Assembly: GCA_022539475.1 (NCBI GenBank)
Contig: VCMS01000202.1
Location: 1-64,000 of the forward strand
Source of the DNA: Gracilaria domingensis
Taxonomy: Eukaryota > Rhodophyta > Florideophyceae > Gracilariales > Gracilariaceae
Length of the DNA stretch: 64,000 bases
Direction: 5' to 3'
The notes below the pieces were generated by a model. The model searched no databases and had not been told where the DNA came from. It was given only the letters and a program-made list of their open reading frames with translations. The translations under genes were made by a program, and so were the position numbers. Shown here in pieces: positions 1 to 64,000 of the stretch. Position 1 is the stretch's first letter. Each line of letters starts with the position of its first letter.

Positions 1-147
1 AAATGCCAAGTGTCAATGGTTTAAGAAATGCTCTATTGGAAGTTGTTTCAAGTGCTACGATGCCTGTAGATAAACTTGCTATGATATGAGATCTCAGTAA
101 TTAAAGTTGTCGTATATATCTTCAATACCTTTTATATTCATGTGGTT

Positions 148-895
148 TTATATCGTGCTGCTTTTCCTCGTAGCCGTACAACAGAGCCACCACATAATTG
201 TCGAATGTACATCCTCCACGCTTTCGAACAGGTTGTGTACTCCCACCGGGATACAATCTTCTTTGACGTGAACGCCGTACACGCCTACCTCATGCAAAGG
301 CCCGTCGCTCAAAGCACTTCCGAACGTCACGATGTCAACCGTATCAATAAATCTCGGTTCATTATCGACAAGATTTCTCCTCCGCTTCCTTTTGTGTATC
401 GCTTGTCCACAATTTCGCAACTTTTATCGCCGGGATAGATAACAAACGCATCCATCTTCTGCAACAGGTCCCCAATAGCAGAATCCACTTCTTCTTTCAC
501 TGCCGCAGTTTGTTGTACACGGAATTGGGAAGGCCACTATCACTTCTGGTCTCCACGAACCCCTTGTCATCATCATTCACAATACCATGCCTTCTATTCA
601 AATCCCTTGCCAGGAACAGTAGTCCGTCAACAGTGTGGTCAAGGGTGTGATCATTGAATGCACCCTTAATTTCCCTCTCGTCAGAGAAACGCAGGAAAGC
701 TCCATGATTCGCCGAGACACCAAACTTATAGTCTCCGAGTCCTTCCATTTTCCCCTCCACGTCGCCCACATCACCCCTGTGACAAGTCCGAAACCAACAC
801 GTTCGTCAATGAACTTCATACACTTCACAACTTCTTCTGGAATTGACTCTCCTTCTCTTCTCAACGTTCCATCAACGGAACTTAATATACCGTAA
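148..895 (-). pseudogene. degraded hypothetical coding frames
   Basis: I do not recognise this gene. Three overlapping minus-strand frames (598-864, 497-769, 148-420) follow one another in transcriptional order and have protein-like composition (for example a charged run around 'SDEREIKGAFNDHTLDHTVDG' and a basic KRKRRR cluster near 380). This looks like one reading frame broken by indels or by unrecognised introns. It lies downstream of, and on the same strand as, the ParB-like and oxygenase genes, so it may be a further cargo gene of the same element. No domain is assigned. The reverse-strand frames of similar length argue for caution. Confidence 0.3.
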
Positions 896-1295
896 CCATT
901 GCATATATGAACTTACACAAGGTATTGGGTGAAATTTCCGCCAAGTCTCTCTGTTCCTCTGCCATTTTTCCTGATACAGTCACCATACTGCCACAAGTAC
1001 CGCATAGACAGGAACTGTATAGACTTCTCAGTTTCATACTTCTCTTAAAAGCAACCTTAAGCGCAGTTCCAGAAATGTTGGGACGCTACATGTTCAATTG
1101 CGAATTGACTGGTGCCACCAATGATGTTAACGATACCGAGCATTTGGCATGTTGCAATTAGACGAAACTGGACCAAAGAGGTATGACATTTGTTCAATTA
1201 CCAGCCTGTCGCACCTTTTCTATGTTCATATGTATAGCCTTGTAATAGTATACTACTCTTAATACTCGCAAGACACTCATAATTTACTAATCATC
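896..1295. other. intergenic, no gene seen
   Basis: Neither strand reads as protein: the plus-strand frame at 907-1161 has no recognisable motif and the minus strand is full of stops. It probably holds the 3' end of the oxygenase-like gene that terminates at 1296. Confidence 0.4.
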
Positions 1296-2077
1296 TCATT
1301 CGCATCCACTTCGAGGCGCTCGCAGCCTCATTATTGGCAAATCGTCATCACTACTACTCTCGAGCACTTCGGTTCTACCGGCGTCCGCTTCCACACCAAT
1401 CTCCACGACCACTTGGTCTTCGTCCATGTCAACCGCCCCACCCTCCTTATCAGACAACAGTTCATCCTCCGCCTCCTCCTCCTCGTCACCATTGACAAAC
1501 GTGGGTCGGAAATCCCGCACCCGATGAACAGCATCAGGTAGTGCGTAGCCCTCTGGTACCATGTACATGTGGTATCTCACCAGCAAATCCATAGACTCGG
1601 GCCTATCCACCTTGTCCTTCCCACTTGCTCCAGCATGTGTCACATCACCACGGCCCACTAATACAGAGTACGGTGGGATGATTATCTTCTTCGCTGGATA
1701 CACCTCCGACATCACTCGCAACTGTTGGTTGTTCATCCCCCCTGATGGCTTCCAGCGCTCACCCAGAGAGGAAAGCCCTCTTTCCCAGAGGCCATTACAA
1801 AGTATCCGGGGTTACCAGTATTCATTGTTTCCTTCGTAACCAGACCACTGAAGTCGGTGTGCAGCGTCTGGCGCTTGCACTTTCTCGTCGTCCCCAGAAA
1901 TCGACCACCAGTTTTCGGAGTGTACATCTTCACAGCTTCTCTTTCATTGTTCCATAGTCCCAAAGCCGCAGCAATTGTACCCATTCGAACATCAAGTAAA
2001 GCACGCGACCTTACAACCCACCTGAGCTCCTCATCATCCTCCGGCTTCTCCACCGTACCCCAACGTGTCGACATCAC
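1296..2077 (-). pseudogene. 2-oxoglutarate/Fe(II) dioxygenase-like catalytic core (frameshifted)
   Basis: Two minus-strand frames (2077-1733 and 1736-1296) meet at a run of six G (about 1733-1742); one extra G would join them. Together they show the order expected of a double-stranded beta-helix 2OG-Fe(II) oxygenase: an HxD-type motif (LHTDF, about residue 75 of the first frame), a GYFVMASG...LWVSAGSH strand pair, then IIIPPYSVLVGRGD followed by the distal iron-ligand histidine (THAGAS) and an arginine (VRYHMYM) that would bind 2-oxoglutarate. An acidic tail with DEEEEAED and SSSDDD stretches ends at a TGA. Family knowledge: such enzymes hydroxylate proteins, small molecules or nucleic-acid bases, and TET/JBP DNA oxidases belong here. 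The substrate is not deducible. The N-terminal part is in the frame ending at 2121, linked by two further indels. Neighbours are a ParB-like gene and, divergently, a DNA methyltransferase-SET gene, so DNA or chromatin modification is a reasonable inference. Confidence 0.6.
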
Positions 2078-2120
2078 TCTCCCCTGAAATGGTCCATCGC
2101 TACCGTCCTTCCATTCTTCA

Positions 2121-3272
2121 TCATCGTTGATTATTTGAACAAACGACTTCTGTTCCTCCCTTTCCGTATATCCGGCATCGCTCCATACTCATTCTCGAAG
2201 AAGTCCACCAACTTCCCCGACACATCTCCGAACTCCCGAACTTTTCCAACTCCTCCCATTTAGGGACACCATTATCCGTCGCAAAGCCATCAAGCACGCA
2301 ATATCCATTCTGCCTTAGCTCAGCTTGCATTCGGGCGAAGAACATTTGCCCAAATTCGTCATGCTCCTTCGCAGCAACCCACAGTACCTCTTCATCATCC
2401 ATACCTGTCGGCCGAGTACGAGGATACTGCATACCAAATGTCTCCGCCCGTAGGCGATGTTCAGCCCTTGCAGCGTGCCAAAAGACAAGATGGTGTACAT
2501 CTCTGAGATTCGAGACACTTAGCAGCTCCGACCTATGTCCCTTCGGCAAGTGAATGACTCTGAGCCAGGGATCCTTGTGCTCAATTACGTTCTTCCCTTG
2601 CCATTCCTGCGGTCTCAGCCTGACATACCCGCACCACGATGGGTTCGGTGGGCCATCATATGGGTCACCTCGAACAAGTCCGTGCTCCTCAGATTCCGGA
2701 AGAGCTGTAGGTAACTCGTCATCAAATGACCCCCCACCTGTCTCTTGCTGATCGTCTGGCGCAGCATCTTTCTCGACGGTGACAACCCGTGGAACTGTCA
2801 CAGCAAGAAGCTCTTCGTCATCCACAAATGCAGAACTGTCTGCGTTCTCTGCATTCGCTCCTTCTTCCAATGCCACGAATTGAACCTTCATCGACCTTCC
2901 TCTCAGCACATGTTCATTTAGTTGAGACATCAGGTCATCCGGTGTCATGCTGTTCAGAGTAGATCTCATCTGTTGTGTGAAAGTCTTTCTCCGTTTCTTC
3001 CTCGGCGGACCCCGGTGTTCTTCTTCAGAGCTATCCAGAACTTCTATGGCACCTCGATTTCGGCCGTGCTCAATTTCCTTATAACTCACGTGCGCCCGTT
3101 CTCGTGCACTTCTTCGCGGCTCCCCTTCTTCACTGGCAGATGTTGCAGCAGCAGCAGCGGGAGTCCTCCTCTTCGTCACGGACTGCTTCACTGGTGCGGG
3201 GGGCGGAATTACCTTGGGCATCGTGCGCAATCGATTCTGAACGGAATTCGTGGCAGTTCTAATTGAGTTCAT
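2121..3272 (-). CDS. basic/acidic nuclear-type protein, N-terminal part of the oxygenase gene
   Basis: A 383-residue frame whose first ~130 residues are low complexity: alanine-rich, with RRSARERA, a DSSEEE acidic patch and a KKRRK nuclear localisation signal (PPRKKRRKT, about residue 90). The second half is a folded-type region (PSWCGYVRLRPQEW..., LVFWHAARAEHRL, an NGYCVLDGFA segment near residue 330). NGYCVLDGF resembles the N-terminal start of 2OG dioxygenase domains, and an 8-bp duplication at about 2222-2237 (two near-identical TTCGGRAG units) throws the frame. Reading across it and one more indel near 2145 continues smoothly into the oxygenase core at 2077. So this is most likely the 5' part of one frameshifted gene. 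Its ATG overlaps the stop of the preceding ParB-gene exon by 14 bases. The start is the first ATG of the frame; the Met in RTMPKV, about 18 residues later, is also possible. Confidence 0.55.
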   Translation of the reverse strand: MNSIRTATNSVQNRLRTMPKVIPPPAPVKQSVTKRRTPAAAAATSASEEGEPRRSARERAHVSYKEIEHGRNRGAIEVLDSSEEEHRGPPRKKRRKTFTQQMRSTLNSMTPDDLMSQLNEHVLRGRSMKVQFVALEEGANAENADSSAFVDDEELLAVTVPRVVTVEKDAAPDDQQETGGGSFDDELPTALPESEEHGLVRGDPYDGPPNPSWCGYVRLRPQEWQGKNVIEHKDPWLRVIHLPKGHRSELLSVSNLRDVHHLVFWHAARAEHRLRAETFGMQYPRTRPTGMDDEEVLWVAAKEHDEFGQMFFARMQAELRQNGYCVLDGFATDNGVPKWEELEKFGSSEMCRGSWWTSSRMSMERCRIYGKGGTEVVCSNNQR

Positions 3273-5135
3273 CCTGCTCCGAACACGCGGCAGGCAATGT
3301 GTTGAAGTTCACAACTTGTCCCAAAAGGAACTGATTCACAGCTGCGTTGTTGTCTGGGTCTTCAACGTCATCTTCATTCGATGGAGCAGACAGACTGATT
3401 TCGCGTTTCAGGAACACTTCCATCGACTCTTCCTCGTTCAGTTCATTCCTCACTGCTCGAGCCGCGCGGAACAGAGACTCTGCTCTATCATAAAAGAAAC
3501 CTCGAACCTCCTCAAAGCTTTTCCATTGCTTTGTCTTCGTCGACTTGCCCTTCAATAGAAACATCTGAAGACAATCAAGAATGAAGGAAAACTCCTCGGC
3601 ATCCAAAACATATAGTGGAGTATGCGACAGATGTTGAGACCTATGTCACTCACAGTCTCACATATATCCTCTAAATGGGCCAGCATTCCCTCACGAGACA
3701 TGAGTTGCAGGGCGACATTGGCATACCTCAGATACTGAGGCTCTTGCACAGTCCCAATCAGTTGGCTCTCCTTCAACACTTCTGTCACTTCTGCAGGATC
3801 CACGTCTGCCGGCGTCACCCCCTCAACATCTTCAATTAGAATGGCGACCACACTAACTATAGAATGTATCTTGTCTGCAAACATCATCCTTCGCATGGTA
3901 CTCGTCGACTCATTGAGGTACGAAGCAACACATAACAATTACTTCATCCCAATGGGCCTCCCATCTCTTCGTATCAGCAGATTGCAACGCCAAAACTTGG
4001 CTAATCGCTTCCACTTCGGTGCACCAGTCGCTGCCAAATATTGTATAGCTTTCAGACGATGCAAACCATCTACAATGAAGCACTTCTTCGTTAGGCGTCC
4101 CTTGTCAGTATCCCTCTCTCCCGTAGTAGCATCTTGTAAGGCCACCACTGGAGAACCCATCGACTGCAATATCCCCCGCTCCTCCATACTCTTCACAAGG
4201 GCTTCAACGTGGCGTTTACTTACTCCACGGAGTAAATTGGGCGGAGTGTCCACCAGAGTGATGTCAACAGTAACAACAACCATCCGGTACTGATTGAGGT
4301 TCACCTTTGGTACCTTCTGACGAATTCGTCTGTACGTCTTGCTCCGAGTAGGTGTCCCTTGTGTTCCAGACCGCTCGCCAGAAACACTTGAACGTGCCAT
4401 TCTTGCGGACAGAAGCACAACGTCATCGTCCTGCTGCTCCGCAGTTTCTGGTGCAGTTTGGGGTACAGATGGACCAGCTCCTTGCGCGGATTGCGCATCC
4501 GCGTCTGGAAGGGGACCTTTCATGATCTCATCTTCCTCCTCTTGCACAGCCGTCCCCTGCTGAACCGTCTGTTTCGACGCAGAAGATCCCCTTGTGTCTA
4601 CGGTCTGATTCATCGCAGGAGAAGCCCTTTTCGACGCAGTGGGCTTCGTAGCGGAGGTAGACTTTGTTTGACCTGTCCGCTTCGTAGCTGGGGATGCTCT
4701 CGTCTCCATAGACCACTTCGTAACAGACGACGGACCTGCCCGCGGAGGTGGTACTGATGCGCTACCTCTCGGTGTTGATGAACTTCGAATTGGCTCCGTG
4801 CGGCTTGTCGGCGTCATCACCTCACTCATAGCGATCACCGTTCCTCGCTTCGACGCCGGAATGCTGGCTGCCACCGGTTCCATCATTTTCTCATCCTAAA
4901 GAGCGGCCGTCCGGAGATCCTGGATATATTGTGGAAGATCCAGGCCCTCCGCCCGGTAAGGGTAGAACGTCTGACCGCTTCGACTGATGAGAATATTATG
5001 AACCACCACAAGACCTGGGTCCAATTGCTTCCCGTGCAACTCGCGGCGTAGAACACTTCCAATTCCATGCAACAACGCTTCCCCGACTATCACCTTTCCT
5101 TCATCCTCAATATCCATCTGCAGAGAAACCCGCAT
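3259..5135 (-). CDS. ParB/sulfiredoxin-fold domain protein, two exons
   Basis: Read from an ATG at 5135. The frame runs to 3654, crosses a 59-nt intron (3595-3653) in phase 0 and ends at a TAG at 3259. An N-terminal segment (5135-4914) is followed by a low-complexity Ser/Thr/Pro linker with repeated SxATK-like units. Then comes a ParB-like domain (about 4290-4000): 'LLRGVSKRHVEALVKSMEER' helix, GILQSMGSPVVAL strand, and the hallmark FIVDGLHRLKA (compare the DGxHR signature of ParB/Srx-fold NTPases and nucleases), then a C-terminal helical/acidic part. Two in-frame stops interrupt it, TAG near 4914 and TAA at 3939-3941. Both fall where glutamine would read naturally (AAL-x-DEKMMEP, GMK-x-LLCVAS), so it is either a recent pseudogene or, less likely, a recoded gene. 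Family knowledge: bacterial ParB binds palindromic parS DNA and hydrolyses CTP; eukaryotic relatives include nucleases. The gene fires away from a palindrome array 0.5 kb upstream. Confidence 0.6.
3595..3653 (-). other. spliceosomal intron, 59 nt
   Basis: On the minus strand a GTGAGT donor follows codons for DICET and the intron ends in GCCGAG. Removing it joins two different frames in phase 0 (…CET | EFSFILDCLQ…). The acceptor is weak in pyrimidines, but the frame restoration is exact. It shows that the element is expressed in, or derived from, an intron-bearing eukaryote. Confidence 0.55.
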
Positions 5136-5639
5136 TTCACCTTACAATAATCGAGTGCTCCGCCGAGTGCGAGGAGTCACGCTTTGCGTACGCTTTCGAA
5201 CACGAGTTGGCTTCATGTTGAACAGCTATTGCAGTGAAAGGTGTATATCAACAATACGCTCGCTCTGGACGATACAAGAACGGATGCGAGCCTTTAAATG
5301 GCGACTTACGCTGGGCACCCCCGCTTTCGGCAGCTCCTCCCAGCGCACTGCCAGACTCGTCCGTGTCCTGTCCGTGGCCGCTCGCACACTGATTGTACGC
5401 TTTAGAGTCGTGGAGTTCGCGCAATGTTGACTCACGCGAGCAATAGTCGCGTTCTCTAATCATGCTCTTCAAATGCTTTGCATAGTAGTCAAGAGTACAC
5501 TCATTCACTTCCATGTACAGCCTACTCCCGCAAATACACGTGGACAGCGGCGCCAACGTACCGGCGGCCGGGTGTTGCGAAATCACTGCTGGGCGGCGTG
5601 TTTTGGGAGGTCCCGGGAAGGCGCCGGAATGTGGCCAGA

Positions 5640-6362
5640 ACGTGCCCGCGGGCGGGGGGGGTCGGTCGTGTTAGGGTAGGTACCCTAACACGACCGGACC
5701 CCCGCGCCCGCGGGCATAAAATCGCACATTTTTCAAAAAATCGTCCAAAACGTGCCCGCGGGCGGGGGGGTCGGTCGTGTTAGGGTAGCTACCCTAACAC
5801 GACCGACCCCCCCCCCCCCCCCGCCCGCGGGCATAAAATCGCACATTTTTCAAAAAATCGCCCAGAACGTGCCCGCGGGCGGGGGGTCCACTCGTGTTAG
5901 GGTAGGTACCCTAACACGACCGACCCCTCCCGCCCGCGGGCACGTTCTGGCCACATTCTGGCACCCTCCGGCGACCTCCCAAAACACTCCTCCCGGCACT
6001 TCCTGTACCAACTGCGTCACCTTAGTGCACCATCCCGTCATCTTCACCCTCCAGACACTCCCTAATTTCCGGGATGGTGCACTGAGGTGACGCAGTGGGT
6101 ACAGGAAGTGCCGGGAGGAGTGTTTTGGGAGGTCTCCGGAGGGTGTCAAAAAATCGTCCAAAACGTGCCCGCGGGCGGGGAGGGGTCGGTCATGTTAGGG
6201 TAGCTACCCTAACACGAGAGGAACCCCCCGCCCGCGGGCACGTTTTGGACGATTTTTTGAAAAATGTGCGATTTTATGCCCGCGGGCGGGGGGGTCCGGT
6301 CGTGTTAGGGTACCTACCCTAACACGACCGACCCCCCCCCCCCTCCGCCCGCGGGCACGTTC
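5640..6362. repeat. five GC-rich palindromes with a TTAGGG-containing core
   Basis: Five copies of a 24-bp core made of half-site GTGTTAGGGTA and its complement lie at 5668-5691, 5777-5800, 5894-5917, 6192-6215 and 6302-6325. The two central bases are GG, GC, GG, GC and CC; the copy at 5777 is a perfect palindrome. Each core is flanked by the G-run/C-run and GCCCGCGGGC palindromes, giving units of about 75-80 bp, separated by an AT-rich spacer of type ATAAAATCGCACATTTTTC. The half-site contains one telomere-type TTAGGG, but never in tandem. Confidence 0.85.
5973..6134. repeat. central long hairpin
   Basis: Arms 5973-6037 and 6070-6134 are near-perfect reverse complements (GACCTCCCAAAACACTCC at the outer end, CACCATCCCG at the inner end) around a ~32-nt loop. 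The stem lies roughly midway between the two divergent genes. Parts of the arm recur at 5580-5615 and 6390-6425, showing stepwise duplication. Confidence 0.8.
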
Positions 6363-6684
6363 TGGCCACATTCCGGCGCCTTCCGGAGACCTCCCAAAAC
6401 ACTCCTCCCGGCACTTCCGGCAGTGATTTCGCTGCACACGCCGTGCACATATATCGAACTAGAGAAAACTAGCGCTTCACACCCACTTGATCCGCGACTT
6501 TTAGCACAATACGGGACCGTTGCAATAGCTCCGAATCGCGACGTGGCCGACACGCGACGCTATCGCTCCGGGCGGACACGGACACGGACGAGACTGGCAG
6601 TGCGCTGGGAGGAGCTGCCGAAAGCGGGGGTGCCCAGCGTAAGTCGCCATTTAAAGGCTCGCCTCCGTTGTTTGCGCTGAAGCG

Positions 6685-8031
6685 ATGGATTTCACCGATG
6701 TTGGAGAGGAGATACATCCTATCGACATGAGTGCTCCGCCTCCGGCGTTCCATGCATATGTCAGACTTTTCTTGGTTCTTCGCGATGCTTTGGCAAACAG
6801 CGATGGAGGCCCTGATCGGCCACGGAACGTGGGGTTTAGAGGGTTAATAGAGTTCTGCGCCGAGAACTATAAGGATATTCTGGAGGCAAGGAAGATGCTT
6901 GAGGAGGCCACTAACTCCAAGAACCTGCAGAACTTGACACTGCAACAGCTGCGAAAGAGTGTTGTGAATAACAAACCTGTGGAACAACGATATCTTGTAA
7001 CGAAGCTTCTTGACAAGAAGGACGGGGATGAGGACCAGAGACTGCGCGATTTTTTCCTTCTCTCTATGGATATGGGTATATACCTACCGGTGCGATGCCT
7101 GGTTGGTTATTTCATGACCAGGAGAAAGCAGGTTCTGAAGACGACAGTGTTCATCTCACCAACAGCTGTGAACCCATTTGAGGTCGTTATATACTTATCA
7201 TACCTCGGCCACATAATGGGAGAGAACGATAACATCCGAATGATGAAGAAGAAACAACCGAAAAAGAAACGAAAAGTGAACCATGCACCATCTGTGTACA
7301 TACCCACTTTTACGTCGTTCTCCAAAGACAACTGTGATCGACTGGGATTCGCTATCATTGAGGTCGTATGGGCATGGAGTTGTTTTGCGGCTCATCTTGG
7401 ATACACGAACGTTCAGCATATGGTGAAACCATACATTTACATGAATATGCAGACGTTGAAGTATACGGCGCTAGAAACACGGGAGTCTGGTTATGCCCCG
7501 CCGAGCCAGAGTACTCGATTCAACACAAAGGATGTGCCACAGAGCAGTACTAGTGGATCGGTGGAGACCTTGAGTGATGAATGCGATACAAACCTCCGAA
7601 TACTGGCTAAGGAATTTTTGACAGACCTCGAAACCGTATGCACCCACGATAGCCTCTATAGCTTACGGGCTGCTCAGATGAGGAACTGGATAGAGTTTTC
7701 GGAGATACGGATGGATACCGTATCTGGTTCTGACTCCGGTGAGCTGCCTGCTCGATTTCAGAAGTTTTCGGAGTTGCTATGGAAACCGATACAGGATATG
7801 CGTCATGCGGCAGGGTTCCATGTCGGCATTCACGCGAAACCTGATATTGAACTGACGAAAACCCCTAAAACTTCCGGTAATGCCGAACCTTCTTCGACCA
7901 AGTCTGCCCCACCCCCACCTCGTCGAGAGTATATGAACCTCGTGAGCTCCGATAGCGACGAGTTCGAGAAGCCGGTGAATCTTGCGGAGCATGTTACAAC
8001 ATCCAAAAGACTGGTATTGAGCCGCCCATGA
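6685..8031 (+). CDS. hypothetical protein with SV40-type NLS
   Basis: An intact 448-residue frame, first gene of the rightward set, starting 25 bases after the outer inverted-repeat arm. No recognised domain. Visible features: a mainly helical N-terminal half (FRGLIEFCAENYKDILEARKM), a lysine-rich stretch around residues 187-197 containing exactly PKKKRKV (the classical monopartite nuclear localisation signal), a hydrophobic helix (VVWAWSCFAAHLGY), and a Ser/Pro-rich, acidic C-terminus (SSDSDEF). Its TGA overlaps the ATG of the methyltransferase-SET gene (ATGA at 8028-8031), so the two are either translated from one transcript or separated by a processing step I cannot see. A nuclear partner of the methyltransferase is the simplest inference. 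Confidence 0.7.
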   Translation: MDFTDVGEEIHPIDMSAPPPAFHAYVRLFLVLRDALANSDGGPDRPRNVGFRGLIEFCAENYKDILEARKMLEEATNSKNLQNLTLQQLRKSVVNNKPVEQRYLVTKLLDKKDGDEDQRLRDFFLLSMDMGIYLPVRCLVGYFMTRRKQVLKTTVFISPTAVNPFEVVIYLSYLGHIMGENDNIRMMKKKQPKKKRKVNHAPSVYIPTFTSFSKDNCDRLGFAIIEVVWAWSCFAAHLGYTNVQHMVKPYIYMNMQTLKYTALETRESGYAPPSQSTRFNTKDVPQSSTSGSVETLSDECDTNLRILAKEFLTDLETVCTHDSLYSLRAAQMRNWIEFSEIRMDTVSGSDSGELPARFQKFSELLWKPIQDMRHAAGFHVGIHAKPDIELTKTPKTSGNAEPSSTKSAPPPPRREYMNLVSSDSDEFEKPVNLAEHVTTSKRLVLSRP

Positions 8032-9806
8032 AGGGGATATCCAGTCTCCTTCGAATGAATATGGACAAGGTGTGGAAGGGGATGAGAAAGTCACACTTTG
8101 TAGCGTACAACTGTGACATGAAGGACCTGAGGCACACACACGAAACGTTTGTGAGTCAGAGTGAGATTTTATGGGGTGAGGCACAGCTTGTCCTAACAGA
8201 CCCTCCCTTTAACACTAGAACGAAGAGGAACAAACGGAATAGTGGTCACGATGTCTTAAGTGAGGAAGACATGATCCGTACGGCTGACTTAATAAGTTCC
8301 GCGCTTCGGTCAGGTGGGCACTTCATTATATTCTGTGCCATGGCACAGTTTCATGTTTGGCACAGGATACTTTCGGAAACGGCGAGTACGAAAGATGAAG
8401 CTGGAAGCGAAGGTAAACCAGAACTCATGCCTTCGTTTAAAGTGGATGCGAATCCACTGGTGTTCATCCGGGATCGAAGTAATGTTGGAGGGAATCCACG
8501 GAAGTTTGGGATACAGCCCGTAACGGAGTACGCCGTTCATGGGGTGAAGCGTGGATTGCGACCATCGGAGGAAGCCAGTCTTACTCCATTTGAGGAGAAC
8601 AATTTCATTCCTTCTACTTTCCCGGCTAACAGGAATGTAATTGACCGGGTGCCAAAACCGAGAGCGGGGGATTGGTTGACATGGAAGGTACATGAGCCAG
8701 GTAGTTCAGTACCAGGTGGGCAGTACATAAGACCGGAGCAGAAGTCGAGGGAGTTGATGAAGGAGTTGATATGTCGCTTCACAAGACCGGGTGATCTTGT
8801 CATGGACATGTTAGCGGGAACTTTTTCTACGGGTATGGCGTGCCTATCGCTGACAAAGCATAGGAAGTTCTTGGGGTGCGAGAAGAATAGGCCATGTTTC
8901 AGCCATGCGAAGCACCATCTAACGACTCTTATGGCCGAAGTTATTCGCGGGGGGAAGAATGACATCCTGGTTGAACAGGAGGTGGTGGATGCGGCTTCAA
9001 CGACTTATGAACGGGTTCCACATCGGGACCGAGGTCGGCTTGAATGGGAGGCTCCATTTGGTTACCCCCAGTATCAAGTGATGCCTGGATATATTACTCA
9101 GTTCCTAGGAAGATACTGGAAGGACTGGGACTTTGTCGAGAAGTGTGGACAGCATACTGTAGATGTTTGGGAGGAGAAGTACCGAGGAGCTCTTAATCTA
9201 ATGGATATGCATATGCTGTTGACTGTTGAAGCCAATCGCTATCGCTTACATATAGCATCTTATAAGATTCGACATCCCCGTGCTGGTATGGGGGTGTTCA
9301 CGGAACATAAGATATTGGCTGGGGAAACTATCTGTCATTTTTATGGAACTTTGGTATACACGGATCTGACGAACCGGAAGGAAAGACACTTAACGTATGG
9401 AAGTGGCTGTCTCGGAGCAACTCCAGTGCGGTACAAGTTGTTTTCTATGATGGTCACTGTGACTGGTACGGAGTTTCTGCACCTGAGGAACAGACCAGGA
9501 CAGGCTCAGGATAGAAAGGAGAGCGAAGTCTACATTCTCCCGGCGCCTTTTTGTATCGGAGGCTACATTAACGACGCCGGATATCATGCCGGGGATCCCG
9601 ATTTATCGGAGCCCCGGTCAAACAGGACTCGAAGTGCCAATGTGCAGGTGGTGGAAGCGAAGTCCGTGATACAGTTTAAGTCCGACCTCTCTAACTATGC
9701 TCTACTTCGTTGTAGAGCAGTAAGAGATATTGAGAGGGGCGAAGAGTTGTATTTCAACTACGGAGAGCAGTACGCCTGGGACTGGGCTCTGACATTGGAG
9801 CAATAG
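8028..9806 (+). CDS. beta-class DNA amino-methyltransferase fused to a SET domain
   Basis: An intact 592-residue frame with two enzymes. Residues ~50-290 are a DNA methyltransferase: catalytic motif IV DPPF at residues 58-61 comes first, and the S-adenosylmethionine motif I (DMLAGTFSTGMACL, about 262-275) comes after, followed by FLGCEKN. Order IV-to-I with DPPF/Y is typical of beta-class N6-adenine or N4-cytosine enzymes of bacterial type. Residues ~412-592 are a SET domain: RAGMGVF near the start (GxG), GYINDAGY, a SANVQ segment, and ERGEELYFNYGEQYAW at the end, matching the SET core where the Tyr and the NxxH-like pseudoknot region bind AdoMet and lysine; the usual NHxC is changed. Family roles: DNA base methylation and protein-lysine (histone) methylation. 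The stop is TAG; 14 further codons lead to a TGA. The start may instead be a later Met (residue 10 or 12). Confidence 0.8.
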   Translation: MKGISSLLRMNMDKVWKGMRKSHFVAYNCDMKDLRHTHETFVSQSEILWGEAQLVLTDPPFNTRTKRNKRNSGHDVLSEEDMIRTADLISSALRSGGHFIIFCAMAQFHVWHRILSETASTKDEAGSEGKPELMPSFKVDANPLVFIRDRSNVGGNPRKFGIQPVTEYAVHGVKRGLRPSEEASLTPFEENNFIPSTFPANRNVIDRVPKPRAGDWLTWKVHEPGSSVPGGQYIRPEQKSRELMKELICRFTRPGDLVMDMLAGTFSTGMACLSLTKHRKFLGCEKNRPCFSHAKHHLTTLMAEVIRGGKNDILVEQEVVDAASTTYERVPHRDRGRLEWEAPFGYPQYQVMPGYITQFLGRYWKDWDFVEKCGQHTVDVWEEKYRGALNLMDMHMLLTVEANRYRLHIASYKIRHPRAGMGVFTEHKILAGETICHFYGTLVYTDLTNRKERHLTYGSGCLGATPVRYKLFSMMVTVTGTEFLHLRNRPGQAQDRKESEVYILPAPFCIGGYINDAGYHAGDPDLSEPRSNRTRSANVQVVEAKSVIQFKSDLSNYALLRCRAVRDIERGEELYFNYGEQYAWDWALTLEQ

Positions 9807-10055
9807 ATGAGTTCAGTACCGAATAGAAAGTAAATATGCTTGTGAGTGTTGCAGCTGCCTGCAATACGCGTTGTTGTACATGTATAATGGAGCTCTTCAT
9901 CTGTAACGGCGATATTTGCGACCCATTGGGCACCTCAAATTCCTAAAAAGCAGGAACTGCGGAGTCTCCCGGAATATCAGAGCCATGCACCCCCCCCCCA
10001 CCCCCTCCCCCCCTCCCCAACAATTTCGTTTCATTACCCTGTTTATCTCCACAAC
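9807..10055. other. short intergenic gap with a C-rich tract
   Basis: No gene. A tract of nearly pure C with a few A and T lies at about 9987-10018, just before the next start codon. Such a C/G tract also occurs in the divergent control region. It may belong to a promoter; nothing else is visible. Confidence 0.5.
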
Positions 10056-10943
10056 ATGTGTATAACGCCGAGAAAGCGAAATAGTACGCAGCGGAACAAG
10101 AGTGGACAGAAGAAGAGAAGAGCATCGGATGATACAAATCAGGCTACAAGCACCGCACTTCCTAAACAGAAGTCGTCCTCGACGAAGGAGAGAGTCAGTG
10201 GGCGTCCTTCTACAGTACTCTCTCGCCCATCTCGCAGCGGAGCGTCTTCCGGGATTGCGTCAAGAATTCGTGGATCAGCGAACGATGTCGTGCCGTCAAC
10301 TGCCGATAATGCAAATCGTGCATCTGTCTCTGCTCCTCAGGAAGATGAGGTAACTCGGCCCAGCGGGTCAGGACAGGAGGGCATGACAACTGGAACCGAA
10401 GAGGTTCGTATGACACCAAAACCTTCATGTCCCCGGCCGATATCGAAGACCGGAGCTACTGGGGCGCGGGTTACGCCGCCCAGTGGATCTGGACAACAAG
10501 GGGCAATGACGAGAAGTCGTGAGAGCCCTAGTATATTAAGATCGTCACGTCCATCCCTGTCTTCTAGAACTGGGGCCGCTATGAATCGTATCATGCCTCG
10601 AAATGGGTCCGGACAAGGGAGAAAGACAATAAGAAATCGAGAGACAACTGATAGACGAGTTACTCCTCGACCTTCCCCTCTTTCCAGAACGGGGGCCGTT
10701 GCAGCTCGTACGAGGCCCAATTCATCTGATATACCATGCCATGGAGGAGGAAAGACACGGGAGTTGGAGCTCGGAGCCGTGCCAAGGGTGGACACAGAAC
10801 GCCTGCAGCCTCTCGTGTCTAAGGGTATGGCACATGAGGATAGTTCCGATAACGAAATAACACCGAATCCTGCGGCATTACCGGGGCCTGTCGCCGAAGA
10901 GGCTAGGGAAATACCGGAAGATATCCACACTGGTGTGAAATAA
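10056..10943 (+). CDS. basic, Ser/Pro-rich repeat protein (N-terminal half of a longer frame)
   Basis: A 295-residue low-complexity frame. The start MCITPRKRNS is followed by a KKRR basic cluster. From about residue 98 to 225 there are three degenerate repeats of ~40 residues, each with a GSGQ.G core, a TR/TG..E stretch, a PRPS-type segment and an SRTGA end. The C-terminus is acidic. The frame stays open after the TAA at 10941-10943: a second TAA follows near 10995, and then the same frame continues as the 11019-12452 gene. The two are therefore probably one gene with two in-frame stops, both at positions where Gln would fit (GVK-x-TSMN, CLK-x-KVKTLQ). Function unknown; disorder and basic charge suggest nuclear or DNA-associated. 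Confidence 0.5.
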   Translation: MCITPRKRNSTQRNKSGQKKRRASDDTNQATSTALPKQKSSSTKERVSGRPSTVLSRPSRSGASSGIASRIRGSANDVVPSTADNANRASVSAPQEDEVTRPSGSGQEGMTTGTEEVRMTPKPSCPRPISKTGATGARVTPPSGSGQQGAMTRSRESPSILRSSRPSLSSRTGAAMNRIMPRNGSGQGRKTIRNRETTDRRVTPRPSPLSRTGAVAARTRPNSSDIPCHGGGKTRELELGAVPRVDTERLQPLVSKGMAHEDSSDNEITPNPAALPGPVAEEAREIPEDIHTGVK

Positions 10944-11018
10944 ACCTCTATGAACAGACGTGATCTTTTAAATGAACTGAATTGCTTGAAATAAAAGGTT
11001 AAGACGCTACAAGAGGAC

Positions 11019-12452
11019 TTGATGGTTCGGGCAATTCTAGTGAAGGTCGCCCAAGAGCAGAGTACGGCTTTGAAAAAGAGGCTTGAAGAGAAGGATCTAG
11101 TCATTGAAGGGCTAAGAGGGGCACTGAAACAGGAGGGAGATAGGAGTACACGTGCTGGTGAACCTGGGCAGACAGGTCGAAAGAAGCATAAAATTGAGGT
11201 GTGCGACGAGTTTCGAGCGGTTGCTCGAGCAGTGTATCACAACATGCTGACGTGGGCAAGGAGAGAAACAAGTGAGCTATGGCTCGAAGGTGAGTCGCTC
11301 ACCCGAAATTGGGGTAACCGTGCCGAGAAGGTGGAAGACGCAACTGAGAGTGGGGAAGGGCTTATTGAGCCAGAGGAAGGTGGTTCATACATGGTTTCTA
11401 AAAACCCCGTGGAGCTCTTGGGCAGTTTTGGCATGTTCACACCGTCGGTAGAGGGGGGGCCAGATGCTTTGCTGAAGAAAATGGTTGAAAGCGAGTTGAA
11501 GGAGTTGAGCTGGGAAGGTATTAGAAATGCATCTCTTACCGACAGGTGTATACTGGAACTTTGTGCAGATATGTGCCTTAGGCAGAGAATGCGGCAGACC
11601 ATGAGTGACGTCGTGGGCGTTCGTAAGAGAAATACGAGGGATAAACTATTTCTGCTCCTGGGGTACGATCTGATTTGGAGAAGAACAAAGCTGGTAGAAG
11701 AGAATGCTGACGAACTCACAATGCAGTTGAAGGAAGCGCAGAAGAAGATACTGCGTCTTGACGAAAATGGTGTACCGAACACTTCATGGTGGAGAAAAGC
11801 CCCATTTGTTCGTCTAAAGTACTCCAATGCGGACAATGTCGAGGATATGCCGACGGAAGATCTAGACTTGTTCTTCCGAAACCGTGTCGGGGTACAAGTA
11901 CTGAAGGAGTTTATTGGGTATGATGTGGAAGACAAGGATACGGGCACCTTTTTAGATGGCACAATACTGTTGCTCGCACGTTTGGGCGCTTGGGTGTTGA
12001 CGGTCGTGAGCCTTCTAAGTACGGATGTGTCAAGGGGTGGCCAGAGACAGAAACTGTTTACAAAGAAGTTTGCCGAACTGCTACCTCTGTGTTTAAAGAA
12101 TGTTCTGGGGGATGTTAGGCAACGTGCCTTGAGGACCAATTCCAGCGAGTTTCATAATTTTGGTACGACAACGGAAGATTGGACTAAGGTTCTTGGTAAT
12201 GACATGAGAGAGGCTACATTTGGATATCGAATGCCGTCGAACGGAAGACTTTACCTCACTGTGAAAGAAAAATTTTTTATTGACAGTGTGAGCCGAAGAT
12301 TGGGGTCTATTAGCGATTGCTTCGTTGGTGAATGCGAGGAAGGGGATATGGAGTTCAAGGAAATGGACATGAACGATTTCGGAGGTAACACAGGATCACA
12401 GAAAAAGGCACCACAAGGTGAACATGTAGAGGATGGAGCCCTTAATGTTTAA
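11019..12452 (+). CDS. hypothetical coiled-coil protein (C-terminal half of the 10056 frame)
   Basis: A 477-residue frame, not recognised. It opens inside a coiled coil (KVKTLQEDL...LKKRLEEKDLVIEGLRGAL) that begins upstream of the first ATG, around 10960. That supports joining it to the preceding frame. A mixed helical body follows, with another heptad stretch (LVEENADELTMQLKEAQKKILRL, about residues 225-250) and a hydrophobic helix (FLDGTILLLARLGAWVLTVVSLL, about residues 315-337) that could be buried or a single membrane segment. The TAA stop at 12450-12452 overlaps an ATG (AATGTTTAA) that opens a +1 frame which still looks coding to about 12640. The gene sits between the methyltransferase-SET gene and the convergent transposase. 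Confidence 0.6.
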   Translation: MMVRAILVKVAQEQSTALKKRLEEKDLVIEGLRGALKQEGDRSTRAGEPGQTGRKKHKIEVCDEFRAVARAVYHNMLTWARRETSELWLEGESLTRNWGNRAEKVEDATESGEGLIEPEEGGSYMVSKNPVELLGSFGMFTPSVEGGPDALLKKMVESELKELSWEGIRNASLTDRCILELCADMCLRQRMRQTMSDVVGVRKRNTRDKLFLLLGYDLIWRRTKLVEENADELTMQLKEAQKKILRLDENGVPNTSWWRKAPFVRLKYSNADNVEDMPTEDLDLFFRNRVGVQVLKEFIGYDVEDKDTGTFLDGTILLLARLGAWVLTVVSLLSTDVSRGGQRQKLFTKKFAELLPLCLKNVLGDVRQRALRTNSSEFHNFGTTTEDWTKVLGNDMREATFGYRMPSNGRLYLTVKEKFFIDSVSRRLGSISDCFVGECEEGDMEFKEMDMNDFGGNTGSQKKAPQGEHVEDGALNV

Positions 12453-12692
12453 GGCTGTACAAGATCAACGTGCTCAGTTGGTCCTTCATCTGAATCATGA
12501 TAGAATCGATTGATGTAGAATCGGTGTTGAAACCATTGAAGTGGAGGACAAAAAGGTGGAGCAGGGTAGTTTGATCGAACAACATGGACAGTTCCCTGTA
12601 GTGCAGAAGCCGGAACCATCCCGTACCAAGGAGTTAACTCTACGATAGTCTCCGCTTTGGAATGACGAGGGAACGGAAGAGTGTGGTTCTTT
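12453..12692 (+). other. convergent 3' gap, partly coding-like
   Basis: The gap between convergent genes. A plus-strand frame (FKAVQDQRAQLVLHL, then VETIEVEDKKVEQ) reads like a frameshifted extension of the upstream protein to a stop near 12645, with one internal TGA. No terminator or polyadenylation signal could be fixed. Confidence 0.35.
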
Positions 12693-15628
12693 TCATCGTT
12701 TGTAGCCCACCCGTAAAGATATGCATTTCAATATGTGGTCGATGTTTGTTGCGGGGGGTAAAACCTCGAAATACCGGACGAATGCCACCTCTGGTGCGGT
12801 AAGTGCAGAATCAAGGAGAGATATTCGAATCAGAGCGACTACCTGGGCAACCCAAGTCTCTGAATCTTCTCCGCTTACCAATACAGTGGAAAACTTTGGC
12901 TTTCTACTGGGACCAAATGCTGGAGAAGCGAAGACACGTTGGATGATGGGGTATTTGGGTCGTCCCAGCTTAAGTGCCTTAGAAGACGAATCGAAGTGTT
13001 CAAGAGTCGGAACGAAACCGCCTTTCACGAGGGCCGAATTCACCAGAGTTATCCTTGTCTTTTCTGGGAAGTATGTAATAGAGTGCTCATCCAGTGTTTC
13101 TTTCACGAGACTGAGGAAAGGAGGAAGGGCCTGTTCACCAATTTGGTCAAGAATCGACCTTGTGTCCGTACTTGAGAACATCTCTCTAACAGCAGTCCAT
13201 GTTTTTGAACTGGACATACTTGAAACACAATGTTGAAGAGCTCGTAAAGTGAAAGAACGCCCTCTCATTGCAAACCGAGGAAGCTGTGTGGAAGTTCCTG
13301 GTAAACCTGGATTACGCTGGTAAGGAGTGTTGCCATTCCATTGCTTTCTAACATGTCCGTGCTCAATGGAGCGAATAGTCTCTTCCACAGCGGTTGCTGT
13401 TCTTCTGGAAGTCTTTTTGTAGTGTCTTTTAAATAGCAGGTGTGCATGTTCGTATATGCCTGCGTCGTAGTACTTGATACTTCCCAGACGGCGAATATCG
13501 TCCACGAGATGATCGAGAAGATGAAACTTCAGAGTTCCCAGTCTGGAGGGATGAAAATCCGCCAGAGTCTTTGTTGCGGAACGCTTGAAGGCTTCAATCT
13601 CCGAACTAAGACACAGGAGAGAGCTTTCAGTCCAATACGGGTCACGATTGTATCTGAATAAGGTCGAGAGCAAGTCCGAGTACTGAGAGAAAACGGTTGT
13701 GATTGGGGCAACGTCCTGTTCTCCACAGCATATGTCAAAGAATGCTCCTATGAAGGGAAAGACCATGTCAAGTGCTTTGTAGTTTTCGGCCTCCAGCATT
13801 CCATGAAGGCCGTCTTTCGTGAAGATGCCATTCAAAGATTTGCCTTTCTCCTGCGTGGAGAAATCGATATGTAAACCTTTGGCAGGAGAATCGCGTTCTA
13901 TGGCAGCTAGAATTGCGTTTGCATGGTTGAGGAGTTGGGTGCGTATCGTTCGAAATGAACGCGATGCAGATGTTCCTATTGTGGTGCACAGGGTGTCTGA
14001 CTGCAGTCTCTCGATTGTGGCCGTTTTTATCAACTTTGAGATGCCGAGATGCAAGTTGTGTAATGGTTCGAATGAGAACAGACTGTATGGAGACAATCCC
14101 GGGATCATTCCAAGGCTTACGGAAGTTTCGAGGAACGAAGGAATGAGAGATATGGAATTTGAACGCATCAGAGTATCCGCTTGAGATCTCCTCTCCCTCG
14201 CACGACGTGGACGTCTTTCCGCCTCGTCTTTTTGTGCATGTTGCAAGATAGCTGTGTATGTCTTTCGGATGCTTTTCGTGTGCTTTTGAGAACGTCCGTT
14301 GAATGAGGTGGAAATAGGACTGCATAAAGATGAGCGAGGGGCTTTGCATCTATGACACGGGCTTCCGTTTTGGTCCCATGAAGAATGGACAGAATGTCCT
14401 TAGCCTCAGGAATATCCGCACAATAACTTGCAAGCAGAGGATGGCACACTCGACTTAGTTTGTCTTCGCCGATGAACTGAAAACCTTTCTGCGTGAGATT
14501 TAGAATGGGCTCCAGGACTTGACGAAGAGATTCTTGAAGGATTTGCATCCTGGACTCGCGTAGAGACTTGCTAGAAACGAATGGCATTGCGTCTGCTTCA
14601 GATGCGGAAACCTCGATCAGTGTGGTAGGGAAGTATGCCACTACTGTGAGGTCATCACGGATACACTTACGGCGAAGCTGGTCGGAGAAGTTGAGAAATA
14701 TGAGGTGAAGAGGATAGGCGGTAACCGATGTTTGCTTTAGAGTTGTTGAAGACTTATCGGTGTATACCTGCAGAAGACCTACGAAAGATTCACTGTAACT
14801 TATTTCTTGGGAGTAACACACTATTCTACTATCCAAAGAGCCCATGACCATTTCCTTAAGTTTTGAGGTGGCGTCTCTTGCGAGAGAGCCGGACATGGGG
14901 TGAGATATTTTCGTGGAGTGGGTCTGAGGTATAGGGTGGAAGAATGTGTTTTCGTTGTTAGCCAACTGGAGCTGTTTCACAAGTGTCTGAACGGGGTCTC
15001 TCGTGTAGAGGGTGGCGCTGAACTTACATCCTTCTGGCGAGACAGTTCTGCGATTGAAACCGTCCTTTGAGGCGTATCGTTCGAAAATGGCGTTCTTCAG
15101 TTCTGTACAGCGCTTGGAACTTGTTATGGTCTCATTGAATCGCTTTTGCGAGAATCGCGGGTCCCGAAGTAGCCCAATTAGCTCGTCAGCCTCACGATGA
15201 CCAAGGTTGGAAGCTACTGAAGCCAGACAAACCGTGAGATAATCCATATGCAAATCACCGAGGTTCTCTTCAGAAGGCACTGGGCGGGAACTGCTTCCGT
15301 GCTCTCGCTCTAATGACGCGGGACCCAGGGAAGGAGAAACACAATGCAAAGTGTCCGGAATGGGAGGGGCGCACGGAGTGGGATCGACGATGTCCTCGGA
15401 CACCGGACGCTCGGGAAGGCGACAAGGGGCAGTGACCGTTTCGGAAGATGCGGGCGCGGGCGCGGAAAGCTTGAGACGCTTGCTTCTCCGAATGGGCCGG
15501 CTATTGTCGTCTTCCAGCGCTGCTTTCAGACGAAACGGGCAATGGTTGACATGCTGTTGAAGAGATAAGACTCCTCGGCGAGTAACGAAGGGGCACCCAC
15601 GCTTCTTATGTGTACAGTAGTAGACCAT
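12693..15628 (-). pseudogene. CACTA/Plavaka-type DDE transposase, one frameshift
   Basis: Two long minus-strand frames (15724-14168 and 14246-12693) form one protein of ~970 residues after a 1-nt correction near 14355-14365, where a CHRC...SSLC cysteine motif continues the first frame in the second. I take the start at 15628 because the paralogue at the right edge begins at the matching place. Visible features: an N-terminal C2HC-type zinc finger (CTHKKRGC...LQQHVNHC); LQVYTDKSSTTL (equivalent of the SDKTxLT motif with the first catalytic Asp); AYPLHLIFLNFSDQLRRK (equivalent of YPVYLTIGNI..IRR); VVAYFPTT; ADIPEAKDIL; and FEPLHNLHLGI near residue 480 (the D-LH-LhLG region). These are the landmarks of CACTA/Plavaka (KDZ-related) transposases, which cut and paste DNA between terminal inverted repeats. 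It is convergent with the cargo genes. TIRs were not located. Confidence 0.75.
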
Positions 15629-16034
15629 GGGAAGAAGAAATGAACGAGAAACGACGAAAAAGACTGCAAGGGAAGGTTGTAAGAAGGGAGAAGGAGGTCG
15701 AGCGACAGTCAAGATCGACGTCATGCTGAGAACGGAGAATATATTTTGAGTTTAAATCACGTGCTTTCGTTCAAAAAGGAACGTAGGTACACGTCGACCT
15801 CAACACAAGGGTGTACTTCTCGTATTATCTACCACTGGTTATAAACCTGTGGTTTCGCAACGTTGTAGGCTGTACACTTGTCCAATCTCGCACAGAAAAA
15901 TAAATCTCTTCCCTCCGCCGCCGCCGCCCGTCCGACGTCCGACCTTCTGTTACCGTCGTCATTCGTGCCATCCTCGCGTTCTACTCCGCTCCGTCGTACT
16001 TTTTTCCGCCCTCGCACTCGCTACGAAATATCGT
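15629..16034. other. transposase 5' flank, no gene
   Basis: Upstream of the transposase. The minus-strand frame could start as early as 15724, but the extra residues are hydrophobic and not shared with the paralogue. A CCGCCGCCGCC run lies near 15918. No element end could be recognised. Confidence 0.4.
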
Positions 16035-16121
16035 GCGGAGAAAGAGAATGAAGTACGCTTCATCTCTGCGTAATGGATTCCATTAAGCGGACATGAAGCG
16101 TACCTCATTCTCTTTCTCCGC
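16035..16121. repeat. 29-bp-arm hairpin
   Basis: Arms 16035-16063 and 16093-16121 are reverse complements with one mismatch (GCGGAGAAAGAGAATGAAGT at the left outer end). The loop holds a second near-palindrome around TAATGG/CCATTA, and a shorter hairpin on CATCCGT follows at about 16151-16170. Possibly part of a non-autonomous element or the subterminal end of the adjacent transposon. Confidence 0.75.
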
Positions 16122-16300
16122 CCTCGTCGGACGCCTCCATAAAGCGGACAGCATCCGTATCTCACGGATGTATTCCATGCAGTCTTTTCGTACGTGCTTC
16201 CATATCCTTCTACGTATCTTTGTTCTAAACTAACCAATCCTCACCACGTCTCTTCGCGCTCTGCGACATGTAAACGGCAGGAAAAAGGCTTTGGGTTACT

Positions 16301-16820
16301 TTTGCGAGTTACTAGGTCCCTCGACTTTTCTAGCGCAACGTTTCTGTTTTGGTTTATCAATGGTACGTTCCATCGCATTTCAAATGTATCCAACGGAGCA
16401 TTGACTAACTTATGGATACTTTCTGCTTGCGTATACAGGTAAACGACCAATTTCATTTCGTCTCTCAAGATCGATGTCTGACTGTTCGGGATAGACGATT
16501 CTGGTGCTTGGTTGGGACATAGGCTGCTCTTTCGTTTATCGCATCTTGCGGTATGTTTGCTGCATGGGCATTCTTGGTGTCCTTGCTTGTGAGTTCTCGC
16601 TTCGACACCTTTCGCGCTTTACGATGATGGTGGGCTGGTAATCTAACCGATCCCTTTCCTTCTTCTTCTTCCCTTTGCGAGTTACTAGGTCCCTCGACTT
16701 TTCTAGCTCAACGTTTCTGTTTTGTTTTATCAATGGTAGGTTCCATCGCATTTCAAATGCATCCAACGGAGAATTGACTAACTTATGGAGACTTTCTGCT
16801 TGCGTATACAGGTAAATGAC
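16301..16820 (+). repeat. direct repeat, two ~145-bp copies (16301-16444, 16674-16820)
   Basis: Both copies begin TTTGCGAGTTACTAGGTCCC and end TATACAGGTAAA(C/T)GAC, with about ten differences by eye. They are 373 bp apart and separated by unrelated sequence. No coding potential. The junction ...ATACAGGTAA contains an acceptor-like CAG next to a donor-like GTAA. This is a segmental duplication, not a tandem satellite. Confidence 0.8.
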
Positions 16821-16860
16821 TTTTGATGCGTACGTAGCTCACGAGTTGCAGGTGCAGGTT

Positions 16861-17030
16861 CCTCAAGTAGGGAACCATGCATCTGGGCATGGTTCTCTAC
16901 ATGAGGAACGGAGAGGATGAGGCGCTTCGCGCCTCATCCTCTCGGAGTGCGTATTTGTTCTACCGATAGAGCACTATGGTGGAGGTGCAGTCTGCGGCAT
17001 CTGCCGCAGATTGCCCCTACACCCGCTCCA
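16861..17030. repeat. cluster of three consecutive hairpins
   Basis: Hairpin 1 has 20-nt arms at 16861-16880 and 16887-16906 (two mismatches). Hairpin 2 has perfect 15-bp arms (GAGAGGATGAGGCGC) at 16911-16925 and 16929-16943 with a TTC loop. Hairpin 3 is centred at 17000 (TCTGCGGCA/TGCCGCAGA) with a weaker outer stem. The spacing is only a few bases between 1 and 2. A similar hairpin cluster lies at 46.5 kb. Confidence 0.75.
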
Positions 17031-17608
17031 TCATGGGGAAATGGTACATGTAATATAGCGAAGTAGTGGCTAGCAAAAGCGGTCGATAGAAGAATAGATA
17101 CGAATAAAACGGTATGATTTCATAATGGGCATCATCTGTACTAGCACCAGTATTCCATGCGTTGCAGGGTATCATTCCGCAGAAGGTATCGTGTAATGTG
17201 CACCTTAATGGAAACTGAACCTAGACTTCGCGAAATACCGTTCAGGTAGCCCTCGACTAAAGAACTAGCATGAGTGGAAAACCCACCAGTATTTACTGCA
17301 CAGCGATTCTGGACGACCCAAGCAATTATCTGCAAATTTTGAAATAATTGATCTCGATATTTTTTCAAAAAATTTACTGGACGACCCTTGCCAATTTCTG
17401 GACGACCCTCGCCAAAAACTAGCATCTGCAAGAGACAGACGAGAGTATTACCCCAAGTACACCCGAAATGGGTTTGCTCTGCATATCCAGACAGAATCTG
17501 CGGACCTAAGAGATGAGCTGAGGCAACTAAAACAAATCCCCAACAGACGTAGACACCGCAAAGGAAAGGCCAATTTCTACTAGTCTATGGCGCTGTAAAA
17601 GAAAATTC
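17031..17608. other. no clear gene; short coding-like remnant
   Basis: Mostly non-coding. A GGACGACCC motif occurs three times near 17314-17408. Around 17440-17580 a plus frame reads YYPKYTRNGFALHIQ then a heptad-like DLRDELRQLKQ before a TAG; this may be a decayed protein segment, but nothing identifies it. Confidence 0.3.
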
Positions 17609-19449
17609 GTGAGCGGTACTACATTCCAGATTGGTAGACGATGCCGCGAAAGTATATTTTCTTTTTCCTCTCAAAGTCCGAACTGGAAGCATTTTGTTGA
17701 CACGGTTTTTAACGTTTGTTTGATACGTACAGTTGGTGTTCATGTGTTATCTCGCCTCTTGGACAGGTTTTGGTTGCGCTTGAATTTTGTGTTGCATGCC
17801 TCAGGACACTTGAATTTCCTAGAGATTTACATGTTTTATGCCTTCTTTCGCTCTATTATACCCCAAGGTACATTCAACGAGCTCTATAAGGAGAAGCAAT
17901 GCATGATGGTCGTGCGTGTTCCCAGCTCTACAGCAAGTCAAGGGAAGCTTTACGACGTTCGCGGGTGGACTTATGTTCACTTAGATGAGGCTCTAATAAT
18001 GCTAATCATTTGGCATGTGAAAGGTCTTAATGTACTGATGTTGCCATATCTTGAGTGATGTGCTGCATGGCTTATGGTAGTTTCTAAAGCTCGAATGCTA
18101 ATCAGAACTTCCACGGCTGCTTCTAGATGTTTTGGGAGCGTAAAGAATGTATATGATGGCGACAGCGACTATGGTGTTCTCATTGGATACGATGGAAGTA
18201 GTATCTAAAGCAGAAATGTGAATACTATTGTGGGGCTGTTACGAAAGAAAAACTTTTTGGCTCTAGAACATAGGCAAAATGAAACGACGTAGAATGTACT
18301 TGGTGACGCAGTTGCGAACCCTGAGGACTCTTCTGCACAGAAGCTACTACTTGATATTGATAGTCATGGTCGTGAAAGCGGCGAGTTGCACGCCTCAGCA
18401 ATGTTTCCTGACATCTTTTACTCTTTGTCTAATGAGGATGTCGAAGATCACTTCGGAGAAATTCGATTGAGAGGAGCGTGGACGAAGAGGCGTCAAATTC
18501 TTACTGCAGCCCTAGTTATGCGATTCAAGGCGCAAAGTTCAGTAAAAAAGCATAAGAGCACAAGCAATAACTCAAAAAAAAACCTACAATGATAGACGTT
18601 CTTCCCTCAATAAGATACAAACCAATCTTAAATTGGCTAGGGACTCCGCACTTGAGGCTGGAGATGTCGACGGAGCAAACCACGCTAAGCAGATTTGGAA
18701 GAAAATTCATACGTCTCGCTACTTGATGTCTCCTTACGCAAACGCATACCGCGGATATGACAGTTTTATAAGGCATGCGAACAAGAGCATGTGTACTTCC
18801 GCTATTGGGCGAGATAAAGATCGACCAGAAGAGCACGAATAAACAAACCGGCACGCAGCGTACGAGGAAAGAGGCGGACAATTTACAAAGATTTTAATAT
18901 GCCACCGTATGCATCTGTGATGATTGATCTTATGAATCACATATGGACTCGAAGTAGTGATGGTCAACGCAGCAAGTACATGTCAATTTCTGTTCTTTAG
19001 GTTGAAACATATTTTTCTTCCGTGGTTTTTAGGGAAACGAAGTAGATACCTAACGCAGTTACTTTTGCATATAGATGACCCGGGGATAGTCATAGAACAG
19101 AAGAAAGGAGAGCAAAAAAGAAGAGATGGGCTTCGGAATCAAAGCACCGTTGGAAATCGTGCGGGAAGTGAGAATGAACCTTACATATGCGATGATGAGC
19201 TGCAACATATAGGTTTCAATGACGCGATTGGGGTACCCTGGTCTACTTTGCTTACTAGAGAAAATAGTAGAGACGCCATTTTGCACACTGCATCTCTTTT
19301 GTGGTGCAGTTGGCACAACTGAAATCTCAAAGGAGCAGAAACTGTACGTCGAAGTTTTCATGTACGGAGGATGTTTCTCTTTTGCTCTAGAGTGCATTGG
19401 TACCCATTGCGAACATTTGATATTTGAATTGGCTTCAATAAATGAATGA
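17609..19449 (+). pseudogene. decayed hypothetical coding remnants
   Basis: Not recognised. Several plus-strand stretches look coding but are split by stops and shifts: 17609-18058 (149 residues, with IYMFYAFFRSIIPQGTF and a DVRGWTYVHLDEAL segment), about 18300-18592 (SAMFPDIFYSLSNEDVEDHF then basic QSSVKKHKSTSNN), 18600-18841 (LARDSALEAGDVDGANHAKQ) and 18957-19322. Their order and strand fit one large decayed gene that would also include the 19.8-kb XPG-like segment. No catalytic motif is visible in this part. Confidence 0.3.
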
Positions 19450-19790
19450 TGTACTTCTTCACGCTCAGGAGAGGTATATCTTGGAATTAAAAGAAGGAAA
19501 AACGAGATTGGGGAAGAAGTACAAAGAAAATCAAATGAGGAAAGTTACCAAACGGATATAATTCGGACTCCAAGAAGCAGTGTGTTTCTTATTTTCGTTC
19601 GAAATGGACTACAGGTATTGAGCGAAACTCTGAAACACGGTGTAGCAGATACAAGAATTGTGGTTTGCTACAAAGTCTTCGTTGATCCGGTTCTTCGGTG
19701 CACAGGTTTTTAAGTCATTCTGTTCTCGCGAACGGGACTGAGAACAATTAGAAACGGAGCAGCTGTGTCTTCTTCTCTAAAGATACGGAT

Positions 19791-20063
19791 GTGACAGTTA
19801 TTTTAGGCTTTTCAAAAGTTATGCATGGTAAAGGAGTCATTCATCTCCTCAGAGATAATATCATTGAAATAGATAACTTATTGAACACTTTTTCATCGGA
19901 AGAGGTTTACTTTGGTGCATTGGCTGCCTCGTGTGTCTTGGCAGGATCTGATTACAGGCCTGGAACGTTCTTGGTGTATCACATGAGCACTACATCTCAG
20001 CTCCAGTTCGTCACAAAGATATCATCTGCAGCATTCATACGCATTCTAATCTCGATGATTTAG
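19791..20063 (+). pseudogene. XPG-like nuclease segment (remnant)
   Basis: A 90-residue frame containing AALAASCVLAGSDYRPGTF-type residues: 'FGALAASCVLAGSDYRPGTF' resembles the G(C/S)DY.pG helix-turn region of XPG/FEN1-like nucleases, and also the corresponding motif of widespread transposon-borne proteins that end in a CXC cysteine cluster. Upstream, HLLRDNIIEIDNLL fits the same fold. After the stop, plus-strand codons continue (LEKMTLLVYL) until the gypsy LTR region. A CXC-type ORF lies beyond that insertion at 24.9 kb. Confidence 0.35.
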
Positions 20064-20209
20064 AAAAAATGACACTGCTGGTTTACTTGTAGAAACATGG
20101 AAAGAAGTTCGTACATGCACGTTTGGAACAAGAATCTGTAGAGCAGACGTGCTCGCCCGATACGCGGGGGTTGTACTCAGAATCTACTTGTTAGGAGCGA
20201 TTCCTGGTA

Positions 20210-21110
20210 CTCGGAATATATGAATATTGGCCCATTGATGGGATGTTTTCGCAGTAATGAGGTAGGGCACCTCCATGGGGTCGGCCATGACGTGGCAAGG
20301 AGTGGTACAAGACGCGTGTAGGCGTGTGCATGGATGCATGTTTTCACACATGGTATGGAGTATTTCTCGGATAATTTAGTGGCCGCTGCCCCGGGTCGTC
20401 ACGTACCGCACGTGTACGGATCTGCCCAGGGGTGCATTAGATTGTTTAATTTAGTCTAACTAATATATCGGCTACGATATAAGAGGTAACCTCCCGGTCA
20501 CCTCCACCTTCAGTAAAAGGAAACCGAGTTCGGCTATGAACTCCGTTCGCCTGCGCGAAGTGCACAACTACCTCAGGAAGGTCACCGCGTACGGTAAAGA
20601 CTAGCTTCATCCATCGCGATCAATTAGACATTTCTGACTAATTGTGGCTATTGCCCTCCGGCTTTTTCCGTGTTCAGACGCCTTTCTACTTGCAGATACC
20701 TGCTTAACCACAAGTGGTAGATGTATCAACTCTGTACAGATGTCTCTGCCGCTTGGGCTTAATACACGTTATCGTCTCCCGCCACCGGGTCTTTTGCTGT
20801 TTTCTGCCTGCCCTGCCGGGGGTTTCCTCCTTGTTTATTTCCTTCTTTTTCACTTTTCATCTAAAGCTTACATCGCTCTACGGTCTTCCTTCCTTGGACT
20901 GCCCTGTCGTTGGTGGCAGGACTCCCGGATCCGCCCCGTTCACCCTCAACCTCCGTAGGTATATCCCGTGCCACGGGCGGTCTTACACGGGCATCATCCT
21001 TGTTCGGAGGGGTCACTGCTGAGTTACCCTTCCCAGAGGGCAAGGACTGTTAGGCCTTGAGAGACGACCCCATCGCTGAGGTTTTTCTCCACAAGAGGTC
21101 TCCCGACCTA
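20210..21110 (+). repeat. putative 5' LTR/leader of gypsy copy 1
   Basis: Non-coding, directly upstream of the Gag of gypsy copy 1. It contains a TATA-like ACGATATAAGAGG near 20473-20485 and CTCCATGG near 20271, also found in the LTR at 49.8 kb. No second LTR was found downstream, so the boundaries are guesses. Confidence 0.35.
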
Positions 21111-21274
21111 GACCGGTTTCGTCCTTTATTTGTTTTCGTCCTTGTCGAGCAGTGTCACAGCTAGTGTGATTGTTCGGTTTTTGGAAGTTACTGTGGAACA
21201 GTGGACTCTTTGGAGTGTTTCCTTGATTTTCTCCTGTTTTACTCTTTGGAGTATCGAGATCTTTCGTTGTTCAA

Positions 21275-24184
21275 TTGATTTTACCGCTGTTAGGTGTACC
21301 GTGGTCCGGTATGGTGCCGCCTGCGCCGAATCCTCGGAATCGTGTGGCCAGAAATGCTGGTGTGACTCCGCCTAGGCCTCTGCGTTCTCGCGCCTCCGTT
21401 CCCGGAAGAATCTCTGACAATGAAAAGGTCCCGGAACCCCGGAGAGCTTCTTCAGTCACGTCAGGATCCATGGCCGCTCCTACGGCAGGAGCTCCGGCCG
21501 TTGCTCGTACTCCGAACGCGGAAAGGCCAGATGATGTGGCTGAAACCCCTGGATACTCGTACCTCGAGGCTCGGCTGCGTTTCACTCAGCTCCCGCAAAA
21601 CTCGATGTTCGAGGATCTACAGTATCTCAGAAAGAAGTTTTATGAAGCCGAATTCGGAGATGCCTCCAATTGCATTTGTGTCTTACGTCAGGACCTGAAT
21701 TCCATTTTCGAAAGTTTGGGTGCACCAGCTGCTTTTGTTGAAGCTTGTGAATTCTTCATCCGCGAGTTACGAACGGAGATTGACTGATTGACGGTTCGGT
21801 TGTCCACTCTAGAAGATATTATTCTGATGGATAACGCGAATGGTACGCGGAAAGCTGAAGACGAAGGTTCAAAGCTCTCAGTTCAGTGGTCCCCGGTTCG
21901 CCGGAATCGGAAATCTAGAGAGGAGCTCCGTTATTACTCGGATTCGTCTAATTCTAGTTGTAGTGTTCGCTCTGCGAAATCTTCCGCCTCTACCTCGTCG
22001 GGAAGCGATGAGGGCCGTCACCGGCATCACGGTCGATCCCGCGGCACGAAGTCCAAAGCGACATAACCAAGAAAAACTCATTAATGGAAAACTAAAAGGG
22101 TTTTCAGTAGAATTGCAGAAAAGATGACTGGTATCGTAACGTAGTATGACCAACGTCATTGAAAAATAAGTAAGTTTTTGTTTCACTGACATTTCCGTGA
22201 GTGTGAATTTTTGAAAAAAATTAAATTGCTCGAAAGTGCCCTTACATTGTATTGAGAGGCATCGATTTCATTTACCACCGCATGATGATTAAACGACAAT
22301 GGATATGCCACTCAAGAAGGCATTCGCTCTCGCGAAGAGGGCTGATGCTGGTTGGGACTCAAGGAGTTGGAACCAACGAATCTCCTCTAGAGGATGCTGT
22401 TATCGTATCGGTATTATCGATTGGAAGATTCGTTCTCTGACCGTGATTCACGGAGCACCGGTAAGGTGAGAGATCACATCAAGCGACTCAACACCGTTTT
22501 CACGAATAAATTTGGTGGCGAATACCCAATTATGGTTCTCGATTTCCTTGCCCGCTTTGTGCAGGAAGCAGATTTACTCAGTATGAACGAGGCGCAAGCG
22601 TTTCTTGCTTTACTCTACTTCCTTAAATCGATGATTAAGACCAGTTCAAATCGGTTCGAGGTTCATCTCGTGCGTCCGAGGGGGTTGTCTCTTGCTGGCC
22701 GGAAGCGCTCCAATACCTCCGGAAGCGGTCCAATACCTTCTCAGGTCGTATGCCACTGGTAACGCGATTCACGACTCGACCATCGCTCTGCGAGACACGA
22801 AACAAAAGTCTGAAGAAACAGAAACGGTTTACTCAACCCGCTTGAATAAAGCCTTTCATCGCTGTGGTAACATTTATTCCGCTCAGGAAAGATGCACCAT
22901 GTTCGTAGATGGATTGGATCGGACGATCGAAACCCTGGTGGCCCGTTATTGCGAAGGGAAGCGAAGGATAATCTATCTGGAATTGGTCCAGTACGCCCAA
23001 TCGTAAGGCGATACTCTTCAAACTCAGCGTCCGGCGAAACCTCGCCGTTCACGGGCTCTACTCGTCTACGAGAGGACTCATTCACAGCCCATTCATCGTT
23101 GGAACTCCGTAAGCCGGGATCAGGATAGTCTGTATTTCATTGCAAGTAATCCAGATTCGTACGGGTCCTCAGATCTACCGTCGACTTCGATTCCAACCTC
23201 GGAATGTGACCCAACACTTTACGTGAGAGGAACGAGGGTGCCAGCAGCACCACTCGCTTATGGGTCGCGTGGATTCCGAAGTTTCCGTGGGGGATGGATT
23301 GATGCCCGCAACGTCGGACAGACGCTAATCGATTTATCGATAAGTCGACAACGACAATCTGTCATTTATGTTACCGACACAGGCACATCTCCCCGGTGTG
23401 TATGCTTCCCGCTCGGGAGTTGTGGAAAGTTATCGGGTTTTACGAATCGCTGTCGTCAGCTGACAAAGCTCGAGTTCCGAGTCAATCATATGAAGAGCAG
23501 AAGGCCAGATATGGCATCCCTGTTACAGGACAGAACGTACGAAGCGTGACACCTCGGAACCTGGCAGAACAGGCAACTGTGATCTACCTCGAATCCGGGA
23601 ATTCTGTTTCTCACTCTGGACAGAGTTTGCCGTCATCGGCCGATCCCGCCCAGAAAAACTAATCTTGGGATTTTCCACTACGGGAGGTGCGTCTCCTGAG
23701 TCGAAGTCGAAGACGCCCGAAGCGCCGCCGCTTCGCTTCCAGGTGACTTTATCTGAAAGGAAGATCCTTACGAGGAAGATGGGTAAATCAGACGTGGACT
23801 CAGAGCATTTAACTGTTCTCCGTCGACCGTGGGTACGGTACCGTAGTTTTCGTAACTCGGATAGAGTCTTTGTGTTATCCAAGAGGACCTATACGTTTTA
23901 TGCAAACGTCGGCCTTTCACAACAGTTTACGGTTCGAGAACTGTCTGTTACAGACACAGGCGCCGCGCCGAACTTAACTCACTCTTCGTTAGTGCCCCTA
24001 GCACTTCGGGAATTCGTTCGCTATGGTCCAAGCTCGGATATCGCTGACGCGAACAACAAATCGTTGCGCACGGTTGGTTTCACAACCCTCAAATTGGGCT
24101 TTGGCACCTACGTGGTGTAACTCGAATTCGTTGTTTGCGACTCTTTCGCAGCACCGATTATTTATTTTCGGTTGTGATGAGGCA
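21275..24184 (+). pseudogene. Ty3/gypsy copy 1: Gag and aspartic protease (truncated)
   Basis: Homologous, in order, to the element at 49.8-60.6 kb. Gag part 1 is at 21275-21787 (Pro/Arg-rich start, then a helical domain). Gag core follows at 22394-22762 and 22692-23006 (YRYYRLEDSFSDRD, RFVQEADLLSMNEAQAFLAL, ETVYSTRLNKAFHRCGN), matching copy 2 at 51580-52180. The protease region at about 23900-24170 has a canonical VTDTGAAPN (active-site DTGA), then a long homologous stretch, including LEFVVCDSFAAPII. Frames shift at least four times and stops occur, so it is dead. A 200-bp MITE interrupts Gag at 22077, and a 451-bp MITE replaces everything after 24190; reverse transcriptase and integrase are missing. 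Confidence 0.75.
22077..22276 (+). mobile_element. MITE family 2, copy in gypsy Gag
   Basis: About 200 bp, non-coding. It is the reverse complement of 31310-31508 inside the Copia element (shared landmarks TTCAGTAGA, GACCAACGTC, AAATAAGTAAGTTTT, CGAAAGTGCCCTTACAT). The better-preserved copy has ends GGTTAAGGG and GGTAAATGA, weak terminal inverted repeats. Insertion into two unrelated retroelements shows that it is a mobile unit. No duplication of the target could be fixed. Confidence 0.7.
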
Positions 24185-24189
24185 GATTC

Positions 24190-24640
24190 CCAGAGAGGTG
24201 AATTGATTTCCGGATGATATCCCTCAGATAACCCATATTAGAATTACGAAACCTGATGATGTCCATCTGATCTCCTTAAGATGTCCATATGATGTACGTA
24301 ATGATGCTCAGATGATGCATGAAGTGTATTCAAATGATAACGGCCTGATACGCATATGATGTACCACGAGATGCCCATTGGATTATCTGATGTCCAAATG
24401 ATGCAGAGCGGATCTCCGGACATCCATGGGACATATCTTCGTGAATCATATGAATATCTTCTGAATAGTTTTTGTACATCCAACGGACACGTAAAGGGCC
24501 TCAATTAGGCGCATCCAACGGGGTACCACGGCATATCATTGGGATATCCTGGATGCGCAGAAGATATCCAACTGATGTCCCATAGATGTCCCAATTTTTC
24601 ATCCGATGGACCTCCATTGCGCATCACCTTATCTCACAGG
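24190..24640 (+). mobile_element. MITE family 1, copy 1 (451 bp, TSD GATTC)
   Basis: Bounded by a perfect 5-bp target-site duplication GATTC (24185-24189 and 24641-24645). Ends CCAGAGAGG and CCTGTGAGA form short imperfect inverted repeats. The interior has no ORF and is full of GATGTCC, CATCC and ATGATG words. It is ~85-90% identical by eye to 30721-31172 (same orientation) and related in inverse orientation to 27098-27548. It interrupts gypsy copy 1. Confidence 0.85.
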
Positions 24641-24878
24641 GATTCAGTGCAGAACAAAAGAAAACTTTGTAACTGATTGCATTATTCACTCACCCGAATG
24701 GGGTTTAGAAGTACGCAGATTTGTTGCTGATGCCGCGAAGGCTTTGAAAAACTTAATCCCACCAAGGCAGCATGTGCTACAGCAGGCACGAAGAACGCTT
24801 TTCATAGTTTTCAAATACTGAAAGAACGCAGAACAAGTTGACCTTTCTGCTGAATTGTAGGAGGTTGTCAGGAACAGC

Positions 24879-25253
24879 ATGGCCTTGACGAGAACCGCAA
24901 GTTTTTTTTTGGAGAATGAGGAGGATTTTAAATGCATTGCAAATGAGATGCTATTGCTGGTATCAAAGTGTGCGTGTAAAAGAAAGTGCTCCACTCGGAG
25001 ATGCTCTTGCCTCCAACGAAATCTCAAATGTGTTGGATGTGGGTGTAATAGAAGAAGCTGTCAAAACCAAGTGAGAAAAAACCTTTGTGTTCTACTTGTA
25101 GAAACCATCGCAGACATAGGCATTTCTGAAGAACAAGGATTTGGTGAAAATCTTGTGGAGAGTTCAAAAGAGTTGTGTGGCTTCGGATTCATTTACGCAC
25201 TACCGGAAAACCCTGAATACGATATGGAAGAACTCTTAGACGTGTTCAGTTAA
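24879..25253 (+). pseudogene. CXC-type cysteine-cluster protein fragment
   Basis: A 124-residue frame. Residues ~31-64 hold a dense pattern CACKRKCSTRRCSC...LKCVGCGC...SCQN, i.e. CxC-x3-C-x3-CxC-x6-C-x2-CxC, resembling the CXC/tesmin-type zinc-binding module found at the C-terminus of many transposon-derived proteins. An acidic tail ends DMEELLDVFS. Upstream sequence (24650-24820) reads as fragments of the same gene with stops. It is probably the 3' end of the decayed gene whose XPG-like part lies at 19.8 kb, split by the gypsy insertion. An intact small gene is less likely because no promoter or clean start is seen. Confidence 0.4.
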
Positions 25254-26700
25254 CACCTTTGGTTATTACTTTTTAACAGAATAAGAACAAGGTAGTTTCT
25301 AAAGACGAATCTACTAGAACAATATTATGCCGAAAACAAAGGTAAACGATACTTCGTAGAGCGCAACGATTTTGGAAAGGGTTCTTCGAAAGCTTCCAAG
25401 TGCATGGTGATCTTCGAAGAATTTGCACACGTCTGAGCGATCCACTGAAAGTAAATCATTTCAACCTCTTGTGGTGGAGAATTGGCAACAAGATACTCTT
25501 TTTTCATGCAAAGAAAGATCCCGAGATCTTGAAATTGATGACGCTTGGCGGTCAATGTGTAAGTAAAGTATGTGTCTTGACCTCTAAAAGACAAGCAACC
25601 AGCCGCAACTTGTACGGGTAAGATCGCTTTGGTAGACAAAGATCGCGCTCCTCCCGTTAAACCATATCCTTTTCCCAGAGGTAGAAGTATGCATCTACAA
25701 TATGGAGAAAGACTACGTGCACCACAGTCAAATGGGGATATCATTTCACGCAAAAACGTTTTGTCGAACGGGCGATTTCCACCAGCACCATCAATTTCAT
25801 CTTCGACATCCTCACATTTACCACACGCCCCAAAAATGCAGTCTTCCGAATCTAAGCGACAGTAAGACTGCATTGTTACGCTTTCAATAAAAGAATCTGC
25901 GAACAGTTCTGTTGTTATGCCTGTTCTTAGTGACCATACTGAGTAGAGATCTGGACTGAAGGTTCAGTGTATGCTGTTATGTCTGGAATCATACTTACGA
26001 GAAACGGCATCGCAAAGAGCTTTCAAGAAAGAACTGTGCATATGTGCTGGTAGACTACTGTTTGAAACATTTTTTGGGCTATTCGTCTCATTTTTGTTTC
26101 TCTCATTGATACAACCTCTTGATCCTTCAGCTTCTATACTGCTTCGATGCAAACATCTCTGGAACAAGCGATCAGCAACCTCAAGCCAAATAACGACAAC
26201 AGTTTGTTTTGCAACGTTTGCGAAACGACATAAATTTATCCAATAATATAATCAACCTTTCGCTCTATAGTTTCCTTTCGCAAGTGTGCAACAGAGATAT
26301 CATGTCCAGAAAGAGATATGGGTCGTACAGCAGTCGAAGAAAAAAGATAGCAACACTGGTGATTATGGATGACCACATTAGATGTTCTCTGCTCTCTACG
26401 ACTCCAGCGTGTACTCAGTCAATACTAATAAGTACCAACGGACATGTTCGTAGCCTTGCGGTATCCTAGACGCAGCGTAGTAACCTTCGGCGTCGCGAAT
26501 CGCAATATATTAGGAGTTTAGCTGGAGTCGTCAATAACCAGCATGATATTCGTTGATGCGAGAACGCAGAATCGTTAGGGCGTTCGGTGGTGTATAGTTA
26601 AACCTGGGACCCAGAAAAACCCAATGATTACGAGGAGAAGACGAGAGTTCCGTTCTTGCGAACATGAAGAGTTTCAGGACCGTCCGATGTCAGGCGTCCT
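25254..26700 (+). other. decayed sequence, no assignable gene
   Basis: Some plus-strand frames look coding (25400-25621 with NHFNLLWWRIGNKILFF; 25629-25865, Pro/Ser-rich, start LVDKDRAPPVKPYPFPRGRS), and a minus frame of 182 residues covers the same bases (25325-25873), so no strand can be chosen. The rest (25970-26700) has only short frames. It probably contains the unrecognised 5' LTR of the Copia element. Confidence 0.3.
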
Positions 26701-26767
26701 CTGACGGCGGCGATCATCGGCGGTCACAGCCGGAACTGCGCAGCACGCTGTTTTCGAGGCAGCGAAT

Positions 26768-27950
26768 ATGGCGTGCCAGGCCATCTTTGGAAATAAAGCA
26801 AAAATCCCTCCGATGATCACGGAATGTCTGGCTGTCGTGACTAACATCTATCAGAACTTCATGGCACTTCTGCTGACAGTTAGGGGTCTGTTCGAGTCAC
26901 TCAAATATTATGAGTTCCGTTTCCGAGCCCAAGTTTTTAAACTCCATTCTCATGGCAGCGAAGCTCAGCTATCTGAATCTGTTTTGGCCTTCATGCTCCT
27001 TTTTATTTCGAAGCTGGATCACACCCAACGTGATTCAATCTTGGCTCATGCAGCAACGACCGACAAAGCCTTTGATGCCCTCGCTTCACCGGATGACCCA
27101 GAGAGGTAAAATGATGCGCATTGGATATCCATCAGATGAAAGTTTGGATATTTATGGGATATCATTCGGACATCTTCTGCGCATCCAGGATATCCGAATG
27201 ATGTGCTGGGGTAGCACCTAAGATGTCCCTAATTGATGTGTCTTTGATCTTCCTTTGATGCACAAAACCTGTTCCAAAGGTAATCAAATGATGCAGGACA
27301 ATATGTCCATTAGATGTCCCGGAATCTAAGGCGCATCACTTGGACATCACAAAATCCATTGGAAATCTCTTCGTACATCACATGCACATCGGATGCTTAT
27401 CAATCGTTTATCTTTGATGCATCATATGTAGATCATTCACGTGCATCATATAGAAATGTAAAGGAGATCAAATGGACATCTTTAGAGCTCTTAATTCTAA
27501 TGCCGATCATCTGAGGGACATCAATTGGGCATTAATTAACCTCTCTGGGTGAGTTTCTGAAACTCATGTCGCACGAATAAATCGCTTCTATCCTGCGGCA
27601 GTTAGAAAAGACTTCCTCTAGCTCCAGTGGTTTTGCGCTCGCGATCAACGGGGCTCCGTACGGAAAACAGAAGAATCGTTTAAGTCGTGAAGAGTTTGAA
27701 GACCTCAAATCCCGTTGTCAGTGCCGAAAATGTCAGAAGTATGGACTCTGGGCTAGAGCTCATGGAAGTGATGGATCGTTGATAACCATTGTTCCTTGCT
27801 CAGATGTTCCCAACACTAGCCCAAGACCAGGCAAATCGCTGGTTTTCAAAATGACGCCACTGACTCCGTCCGACGAGGCACCGTTGAAAATTGGCACTGG
27901 CTCTATCTATGATCTGAACTTCGTGAGACCCTTACTCCTTGATGGAGCTC
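26768..27950 (+). pseudogene. Copia Gag with zinc knuckle, MITE-interrupted
   Basis: The 113-residue frame 26768-27109 is helical (MITECLAVVTNIYQNFMALLL... LLFISKLDHTQRDSILAHA). The frame breaks at 27098 where a MITE is inserted. After it (27549 on) Gag continues and shows CQCRKCQKYGLWARAH (about 27708-27755), a zinc-knuckle-like C-x2-C-x4-G-x-x-A-x-x-H pattern of the Copia type. Stops follow. The protein would coat the retroelement RNA. Confidence 0.55.
27098..27548 (-). mobile_element. MITE family 1, copy 2 (inverted)
   Basis: Begins CCAGAGAGG and ends CCTCTCTGG, a perfect 9-bp terminal inverted repeat, with the interior in reverse orientation relative to the copies at 24190 and 30721 and more diverged. 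Flanks ATGAC and GTGAG are compatible with a decayed 5-bp target duplication. It sits inside Copia Gag. Confidence 0.75.
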
Positions 27951-28429
27951 CATAATCGGGGATAGGCTCGATTGAACTCGGCATGCTGAGAATTATTATA
28001 TCATGGAATGCATGCGAATCCCTTGAACCTATACGTGATTGTGTTGCTGATCCCCCGTTCTGGGAATAGGGATCCGGATCGCACTCCTTCGAACCCCAAC
28101 GAATACTGGGATCTGTACTGTTGAATGCAAATGCTAATTGGAAATCATTGAGCATACGTCATCCGGTCGTTTGTGGTTCCTCATAGTGGGTAATTGGAAA
28201 GAATGTTAGAAAGCACTGTAACATTATTCATTTAGCGCTCAACGTACTAAAAATACCCGATGGATACAACGGCGTTCTTGGCGAAATTCATTTGGTAAAC
28301 TCTGACATGCACACGTACATTCCTCACATGTACTTTATGTCTACTGCCACTCCCTTGTCCTCTGCACACGCAGCTATTTTGTTTTGCGCAGCAGCAATTA
28401 TTTCCTCTCCGTCTTACAGCACTCGACAG

Positions 28430-29225
28430 TAAAGAGAACTGAAACATATTGTTGACAAAGTCCACAAAAATGTATGTGGTTATGCTCACTACTCTGGAAT
28501 TCGAGCTCTGTTAGAGCGCAACAATTATTGGGGTGAGACTGTGAACAAGTACATCTATTCTGTCTTGGAAGCTTGCATTAGCTGTGAAACTGTCTCTCGA
28601 CCCAAACCCTCCCGTCAGGTATCGCTCAACTCCCTGTCACGCTCTTTAAATGAGCTCGTTTGCATTGATCAACTATTTTTGCACGAATACTGCGTCTTCC
28701 ATTGCATGGATTCGGCCACGAGATTTTCTATTGGCGCAGTCGTCTCGAACACCTCGATGTACCTCGCGAATAATAATGTTCGAGGCTCTCTGGGTCTCGC
28801 AGTTTTGGATGCCCCAATTTGTACTTAGAGACCCTGCTTTCCATAACTCAATCTTCCAGGAGTATCTAAATTCTAACCACACCGATTTCAACCCTATCCG
28901 CCTAATAGGCACAACAAAAATGTTCTGGAACCGAAGAATAAGTTCATCACGGATATATTTCTAAGGCCAAAACAGGCTTTCGATTTTCTAACGAATACGA
29001 TACCTCTATTTTCATCCAACAGGCCCTGCGTATCGCAAAAGACATGTATCGCAACGATGTCTTGTCCGCTTGCGAACTGGAAAAGGGGTACACCAGGCCT
29101 AGTAACCAAGCCTCCCCTGCACCTGTTCCCAAAGATGTACTCCACGCACACGAAAAGCTCATCACTAAACTAGAACTTACGCTGATTCTTCGTTCGCGAG
29201 CTACACAAACCCCTCTGTCTCAGTA
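28430..29225 (+). pseudogene. Copia integrase
   Basis: Zinc-binding H...H...C-x2-C is visible (KVHKNVCGYAHYSGIRALL... ACISCETV), followed by the catalytic-core start CIDQLFLHEYCVFHCMDSATRFS with the first Asp, and further on a DPAFHNSIFQEYL segment with the second Asp region. Frames shift near 28800 and 28960, and the C-terminal part (29000-29225, RNDVLSACELEKGYTRPSNQ) is again open. It is inactive as read. Integrase would insert the cDNA into the genome. Confidence 0.65.
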
Positions 29226-29433
29226 GGAGATTTGGTGCAGTTTTTCGTCTAGCAACAAAACGAAAAGAGCGAAAAATAGTCTGCGTCTAACCGTGTTTTG
29301 AATCATGACAAGAATACTGGCACCGTTAAGGTACCAGGATCCGCCGACAGAACTATTTCCGCTGCAGTAGAAGACGTTCGCTCGGCGGTGCTCCGACTAA
29401 CTCGCTACCACTGTTCAGGTCGCCATCGACGAA

Positions 29434-29841
29434 TTGGAATCATCCCTGAGCTCAGCCCTAGACGACTTGCTGTCAGCTGAGTATGTATCCCAAACGAATA
29501 TTTGCACAGGAGAACACGTGGATGAACTCGACCTCACTGCCGCAGAGAAAACCCTTGCACCTCTTTCGCCGACTAACGCTCCTCCCCACAACTATTACCA
29601 GCGCTCTGCAAGGAGCACGAGCCATTCTGTGCCTTCCTGTTCCCAACTGAATATTCCTCGCGTGGAGGACCTGGTTGAGGTATACTGGCCGAAAGACGAA
29701 ACGTACTACCCTGACAATGTCACTCGGTTCACCGTTCGCACTGGGAAGCATACTATTCGATACGATGATGTTGGCAAAGATGTTCGGGACCTAACCCAAG
29801 AGGATTGGAGACTCCAGAGTCACGTGTTTGATGCATACTGA
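29434..29841 (+). pseudogene. Copia polyprotein linker with SH3/tudor-like segment
   Basis: A 135-residue frame. After a Ser/Pro-rich stretch it reads VEDLVEVYWPKDETYYPDNV...GKHTIRYDDVGKDVRDL...WR, a beta-rich motif I associate with the region between integrase and RT in this kind of Copia element. It ends with TGA at 29841, after which coding continues in another frame. A binding role is possible but unproven. Confidence 0.45.
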
Positions 29842-30060
29842 AACCCTGAGGGTACATCATAGAACTCGGCTCAACCACCCAACACAACCGAGAACGCGAA
29901 CGAAGAATCAGATCAGTTAAACAATAATCTTCCAGCTCACGAGGTAGAGCTGTCACCCGGATTGGAACTTCAAGCAGCCGGAAAGACAATTCTGCAAGCA
30001 TACTTTGACACTTTTGGTTGCAAGGAGTTCATGCTTCGATGAATTCATGAGAGTCATAGG

Positions 30061-30720
30061 TTACCTTTTTTTGTTACACAAAACGCTTACAACAAGGACG
30101 AAGCCGCTTTTCGAAGAACAGTGAGAGAAATTCGGATCCAAGACGTCCCAGAAGGCGCCAACGTGATCCACAGCCACGTGTTTTATCGGATCAAGAAGTA
30201 CGACGACGACTCCTAAGTGTTGAAAGCCCGAATTGCTCCGCATAGTAACGAAGACCACGAAGAGGCTAACCTCAAAACCGATTCAACGACCTGTCCGCCA
30301 ACTGGTATCGGACTTTTGTTATCAATTTACTTGATAAATAACTGGTACCTGGCTAAGATCGATTTTAAACGCGCTCTTCTTTAGACGGGGGAAGCCAGCA
30401 GAGAAGTCTACATGATCCCCTGTCGCGAGTGTTTGACGCGTAGAAAGACGCACTGGCTGCTTCTCGCCGCAGACTACGGACTAAAAAACGCGAGAGCGAA
30501 ATGGCACAAGCTTAGCGACTCGCTTTTGGTATCGTTAGGATTCACTCAACTCTCTTATGTCCCCAAACTGTTTTAGCGTACCACTTTTGAAGGTGTTCTC
30601 GGGATGATTGCCGTCAAGATCGTTGATGATGTTCTATTTTGGGGACCTCGCTTCGTAGTAGAAGCTACTATCAAGGACATTGAGAAGCCGTATAATCTGG
30701 GTACCATCATGTTCGTAAAC
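30061..30720 (+). pseudogene. Copia reverse transcriptase (5' part)
   Basis: Plus-strand codons with several stops give AFRRTVREIRIQDV, a RIKKYDDD region, LAKIDFKRALL-x-TGEA (the DVKGAFLQ-like catalytic block A, Gln replaced by TAG), LLLAADYGLKNA (compare LYGLKQA), and AVKIVDDVLFWG (VDD catalytic motif). The MITE at 30721 cuts the frame. Confidence 0.6.
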
Positions 30721-31172
30721 CCAGAGAGGTGAATTGATGTCCGGATGATATCTCCAAGATAACCCATACTAGAATTTCGAAACCTGAAGATGTCCATTTG
30801 ATCTCCTCAAGATGTCCATATGATGCAGGTAAATGATGCTCAGATGATGCATGAAGTATACCTAAATGATAACCGCCTGATACGCAAATGATGTCCGAAG
30901 AGATGCCCATTGGATTTTGAGATGTCCAAATGATGCACCGTGGATTTCCGGACATCCATGGAACATATCTTCGTGCATCATATGAATATGTTTGGAATAG
31001 TTTTTGTAGATCCAAATGACATGTAGAGGGCCTCAATTAGGCGCATCCAACGGGGTACCACGGCATATCATTGGGATATCCTGGATGCGCAGAAGATATA
31101 CGACTGATATCCTGTAGATGTCCCAAACTTTCATCCGATGAACATCCATTGCGCATCACTTTATCTCACAGG
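30721..31172 (+). mobile_element. MITE family 1, copy 3
   Basis: Same orientation and nearly the same length as the copy at 24190, ending in ...CTCACAGG. By eye about 85-90% identical, including GGCGCATCCAACGGGGTACC. Flanks show no clear 5-bp duplication. Inserted in Copia reverse transcriptase. Confidence 0.8.
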
Positions 31173-31309
31173 GACCTTAATCTTTACAGTTTTATAGTCT
31201 CGCCCTAATTCAGCACGAGAATTCTGAGATCGAGCTGCACGGGACGATAAGGTACACTCATTCGAGCCGTACCCTAGCAAAACCCGTTGTCATTGAATCA
31301 TCATCAGGC

Positions 31310-31508
31310 GGTAAATGAAATTGATGCCTTTCAATAAAATGTAAGGGCACTTTCGAGGAATTTAATTTTTTCAAAAAATCAAACTCATGGAAATGTCAGT
31401 GAAACAAAAAAACTTACTTATTTTTCAAGGACGTTGGTCATATTACTTTACTACATCAGTCATCTTGTCTGCAAGTCTACTGAAAACGGTTTTAGTTTTC
31501 CCTTAACC
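31310..31508 (-). mobile_element. MITE family 2, copy 2
   Basis: A 199-bp inverse copy of the unit at 22077, bounded by GGTAAATGAAA and TTTTCCCTTAACC. It contains poly-A/poly-T runs and no ORF. Inserted in the Copia element 140 bp after MITE-1 copy 3. Confidence 0.75.
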
Positions 31509-31529
31509 AGTTTTGCCTGGGGTATCCAA

Positions 31530-32590
31530 TTACTGGCAACCTCCGCAAGCAGTTTGAAGAAGTGCTCAATGCCGTCGAGTCATCCTCTTTTCGTTCTTTG
31601 AACAACTCTTTGTGTTGGTTCGGCATTACTGTATCCCCACTATATGCTACTGCCGCAATCTTATTGCATCAGAAAGGCCTGGAAGTCAGAATCAAAGACC
31701 TGGTTCTGCCGATTAACGCCCTTCGAAACTTGAAGTAAAACGGAACTTGCACTCGATAATTACGGATTGAAGAAGGGATTACTGATATTTCTGTACTTGT
31801 GTTTGCTAACGCGAGTCGGACTATATACCATGGTCAGCTTCGCTACTTAACTGGTGTTCTTTTTGGCGATGTCGAGCGCGATTCAGTCTTACACCCTCTG
31901 TCTTGGACATCCCACGAGTCCAGAAGGCCCGTGAAGTTTATAGGAGCAGACGAAGTTCTGGCTGCTGGAGAAGCTATCAACGAAGGGAAGCTCCTGAAGA
32001 ATGCATTATGCAAGCTTTTGAAGAAAACATCTCTTTGTGGGTAGCCGTGGACTCTAAGTAGTTTTACCAAGCCCTGTCTACATGCCGCAATGTTTCCGAT
32101 AGTTCTATCCGCGGGGATGTTAATGTGATTAGATACGAGTTCGAGAGGCATAATGCCAACTAGATGATGTGGCTTCCTGAAAAATGAAACCTCGCCGATC
32201 CTTTGACCAAGCCCGACAGCCCCTTGGCAAAATCGTTGGAGTTACTCCTGTACTCTAACCACCTCCCATACAGTCCCGAACCTTCTGAATCTCGATCGTC
32301 TAATCGTTCTACTGGTCAAGCAAAACTTTCTCTATCTTGCTCTCTGAAACTTCATCTGGTTCTAGCTATTAATTTTGAATCTCTCCTGATGCTATTCCGT
32401 AGTTCCCTGAGGACAGTCCTTTCTATTTCTCCTCAAGTTTTTTCTCGTGTTTTTCTTGCCTTTTCTTTCATCCTCGTTTTGCTTTCTGTTGTCTTAGGTT
32501 GTTTGACTTGTTCTGCTCTGCTACTTCTTGGTTTGGTTCTCGGTCTCCGCATAGTCCGAATGTTCGCCTGTTACAAAGGGAAAAGTGTAT
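31530..32590 (+). pseudogene. Copia RNase H and 3' tail
   Basis: Frames around 31780-32250 read FANASRTIYHGQLRYLTG (first catalytic-Asp region of RNase H, here Asn-Ala-Ser), LSWTSHESRRPVKFIGADE, then DSSIRGDVNVIRYEFE and NLADPLTKPDSPLAKS (the usual end of Copia pol). Stops occur at several conserved codons. The frame continues into a hydrophobic Leu/Ser-rich tail to 32590, which may be coding or LTR. Confidence 0.5.
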
Positions 32591-32884
32591 GAAAGAGGCG
32601 CTTTTTTTTATATCTACTGTTCTGTGCTATTGAAACTACTGTGCCTTTTCGATATCGATTACTAAGCTATTGATAACGTTTTACTTAGTGTTTGTTTGTA
32701 CGCTGCGAACGAGCGCTTACTTTGGACGACTTTTGGCTCGTGACTTCCCTATAAGAAGCTAGCGTAGATCCCCGGTTCTCTCTGACAGAGCAAAAGGCAA
32801 GAGCTCGACGATTTGATTGTAAACCTTTGATACCGTTCCTGTCTTGCTTGTTTTTCTTGTCACGCACTATCCTTTATACTTGAA

Positions 32885-33732
32885 GAGAAAGGCAAAACGG
32901 TTGGCAACGGCAGAACAAAGGAGATCGTCAACATCAAAACCAGATCATGCGGATGTGTACTTAGAGCTGAAACTGTAAAGGATTCCAGCGTCTTTTCTAA
33001 AGCAAACAACACCGACAATGTGTACGACGAAATGAAATAAGGGTTGCCTATGCAGCTGGCGAATTAATCTCTCAATATTTCCGTCGACCTCTTCTTGTTG
33101 ATCTAGACAGAAGATGGATGCTCATGGAAGACAATGGAAATCCAATTAATATTCAGCAATGTACCATGAGTAAGGATCCTGATATGATAAATGACATTAT
33201 AGGACAGTAGAGAAGCATGCAAAAAGTGTCTATTGACGTAATTAGTGTGCTAAAAGAAGTTGTTCCTGTGCTGGATGGACCGTGGGCCATGAGCAAGCTG
33301 AAAAGGATCTGGAAGGACGCAAATTGGTACGAAGCGCAGCTCAGTGAGATAAAGCGAAATGAAATGAAAAATTACGACCCCCCCGAGGATTATATTGAGC
33401 GGTTCATGTCGTATGCGAATGGCGTTCTGAACAAGCTATCTAAAATCAACCTCCTGTTGACGTACGTAAATGGCGATCTTAGCCCAGTGAACTAGATGAG
33501 AAATTTGAGTGGCAGCTATACGTTTCTTTACTTTGAAGGAGGCTGCATTAGCTTCCCTGTCATGGATGTAATGAAATTTTTACTTGTCTGTCGTGAATAC
33601 CGCCATGCTTCTTTCAATGATTTTCTTCGGTATACGAAGCAATGGAGTGAGTACGAAAGAGTTAAAAGTTGGATGGATGTTTTCGAATTCATGTCTGCGT
33701 TTAGGAGTTTATTGAGAGTTTGCGAAAGTTAA
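32885..33732 (+). pseudogene. hypothetical frame upstream of the hAT pseudogene
   Basis: One frame, broken by TAG codons near 33208 and 33493, reads FRRPLLVDLDRRWMLMEDNG, then KVSIDVISVLKEVVPVLDGP with heavily charged helices to 33495, then FPVMDVMKFLLVCREY to 33732. Not recognised. It could be the N-terminal part of the hAT transposase (its zinc-finger region is not evident) or an unrelated remnant. Confidence 0.3.
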
Positions 33733-33986
33733 GAGCCTTGGCTGATGGCGGAGGAGTTGGGCGCCCTTGTCCCGGACTGTTTCGATTAGAGATAGATAAG
33801 AGTGGAAGAAGAGAAGGGTGAAATGCAACCAACCAGCGTATGGCGAAAAAACGGAACTAGCTTGCGTTTAACATCTTTGAAGCACAAGTTCTTACTTCCA
33901 AGCAGCAGAAAGGCGCAACGCACACACTACAAACTACGTAGACACACCCATCACTTCGAAATGCATTTTCGAAGATATTCGTACCC

Positions 33987-35402
33987 TTGGTAGCTCCCCT
34001 GGCGCACATTTCTCATGCTCGGTGGGTGAAGCAGATACTTTCTTTGGCTTCCACCGTTGTCGTGGATCTTCGAAACCACTCTAAGCTATACCATCGATTC
34101 AAGGAGCTGAAGACGAGTTTCATTCGACAGCATGTCACTACCCAATCCCCTTCTGCTCGCGATAGGTACGGAAGAGTTCGGCTACCTCCGAAGGCCATTC
34201 TGCCTTGTACAATGGCTGCGACTCGATTTGCGTCTTCGGAGAGCATGGCAGCTTCGTTTTTGAGGAGCAAGGCACTTCTTATCAGTTTAATTGAGTGTCC
34301 TGACTTTTCCTCCCACCTCTATGGAGACAGAAACCGAGTAAAAAGAGAGTTGTTCAAAGCAACAGTTCGCGATGAATCATTGTACGAGAAAATCTTAGAT
34401 ATTTACCACATTCTGCGATTGATTCGATAGTACTTGCGCATCTTTGACGATGAATCGTCTTTGCTCTTAGAAGTCTATCCTGCTACTGTACAGCTTCTTT
34501 CAAAGTTGAAAGATTCACCGTTGACGCCGTTCTATACTGCAGAGAGAAGTGCCGAAGTTATCAAGGTTTTTGAGGAACGACTGGACGGGGTTGGAAAGAA
34601 AGTAGCGCTGGTCACGCCATAACATCGCGTGGCTTATATCTTGGATGTGAGAAGTCTCAGAGAGAACAACACCGAGTTTAGACCCCACCTAATTAACCAC
34701 GTTATGTCTTTCGTTCGCTCGGACTGCTTTCCGGCGAGCGAGAAGTTTGCAAGCGATGGTGGGGAAGATAAGGCCGTAGAGCGCTTATGTCAAGAATTCG
34801 TTGATGTTCGGTCAGGCTGGCGTTCGGACATGCAGAATCCGGTACGGAGACATTCTTTAAGGATGTACAACAAATCTCCAGTCAACTACTGGATCGAATA
34901 CGACAAGGTCTCGCTGCTCCTCGAGTTTGCACTGCGAGTTCTTTGTTCGAGCCCATCTTCATCCAGTGTTGAGCGAAGTTTCAGTCTTCAAGCGACCATA
35001 CGCACCTCTACGAGACACCGTCTGCATCAAGATAAGGTCTCTAAGCTCATATTCTGTGCTTTTAATGAGTCGCTCTTGCGATCTAGAGAGAGAACGGTGC
35101 GAAAGATCGGTTCCGCCGAATACGCAGCATTACGATTTGGCACGGTTTCTCAGGCCATTCAATGGGAAGTTCCTACAGATGCGAGAGCAGGAATGCGCAC
35201 CGTACAGCTGTATTCTGTATTTCTCGAAGACGACAGCATTAGTTGTAACCTCCCAGAAAGCCAGGAAGACGAGATGGAGTTAGAAGATCTGGGAGTTATG
35301 CGACTAGACTTAGCACCTACTACTGAAGCTGTATGTATGTTCTCGGAGAGCTTTGAAGCTACAAACTTTGAAAATGTCACAGCTGCGAACTCACCGAACT
35401 GA
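33987..35402 (+). pseudogene. hAT-family transposase, two in-frame stops
   Basis: Three consecutive stretches in a single frame (33987-34430, 34434-34622, 34629-35402) separated by TAG and TAA. The order of motifs fits a hAT transposase C-terminal half: a helical region, AYILDVRSL (compare the AxxLDPR block), then NYWIEYDKVSLLLEFALRVL and SSSSVERSFS...RTSTRHRLHQDKVSKLI, the hAT dimerisation domain with its S..ER.FS signature. The N-terminal BED finger is not seen. hAT enzymes move DNA with 8-bp target duplications; no TIRs or duplications were located. Dead copy. Confidence 0.7.
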
Positions 35403-35612
35403 AGTAGGAACCAACTTTACTTTGTGTAGCTCCCTCATATTTAAGCCTTGCGATCACGTTGTTTCCTTCACAAATCTTGCGCATCTACTTTAAAAAGGAT
35501 TTGAGTCATATCCACTACTATTGTTCTCTCTCTTTTCTTTCAACCGCCTAGTTACCTAGTTTGTAGTCGAGATTATCTGAGCCACCACATCATGCGTGAA
35601 CATATGTTCACG

Positions 35613-37966
35613 TATGAGTGCTTTGCATTTCTGAAGTTGTATCTCTGACCTGTGGAAATTAACCAGAGTATATACTCTGTATATTATGTTCAAGTACTTC
35701 ATGATCAGTGTTAGTAATGTTACTGCTACCACCTGAAATACAAGGCCCTCAAGTGAGCTACGCTCCGCAAGCAGACCTTGGCCAAGTACGCCAAGATGAT
35801 TGCCGTTATGATCTGAGGCACCTTCATGTCCGGAAAGCGCTACGGAGCTGTCGAGTACGGCGTCACCGTCTTCGTTGCCCTGGGTTGTACCGTCTTCCTT
35901 TTGTCTGGAAACATCAAGACCAAGAAGGCCTCCGACGAGGACTCCTACTAAAGCCTTTTGCCCATGTTCGGCTACCTGGCCTTTGATGGCTTTACTTCCA
36001 CTTTCTAGAAAAAGCTCTTTTGGGGCTATCAGATGACTATCTACACTCAAATACGTTTCGTCTACATGTGCTCGGGGCTCATGAGCATTTGCTTCCTTGT
36101 TGGATCTGGTAAGCTTGTAGAATCCATCTCCTTCCTACTCAAGTACCCCACAGTAATGGGTGACATGGCTGTGCTTTCCTTTTCGGCAGTATCCGGTCAG
36201 TTTGAATTCACATATATTATCAAGGAATTCGGCGCACTCTTGTATGCCACCATCATGACCATCCGCCGGTTCTTGTCGGTGTTTGTGTCCAATCTCCTCT
36301 TCCGCCATGGTATGACCTGCATGCAGTGGCTCGGGGCCGCTACAGTTTTCGGTGCTCTCTTCTACAAGACCTACGCGAAGGCCAACAAGCCAAAGACCGG
36401 AAATGAAGCCGATGCTCCAATAGAGGAGAAGGCCGCTATTGTACAGACGCCAGCCAAGTAAATCGTCCGCATAACTCCGTTTTCTCGAGTCATACCATCC
36501 ACATCCTTCGACTGTACTTGTCACGTTTGCATCTTCTTTTCATCGTTGCTCATCATCAATCCGCTTAGTGCCACTCGTTCTGAGATGCTGGTGAACGAGA
36601 AAGAACATACCTGTTCTTCAAACGCGATAATACTGAGGATTGAGATCGGCTTCATATTCATGGCGGCCACCGAGCATTATATATCGTACTCCGTATGCAT
36701 CTGTAATAGATCTATCAACCGCGGTCAATCGAAAGATACTCCAAAAACTGGACGATGGCGGAACATTCCCTTGCGAAACGCTCGCTTGTTACTGTTTTAG
36801 TTCGTAAAACACCTCTCTCTCTCTTTCTCTCTTTCGGTAGCTGTAGCTAGCCTCCGTCTTTTGACTCTAAACAGTGTGGGAAAAACAAGCATTGAGCGCA
36901 CACGGTATTCAATAGATTTCCAAGCGTTCGCCAAATGATTGCCTGGGAGAAAGAAGAAGAACGGGACCTAGGCTATGTTCAGACTTTTTCATATGCAGCG
37001 CCTCGATTGAAAATTACCGACACGTTAGGAAGCCTTCTAATACAAGAGGTAACCTTAAACCGCCCCGCCACAATGTAGATCCGATCTCAACCGCTGGCTT
37101 CCAAACTATTGAGATGGACTGCTTCCCCTCGTCCTTAAGAAAAAGCCCTCGGGGTTCTAGCGATCATACACCTGAGCAAAATGTAAGAGAACTACTCCCG
37201 AGTGAATTCTCTCATGAGCAAGAGAACGTCGCAATGGAGTAGACCAACGATTTCGACAGGCATTTAGTCCGCTCGGCGAATTTTACATCACAACCCTTTG
37301 CATCCTGAGGCAGGTTCAGGGAACCTCCTTTGACTAAACAACGACGTAGAGACGGAGAGGTAGACCTTAACGCAGATTTCATGTGGTATTGCGAATGGAG
37401 GTTCGTGGTGCTATCGATGATGCGCTCGACCAGAGTACTTATCTGTAACCAGACATGCATGTGGGATGGAAATGAGTGTGTGGACAAGTAGAAGATTCCT
37501 TAACGTCGACTGGTTCCGAAATCTGCTTTGCTTCATAAAGACTTCATACTTCCGGGAGCCATCGCGGGGCCGGCAGGTAATTCGTCGCGCAGTTCGGACT
37601 TCGTGAAGCAAAACCTGCCATAGCTACTCGTTCGCGGCATAACTCGTTCGTGTCTGCACCGGTAGGTTCTCTCCTGTTCCGTGTTCGTTCTGTTTGAAGC
37701 GGAGCGCCCGCTATCACAACGAGGCATTGTGGCGTCCAGGCTGGAAAGCCCATCTCAACTTCTGCAGCAGTTTAAAATTTGGCAGCTTCCACTTGAGATA
37801 TACGATCAGAATTCTGTACCCGGGATGATGTAGCAGTCCGTTTCTCTCTAGTACACCAGATGATCGGTCTGGTTCTTCAGTACACCCCCCCATGTCACGT
37901 AACTTCGGAGTGCTTTTTATTTCTTAAATTGTACCTCTGACCTGTGGAAACTATCTAGAGTGTACA
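35613..37966 (+). repeat. shared ~57-bp leader before two pseudogenes (35613-35669, 37910-37966)
   Basis: The two stretches are about 84% identical by eye and share an uninterrupted CTCTGACCTGTGGAAA core. One lies directly before the transporter pseudogene, the other ~60 bp before the dehydrogenase pseudogene. They are otherwise unrelated genes. Confidence 0.6.
35688..36461 (+). pseudogene. SLC35B-type nucleotide-sugar/PAPS transporter, processed-type pseudogene
   Basis: The conserved C-terminal two thirds of a UAA/SLC35B transporter, an endoplasmic-reticulum or Golgi multi-helix membrane protein that exchanges nucleotide sugars (or PAPS) for nucleotides. Read from about 35688: FKYFMISVSNV, a one- or two-base frame break at 35737, then QTLAKYAKMIAVMI, SGKRYGAVEYGV, MFGYLAFDGFTSTF, the GYQMTIYTQ block, and the hallmark FIYTIIKEFGAL-like stretch (here FEFTYIIKEFGALLYATIMT) followed by QWLGAATVFGALFYK. 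Stops TGA, TGA, TAA and TAG replace conserved codons (one Trp, one Gln) before 36010; 36033-36461 is open. The N-terminal third is absent and no introns are seen, so it is a 5'-truncated retrocopy. Confidence 0.8.
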
Positions 37967-38029
37967 ACATCTCCAACCCGTGAATGCGGAGCATTCAAAG
38001 CGTCACTGAAAGATAGTCGTTTCGCCAAA
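36462..38029. other. no gene seen
   Basis: A CT microsatellite (about 36808-36834) and several short frames on both strands without motifs. The minus-strand frames at 37411-37753 overlap each other in different frames and look random. The shared leader repeat lies at 37910-37966. Confidence 0.4.
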
Positions 38030-38955
38030 TTGCTACCAACCAATGTGCAGTTGCGAGATTATCTCAGCGAAGAGATGCCATCATCATTTCCCCTGAAGCA
38101 ACTGAGAGGGCGTGTGGCTGTGAGTACGGGTGCGAGCAGAGATATTGGACGCGAAATTGCCGTGGCTTTGGCTAAGGCTGGGTGTAAAGTTGTTGTTCCG
38201 GCCAAGAGCGTGAAAGAAAAGCAAAATCTTCCAGGTACCATTTACACCGTTGCAGAAGAAGTTCGTTAATATGGATCTGACGCGCTGCCCTTCGAATGTG
38301 ATGTTCGAAATCCCACAAACTTTCATAGGATGAGACAAAAGGGTTACGAAACGTATGGAAGAATCGACTTTCTGATCTGCAACAGTGGTTTCCTTTGGTG
38401 GAAGGACGTCAAATCCACCCCAATGACAAGATACGATCTTTGCACGAAGTAGACGTTCGCGCAACGATTTGTTGAGTTCACGGGGTGCTTCCGATAATGA
38501 AGAGAGAAAGGTATGGTCGAATTATTGTCATAAGTCCTGCGGTCGATTTGGGATGGGTTCAGGGCAAAGTTGCGCATGGTAATTCTAAGTATGGTATGAC
38601 AATGATAGCCATGGAAGTTGCTGAGGAGGTTGGTGGAACTGGCAGACGCATAACTGCATTGTGGCCAGCTACAATGATAGCGAGTTACGCGACGAAGAAC
38701 TTCAAGATGGCCGCACGAAGTCAATGAAGGGAGGAAACGATAGTTGCAGATTGTGTAGTGAAGATGGTCCAGGAGCCCTCAGAAGTTTTGAATGGAAGAG
38801 CAATCATTGACGAGGATTATCTGCGTAGTCGGGGTGTGACAGACTTCAAGAAATATCGCTGCGTTGAACAAATCGTGAAGATGAATGTCTGGCCGGCCAC
38901 TGATGATAGAATATTACATGAGCCAAGGACGCCAAAGGCATTCTTCCAAGGATAA
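38030..38955 (+). pseudogene. HSDL2-like short-chain dehydrogenase pseudogene
   Basis: Frame 1 (38030-38269) carries GRVAVSTGASRDIGREIA, the NAD(P)-binding TGxxxGIG loop of the SDR family, and KSVKEKQNLPGTIYTVAEEVR, which matches hydroxysteroid dehydrogenase-like 2 proteins. It continues after a TAA as FECDVRN, GRIDFLICNSG (NAG-like) and WWKDVKSTPM, then shifts frame. The second part (38485-38727) has GRIIVISPAVDL and a KVAHGNSKYGMTM region in which the catalytic Tyr of YxxxK is lost to His, then TALWPATMI. After a TGA the third part (38758-38955) gives GRAIIDEDYLRSRGVTDF. Length and order match the SDR domain without the C-terminal SCP2 domain. Intronless and multiply mutated: a dead retrocopy. 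Confidence 0.8.
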
Positions 38956-39156
38956 GTGCTTCCCTCAAGTGTATTACATAAAACCTTGTTACGAATGTCT
39001 CTCAAACCAAACGCATCTGAGACGAACAACCGCTAAAGATCTGGGAACGTTCCCGCCATCCCCATAACAGGAATTTGTTTGCATCGTGTTCGTGTTGCAG
39101 ACAGACTCGCTCTTCTTCTCGTTTGCTGCAGTTATGTCGCCCTTCCCAACTATCTA

Positions 39157-39900
39157 TCAGATCCTTTTTGACGTGTATGCGTCGGCTTCTAGCGAATACG
39201 CAACCACCCTACGCAGCTTCCCGACTTCGAATCCCAGTTTCGTATCATGCTCCAAAACCCTTTCCATGGATTCATAACTGCGTCCTATCGCCTCCACAGT
39301 CTGCACTAAAGTGGATGAAAGCTCCAAACGCAACATGTGCTCACAAAAAGACTTCCAGATATCTTCCTGCTTCAGAGGAACAGGGCCGCTGTCGGTGTCA
39401 TTCAGTTTAACACCAAGCACCTTTGCGGCACAAACTGCTGCTCCGTAACAGTCAACATTGAATTCCTACCCAGTAGATGAATTTGGGCGATATTGCGGAT
39501 CAAATAAGGAGTGATTGCAGGTAGATGTGTATCGCATCACATCATCAACACCTTTACTTCCAACGAGTTTGTGCAGAACATCGATAGAAGCGTTGAAATC
39601 GACAAGCAAAACTCAACATGCTGACCAAACGTTTTCTTAAGAGGCGTTGTAGGAGTCGCCTACCAATTCCACAGCTGTGTTCCTGCGAAATAGAACGTTA
39701 TCTAGCGTGATATCAGAGTGAACGATATCGATTTCATGCAACATGCATAAAGTTTTCAACAATTCTACAGACAAGAACATAGCCAATGATTCGGGCAGCA
39801 CGTTCCTGGGCATCATCTGCAGTACCCCTCTGAATGGGATAATTCGGGACAGGGGTTTATTTGGGAGACTCTCCCGCCATTTCAGTCCCAACCGAAACAC
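39157..39900 (-). pseudogene. protein kinase C-lobe fragment
   Basis: Minus frame 39900-39637 reads LLKTLCMLHEIDIVHSDITLDNVLF, the kinase catalytic loop (HxDxxxxN with Asp and Asn in place). After a frame shift near 39620 comes LLVDFNAS (the DFG-type Mg-binding site, Gly replaced by Asn), an activation-segment-like stretch with FDPQYRPNSS, a TAG, then VDCYGAAVCAAKVLGVKL and a helical C-lobe to 39157. The N-lobe may lie in 40066-39857. Too broken to work; no subfamily assigned. Confidence 0.55.
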
Positions 39901-40073
39901 CTCCTTTCCTATCGAACTCTATGCCACGACTACCCCAGAGGTACCTCCAGTTCACACGTATATAGATTGGCACTCTTTTGGCGGCTGCTGTAGTACATCT
40001 AAAGCGTAGACCACCAATCCGTTGACAATATTCCCATCCCTCCCAATAAAAATACACTTGCACCACGCTTCTT

Positions 40074-40918
40074 GTGATGCCTTTTTACATGCGAAACCAG
40101 GCCGTTAACCATAAAAAGCGGATTGAGAAGCACTCTCAAGAGGCCGTTAATCGTACTGCTGCTATGCAGCTCTTACGAGAGGGGCGTGGCATAAGAGCGG
40201 TGTCGCGTATGACTGCCGTAAGCCGAACGACAGTTGGGCGAATTCAAAAGGCCATCAAAACGAATTGTGCAAAGCTGAACGATATTGTAAGTGCAGCAGT
40301 CGGACCGGGTCGCCCATTGACAATCACCAACGAGGAGCAGTCAATGATCCAATGAAAAGCTCATCGTCGCTGCTGAACGCGGCTTCGCGGTAGATTACTT
40401 TACTTTCAAGCATCTACTAAGTAGGATTGCAGCTGACGGCCGCAAGGGTTATCGCAAAGGGTTGCCAAGCGACGATGCTATTCGAACTTACAGAGCATTA
40501 AACCGCGATATTGGCTACAAACATGCAGCGAAAGGTTGAAAAGCAAAAGCAAAAATGCAAAAATCGTGAAACTGCTCGTCTTGCTGCTGAGATTTCTTCC
40601 GATTAGAAGAAGCGTTGGCGTGCCGAAGAGCACCAAAGGAGGGAAATAGAGCGTAAGAAGAGGCGCCTAGATGTTGCCCGTCGTAAATTGGAGAGACAGA
40701 GTGCAGCTCAAAGAAAGCGGAGGGAGGCAGAGACACGCAAGTATGCGCAGGAGCTGGGTAGAAAAGTTGTGCTAACTGCTCGAGAGGTAAGCTGCAAGGA
40801 CAGAAGAACTTCTGTGAGAGGTGGTAAGTTTGCCATAAGGTCTTGCCAGTTTTCGGCCTTTCTCATTGTTGGCGTAGTAGACTTGGCGGCCGAAACAGGG
40901 CTCGGGGAAGGTGAGTGA
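40074..40918 (+). pseudogene. pogo/Fot-like transposase remnant, DDE core deleted
   Basis: The first frame (40074-40355) has two helix-turn-helix-like stretches (AMQLLREGRGIRAVSRMTAVSRTTVGRI), the usual N-terminus of Tc1/pogo-type transposases, ending GPGRPLTITNEEQSM. After a TGA and a shift it continues LIVAAERGFAVDYFTFKHLL (40353-40538). The next part (40600-40800) is a highly basic coiled coil (ERKKRRLDVARRKLERQS). Nothing between carries DDE-D motifs, so the catalytic core has been lost. Subfamily uncertain. Confidence 0.45.
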
Positions 40919-41316
40919 CCCAAATTAACCTATTTGGACTGGGTCGGTTGTTGGCCAAGTTGAAGACGGTTGATGGATGCCAGGATACAAATTTGAATCT
41001 GTGGTCCCAAGTAGTACCTCGTCGGAATTGACTCATTGAGACAAATTTATCTAGCGCAATATGAGATTAAAGAAGCAGTCTCGTCCTTGAAATGTTTTTA
41101 AATCTTTCTTAAGTGTCGCAAATTAACCCATACAGAGGGGTATTTTGGTCAATCAGGCAACCCCCTTTCTATCTAGCACTAGGAAAGACGTTTCTATACC
41201 ATGCGAGAACCCCACAGCGAGTACTATACTATCGCTTTGCATGAGCTTGTTCTGGAAACGCTGTTGAATGGTTTGGTAGATGTAGAATTCCCATACATTC
41301 GAGGAATAAGATTGCT
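40919..41316. other. no gene seen
   Basis: No open frame with protein-like content. Contains ACTGGGTCGGTTG and AT-rich stretches only. Confidence 0.4.
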
Positions 41317-42450
41317 TCAGGGCGAATAACGGAACATCATCAATGTCACCAGTACACGATAGCGACATATCAGCACCTCCAAACTCATTGTTAACATCCT
41401 CAAGAAAAAATATCTGTGACTGTTGAGTAAACCCTGGGCACTGAGACTCCTGAACGCATCACTGACGTTTAGAAATGAACAACGGCAGTGACGCCCATGA
41501 AGGCGATAGGTGAGATGCTGGAAGTGCAATACTCGGGTCGTAAGGAATAACAATCAACGCCCGTTTATTAATTATGCCTGTTACTTTCTTCTTCCGAAAT
41601 GTGCGTCTGTAGATCAAAAAAAAGAACGAGTTAGAATGTAAGTTGAAATGTTGAGCATTACCAACACGTACCGAACGGAAAGCAGGCAGTACGCAAGGCT
41701 TCTTTAAGTACCTTCTACCGCACGAAAATTGATACATTATCGTTATATTCCAGACCCCAAACAAAAGAAGCTTCTTGAGATTGGACGGAACTAATCCACT
41801 AAAAATCCTGAACGTCACGAGCGAAAGGTTCTCCAAAGCAGTGTAGTTGATTCTCTCTGTGACGTAGTGATAGCAACGACGCCTAACTTTGTTGTGAGTA
41901 CAAAAGAGCTCCATTAGATCATTTAAAACAAGTGTATCTCCGCTGATAGAATTAGTATGACTGATAACAACATATTCTTCCACCAAACTCTTGACCATAT
42001 TAGAGAACGTATTGAACGTTATTTCTTCATAATAAATCGGGAGAGAACCCAGATGAGCAGTGTAACATTCATCTATAACCAAAATGATATTCATCACGAC
42101 ACGAGTTTTCTCAATCTTCACGAAATGGACGAAGAGAACAAAGTCGTGCGTTAACTGCTCCGCCAAAATTCGTCTTACGCGCTTCACTATATTAAATTGC
42201 ATTGTAATGTAATAATTCTGAACAACGGAAAGAATTCGAAGTCTTGTAAGTGGATGGTGCGCAAACCATGGATGGACCTTAATTAAAGCTTCTCGGAGCG
42301 CTATGTACGCACTGGCACGAATCTCAAAGGACAAGCAGTTCACCCACATAAAACGCGCAACGATATTCACAACTATTTGATATAGATCATTAGAGTACTC
42401 TTCGGGTTGTTCTAGAAGTTTCAGCGTGAAGAGGACCTCGCGCTCGCCGA
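41317..42450 (-). CDS. hypothetical protein with leucine-rich-repeat-like segments
   Basis: The long minus frame has no in-frame ATG at its start; it is open from about 42470 to 41459. The composition is protein-like (ARFMWVNCLSFEIRASAYIAL, then NYTALENLSLVTFRIFSGLV and NLKKLLLFGVWNI, resembling irregular leucine-rich repeats of F-box/LRR proteins). A possible intron uses GGTACGTG near 41665 as donor and TTGATCTACAG near 41615 as acceptor, leading to a further Leu-rich frame down to 41317. No F-box motif was seen. A real multi-exon gene or a fragment; function not assigned. Confidence 0.4.
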
Positions 42451-42700
42451 CGAGGATGACGACGAAGAACGTACCGAAGCCCAGCTATTCGCGTGTGAGG
42501 AAGCCCTGTATGACTTTCTTTTCAAGCGTGGAGTGTCGATGGATGAGCTGAAGGAAAACCTTAGCGAGCTCCCCGAACTATTCGTGCGCGAGATTGGCGT
42601 TGGGCTGACGCTTTCCATGATGGTGCTGCGCTCTCCCTCCCGCGCACGTGCGCTTTATCTCGTTTATACCACTGTCAAAGCGATGTTGTCGACTGATTGA
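42425..42700 (+). CDS. 3' exon of an unknown gene
   Basis: Follows an acceptor-like TAGAAGTTTCAG. The frame reads REEDLALADEDDDEERTEAQ, then FACEEALYDFLFKRGVSMDE, then a hydrophobic helix, ending MLSTD-TGA: 91 residues with convincing acidic-helical composition and no start codon in its first part. It overlaps the 5' end of the opposite-strand LRR-like frame. The upstream exon was not found, so it may be an exon fragment captured by a transposon. Confidence 0.4.
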   Translation, partial: REEDLALADEDDDEERTEAQLFACEEALYDFLFKRGVSMDELKENLSELPELFVREIGVGLTLSMMVLRSPSRARALYLVYTTVKAMLSTD

Positions 42701-42794
42701 TACTCCCTCACGCTTTCTTGCTCTTGTATTAAACTGAGTTTGGCATTGTACTGGTTCTTACGGCGCGGCGCATGACGTTCACTTCTCTCCGCGT

Positions 42795-43240
42795 TGTCGC
42801 GCCCCGGCGGCGCGACGCGTAACATGCTGCATTTGCGTCGTCGCGCCCCGTCAACGGGACGCGCAACACCCGGTCCTGCGCTGACGCGTCACAGCGGCAG
42901 GACGCGCAACATCCTGTTTTTACGCTGTCGCGCCTCGCCGCGGCGCGACGCGTGCGTCATTCAGTTTCTGCGCCGTCGCACCTCGGCGGCGCGACACACG
43001 CATCATTCAGCTTCCGCGCCGTCGCGCCAGCGCGGCGCGACGCGCTCATCATTCAGCTTCATCGTTGTCGCGCCACCGCGGCGCGACGCGTGCAACAATC
43101 AGCTTCCGCGCCGTCGCGCCTCGGCGGCGCGACGCGCGCAACGTCCAGCTTCCGCGGCGTGGCACCTCGGCGGCGCGACGCGCGCAACGTCCAGCTTCCG
43201 CGGCGTGGCACCTCGGCGGCGCGACGCGCGCAACGTGAGG
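42795..43240 (+). repeat. GC-rich minisatellite, ~46-bp unit
   Basis: About ten degenerate copies of a unit of the type CGTCGCGCCTCGGCGGCGCG-ACGCGYRCAAC-TCAGCTTCCGCG. The last two copies (43139-43230) are almost identical at 46 bp spacing. Each unit contains a GGCGGCGCGACGCG-type inverted repeat. All six frames are open by composition; the Ala/Arg frames here are not genes. Confidence 0.8.
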
Positions 43241-43391
43241 CTGGGAAGAAGTAGGGGGAAAGTGCAGCTTCCACGCTGCACTTTCCTTATCTCCCTGGCG
43301 AGATATGGGAAAAGTCCTGGCGGGGGTGTCCCAAGGACGGCGGGTCACCCCCTAAGAAACGCCACCACAGTATGGTCAATTTGAATACCTC

Positions 43392-44770
43392 GTGACACCT
43401 TTTGAAATCACAGGAGCCCCACGTTGTTTTCAGACATACATCAACATGCTCTTCAGGAAGCACCTAGAAGAGTTTATCCCAATATATCTGGAAGACATTG
43501 TGAATTATAGTGCGTCAAAAGAAGAACACTTAAGTCATTTAAGAAAAGCCTTTGAGATATTAAGAAAGAACAAACTGTTCGGATATCTCAAAAAGTGTCA
43601 TCTCATGAAAGATTCAATTGATTACTTAGGACACATCATCACATCAAATGGAATCAAAGGGGTTCCAAAGAAAACTGAGTCAATCTCCGATTGGGAAAAA
43701 TCCTCCAATGTAAAAGAAGTACAGAGTTTTCTTGGATTATGCAATTACTATACACGATTTGTAAAAGATTTCGCTAAAATTGCGGCTCCTTACCAAAAAG
43801 GAAGTACCATTCCAATGGTCAGAGAAGGAACAAAACGCATTTGATAACCTGAAAAACATGCCAAGTATACTCCCCTGTTAAAATGCGCCGATCCTGGACA
43901 ACCGTATGAAGTCACAACCGATGCTTCAGAGACAGAATTAGGAGCCGTTCTCACACAAAAGACGAAATGGGAACGAGACCAGTAGCATTTGCATCCAGAA
44001 AACTTTGAGCAGCAGAAAAAGCTTATTCTGCTTCTACACAGAAAAGATGGGGACAAGTATTTACCTGGATCAGAATTCGCGTACAACAAACATATCAATC
44101 AAACAACAAATCAAACACCGTTCTTCATTGAATATGGACATTATCCGGTAAATATTGCTGACTTCCTCCATCATAATGAAGTCAAAGTATGAAACAACAC
44201 AACCAAAGAATTTCTGAAAAAAAGCGTATGTTACAGAGGAGGCACAATTATCTCTTCAGAAATCAAACTGGAAAATGATTAATGAATCAATCGAGAAGGA
44301 GAAGCAAAGAAATTTCAAGGAACGAGATTTAGTTCTCTTATAAACAAAGAACCTAAACGTCAAAACTGGTGAAGTCAGAAAGTTGTTACCAAAATACATG
44401 GGACCCTACAAAGTAAAAGAAGTCTACGCCAACAGCCGTGCATATCGACTAGAACTACCGAAAGAACTAGGAAACATTCACCCCACATTTCATGTGTCTC
44501 TATTGGAGGAATATCATGAGTCACAAGAATCAAAGCGAAAGATCAATCGAGTCGAAGAAACCTTCAAAGTTGAACCCGAGAGGATTGACAAGATATTAAA
44601 TCACAGAATCCATCAAAGTCGACTCGAGTACCTAGTTCACTATAAAGGGACAGATGAGACGGAGACTATCTGGATCAACAGCGAGTCGCTTATGGAATCT
44701 GCCACACCGAAAGTGATTAAGGACTACACTATCCGTTATCAACGCCCAAATGTCCCTCCGCGTAATGTAT
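43392..44770 (+). pseudogene. chromovirus (Ty3/gypsy) pol remnant with chromodomain
   Basis: Frame 43392-43844: the C-terminal part of reverse transcriptase (GAPRCFQTYINMLF, then IPIYLEDIVNYS, where the YxDD catalytic motif is YLED, then FGYLKKCHLM...YLGHIIT) and the connection to RNase H (FLGLCNYYTRFVKDF). A degenerate RNase H (TTDASETELGAVL at about 43917) follows. Frame 43989-44192 is the C-terminal end of the integrase core (EFAYNKHINQTTNQTPFFIEYG). Frame 44383-44772 has an SH3-like GPYKVKEVYANSRAYRLELP, HPTFHVSLLEEY, then a chromodomain (VEPERIDKILNHRIHQSRLE...VHYKG) that would target insertion to methylated-histone chromatin. Large internal deletions; dead. A different family from the 49.8-kb element. 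Confidence 0.75.
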
Positions 44771-45214
44771 GACAAAATTCTAACAGAATGTACATACTGG
44801 CACTACGTTATCGGTGGCACGCGTTTAGAAGTTTGGTTAAGCGCAATCGAGGAAACGATCGCCGAGAAAATAATGTTAGTTTGGAATTTATTCCAATATT
44901 GGCTTGGATTCTACCAAGTTAATGGACCATTCATCGAATCTACAGAGAAGTTTGAGGTTTTGTTGAAGTTTTGTACACACATACATCATGGAATCATAAG
45001 CTGTTTGGGAGAAGCATTTTTCATCTATTTCTATTCATTTACCGTTGGAAGGTTTGGACAATTCACATCAGCTCAGTGCTACATAGAAGACTTCATGTAT
45101 TTCATGCATCAGTTGGAATCAGGAACAGAGTTCGAAGTGAACTTCTTCCCTAAAACGCAAAGCTTGAACGTTCCGTATCCTTTCATGATTGAAGTTTTTC
45201 CTTCTTCTTCTTAG
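44750..45214 (+). CDS. hypothetical ORF overlapping the chromovirus 3' end
   Basis: A 154-residue aromatic-rich frame (YWHYVIGG, MLVWNLFQYWLGFYQ, CLGEAFFIYFYSFTVGRF) that overlaps the last ~20 bases of the chromodomain frame. Not recognised. It could be a small extra retroelement gene or an accident in AT-rich 3' sequence; the length is long for chance at this base composition. Confidence 0.3.
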   Translation: MSLRVMYDKILTECTYWHYVIGGTRLEVWLSAIEETIAEKIMLVWNLFQYWLGFYQVNGPFIESTEKFEVLLKFCTHIHHGIISCLGEAFFIYFYSFTVGRFGQFTSAQCYIEDFMYFMHQLESGTEFEVNFFPKTQSLNVPYPFMIEVFPSSS

Positions 45215-46500
45215 GAAATAACCAAGATCGAGGACAATCAATTTCTTAAGAGGGAAGTAGTTGTAACAAATCGCAAATTTGTTTCAAAATATTTGTCAAG
45301 TTTCTGCACGAAATAATGTGAAAGTCGTATGAAAAGTTTGGAAAATTGTTTGAAAATAGTGTTTAGTTTATTATTTTAAGAAAGTCTATTGCGCAGTGAG
45401 TGAAAGATAATTGCGAAGTGAGTGGAATTTACGGAAATTGTGGAACGTATCGGAATGTTGGAAGAAAGTGGAACAATTTGGAACGAGATGGAACCGTGAC
45501 GTGTGACAGGGACAATACCATGAGAAGAAATTTGACAAGGAGTTTTGACAAGTTTTGACAAAGGTGGAACATGGAATGGACATCTCGTGTTGAAAAGTTA
45601 TTTTAGAGGTGAATCAAAAACAAGTAGTAGTTTATTAGCGGTTGCTGGTGAGCACTCAAATATAACGTGGGTTGGACGGGGTAGTTGTATATTTAAGTCC
45701 GAGTCGACGACCGCCGACCAGTCTCTTCTATTCTCTCTTCAGGCCAACCTGACACCAGAGGTTGGATCAGTGTCCTAGTACCTGCCAACCCACAAAAGTG
45801 TTCTCACCTGCAATAATAGGTATAGCCACGTTGCGGTGGTAAAGTACAGAGGCCAGGTTAGGTCTTGTTGTACACGTGTCTGACGTGTTACAAGTTTCAC
45901 TTCTATTTGCAAAATGTTAAGCAAAAGTATGTCAAGTTTTATTCCAAAAGCTTGACCAGATGCCCCGGCCCAACCTGTCCGCGTCAGCCACGCTGCCCCG
46001 TGGTACACGGGAGAATGACTAACAAAGGCCAGTAAGAATTTATTTTTATTTTGGTTTAAAAACTTTAGATGCCTCAGCCAATGTTGGCTAATCTAACTTT
46101 ACAATTATCCCAAAGTTTTGGGTACTCTATTTTAAAAAATAAAGTAATCCCAACTAGAAAGCGTAATTAACGAATTAGCGATATCAAGATCCACTTTAAT
46201 TAGAAAGTCTAGAATAGAAAAATAGTTGTAGAGCAAGATTCATGGAATAGAATAGAGCTTACCCTGCTTATTCTTAGGCATTCTTTACTTGATTCGCGAA
46301 TGTATCAAAATGTCGCTGTATGGCGTTTGCTTACGCTCGTTTGCTCGCGTTTGCGTAACGGACGGGATGCGTGAGTGTGAGGAAGAAGTGGTAGTTGGAT
46401 GATAATGCAATGATGAGAGCAGAAGAGAAACCGAAATCCTCTGCTCTGGCCTTTTATAGTCTATCAGTACGGTTACTACGGTCTACTGAAAATGCTAGGG
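45215..46500. other. AT-rich region, possible solo or 3' LTR
   Basis: No gene. A TATA-type GTATATTTAAGTCC near 45687-45700 is followed by CTCTCTTCAGGCC, as in an LTR promoter, and lies downstream of the chromovirus remnant. No matching second copy is in the window, so the LTR idea is untested. Confidence 0.3.
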
Positions 46501-46507
46501 CACTCCT

Positions 46508-46725
46508 CCACGTCCCATAAGCGGACGTGGAGCCACGCAATTCCCTCGTAGGGTGAATTGCGTGGGGTGCGACTGTCGAATTATCAGCACTTGCCTCTTT
46601 GCAAGTGCTGATAATTACAACAGGCCGGATGGGATGTCAGAAGGACCCACTACCAGAACTGGCGACTACCCAAACACGCCACGCAACACCTCGTGTGTGA
46701 CAAGTGTCGTGTTTGGGTGGTCGCC
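46508..46725. repeat. cluster of four consecutive hairpins
   Basis: Stem 1: 46508-46515/46523-46530. Stem 2: 46533-46565 (CCACGCAATT...AATTGCGTGG). Stem 3: perfect 16-bp arms 46579-46594/46601-46616 with a 6-nt CTCTTT loop. Stem 4: 18-bp arms 46661-46678/46708-46725 with one mismatch. There is almost no spacer between stems 1 and 2. Confidence 0.85.
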
Positions 46726-46739
46726 CATTACACTGGTGT

Positions 46740-48055
46740 CCGCCCGAGATGTTTAGTCCAGCTGCAGCCGCTCGTTTGAAAATCAGGGATCCGGCCACCG
46801 CTGGTCACGCCGAGGCTGCTTTCACAGCTGATACCAGCGCCACCGCTCACTGCCATCGCCGCAACCCGCGTCTAACACAGTCGCCGCTCACTGCCGCTAC
46901 CCAGCTCACAAAGCCGTTGCATCAACGCCACAAAGCGCAACTGTGGGTCAACCGCGTCCGTCCCGCTCACAACGCTGCTGCTTCGAGCCGGCACGGCGCT
47001 ACCGCGCGTCGCCCCCTGCGCTTTCGCTCTGTCCGCGTCTCTAACAATTGTGGCTGCGCGCATCTTGCGGCGCGCCTTGCATAGGCGGAGGTCTTGCCGG
47101 CAACTGTCGATGCTCGATCCTCGGGCAGCAAGGTGCGCCGCACTACCACGACTGTCTTTGCTCAAGCCTCGCACGAAGGCGCGGCGCACAACGGCGACTG
47201 TCCTCCCCCGATTCTCGCGCCGAACGGCGCGCCGCAACTGTCGCTGCGCGATCCTCGTGCCGCACGGCGCGCGGCACTCCGGCACCTGTCGCTGCTCGAT
47301 CCTCGTGCCAAAGGAGGCGCCACAACTGTCGCTGCTTAATCATCGCGCCGCAGGGTGCGCCGCAGTACACCTTCTTTATGAATGTCGCACGTTCAGGGGG
47401 GGCACGCGTATCGACGCGCCGATGTACTGGCCAAATTATCTTAACTCCGGTGCCATCTTTCGGCGCGAGCTTGCGCGTCAGCGCCTCTGTCGGGGAGCGT
47501 TGAAACGCCGCACAGAGCGGTTTGAACCAGAACGTTCTCCTATCTCATGAAGTGCGCCGCCCGGCGCGTCTTTGCCCGCTGGCCGGGACCCCTAACACAA
47601 GGAAACCAACCTGCATCTTTTGTTGCCTGTTTCAGGCCGCCGCGTAGGACGCCGAATCGGTGTGGTGCACTTAGCATTGCTCCTTGTGGCATGCCGCGCG
47701 CACCGCAGTGGGTCTATCGGAGAGAGCAGCGGCGCGCCGCACAGGGCACCGAATTGGCACCTTCTCTTTCCGTAGCGCGGTGCGTATATCTACGCGCACC
47801 ACAGCGGGCAGCTCAGGGCTCCATGCCTCTATCGGCGCATATCACAGCGAGCCGCGCTGGGCGCCGACTTGGTTACTTTAGTTCGCTCTTCGGCTCTCGA
47901 GCCTCCTTCAGGAGCGCGTCACGTGGTGTGCCTCCCAACGATTCTAGACTGGAACCATCATCTTTTGTCGTCGGTGGCACTGGAAGCGCATGCAGCCGTG
48001 GCCGGTCAAGCGTGCTAGCACACTCTCTTGCCGCCGTGACTCAAGGGCGCTAAAC
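46740..48055. repeat. GC-rich degenerate repeat tract
   Basis: Degenerate ~55-60-bp repeats around GCGCCGCAACTGTCGCTG and TCGATCCTCGTGCC, clearest at 47090-47360, then looser GCGCGCCGCAC-rich sequence to 48055. Several overlapping Ala/Arg-rich frames on both strands are open by composition and I do not call any of them a gene. Confidence 0.6.
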
Positions 48056-48480
48056 TAGCTAAGTCGAGCGTGCTGGTGGGTCGTGGAGGTAAGAAACTCA
48101 TAATCCTTTATTCTTCTCTATCAGTATGAGGGACTAACTGTGTCACTTGCTTCCCCCTCCACACCTCCTCCTCTTCCTTTCCATCGCTCGCATTGTATAT
48201 CTACCTCACATACTATGGAATGGGCTTGACATTGTGCTTTACAAACTAGCACTTTACGCGATGATTGTAGCGCTCATGATAATTCGTCGTTTTGTCGCAG
48301 TACTTGCAGAGAAATTTTAGCTTCTTGTCAACTAGGACTTCGTAATTGAGATTGTCAATCTTCCGGGACTAAACCTTTTCAAGCTTTTTTTCTCGCTTCT
48401 ATTTGGACGCTACAACTCCACGGGATGTGCAGCATGTCTTTGACGCCATGTGCGTCAAAATTTCTTTCCTACTAGTAAAC
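48056..48480. other. no gene seen
   Basis: AT-moderate sequence with no long frame. A CATG/TTGACG inverted motif near 48430-48460 (TTTGACGCCATGTGCGTCAAA) is the only structure noted. Confidence 0.4.
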
Positions 48481-49252
48481 TTATCGTCCACCTTTGCAGT
48501 GTGGGCACTTTTTGCTTCCTTCCGGGCTCATGTAGCCATACTTCCCGACTTTAACATGCCGCTTACATCCACACGGACATAGAGTAGCCAACTGATAGTG
48601 CTCTACAATAATAACTTTCATCCATTGAGAACCACTGTCCGTTTCCCCCACATATCTAACATCCACCTTCTTCTGAGTCGAATGCGCTGTAGACCTCGTA
48701 CCAGAAGCCGCACCAGAGTCTATAGAAGCCGACGTTGCACCCTGTTCACTGTGGCGTGGTGACGATGATGTACCGCAGGAGCTGTACTAACAACACGACG
48801 TGCAGTTGGTGCGGAGACATTTCGGGGCGCGGTAGACGGCGGGGTTGAAGGTGCATCCACGTGGCGTTGACTGCCGTCGGATGGCGGTGCAGCGCGTGAA
48901 GAGAAAGGCGCCCGAGGAGAGGAAAGCTTATGCCGGCCCGTGGAGTCGGAGAGGAGGATGAAGACGGAGCATGGCGGTCACGACCTGTTGACGTCTTGCG
49001 CGGCGCTTTTTTTCCGAATGTCCTACGCGGAGCGGCATTCACAGACATGCGTGCAACCCGGGACCGCTTTCGGGATGGTCTAGCGGGGGGGAGGGGGGTA
49101 GCCTCGGCGTTCTCATTTTGACGGGCAGGGGGGCGACGCTTTCTCTTTGCCATCGCGTCGACGCTTGCGGGTGACCGTGAAAACATCGGCAGTTCTGAAG
49201 GTCCAGCGCAACGTCTTATATGCCAGATCGTCTTCTGATTGAAACGGTCCAA
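48481..49252 (-). CDS. hypothetical basic Ser/Pro-rich protein with C-terminal Cys cluster
   Basis: The upstream minus frame (49252-48746) starts within MFSRSPASVDAMAKRKRRPP and is strongly basic and Ser/Pro-rich. A neighbouring frame continues the same Pro/Ser/Ala composition and then leads into SASIDSGAASGTRSTAHSTQ and the 61-residue frame 48666-48481, which ends CPCGCKRHVKVGKYGYMS...KCPHCKG, a likely zinc-binding C-x-C-x20-C-x2-C. One or two frame breaks or introns must join the parts. Not recognised; perhaps a DNA-binding accessory protein of a mobile element. Confidence 0.4.
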
Positions 49253-49776
49253 AAATTTTCGAAAATATTCTTGCAGTATAATCTGGTTTTTGAAAAAAAT
49301 TGAAATACCAAAACGTCCAAAGGAAATTCGGAGACGTCATGTTGAGTCTAAATTTTCATATCAGAAGTAAGACGGTTGACAAAGAACTTGTCGAGTGTAG
49401 TAGGGAAATTGCTACTTTATTGGAAAATTATACCTCATATACTAATATGACATAAACATGTATATTAGACTAGTAATTTATATCATATTTAAGAGCATGG
49501 TAAAAATATGCAATTTTTGTTGTTCTAAGTTAGAAATGTATACCAGAAAACAAAGAACCAACTGATATATATTATATCCAAGTATCAGGCAAAGGGATAT
49601 ATCATTTGCTGAATTGAGCTCAGTTGATACATTGGAAGTTTGCAGAAAATATAAATATAAACCGTTCCGTACTAATATCTATTATGGTATGTTTTTTACA
49701 TCATAATCCTATGTGCTTAATTCATACTATTAAAAGGCATGTTTCTAAAATGCGGTTGACGCGTTGTTTTATTGTG
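49253..49776. other. AT-rich flank of the LTR element, no gene
   Basis: Very AT-rich (runs of ATATATTATATCC type). The five bases before the LTR are TTGTG; no matching duplication was found after the 3' LTR. Confidence 0.5.
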
Positions 49777-50545
49777 TGCAGTGCAATGCCCTCTCGGGGA
49801 TGCCCACTGCTACGGGGTTTCGGCGGTAACGCCCTCCATGGAGGTGGTGCATTGGTGTTCTGGCCCCATTTCAGGGCATGCCTGTGAAGGGAAGGTTTTC
49901 GAACACGTGTAGTGCAATGGCCGCTTGGCGGATATAGTTCGGCTAATTGTAGTAGTTTCCCACTTGTATGGTTATGGCCGGCATCGCCGGATAGCTAGAT
50001 ATTTTAACATGATATTTTAAAGTGCCGTATATAAGTGGCGGCACTTGCCGCCACTGTACGGGAAGTAAACTTCAAGGAGGCTTCTGGCTCTGACTTTTTT
50101 GCCGCTTGCGAACGGTCTTCGTCCATAAGCGGGCGAACAGCCGCAACCCCGCGCTAGTCATCCGACCTCTACTAGTGAAGAGTCCTAGATCGTCGTTACG
50201 GCATTTTATCTATTGTTTTACTGTTATTATTTCCCTCATACGACTCTTGTCACTCTGCTCTGTTATACAGGTTTGGCCCACATTTTCTGGGAATATTTCC
50301 GGATCTCGCGAGTCAGTGCACTGCTGCGCGGCTCGTATGTTGTCCGTTTTGCCCAACACCGTTGGGCTGGATATCCCTACTCGCTGTGGCACGCCGGAAC
50401 ATCCCGATACCTACGCCGATTTTTCCCCTTTACCTCCGACTGCACGCTCACATCGGGGCCGCCCGGACTTACACCCGGCATCGCGCTGGCCCTATCGGAT
50501 GGTTTGACTGCTGCATCTACCTCTATAGAGAGCAGGTCTCGAACA
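49777..50545 (+). repeat. 5' LTR
   Basis: Begins TGCAGTGCAATGCCCTCTC and matches 59884 onward at roughly 90-93% by eye over the first 150 bases. A TATA box (CCGTATATAAGTGG, about 50024-50037) is followed at once by a hairpin (AGTGGCGGCAC/TTGCCGCCACT). The end is uncertain because the two LTRs diverge after about 50500. Confidence 0.8.
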
Positions 50546-50767
50546 CCCTGTCGGTGCGCTTTCCGCGACGCGGCTCTTGTTTGCTCACTTGTGGGATTGC
50601 ACCAAAAACTGGTCTCCCGACTTACAATCAGCTTTATTTGCCAACATCTGTTGGAGTTGGTTCGTTTCTTTGAAGTCCATAGTTGGGAATATCCTTTCAT
50701 ACGGTTCTTTCATTATCGGTTTTTGGAAGTTGTCTGATTGTCAATTGGCCGACGGTGTCGGTGAACA

Positions 50768-52616
50768 ATGTCGTCCCGTCACAGGAGTGGCGCTCCCCGT
50801 GCCGCTTCTGTGCCCGGTTCCTCCGGCTTGCCGGCGAGTCTGCCTCCGTTGCCGAAGGACACGCTCGAGGTCCCAGGTAATGGCGCTCCGAAACCGGCTT
50901 CCCGGGGCCTTCGTTCTGATACCGGGACCCCACCCACTCGTGTGCCAACTGAAACCGCACCTGCGGCTGATTCCGCCGTAGCGGTTGACGTTATGCCGTC
51001 ACGGTCCGACGAGTACACCCTCCGCGAATTAGAGGCTCAGGTTCGCATCCTGCAGAACTCCCAAGTGGGACTCATCCGGGATATTACGAAACTCCAGCAA
51101 CGGCTCGATGAAGCTGGTGTCCGGGATGTTCCGAGTGACGTCCGTGTACTACGGTCTGATGTCAACCAGATCATGGAACACAGACAGGTGTCAGCTGCCC
51201 TGCACGAGCAGGCTTCCCCGCGCCTGGACGGGGTGGCTACCCGTCTGGAGACGGTCGAACAAATCATCATTTCCGATGCATTTGCGCCTGGAGTCCCAGT
51301 TTCCGAAGGTTCTCGGCATTCGCACCGCTCCCGGGTCGCCCGGCTAAGAAGAAGAAGGATAAGTTGAAGTATGATTCGTCTTCTTACTCCTCTTCAGAAG
51401 AGGAAGCCCAAAATGTGGAATCTTCATCCGACTCGACAGACAGCGAGAACGCTCACTCTCGCCAGCGCGCTACCCGTTCGCAGGCTACTGAAGAAACGCA
51501 AAGCGTCGCGCGCGGCCGTACGAAAGGACGGAGATACCTTGGATTGAAGGATTTGAAGCCGACGAATCTACTGTATCGGAAGTTACTAGCATGCCGATAT
51601 TATCGGCTTGAAGACACGATGCCACAGAGAACCCCACGTAGGACTGGAAAAGTGCGAAATCATCTCCGACAAATGGAGCTCTCGCTAAAGCCCCATAAGT
51701 TCTCTGGGGAAGATCAATTCCTGCCTTGGATTATCTTGGCCGCTTCGTAGCGGAAGCCGATATACTACGGATGAGTGAGGCGCAGGCCTACATCGCGCTG
51801 CCGTACTTTCTAACAGGTGTAGCCGAAGACCAATTCAATTCGGTTCGAGGGTCGACGCGCGCATCCGAAGGAAAAGTTACGTGCTGGCCTGAGGCCCTAC
51901 AATACCTCTTGAGGTTGTACGCTACGGGAATTGCGATACAAGGTGCCATACTAGCGCTGCGAGACAGAAAGCAGGGGGCTGAAGAGTCGGAAACTGTCTA
52001 TTCTACCCGCCTCAACAAGGCTTTCTACCGATGCGGCAACGTGTTATCAGCAGCTGAGCAATGTACAATGTTTGTGGATAGCCAAGACCGTTCGATCAGG
52101 ACTCTGGTCGCCCGTTATCGGGAGGACAAACGCCCGATTACTTATCTGGAACTCGTACAGTACGCCCAAGCTGAGGGAGATGCAGCCGGAGCACGAGCCG
52201 GTATCAAGATTCGTACACGCCGCCTCCTTCACGTGGAAGCGCGGGACTCGTCTCTTCCTCTTTTGCGAGGTTCGGTTCAAGGAGTTTATGATAACCTAAA
52301 CCTGTTACAGGCCGATGATTCAATGCCGACTTCGGAGTTGCCGTCAACAACGGAGCCGTCTACTGTCGATGTAGACCCCGCTCTGTACACCGCTCAACAA
52401 GTTCCGGCTTTGCACGTGCCACATGCTGGTGGATATCGTAACCAACGCCCTGAATGGAGGACCCGTATCCTCCACGACAAGAACGCCGGCCGCCCAATGC
52501 GGATCTTCTTCGACATCTCATTTGTCATACCTGTAACAAACCCGGGCATATCGCTCCGAATTGCTTGTTGCCCCTCAGGGATTTTGCAAAGATCGTGCCT
52601 CAGTATTAGTCGTTGA
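50768..52616 (+). pseudogene. gypsy Gag, frameshifted
   Basis: Three frames in sequence: 50768-51367 (Ser/Arg/Pro-rich start, then a coiled coil RELEAQVRILQNSQVGLIRD), 51364-51750 (KYDSSSYSSSEEE acidic-serine stretch, then CRYYRLEDTMPQRT) and 51726-52616 (AEADILRMSEAQAYIALPYF, ETVYSTRLNKAFYRCGN, RPITYLELVQYAQA). A CCHC zinc knuckle, CHTCNKPGHIAPNC, lies in a fourth reading at about 52527-52568. The core aligns with 22394-23006. Gag would form the retroelement particle. Confidence 0.75.
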
Positions 52617-53028
52617 CTCCCGCTGAACGGGAACGTGTTCCCGACAAATCGTACCTTCGTGCGAAGGCGGAAACGCAACCTGAGAAACAGGGAACCCAAC
52701 CGCCTCGAGGTGGGAACGCAGGCGTATCTGCGGAACATTCCGCTGTGCAGACTGGCGGCGAAGCTCAGGAAAACTGATCATGGGAGCCTCCATCAATGGA
52801 GAGGGGTTCCCTGTTTTGGGGTCTGAAGCGCCGGAGGCTGAGAGGCTTCGCTCCCGGGTTACAATCCTGACAAGAAAAATGGCCACTGCAGAGGTGGACT
52901 CTGAACGCCTTGGCGTTTTACGTCGTCCGCGGATACGTTCTAAAACTAGCCGGATTCCGGGTCGATTTTTGGTCATGGCCTAGAGGAATTACAAGATCTC
53001 CGCCGACCTCGGTGTCTCTGACCAGTAT

Positions 53029-53970
53029 ATGGTTCGACAGTTGTCCGTTCTTGACGCGGGCGTTGGTCCAAATTTCTTGGTTCAGTCTCTGATTCCGCCG
53101 CACTTGCGGTCTCGTATGCGCGCACCGCCGCCAATTGATATAGTGGATTGGAACAATCAGCTACTTTCACCTGTGGGAGTAATCGAACTGGTTGTCAGGA
53201 TTGGTCGCTGCATCGTGCAGTTGGAGTTCTTGGTTTGCAACCAGTTAGCAACGCCGGTTATCCTCGGATACGACTTCTGCGACCGCTTTGTCGAGGCAAT
53301 TCGACCGCGGAAACGAACCGTTGAGATGGAAGACTGCACGACAGTACCGATTGTTGGGACACCCCTTCGGCGGGCTTTGAAGAAGCAAGTTCCGCGGCCA
53401 GCGGCTCAACAACCGGCGGCTGATGGACGCCTGTTGACGAAACTCCGTGGCGCTCGGTCTGTCTGCATCCCACCGGAATCGCAGATGTGGGTCTCCGTTT
53501 CAATCAAACAATGTGGCTTACAGACTGTTCAACCGCTATCCCAGCTTTACGAGACATGTCAGCTTGCTCTTGCTAACGGGATCGTGCTCGTGGAACCGGA
53601 GAAGCCTTTTCAGGTATTGGTTGCTAACTTCAGCCGTTGCAAAAAACGGTTGGTCAAAAACCAAGTTATCGGCTCGATGCTTCCACATCCTGTGGCAATA
53701 GTACCTACGCAGGTCTCTACTGCCGAAGGTCTCGGTATCCTTGAAGCTCAGAAGGAGGAGGCGGAAGGGAAAAATTCTGAAACGAACACTGGACCGACCA
53801 GTTCGTCGGAAGACGCTAAGCCGACTCCATCGGATGCGAATGACCGCCATCAGTGGGAGGAAGTGGTGCCCACCTCGTCGAATGATGAAAAGGGAGCAAG
53901 TACTGCTGAAGAGAAGAATAATGCAGTACGGGAGCTCGAGTGTCTTTGTCCCAGAGTCTCACCGCGATAA
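53029..53970 (+). pseudogene. gypsy aspartic protease region
   Basis: A 313-residue open frame. The expected active site DTG reads LDAGVGPN (Thr to Ala), whereas copy 1 keeps TDTGAAPN. Flap-like and C-terminal parts follow (VIELVVRIGRCIVQLEFLVC, then NQLATPVILGYDFCDRF). The remainder is a hydrophilic linker ending in an acidic stretch before the reverse transcriptase. Its length is normal for a protease plus linker. Confidence 0.65.
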
Positions 53971-54139
53971 GTTGCGGCATATGTCACAGACGTTTACGCC
54001 CATGTGAGATGGCAAGCTTTGCAAGATCGGAATAACCGAACACAGGATTGACCTAATTTCAAACACACGGCCAATCTCACAGCACCCTTACAGGACTGGA
54101 CCGACAGCTTGGCAAGAGTAGAAAGCTCAAGTTAAGGAA

Positions 54140-54931
54140 ATGCTCCGCGCTGGAGTTATTGAGCCAGCTGAGTCACCTTGGGCATCGCCGGTGGTGTTCG
54201 CGTCCAAAGATGATAGATCTTGGCGATTTCGCATCGATTACCGCCAGCTGAACGCGGCCACGGTCAAGGATGTGTATCCTATCTCACGAATGGATGAATG
54301 CATCGATTCGTTGGGCAACGCGAAAGTGTTCACAACCCTAGACGCGAATTGGAATTGGGGCTATTGGCCAGTTCCCGCGAGGGCCGAAGGTCGTGACAAG
54401 ACATCCTTCGTTTGTAATGAAGGATTGTACCGAATCAATAGGATGCACTTTGGGTTAACGAATGCGCCAGCCACATTTCAGAGGGCTGTGGATATTTTGC
54501 TCGCCCACTTCAAGTGGAAGACTTGCCTAGTTTACCTGGACGACATCATTGTCTATTTCATTAACCTCGACGAGCATTTGAACCACGTACGGGATGTGAT
54601 GAGAGTCCTACGCGATGCAGGTATTACGCTGAAGCTCAAGAAGTGTGGGTTCTTCACCGAAACCGTCAGGTATCTTGGCCACGTTATCCGTCTTGAACGG
54701 CTATCGATGGACAAAGTTCGTGTGAAATCTCTGGAAGACGCTAAACATCGTGGACACAGACTGAACTCCGATCCTTTCTCGGCTTGTGGAACGTTTATAG
54801 CCGCTTCATTCCGAACTTTGCGGATATTGCATCACCGCTACACAAACGTCTTCGCAAGTGACAGCCAGTACAATTGGAAGCGTTTGACGACTGCAAGGCT
54901 GCGGCTTTTTCATCGCTCGTTGACGCGGTGA
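54140..54931 (+). pseudogene. gypsy reverse transcriptase
   Basis: A 263-residue frame: AGVIEPAESPWASPVVFASK, FRIDYRQLN, VFTTLDANWNWGYW (catalytic block A, with an Asn-Trp insertion where LDxxxGYWQ is usual), INRMHFGLTNAPATFQRAVD, the catalytic LVYLDDIIVY, and LGHVIRL. The thumb breaks into another frame at about 54770. The catalytic aspartates are present, but the surrounding frames are broken. Confidence 0.8.
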
Positions 54932-55100
54932 CATCGCCACATGTTTATCTCTACCTAGGGCTGGTTTACCGTATGCCATCGATACAGATGCGAGCGACTA
55001 CCAAGTTGGCTGCGCACTGTTCCAAACCACTGAAGATGGTGAGCTATCGCCAATTGGGTATTGGCCACGAAGCCTCTACGTTCAAGCGAGAAATTACTCG

Positions 55101-55382
55101 GTGTCCAAGAAAGAGTGCTTGGCAGTGGTCTGGGCCATCAAGGAACTGCGCCACTCCTTAATGGGGAATCACTTTATTGTTCATACCGATCATTCGGCCT
55201 TGCGGTGGTTACTCTCTATTACAGAGCCATCTGGCCGCTTGATGCGGTGGAGACTCCGGTTAGCCGAGTTCGATTTCGAGATTTGGTACAAGAAAGGACT
55301 CCTGCATACACAGGCTGATGCGCTTTCTCGCTCGGAAACAGCGGCTGAAGCTGAGCCAGTCGATGATCGAGAGATACCGTAA
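55101..55382 (+). pseudogene. gypsy RNase H
   Basis: The frame has KKECLAVVWAIKELRHSLMG (Glu and helix), FIVHTDHSALRWLL (Asp) and the terminal LLHTQADALSRSE. The first part of the domain (about 54980-55090, IDTDASDYQVGCALFQT-like) is in another frame. Degrades the RNA strand during reverse transcription. Confidence 0.75.
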
Positions 55383-55580
55383 TTCCTTGCGGAAGAGGGC
55401 TCGGGCGATGCCGATGATGATTCGGAAGGTTGGGATTTCTACGATGCCGTTCTAGCAGTTTCGGATACGACACCCGTTGCGGGCTCTTTCGTATGGATTA
55501 CGCCGGAAGAACTCATCCAGAAACAGCACACTGATCCGTTTTGTGGTGAGATTCGTGCCCGTTTGAACGGCTGAGCTCGC

Positions 55581-56192
55581 ATGCCCTTTGTCACAAACGA
55601 CCAAAGATTTCTCATCCAAACTGTCGGAATCACGCCACAGATTATGGTTTCTCACTCGCCCCAATCTCGAGTGCTACACTTGTCACATTATGCCAAATTG
55701 TCAGCCTACCTTAGTGGCAGGAAGTTGTACTACACCTTAAGGAAGGACTTCTACTGGCCAGCTTTGGCTTTTGATGCGTACGCCACTGTCCCTGGATGTT
55801 CTGATTGCGCAAAGAACCGCGTTAAACTGCGGAAATATTCCAAACAGTTGGTACTTTTCCACTCTAGGGCACCACTCGAGTTTGTGGCAATTGACATACT
55901 CGTCGAGTTCATACGCACCCGCCGGGGACACCGGTTTCTACTGGTTATAACCGGCCGTTTTTCTAAGCTTGTACGGACTGCGCCCCTCAAAACTATTACC
56001 GCCAGTGCGGTCGCCCAAGCATTCGTTACTCACTGGTTTTTCTTCTACGGACTGCCGATTGATCTGTTATCGGATAATGAAACGCATTTTACGTCTACGT
56101 TCTTTCAGGACGTCTGCCGCATCTTGCGGATACAAAACTGGTTTACGACAACATATCATCTCCAAAGTAATAGGCAGGTTGAACGTTTTTAG
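55581..56192 (+). pseudogene. gypsy integrase core
   Basis: An HHCC zinc finger (VLHLSHYAKLSAYLSGRKL...YWPALAFDAYATVPGCSDC) precedes the DDE core: VAIDILVEF (first Asp), LLSDNETHFTS (second Asp), and SNRQVERF (Glu) directly before a TAG. Several Gly/Trp positions are changed. It would join cDNA to target DNA. Confidence 0.75.
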
Positions 56193-56394
56193 CGCACAAT
56201 GCTCAATGATTTGAGGACGTCCGTTGCCGAGCATTCGTCGGAATGGGATCATACACCGATGCGGTGACATATGCGTACAATACGCAGCTTCATCCACTAC
56301 TCAGATCTCGCCGTTCGAGCGTGTGCTATCACGCGTTCTACATTCCATAGCTATCGAGCCACAGCCAACTTTGGATAAGTTCCCGTCGCCCCGC

Positions 56395-56922
56395 CTACAC
56401 AGAGACGCCTAGAAGGGCTGGCTCAAGAACATCATTCCCACAGTTAGGCAGAACATTGATAAAGCAGAGGTCGCGTACAAGCGGAATTTTGACCCCAGAG
56501 TGCGCAAACATGCCCCTCAGATCAGAGAGGGTAGCTATGTCTTCATAAGAAAGAAATACTATAACCCCGAGACGGAGAAGCGTCACAAGCTTTCTCCTAG
56601 CGCGGACGGAGCTTACCAGGGTATTGCTTTGACCGACACTACCGTAGTCCTTGACATCAACGGAGATCACGAGCGTTCTTCGCGGGACCGCGTAACGCCT
56701 GCGCCAGAGCCTGTTTCTCAGGAATCGCAACCGCCATCGTCGGCTCCTACCGCATCTACTGGGGAACAGCCGTCGAAACAGAAACGCGTGCTCAACTGTC
56801 TGTTGTGCCGCACCCGGACCGCGGAATCGCTGATATGCCGACAAAGCTGGAAGCTGATACGCCAGTTTCGACTGCCGCTCATGTCCACACGAGGATACTG
56901 GCCCATTCGCGGATACTCATGA
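56395..56922 (+). pseudogene. integrase C-terminal GPY/F-like domain
   Basis: Reads VAYKRNFDPRVRKHAPQIRE with GSYVFIRKKYY, then HKLSPSADGAYQGIALTDTT and VVLDINGDHERSSRDRVTPA, matching the SH3-like GPY/F module of gypsy integrases (GPY here GAY). The tail becomes Ser/Pro-rich. Confidence 0.65.
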
Positions 56923-58040
56923 CCGCCCCCGCCGCTCCAACTCAGGAGGGGGAGGAGGAGGCAGGTCGCTCGCTGCAGTTGTCACCGTCGTCGACAGAAT
57001 TGCCTCTGCGGGCCTCTGTCTTGCACGCAAGTCGTAGTTAAAGCACCCGGAGGCGTGATATACAGCCAAAGAATCGGAAGGAAACGAGCAAATGGCAGTC
57101 ATCGCTGAAGCCTGTAGAGGAACGCACCACTTTGGTGGGGCACGAAGCCGGAGACCCAGAAGAACACCAGGGTGTAGCTGCTGCAGAAGCCGCCGCTTCG
57201 CCCGCGGATGGTACTGTACTACCGTCACAGACGGAAGAACAGGAGCCGGCCCCAGTTGTGCAGCGTGAGACCGGCATGCCGGAAAAGGTTGTGGCAAATA
57301 CCGCAACAGCCGCGTTTAATGCCGAAAATACACGTTTGCAGCAGTCGAAACTCGACAGCGGGAGCGCAACTGCATCAAGGAAAGCCCGAATTCCGGGGAA
57401 GAAGCTAGTCAAAAGAGACGGTGTTGTTACGGCAGAGCCGAATTTGGGAGATTTTGGCGACCCATCAAGTGATGAAGCCGTCAAAAATGCAGAAATAACC
57501 ACCAGGGTGGCAAGCAGTCAAGCCTCAGGAAGTGGACAAAAGCCAAGTACGGCCGGCGCGCGCACATCTCACCAAGTGTCGAGCCCCGTGAGAGATTCGC
57601 CTCCAAAGGATATCACAGTGCGCAAGCCGGACACGTGCTAGCCACGGAAATGGTGCCGCCTAAAAACGGAAATTCCGAATTTAAATTGGCACGCGCCAGC
57701 CACGAAGCGGTGCATAACTCTGCAACCTCAGCGCGCGGCGAACCGCCGCCACGGCACCTGCCAGAACAACACTCGCCGGCACGCCGCATAGCGGACCGTT
57801 CACGGTCACTACGGGAGATTGCGACAGAACGCCGGAAGCTTGCGGTTCGAGAAGACCAAAAGTTCGGTTACAGACCAGCAACATGGGAGCGAGAACCAGG
57901 AGTCTGGAAGCATGAGTGTCAGGAAAATACCATGGTCAAGATGGCACTCGGCTGGCGTACAGGATGCCTTGCCGTTGGGACATAAGCCGCAAGTAACTGA
58001 TGAAGCCCATGAAAAGAGAAGTAGCAATGACGCCTCGGGA
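56923..58040 (+). pseudogene. hydrophilic linker between integrase and chromodomain
   Basis: Low-complexity plus-strand frames (57132-57641, Ala/Glu/Thr-rich, 169 residues; 57635-57985, Arg-rich). No domain. Unusually long for the gap between a GPY/F module and a chromodomain; frames change at least twice. Confidence 0.45.
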
Positions 58041-58041
58041 G

Positions 58042-58225
58042 AGAATACATCGACAAGTCGCATCCTGAGCGGAAGGTCCTCGATGAAAAGTATGTCATCG
58101 ACCGTCTGGTAAGTCACGGCTAGGCCCCTGACGGGGAACTATTGTACCGAGTGCTTTGGTACGGCTACGTCTCTTCAGAGGATACGCACGAGCTTCTTGA
58201 GCATCTACCTCGCTCGAAGGTCTTG
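58042..58225 (+). pseudogene. chromodomain of the gypsy element
   Basis: The frame starting EYIDKSHPERKVLDEKYVID gives a chromodomain: KYVIDRLVSHG, a TAG, then GELLYRVLWYGYVSSEDTHE and LLEHLPRSKVLQYHH. The aromatic positions (Y, W, Y) and the EDTxE segment fit the family, which reads methylated histone H3. The TAG lies in the first loop. Confidence 0.6.
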
Positions 58226-59868
58226 CAGTACCACCATCACACACGGCCACCGGTACCAGCTACGCTGGGAAAAGCCCAAGTGGTTTGACCACCCACAACT
58301 TGTGAGATATGCCGTCTCAGACGGAATGTGAAACTTCACGCGGCTGCAACTACGTTGATAATAACATACCGCTCTAGGCCGAACGCCTTTGCTGAAAAAG
58401 AGCGGCAAAACGCGGAAGCCACTTACAGTGGAGAAGAAGATGAAGACGAAAGAAGCCTAGGAAGAAGGAAAAGAATCCAGGACATTGGAAGGGAGGCTAA
58501 GAAGTTTTACCGCTACAATTGCTTCTGGAGAAAATCAGCGCTTTCTTGCGCGCCATTCGCAACAGCTTCGAACGAGGTACTGCTCACTGAGGAGGGAGAG
58601 AACAAGAAGAAAAATTTGAGCCAAGCCGGCAACGGCTTGATGAATTACCCCTAATATACGGGGCATGTCTTATCTTCTATACCATTTTTGTGCCACTACA
58701 TACCGCACAGTGCCGAGTCTCGTCGGTTGCTTTGCCGCAAACACTGATTTACATTCGCCATTACCGGGAAACTGCGCTTGACCGTTCTTGCTGTTCACGG
58801 TTTCATAGCCCAGTTTTCTTGGGTTGTATGCACGTTCATGGCCGTCTGGCATCTTTTACACCGTTCTACAGCATTTACGGAGTCCTTTCGTTAACGATAT
58901 GCCTTCATTCGTGACGAAGGTTTGAGCACTACAGTACTTTCAGTACACTGCTCCGGACTTGTGCTGTATCTGTCAAACGGCATTCCCGAAGATCTCGGCA
59001 TCGCTAGGCCACCTTTCTAGATGTTATAGAGCCTTTTTAAAATGTCATTATACTTGTGACAAGGCTGGACGCTAAGATCCGAAGTCAGCTCCGTCGGTCA
59101 ATCAACTTGCCCCTTTGAGATGTCCGAACTGGAACGATCGCGTTTGACCCACTTCATCGAGAGCAAATTCCAAATTCTCGGCGTACATCGACTCTATTCC
59201 GAGAGATTCGAACTGAAGCAGAATGGCTTATTGCCTTATGCAACGGTTCCGGAGTTATGGCGTTCGCGAAACCGCCTTCCGTCGAGATAATTTTAGCACA
59301 ACGGGGGGGCAATCTATCTCCGAAATACGGATGCCGATTACTCTGGGAACTGGCTTCCAAATAGACCTCTGATAAAACTACAAGGACTTCTAAAGAACGA
59401 TGACTTCAGATGGCATTCAAGCCGCCCGGCGGAGATGTTCAGTTCGCCGATTTTCGGTTGTTTACAGTGAGGCAGAACCGAAAAGACCGCGTTTGAGGCA
59501 CTTTCCGGTCTTGAAATCCGGCTCTATTTAGCTCAATCGTCTCTTACGAGGTATCAAAATCACTGGACCAGCCGGTTTGCTCCGTTCGTCAAGGGAAGCC
59601 AGAAAGTCAGAACCAGCGAAATTGGTGAACGAGCTACTGTAGCCGATACTAGTTTGGAGTTTTCGCTCTAGAACAGCTACTTTAATGGAGTGGAGCCTCT
59701 CTGCTGAGGACGTAGGACTGCCCGAGGGATGAACAGGGCTTGCTGAAGCCGCCACAGCGCGGAAGGGAGATTGTTCCCGGTACGATGGAGCAACGCCGAA
59801 AATACGGATGTCTGACTGAAGAATCCCACAGTTAGTCGAAGAAGGGGTACTTCTCGGGTTTTTCAACC
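58226..59868. other. 3' non-coding part of the gypsy element
   Basis: Short frames only (58328-58654 plus; 59154-59360 and 59528-59959 minus), none with motifs; the last overlaps the LTR. Probably the untranslated 3' region or captured sequence. Confidence 0.4.
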
Positions 59869-59883
59869 TTGAGGAGGGAGAGA
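59869..59883 (+). promoter_or_regulatory. polypurine tract
   Basis: GAGGAGGGAGAGA, entirely purine, abuts the TGTAGTGC start of the 3' LTR, the expected primer site for plus-strand synthesis. Confidence 0.75.
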
Positions 59884-60650
59884 TGTAGTGCAATGCCCTC
59901 TCGGGGATGCCCACTGCTACGGGGTTTCGGCGGTAACGCCCTCCATGGAGGTGGTGCATTGGTACTCCGGCCCCATTTCAGGGTATGCCTGTGAAGGGTA
60001 GGTTTTCGAACACGCGTGGTGCAATGACCGCCTGGCGGATATAGTTTGGCAAGTAGTAGTAGTTTCCTAGGTGTGTGGTTATGGCCGGCATCGCCAGATA
60101 GCTAGATAGTTTTACTTGATATTTTCAAGTGCCGTATATAAGTGGCGTCACTTGCCGCCACTGTACGGGAAGTAAACCTCAAGGAGGCTTCTGGCTTTGA
60201 CTTTTTTGCCGCTTGCGCGCGTTCTTCGTCTCTAACCGGACAAACCGCCGCACCCCTGGGCTAGTCATCCGACCTCTACTAGTGAAGAGTCACAGACCGT
60301 CGTAACGGCATCTTATCTATTGTTTTATTGTTATTATTTCTGTCATACGGCTCTTGTCACTCTGCCCTGTAATACAGGTTTGGACCACATTTTCTAGGAT
60401 TATTTCCGAATCTCGCGAGTCAGTGCACCGCTGCGCGCCTCGTTTTTTGTCCGTTTTGCCCAAGACCGTTGGCCTGGATATCCCAACTGGCTGTGGCACC
60501 CCGGAATATCCGCATACCTACGCCAAGTTTTCCCCTTTACCTCCGACTGCACGCCCAGATCGCGGCCACCCGGACGTATACCCGGCATCGCGTTGGCTAT
60601 ATCGAAGGGTTCCACCACTGTCCCTACCCCTATCGTCTGTGTTTCCGGGA
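59884..60650 (+). repeat. 3' LTR
   Basis: Starts TGTAGTGCAATGCCC and parallels the 5' LTR through the TATA/hairpin (CCGTATATAAGTGGCG, ~60131) and the TTTGGACCACATTTTC region. The end lies around 60640-60660. Divergence from the 5' LTR indicates an old insertion. Confidence 0.8.
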
Positions 60651-60949
60651 TGCTAGTTTACAGTCCAAAAATGGCAGAAAAAAAATGCTAGTATTTCATA
60701 TGTTAAATTGCGATTAGTGGAAGTTTGAAGTGGAAGAAAAACTAGAGTAAACTCCAGATTCTGCAGTATGGTTTGAATGGAATACTAGGCTTGACTTTCA
60801 AACTACGAGCTATTTCTAAGAAATATGAAAGTTGCTAGAATCTTAGAACTAACTTCCATTTCTGCTAGTTCACTAGTACTACCGGTCCATCGGTCCAAAA
60901 GAGCCATCGGTCCGAAAGCACGGTGGAAGTTCCATCCTAGCAGAAATGA
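60651..60949. other. no gene; short CGGTCC repeats
   Basis: Between the LTR and the minus-strand gene. A small inverted/direct pattern around CCATCGGTCC occurs at 60885-60920. Nothing else. Confidence 0.4.
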
Positions 60950-62480
60950 ATGTTATTGATGCAGTATTGCAGGTTCATGCAAGGTATAGCACCACATGAA
61001 AACAGGTCCAAACCGGTCATCGTACACATCTCCACCCTACTTCCCACCCCCGAAAATCCATTCTGACATCACCAAAGAAGCCCTGTATCATTTGGAAGAC
61101 ATTTACGCATCGAAACTCACCGAATAGATACCCTGAAAATGCTCTCGTTGCCCTCAATGTAGACATCTCCTTGGTTAGTTTTCTGTTGCCTAGTCTCTTC
61201 GTCCATCCCAACATGGAAATAAACACACTTACCTCAACATTCTTCGCCATCTTCATCTCCCTAACTCCCTCGAAAACATCTCAACTGCACAATTTCCAGC
61301 ACCGCCACCGATCCATTGCCATCCAACGCACCTGCACATGCACAAACACAAGCTAGTCAAATACTCCGTTAGATACTTTTCCATCTTCGAAACTTTCCAA
61401 AATGCACACTTATCTACTTACCATGTGTCCCTACCTCACCAATAGCCTCGAAAACACGAATCAAACTGTCCCGAAAATCCTGCACATACACATAAAACAG
61501 TAACCAGTTAGCATTCTTATCAGAACTCGAACAAAAAACATCTCGTACTTACCCCGACGCGTACCTTGCCATCCACACCGAACTCTGACGAACAAGAATT
61601 TGGAGTAATTGCAAAGAAGGATTACCTGGAAGGCCTCCGTTGAGGTAATCATTCTTTCCATGACCCCAAACTCTTGTTCGTCAGAGTTCAGGGTCATTAG
61701 CATGATTCCTCTAGAAACCAAACCACCCAGCCACATCGTAACCATTCTCCCTTATCCACTTCACCTCAAAAGACACGTTACACATAGGAAACGAAGTAAA
61801 CCACGGCCTTCCGCCCCATCCCCATTCCACTTCCAATCCAAAGATCCCGCACGCTATAACTCCATGAACCTATCGCGCTCATTCTCGCAAACAGCCCCCG
61901 CCGCGCAGTCACATATCCCGTTAGCTAACTCTTCGCTCTTCGAAACATTCTCAAATGAACACTCATCTACTTACCATGTGTCCCCTACCTCACCAATACC
62001 CTCGACAACACGCATCAAACTGTCTCAAAAGCCCTACGCATACGCATACAACATTATCCAGTTAGCATTCACATCAAAAGTCGAACAAAAAGCTTCTCAA
62101 ACTTACCCATAGTCCCCCGCCCAAGACATTCACGCTAACCTGCTTCCAAATCCTCTCCGTGCGTCTCGCAAAATCACGTAACGTTCCGCAGTTAGACTTC
62201 GCCAACACCATCAGCATCAAAAGGTCTCACTTACATTGAACCCATTCAGTACGCATCCCAAACATAAAAAACCTGAACTACTCCGGTTCCAATCCAAAGA
62301 TTCCGCACGCTGCAGCTTCATGAACCTGTCGCGCTCATTCTCGCACACAGCCGCCGCCGCGCAAAAACACTGGTCAGAGTCGCGCATATTCGCCACATCA
62401 AACATTTACGCCTCGACTTACCTGTTTCGCACGTTTCACATCCCAGGACAGGACTCTGAGAGGCAACGCCACTGAAGCTC
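60950..62480 (-). CDS. intron-rich hypothetical gene with duplicated exons
   Basis: The minus strand shows a series of good donors (GTAAGT or GTGAGT near 61117, 61229, 61430, 61551, 61971, 62104, 62233, 62422) and branch sites of type GCTAACTGG or ACTAACC before AG acceptors. Exons are short (30-90 nt). Exon type A (CENERDRFMKLQRAESLDW) occurs at 62368-62287 and again at 61911-61829. Exon type B (DFRDSLIRVFEAIGE) occurs at ~61495-61440, at ~62045-61985 and partly at ~61290. The B copy near 62.0 kb has TGA and the A copy near 61.87 kb has TAG, so one cassette is dead or skipped. The 3' end reads GNESIFRVSIRASLVM to a TAG near 61045. Function unknown. It is divergent from the transposase at 62774 and may be cargo of that element. 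Confidence 0.45.
61581..61688. repeat. long imperfect hairpin across an exon-intron boundary
   Basis: Arms 61581-61627 and 61643-61688 are reverse complements apart from small mismatches (AACTCTGACGAACAAGA outermost). On the minus strand one arm is exon and the other contains the following intron, including its CAGGTAAT donor and TTCGTCAG acceptor. Confidence 0.7.
61829..62368. repeat. direct repeat, ~82 bp (61829-61911, 62287-62368)
   Basis: Both copies start TTCCAATCCAAAGAT and end CGCTCATTCTCGCA-(A/C)ACAGC-CCGCCGCGCA, about 85-90% identical by eye. They are the duplicated type-A exon of the minus-strand gene, 458 bp apart. Confidence 0.75.
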
Positions 62481-62773
62481 ACAGAAGAAGAACTTCAATC
62501 GCAGCCACACTGTACTTCAATCATTGCCGGCCGCGTAATGCGCCGTCCGCGAAAATTTTTGAAAGTTGTGTTCAGAAAAGTTCGAAATCCTCCCCACACT
62601 GAAACATGCAGGAAAGGTACGTAAACGATCACGTGCACGGTGGAGTTGGTGGCATATAAACACACTTTATACTCTCCCCTGCAGGGTGCTCCAAGATTCT
62701 GCGCCGCACCATCACCACCGACCTCCCTCTGCAAGCAACTTCCCTCACTACTTTCATACCCTCTCACCCAGCC

Positions 62774-64000
62774 ATGCACAACTGTTGTTTCCCCCGCTGC
62801 TCATTCCATACACAGTCCCTCGCCTCTCTCGCCCAGCATCAGAAGCGATGCAGACACAGGAATGACCCAAACCCGTTTCTCACCCCAACACCTCATCGAG
62901 GATCCCACTTCCCTCCCTGAACCAAACGCCGCAGACTCAACAACATCGAACCCCCTTCCTTCCCCCCCTCTAACCGCCCGTCCGATAACGTAGCACTCGC
63001 AGACGACGACCCTTATCTCCAGGAACAGCTTGCGCTCTCCCTACGCTCATCCGACGCAGCACAGATACTCAGCCCGCATCACCAACTCGCCTCCCAGTCC
63101 CCTTCCACAGGCTCAGGTAACGCCTTCTCCCCCTCTCCACCCTCACAGAAAGACCACATCCATAACCTCGTCACCTACATATCCTCCATCGCCACAAAAC
63201 TCGGAAAGCGTTCTGCTGACGAGCTCATCAACATTCTCAAGCAATCCACCTTTCCCTCTTCCCTCTTCCAGACCTCCATCACTTCCGCTGCCGAATGTCT
63301 GAAACTGCACTCCAAAATCTTCGAAGAAACAGTCAGCTCCATTGGGTTCACCTCAACCATCATCCATGACAAAAACCATAACTTCTCCGCCACCCTCTAC
63401 CTCAGGGACCCCGTTCAGGTTCTCCTACAACAACTTCGTCTCGCATCCCACAGCAACTCCTTCTTTCATCCAGTCAAACAAGCTTCGAGAACAGGAACTA
63501 CCGCAATCGCACACCCTATGGCTTCGGAACTCGGCCACCATGTCGTCCCGACTATCAAGAGGCATATCATGCATTCTCCGGACCCCGACGTCATCTGGCA
63601 CGATCCCAGTATCACCGGCACAAACTCGTTCGTCGGCCTCGTTCAACTATATTCAGACAAGTCTTCCACCTCTTTGAAAAGTTCTTCTGTTACGTCGTAT
63701 CCTCTTCACGTCACCCTCCTCAATTTCAATGACTCCTTCCGCAGAAAGTGCATCACGCAGAACTACACACTCGTCGGATACATACCCACATCCTTCACCT
63801 CCGACTCGTCCTCCACTGACACAGATTCCTTGGAAGTCGCTCCCTCAACCCCCAGCGTGACCCGCATTGTGCGCATGCAGCTCGTCCAGAAGTCCCTAGA
63901 AACCATCCTCAAACCTCTGTATCATATCGGTATGAAGGGTTTTCCCTTCCGCGACGCCAAAGGAGTCCTTCGTCAATGCCATCCAGTCATCTCCAACTAC
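62774..64000 (+). CDS. second CACTA/Plavaka-type transposase, N-terminal half (cut by window end)
   Basis: Frame from ATG 62774: an N-terminal zinc finger (MHNCCFPRCSF...LAQHQKRC), a TGA at 62918-62920, then the same frame is open from 62921 to the end of the window. Basic stretch TKRRRLN, Ser/Pro-rich linker, then a long region about 40% identical by eye to the 12.7-15.6 kb transposase: SADELINILKQ, FSATLYLRDPVQVLLQQLRL, SFFHPVKQ, SFVGLVQLYSDKSSTSLK (catalytic-Asp block), SYPLHVTLLNFNDSFRRKC, LVGYIPTS, and KGFPFRDAKGVLRQCHPVI at the edge. The TGA may be a real nonsense mutation or lie in an unrecognised intron. It has no start of its own in the paralogue's 15724 extension, supporting 15628 as the other gene's start. 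Confidence 0.7.

What the first reader, a model, noticed from the sequence alone, without database searches (positions are those of the whole stretch)
1..15728. A large transposon-like unit carrying a chromatin-modification toolkit
Within 16 kb one finds a ParB-like gene, a 2OG-Fe(II) oxygenase-like gene, a DNA amino-methyltransferase fused to SET, two unknown nuclear-type proteins and a CACTA/Plavaka-type transposase, arranged in two divergent sets around a shared palindromic control region. Seen: domains, strands, shared leader arms. Known: KDZ-type transposons of basidiomycetes are linked to TET/JBP oxidases, and bdelloid rotifers recruited a bacterial-type N4C methyltransferase. Inferred: this is one mobile element that writes (and perhaps oxidises) DNA marks and a histone mark, to shield itself or control its host. 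I know of no described element with this gene set.
Basis: partly seen in the sequence, partly recalled or inferred. Interest (0 to 1): 0.9.

Follow-up and report, generated by a model that had tools for sequence, protein, structure and literature searches.

The report
Red-algal giant transposon with epigenetic genes
This is a roughly 23-kb jumping gene, present in hundreds of copies in a red seaweed, that carries enzymes predicted to mark DNA and histones alongside its own transposase; related DNA-marking cargo is already known from algal transposons, but this combination is unusual.

Summary
The host is not a fungus but the red alga Gracilaria domingensis. The window starts at a contig edge and lacks the left 5.5 kb. 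The full element is about 23.1 kb with short inverted termini (CGTCTGT...ACAGACG); 510 left and 473 right ends match exactly in the 78-Mb assembly. Of 44 end pairs, 2-bp target duplications occur in 18 of 25 short copies but 3 of 19 long ones. The Plavaka-type transposase is stop-free in 37 of 42 scored copies. ParB and the putative 2OG oxygenase form one ~1300-aa protein; an unknown domain, an N6-adenine-type DNA methyltransferase and SET form another. They diverge from a palindrome array. Epimerase and HAD-hydrolase genes are also carried. pN/pS is 0.24-0.49. Short copies without the methyltransferase also jumped. ParB-methyltransferase cargo in algal transposons is already in print. New here: the SET and ParB-oxygenase fusions, the metabolic genes, the anatomy. 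Best reading: self-marking against silencing; untested.

The parts
127..1083 (-). HAD-type hydrolase gene (319-aa frame in the C222 copy; no frame of 120 aa or more listed here in the window copy). A second, convergent HAD-type gene lies just left of base 1 in C222.
   Evidence: Pfam Hydrolase_3 E 2e-4 for the C222 counterpart and 1.3e-11 for its neighbour; window placement by colinearity, coordinates approximate
1296..5216 (-). ParB-2OG fusion gene, one ~1300-aa protein in intact copies; broken into several frames in the window
   Evidence: 1308-aa open frame in copy C296 (L083); open frames of 1294-1308 aa without a stop in 7 of 107 matched places; window frames
3811..4328 (-). ParB-like domain (motif IVDGLHRL)
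   Evidence: PHROG ParB-like partition protein E 5.5e-4; GmrSD_N E 0.14, whose membership of the ParB clan is recalled; motif DGxHRL aligned with P0021, P0016, P0018
1463..2740 (-). putative 2OG-Fe(II) oxygenase domain
   Evidence: motifs HTD / SH / RGDxxHAG / RYH conserved in P0021 at 45% identity; no profile hit
5276..6672 (.). shared divergent control region: 93-nt inverted arms (5276-5368, 6580-6672) around an array of palindromes, core GTTAGGGTANSTACCCTAAC at 5670, 5779, 5896, 6194, 6304
   Evidence: 2 to 5 cores in four other copies
6685..9806 (+). unknown N-terminal domain + DNA amino-methyltransferase + SET, one 1055-aa frame in intact copies; split into two ORFs near 8030 here
8184..8897 (+). 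methyltransferase domain: TDPPFN motif before the MDMLAGTFST motif
   Evidence: PF01555 E 4.3e-13; nearest solved sequences DpnA 7.3e-15 and CcrM 1.6e-11; invariant TDPPxN in 18 aligned sequences
9285..9764 (+). SET domain
   Evidence: PF00856 E 1.1e-7; P0001-P0013 align through it
10056..12452 (+). unknown gene(s): two overlapping-region ORFs
   Evidence: ORFs; no Pfam match
12693..15724 (-). Plavaka-type transposase, split in two ORFs here; 1093-1100-aa frame elsewhere
   Evidence: PF18759 E 1.9e-15 in the ORF 14168-15724, 5.7e-14 for the full frame of C222; 37 of 42 scored copies without a stop
15725..17434 (.). right subterminal region with 152-nt direct repeats (16296-16447, 16669-16820) and three CTGGACGACCC repeats near the end
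17435..17441 (+). right terminus ACAGACG, inverse of the left terminus CGTCTGT, which lies outside the window
   Evidence: matches of 39 other copies end within window 17434-17455; ends compared

Best explanation
A giant Plavaka-lineage (EnSpm/CACTA-like) cut-and-paste DNA transposon of a red alga. Shown: about 23 kb long, short inverted termini, 2-bp target duplications, a stop-free transposase in many copies, and cargo inside the termini as two divergent multidomain proteins (ParB-like + putative 2OG oxygenase; unknown domain + N6-adenine-type DNA methyltransferase + SET) flanking an array of palindromes. Inferred: the ParB-like domain binds the element's own DNA, perhaps the palindromes; the methyltransferase places N6-methyladenine there; SET adds a histone methyl mark and the oxygenase removes or alters a repressive mark. 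Together they keep the element transcribed and hide it from silencing. These proteins act in trans or are not needed for each jump, because short copies lacking the methyltransferase-SET gene also transposed. Confidence in the structural part is about 0.95; the number below is for the self-marking mechanism.
For: One unit: the same termini bracket long and short copies; 510 left and 473 right exact ends, 0 for the reversed control. 2-bp duplications in 18 of 25 copies under 16 kb, 1 in 16 expected by chance. A 22.8-kb copy with both cargo genes has TG/TG (C57). Short copies C27 and C41 have duplications (AC, GA) and are internal deletions lacking the methyltransferase-SET gene. Cargo function kept: pN/pS over 20 copies is 0.49 (N-terminal part), 0.27 (MTase), 0.24 (SET). 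18 relatives, best 46% identity; 9 of 18 list both Pfam domains. TDPPxN and the D-x3-GT of motif I are invariant in the alignment of one copy with 17 of the 18 relatives (P0017 not given). A ParB-like N-terminus is joined to the MTase in P0016 and P0018 (alignment; PHROG ParB E 0.0071 for P0018 only), which suggests a functional link. A diverged ParB-2OG relative (P0021, 45%) and an MTase-SET relative (P0002, 39%) both list a longest contig of 20,528 bp and 4 contigs: suggestive of conserved linkage, not proof.
Against: Only 3 of 19 long copies show the duplication (about 1 expected by chance), so movement of the full-length form is less well shown; I attribute this to assembly chimeras in repeats longer than reads, or recombination, without test. 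Short copies without the methyltransferase multiplied well, so the cargo is not needed in cis. No enzyme activity, binding site or mark was measured. The 2OG assignment rests on motifs alone. The ranking that chose the 20 copies favours conserved proteins in the MTase-SET part, though not in the N-terminal part. Sugar-metabolism genes on the same element fit general gene capture as well as a dedicated toolkit. The window's own copy is broken in all three main genes.
Confidence: 0.5

Rival explanations
1. Transposition control: the methyltransferase marks the ends or the palindromes so that the transposase is timed to replication or distinguishes parent from new copies, as adenine methylation does for some bacterial transposons (recalled); SET and oxygenase are secondary.
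For: Adenine-type methyltransferase and ParB-like domain encoded with the transposase; palindrome array at the divergent promoter region.
Against: The palindromes lie in the middle of the element, not at the ends. Copies without the methyltransferase gene transposed, though trans action is possible. It does not explain SET.
Confidence: 0.2
2. Passenger cargo: the element captures genes at random (ribulose-phosphate epimerase, HAD hydrolases, methyltransferase) and most have no role for it.
For: Metabolic genes with no obvious transposon role are present. Short copies have lost most of the cargo.
Against: pN/pS below 1 in the methyltransferase-SET gene. The same two architectures persist in relatives at 45-46% identity. 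ParB-methyltransferase recurs in an unrelated superfamily, Sola1 (PMC12477816).
Confidence: 0.2
3. Host-directed manipulation: the enzymes act genome-wide to change host chromatin rather than marking the element.
For: Hundreds of copies of the element exist, many of them with cargo genes; SET and DNA methyltransferase domains need no element-specific target.
Against: No data on targets; the ParB-like domain and palindrome array suggest a local target.
Confidence: 0.07
4. The Plavaka transposase is an independent insertion next to an unrelated epigenetic gene cluster.
For: Short copies with transposase sequence but without the methyltransferase exist.
Against: Those copies share both outer termini and the left-end region with the long form. 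No terminus was seen between cargo and transposase: unbroken 97-98% matches run across that boundary in four copies.
Confidence: 0.02

Closest known systems
Sola1-1_Ec32 of Ectocarpus (PMC12477816; section 5 read, passages)
   Same: Giant algal DNA transposon (21.5 kb) carrying a ParB-like domain and an N4C/N6A methyltransferase; self-marking proposed there
   Different: Sola-1 transposase; ParB and methyltransferase in one 1104-aa protein; no SET, oxygenase or metabolic gene mentioned in the passage
Giant EnSpm elements with accessory genes in red algae (Petroll et al. 2025, Bostrychia; not held; known only through PMC12477816)
   Same: Same host phylum; EnSpm/CACTA relatives; methyltransferase cargo in red-algal transposons is attributed to it
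   Different: Cannot be compared: text not seen. It may already describe much of this
PlavakaA lineage (Kojima 2025, PMC12730594; abstract, passages, sections 26, 4 and 21)
   Same: Plavaka transposase, 2-bp target duplication
   Different: PlavakaA termini are TGT..ACA, here CGTCTGT...ACAGACG; described from fungi; the word ParB does not occur in that paper, and 'methyltransferase' (7 times) concerns other enzymes in the passages I saw
TET/JBP-carrying fungal transposons (same paper)
   Same: DNA transposons carrying a DNA-mark enzyme of the 2OG type
   Different: TET/JBP acts on 5mC; TET+ Plavaka are all PlavakaB; membership of our oxygenase in TET/JBP was not shown
SET-carrying HarbingerS and MuDR of Phytophthora (Repbase Reports 2014, cited in PMC12730594; originals not seen)
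   Same: DNA transposons carrying SET
   Different: No fused DNA methyltransferase mentioned in that passage
Bdelloid N4CMT (PMC8885841, passages read)
   Same: Bacterial-type N6_N4_Mtase in a eukaryote
   Different: Catalytic motif SPPY and 4mC there, TDPP[FY]N here; presented there as a recruited host gene

Membership tests
Plavaka (CMCT, EnSpm-like) transposon | Plavaka transposase domain | tested here: met
   PF18759 E 1.9e-15 (window), 5.7e-14 (full frame), both above the curated cut-off
[quoted passage not shown]
   D332, D446, C467-x2-C470, H745-x3-H749, E769 invariant with P0022-P0024; assignment of the catalytic residues is by inspection
PlavakaA | 2-bp target duplication | tested here: met
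   18 of 25 copies under 16 kb, 3 of 19 longer ones; never more than 2 bp in the 30 pairs where match length was measured
PlavakaA | Termini 5'-TGT..ACA-3' | tested here: not met
   Outer termini are CGTCTGT...ACAGACG in most ends read, with changes in the outermost bases of some; TGT begins 4 bp inside
ParB-methyltransferase algal transposon cargo | ParB-like domain and N6_N4_Mtase encoded in one transposon | tested here: met
   on two polypeptides here, on one in P0016 and P0018
TET/JBP dioxygenase | Recognisable TET/JBP sequence or structural similarity | tested here: inconclusive
Beta-class N6-adenine DNA methyltransferase | DPPY-type motif before the AdoMet motif, nearest to N6A enzymes | tested here: met
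   TDPP[FY]N then FAGTFST; DpnA 7.3e-15 and CcrM 1.6e-11 score far better than N4C PvuII 1.3e-3; base specificity itself not tested
SET histone methyltransferase | Catalytic activity on a histone lysine | not testable with these tools
   Domain match only

The most novel reading that the evidence does not exclude
A transposon that carries a complete, self-targeting mark system (reader, DNA writer, histone writer, eraser) and, through hundreds of copies, gives up to roughly a tenth of a seaweed genome its own bacterial-style N6-adenine and histone code.
Probability: 0.22. Interest if true: 0.88.

Novelty: new variant of a known kind. Interest (0 to 1): 0.63.

Why it matters
If the enzymes work, this is a natural case of a mobile element bringing a bacterial-type DNA mark and a histone writer in one protein, and a dioxygenase tethered to a ParB-like domain. 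Whether N6-methyladenine acts as an epigenetic mark in many eukaryotes is disputed (recalled); a high-copy element with its own writer, in a seaweed, would make that testable with long-read data. It also shows the ParB-methyltransferase idea in a second transposon superfamily (Plavaka here, Sola1 in Ectocarpus), which argues that it is useful to transposons.

Tried and rejected
Rejected: fungal host (names and contig length point to Gracilaria domingensis); independent transposase insertion; separate ParB and 2OG genes; left element boundary at window base 1 (the match continues 1.5 kb and more); capture of linear DNA without target duplication, which I considered after the first pairs read and dropped once short copies gave 2-bp duplications.

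Led nowhere: relatives in IMG/VR (59 loci from a capped scan, only part of the methyltransferase at 21-49% identity) and in bacterial/archaeal genomes (58 loci, capped); the ParB-2OG protein in viral contigs (none; single-sequence query, so close relatives only); P0018 against annotated phages (none); Rfam on the window (0 matches); PDB profiles for the 2OG and ParB domains (no significant match; a ParB chain at E 1.1). Own-genome searches score only the best candidates (for example 42 of 1798 transposase candidates), so copy counts from them are lower bounds.

Rows dropped: I gave the script 91 of 107 ParB-2OG rows (the last 16 left out), 74 of 75 rows and 126 of 150 methyltransferase rows (24 partial matches left out). 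End pairs were picked by eye from the roughly 100 places that each lists, one right end (C57) coming. The 44 pairs count the C53 left end twice, once with each of two possible right ends (11.2 and 26.3 kb); neither gives a duplication. One further left end read, of an inverted second copy in C222, lacks the CGTC of the terminus and was not paired. Right-end terminal bases differ from ACG in some pairs and were read by position.
Full report
What the window holds. The window is G000:C202:1-64000 of a 78-Mb, 680-contig assembly. Two relatives of its ParB-2OG protein, 94% and 89% identical, carry NCBI names from Gracilaria domingensis, and the contig length given for one of them (1,013,300) equals that of contig C22 here. 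The host is therefore a red alga, not a basidiomycete. A published size of 78 Mb for this species fits (PMC10388701, passages).

One element, larger than reported. Matches of 39 other copies to the right-hand part of the block end within window 17434-17455; the terminus is ACAGACG at 17435-17441. To the left, other copies continue about 5.5 kb beyond base 1, which is the contig edge. In contig C222 the element runs about 23.1 kb from CGTCTGTGTTCT to the inverse of CGTCTGTCTCTTGCA. Exact end patterns occur 510 times (left) and 473 times (right), with none for the reversed control. Pairing ends by eye within the listed places gave 47 copies, mean 14.8 kb; if all ends belonged to such copies the family would be about 7 Mb, near 9% of the assembly (rough). 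Of the 47, 15 lie at 10-11.3 kb, 11 at 13-14.5 kb and 13 at 19 kb or more.

Target duplications. I read the flanks of 44 end pairs. With three terminal bases set aside at each end, 30 pairs gave 12 of 16 short and 2 of 14 long copies with equal dinucleotides (Fisher p 0.0013); the longest equal stretch in these was never over 2 bp. Adding (10 pairs: 5 of 7 short, 1 of 3 long) and four pairs read (1 of 2 short, 0 of 2 long) gives 18 of 25 short (under 16 kb) and 3 of 19 long (16.9 kb and over). One in 16 is expected by chance. One long copy with a duplication, C57 (22.8 kb, TG/TG), holds both cargo genes; taken alone this could be chance. The scarcity in long copies is unexplained; misjoined long repeats or recombination are my guess.

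Short copies are deletion derivatives. C27 (10.2 kb, duplication AC) keeps both ends, the palindromes and most of the transposase, and lacks the methyltransferase-SET gene and most of the ParB-2OG gene. C41 (13.8 kb, of which 10 kb was fetched; duplication GA) lacks both genes and keeps the transposase region. They moved, so the cargo is not needed in cis.

Genes. The ParB-2OG gene is one open frame of 1308 aa in copy C296, with frames of 1294-1308 aa and no stop in 7 of 107 matched places. Its ParB-like domain is recognised by PHROG ParB families (best 5.5e-4). Its C-terminal region has oxygenase motifs conserved in P0021 but no family match, so 2OG is a motif-based reading. The second gene is a 1055-aa frame, stop-free in 9 of 75 rows (one search shows three): an unknown N-terminal domain, methyltransferase, SET. 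In an alignment of one copy with 17 of the 18 relatives the TDPPxN and motif I residues are invariant, and the nearest solved structures by sequence are N6-adenine enzymes. The transposase is stop-free in 37 of 42 scored copies at 96-100% identity and shows the CxxC and HxxxH motifs. Also carried: a ribulose-phosphate 3-epimerase gene (E 6.4e-65; many of the 147 scored places keep only residues 154-259, and a 58%-identical gene on C17 may be the host's own), two HAD-type hydrolase genes, and unknown ORFs.

Linkage and selection. 35 of 91 ParB-2OG places have a divergent methyltransferase within 7 kb, 26 of them 4-5 kb away, against about 0.8 by chance; 27 of 74 methyltransferase-SET places have a divergent ParB-2OG place; 6 of 42 transposase places have a methyltransferase on the expected side, 5 of them at 3575-3581 bp. 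These are subsets of best-scored hits on a fragmented assembly full of deletion copies, so lower bounds. In 20 copies pN/pS is 0.49, 0.27 and 0.24 for the N-terminal, methyltransferase and SET parts. The copies were ranked by a match to the last two parts, which biases those values down; the N-terminal value is free of that bias. Pairs of copies are not independent, so no significance is claimed.

Relatives. 18 proteins share the methyltransferase, best 46% identity; 9 of 18 list both Pfam domains, and 13 align through the SET region. Two (P0016, P0018) join a ParB-like N-terminus to the methyltransferase and lack SET. P0002 and P0021, relatives of the two cargo genes, list the same longest contig length, 20,528 bp, which suggests conserved linkage in another organism. 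The transposase has three relatives above threshold at 31-38% identity, none listing that contig length.

Known and new. [quoted passage not shown] it also cites giant red-algal EnSpm elements. The cited red-algal paper is not held, so overlap with it is unknown. PMC12730594 describes Plavaka lineages and TET-carrying transposons. The listings of my searches for the combination with SET and for ParB-methyltransferase in algal transposons showed no other such paper in this library. I therefore call it a new variant of a known kind.

Mechanism. Shown: one transposon, its ends, its duplications, open genes, pN/pS below 1. Inferred: ParB-guided self-marking by N6-adenine methylation and histone methylation, with an oxygenase acting on a mark. 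None of the activities was tested.

Noticed in passing
window 5670-6323: Palindrome core GTTAGGGTANSTACCCTAAC contains TTAGGG/CCCTAA, resembling a telomere repeat (recalled) in a palindrome; 2 to 5 cores per copy in the five copies looked at, many at about 110-bp spacing.
   Followed up: partly
L037:661-1437 and G000:C17:505012-505731: Element-borne ribulose-phosphate 3-epimerase, with a 58%-identical gene elsewhere that may be the host's own; many element copies keep only residues 154-259.
   Followed up: partly
L036:6866-7822 (+) and L036:8050-8946 (-): Two convergent HAD-type hydrolase genes; a stretch of about 100 bp is about 70% identical between them in inverted orientation, so they may be a duplicated pair.
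   Followed up: no
L001, L002: Other, more diverged methyltransferase-SET families in the same genome (L001 45% identical to this one over the MTase-SET part and 55% to P0001; L002 31%), so several related elements may coexist.
   Followed up: partly
C359:104545-104597 (L043): The left flank of one copy looks like a fold-back palindrome of element sequence from near window 12440, a sign of nested or inverted rearrangement (by eye).
   Followed up: no
L029-L031 (C465): Two partial copies lie next to each other in opposite orientation.
   Followed up: no
window 34629-35402 and 51726-56192: By eye, a hAT-type transposase C-terminus and a Gypsy-type retrotransposon; not searched against any library.
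   Followed up: no
P0019, P0020: Public gene models of the ParB-2OG gene skip the stretch that holds the oxygenase motifs, although the frame is open there in copy C296.
   Followed up: partly
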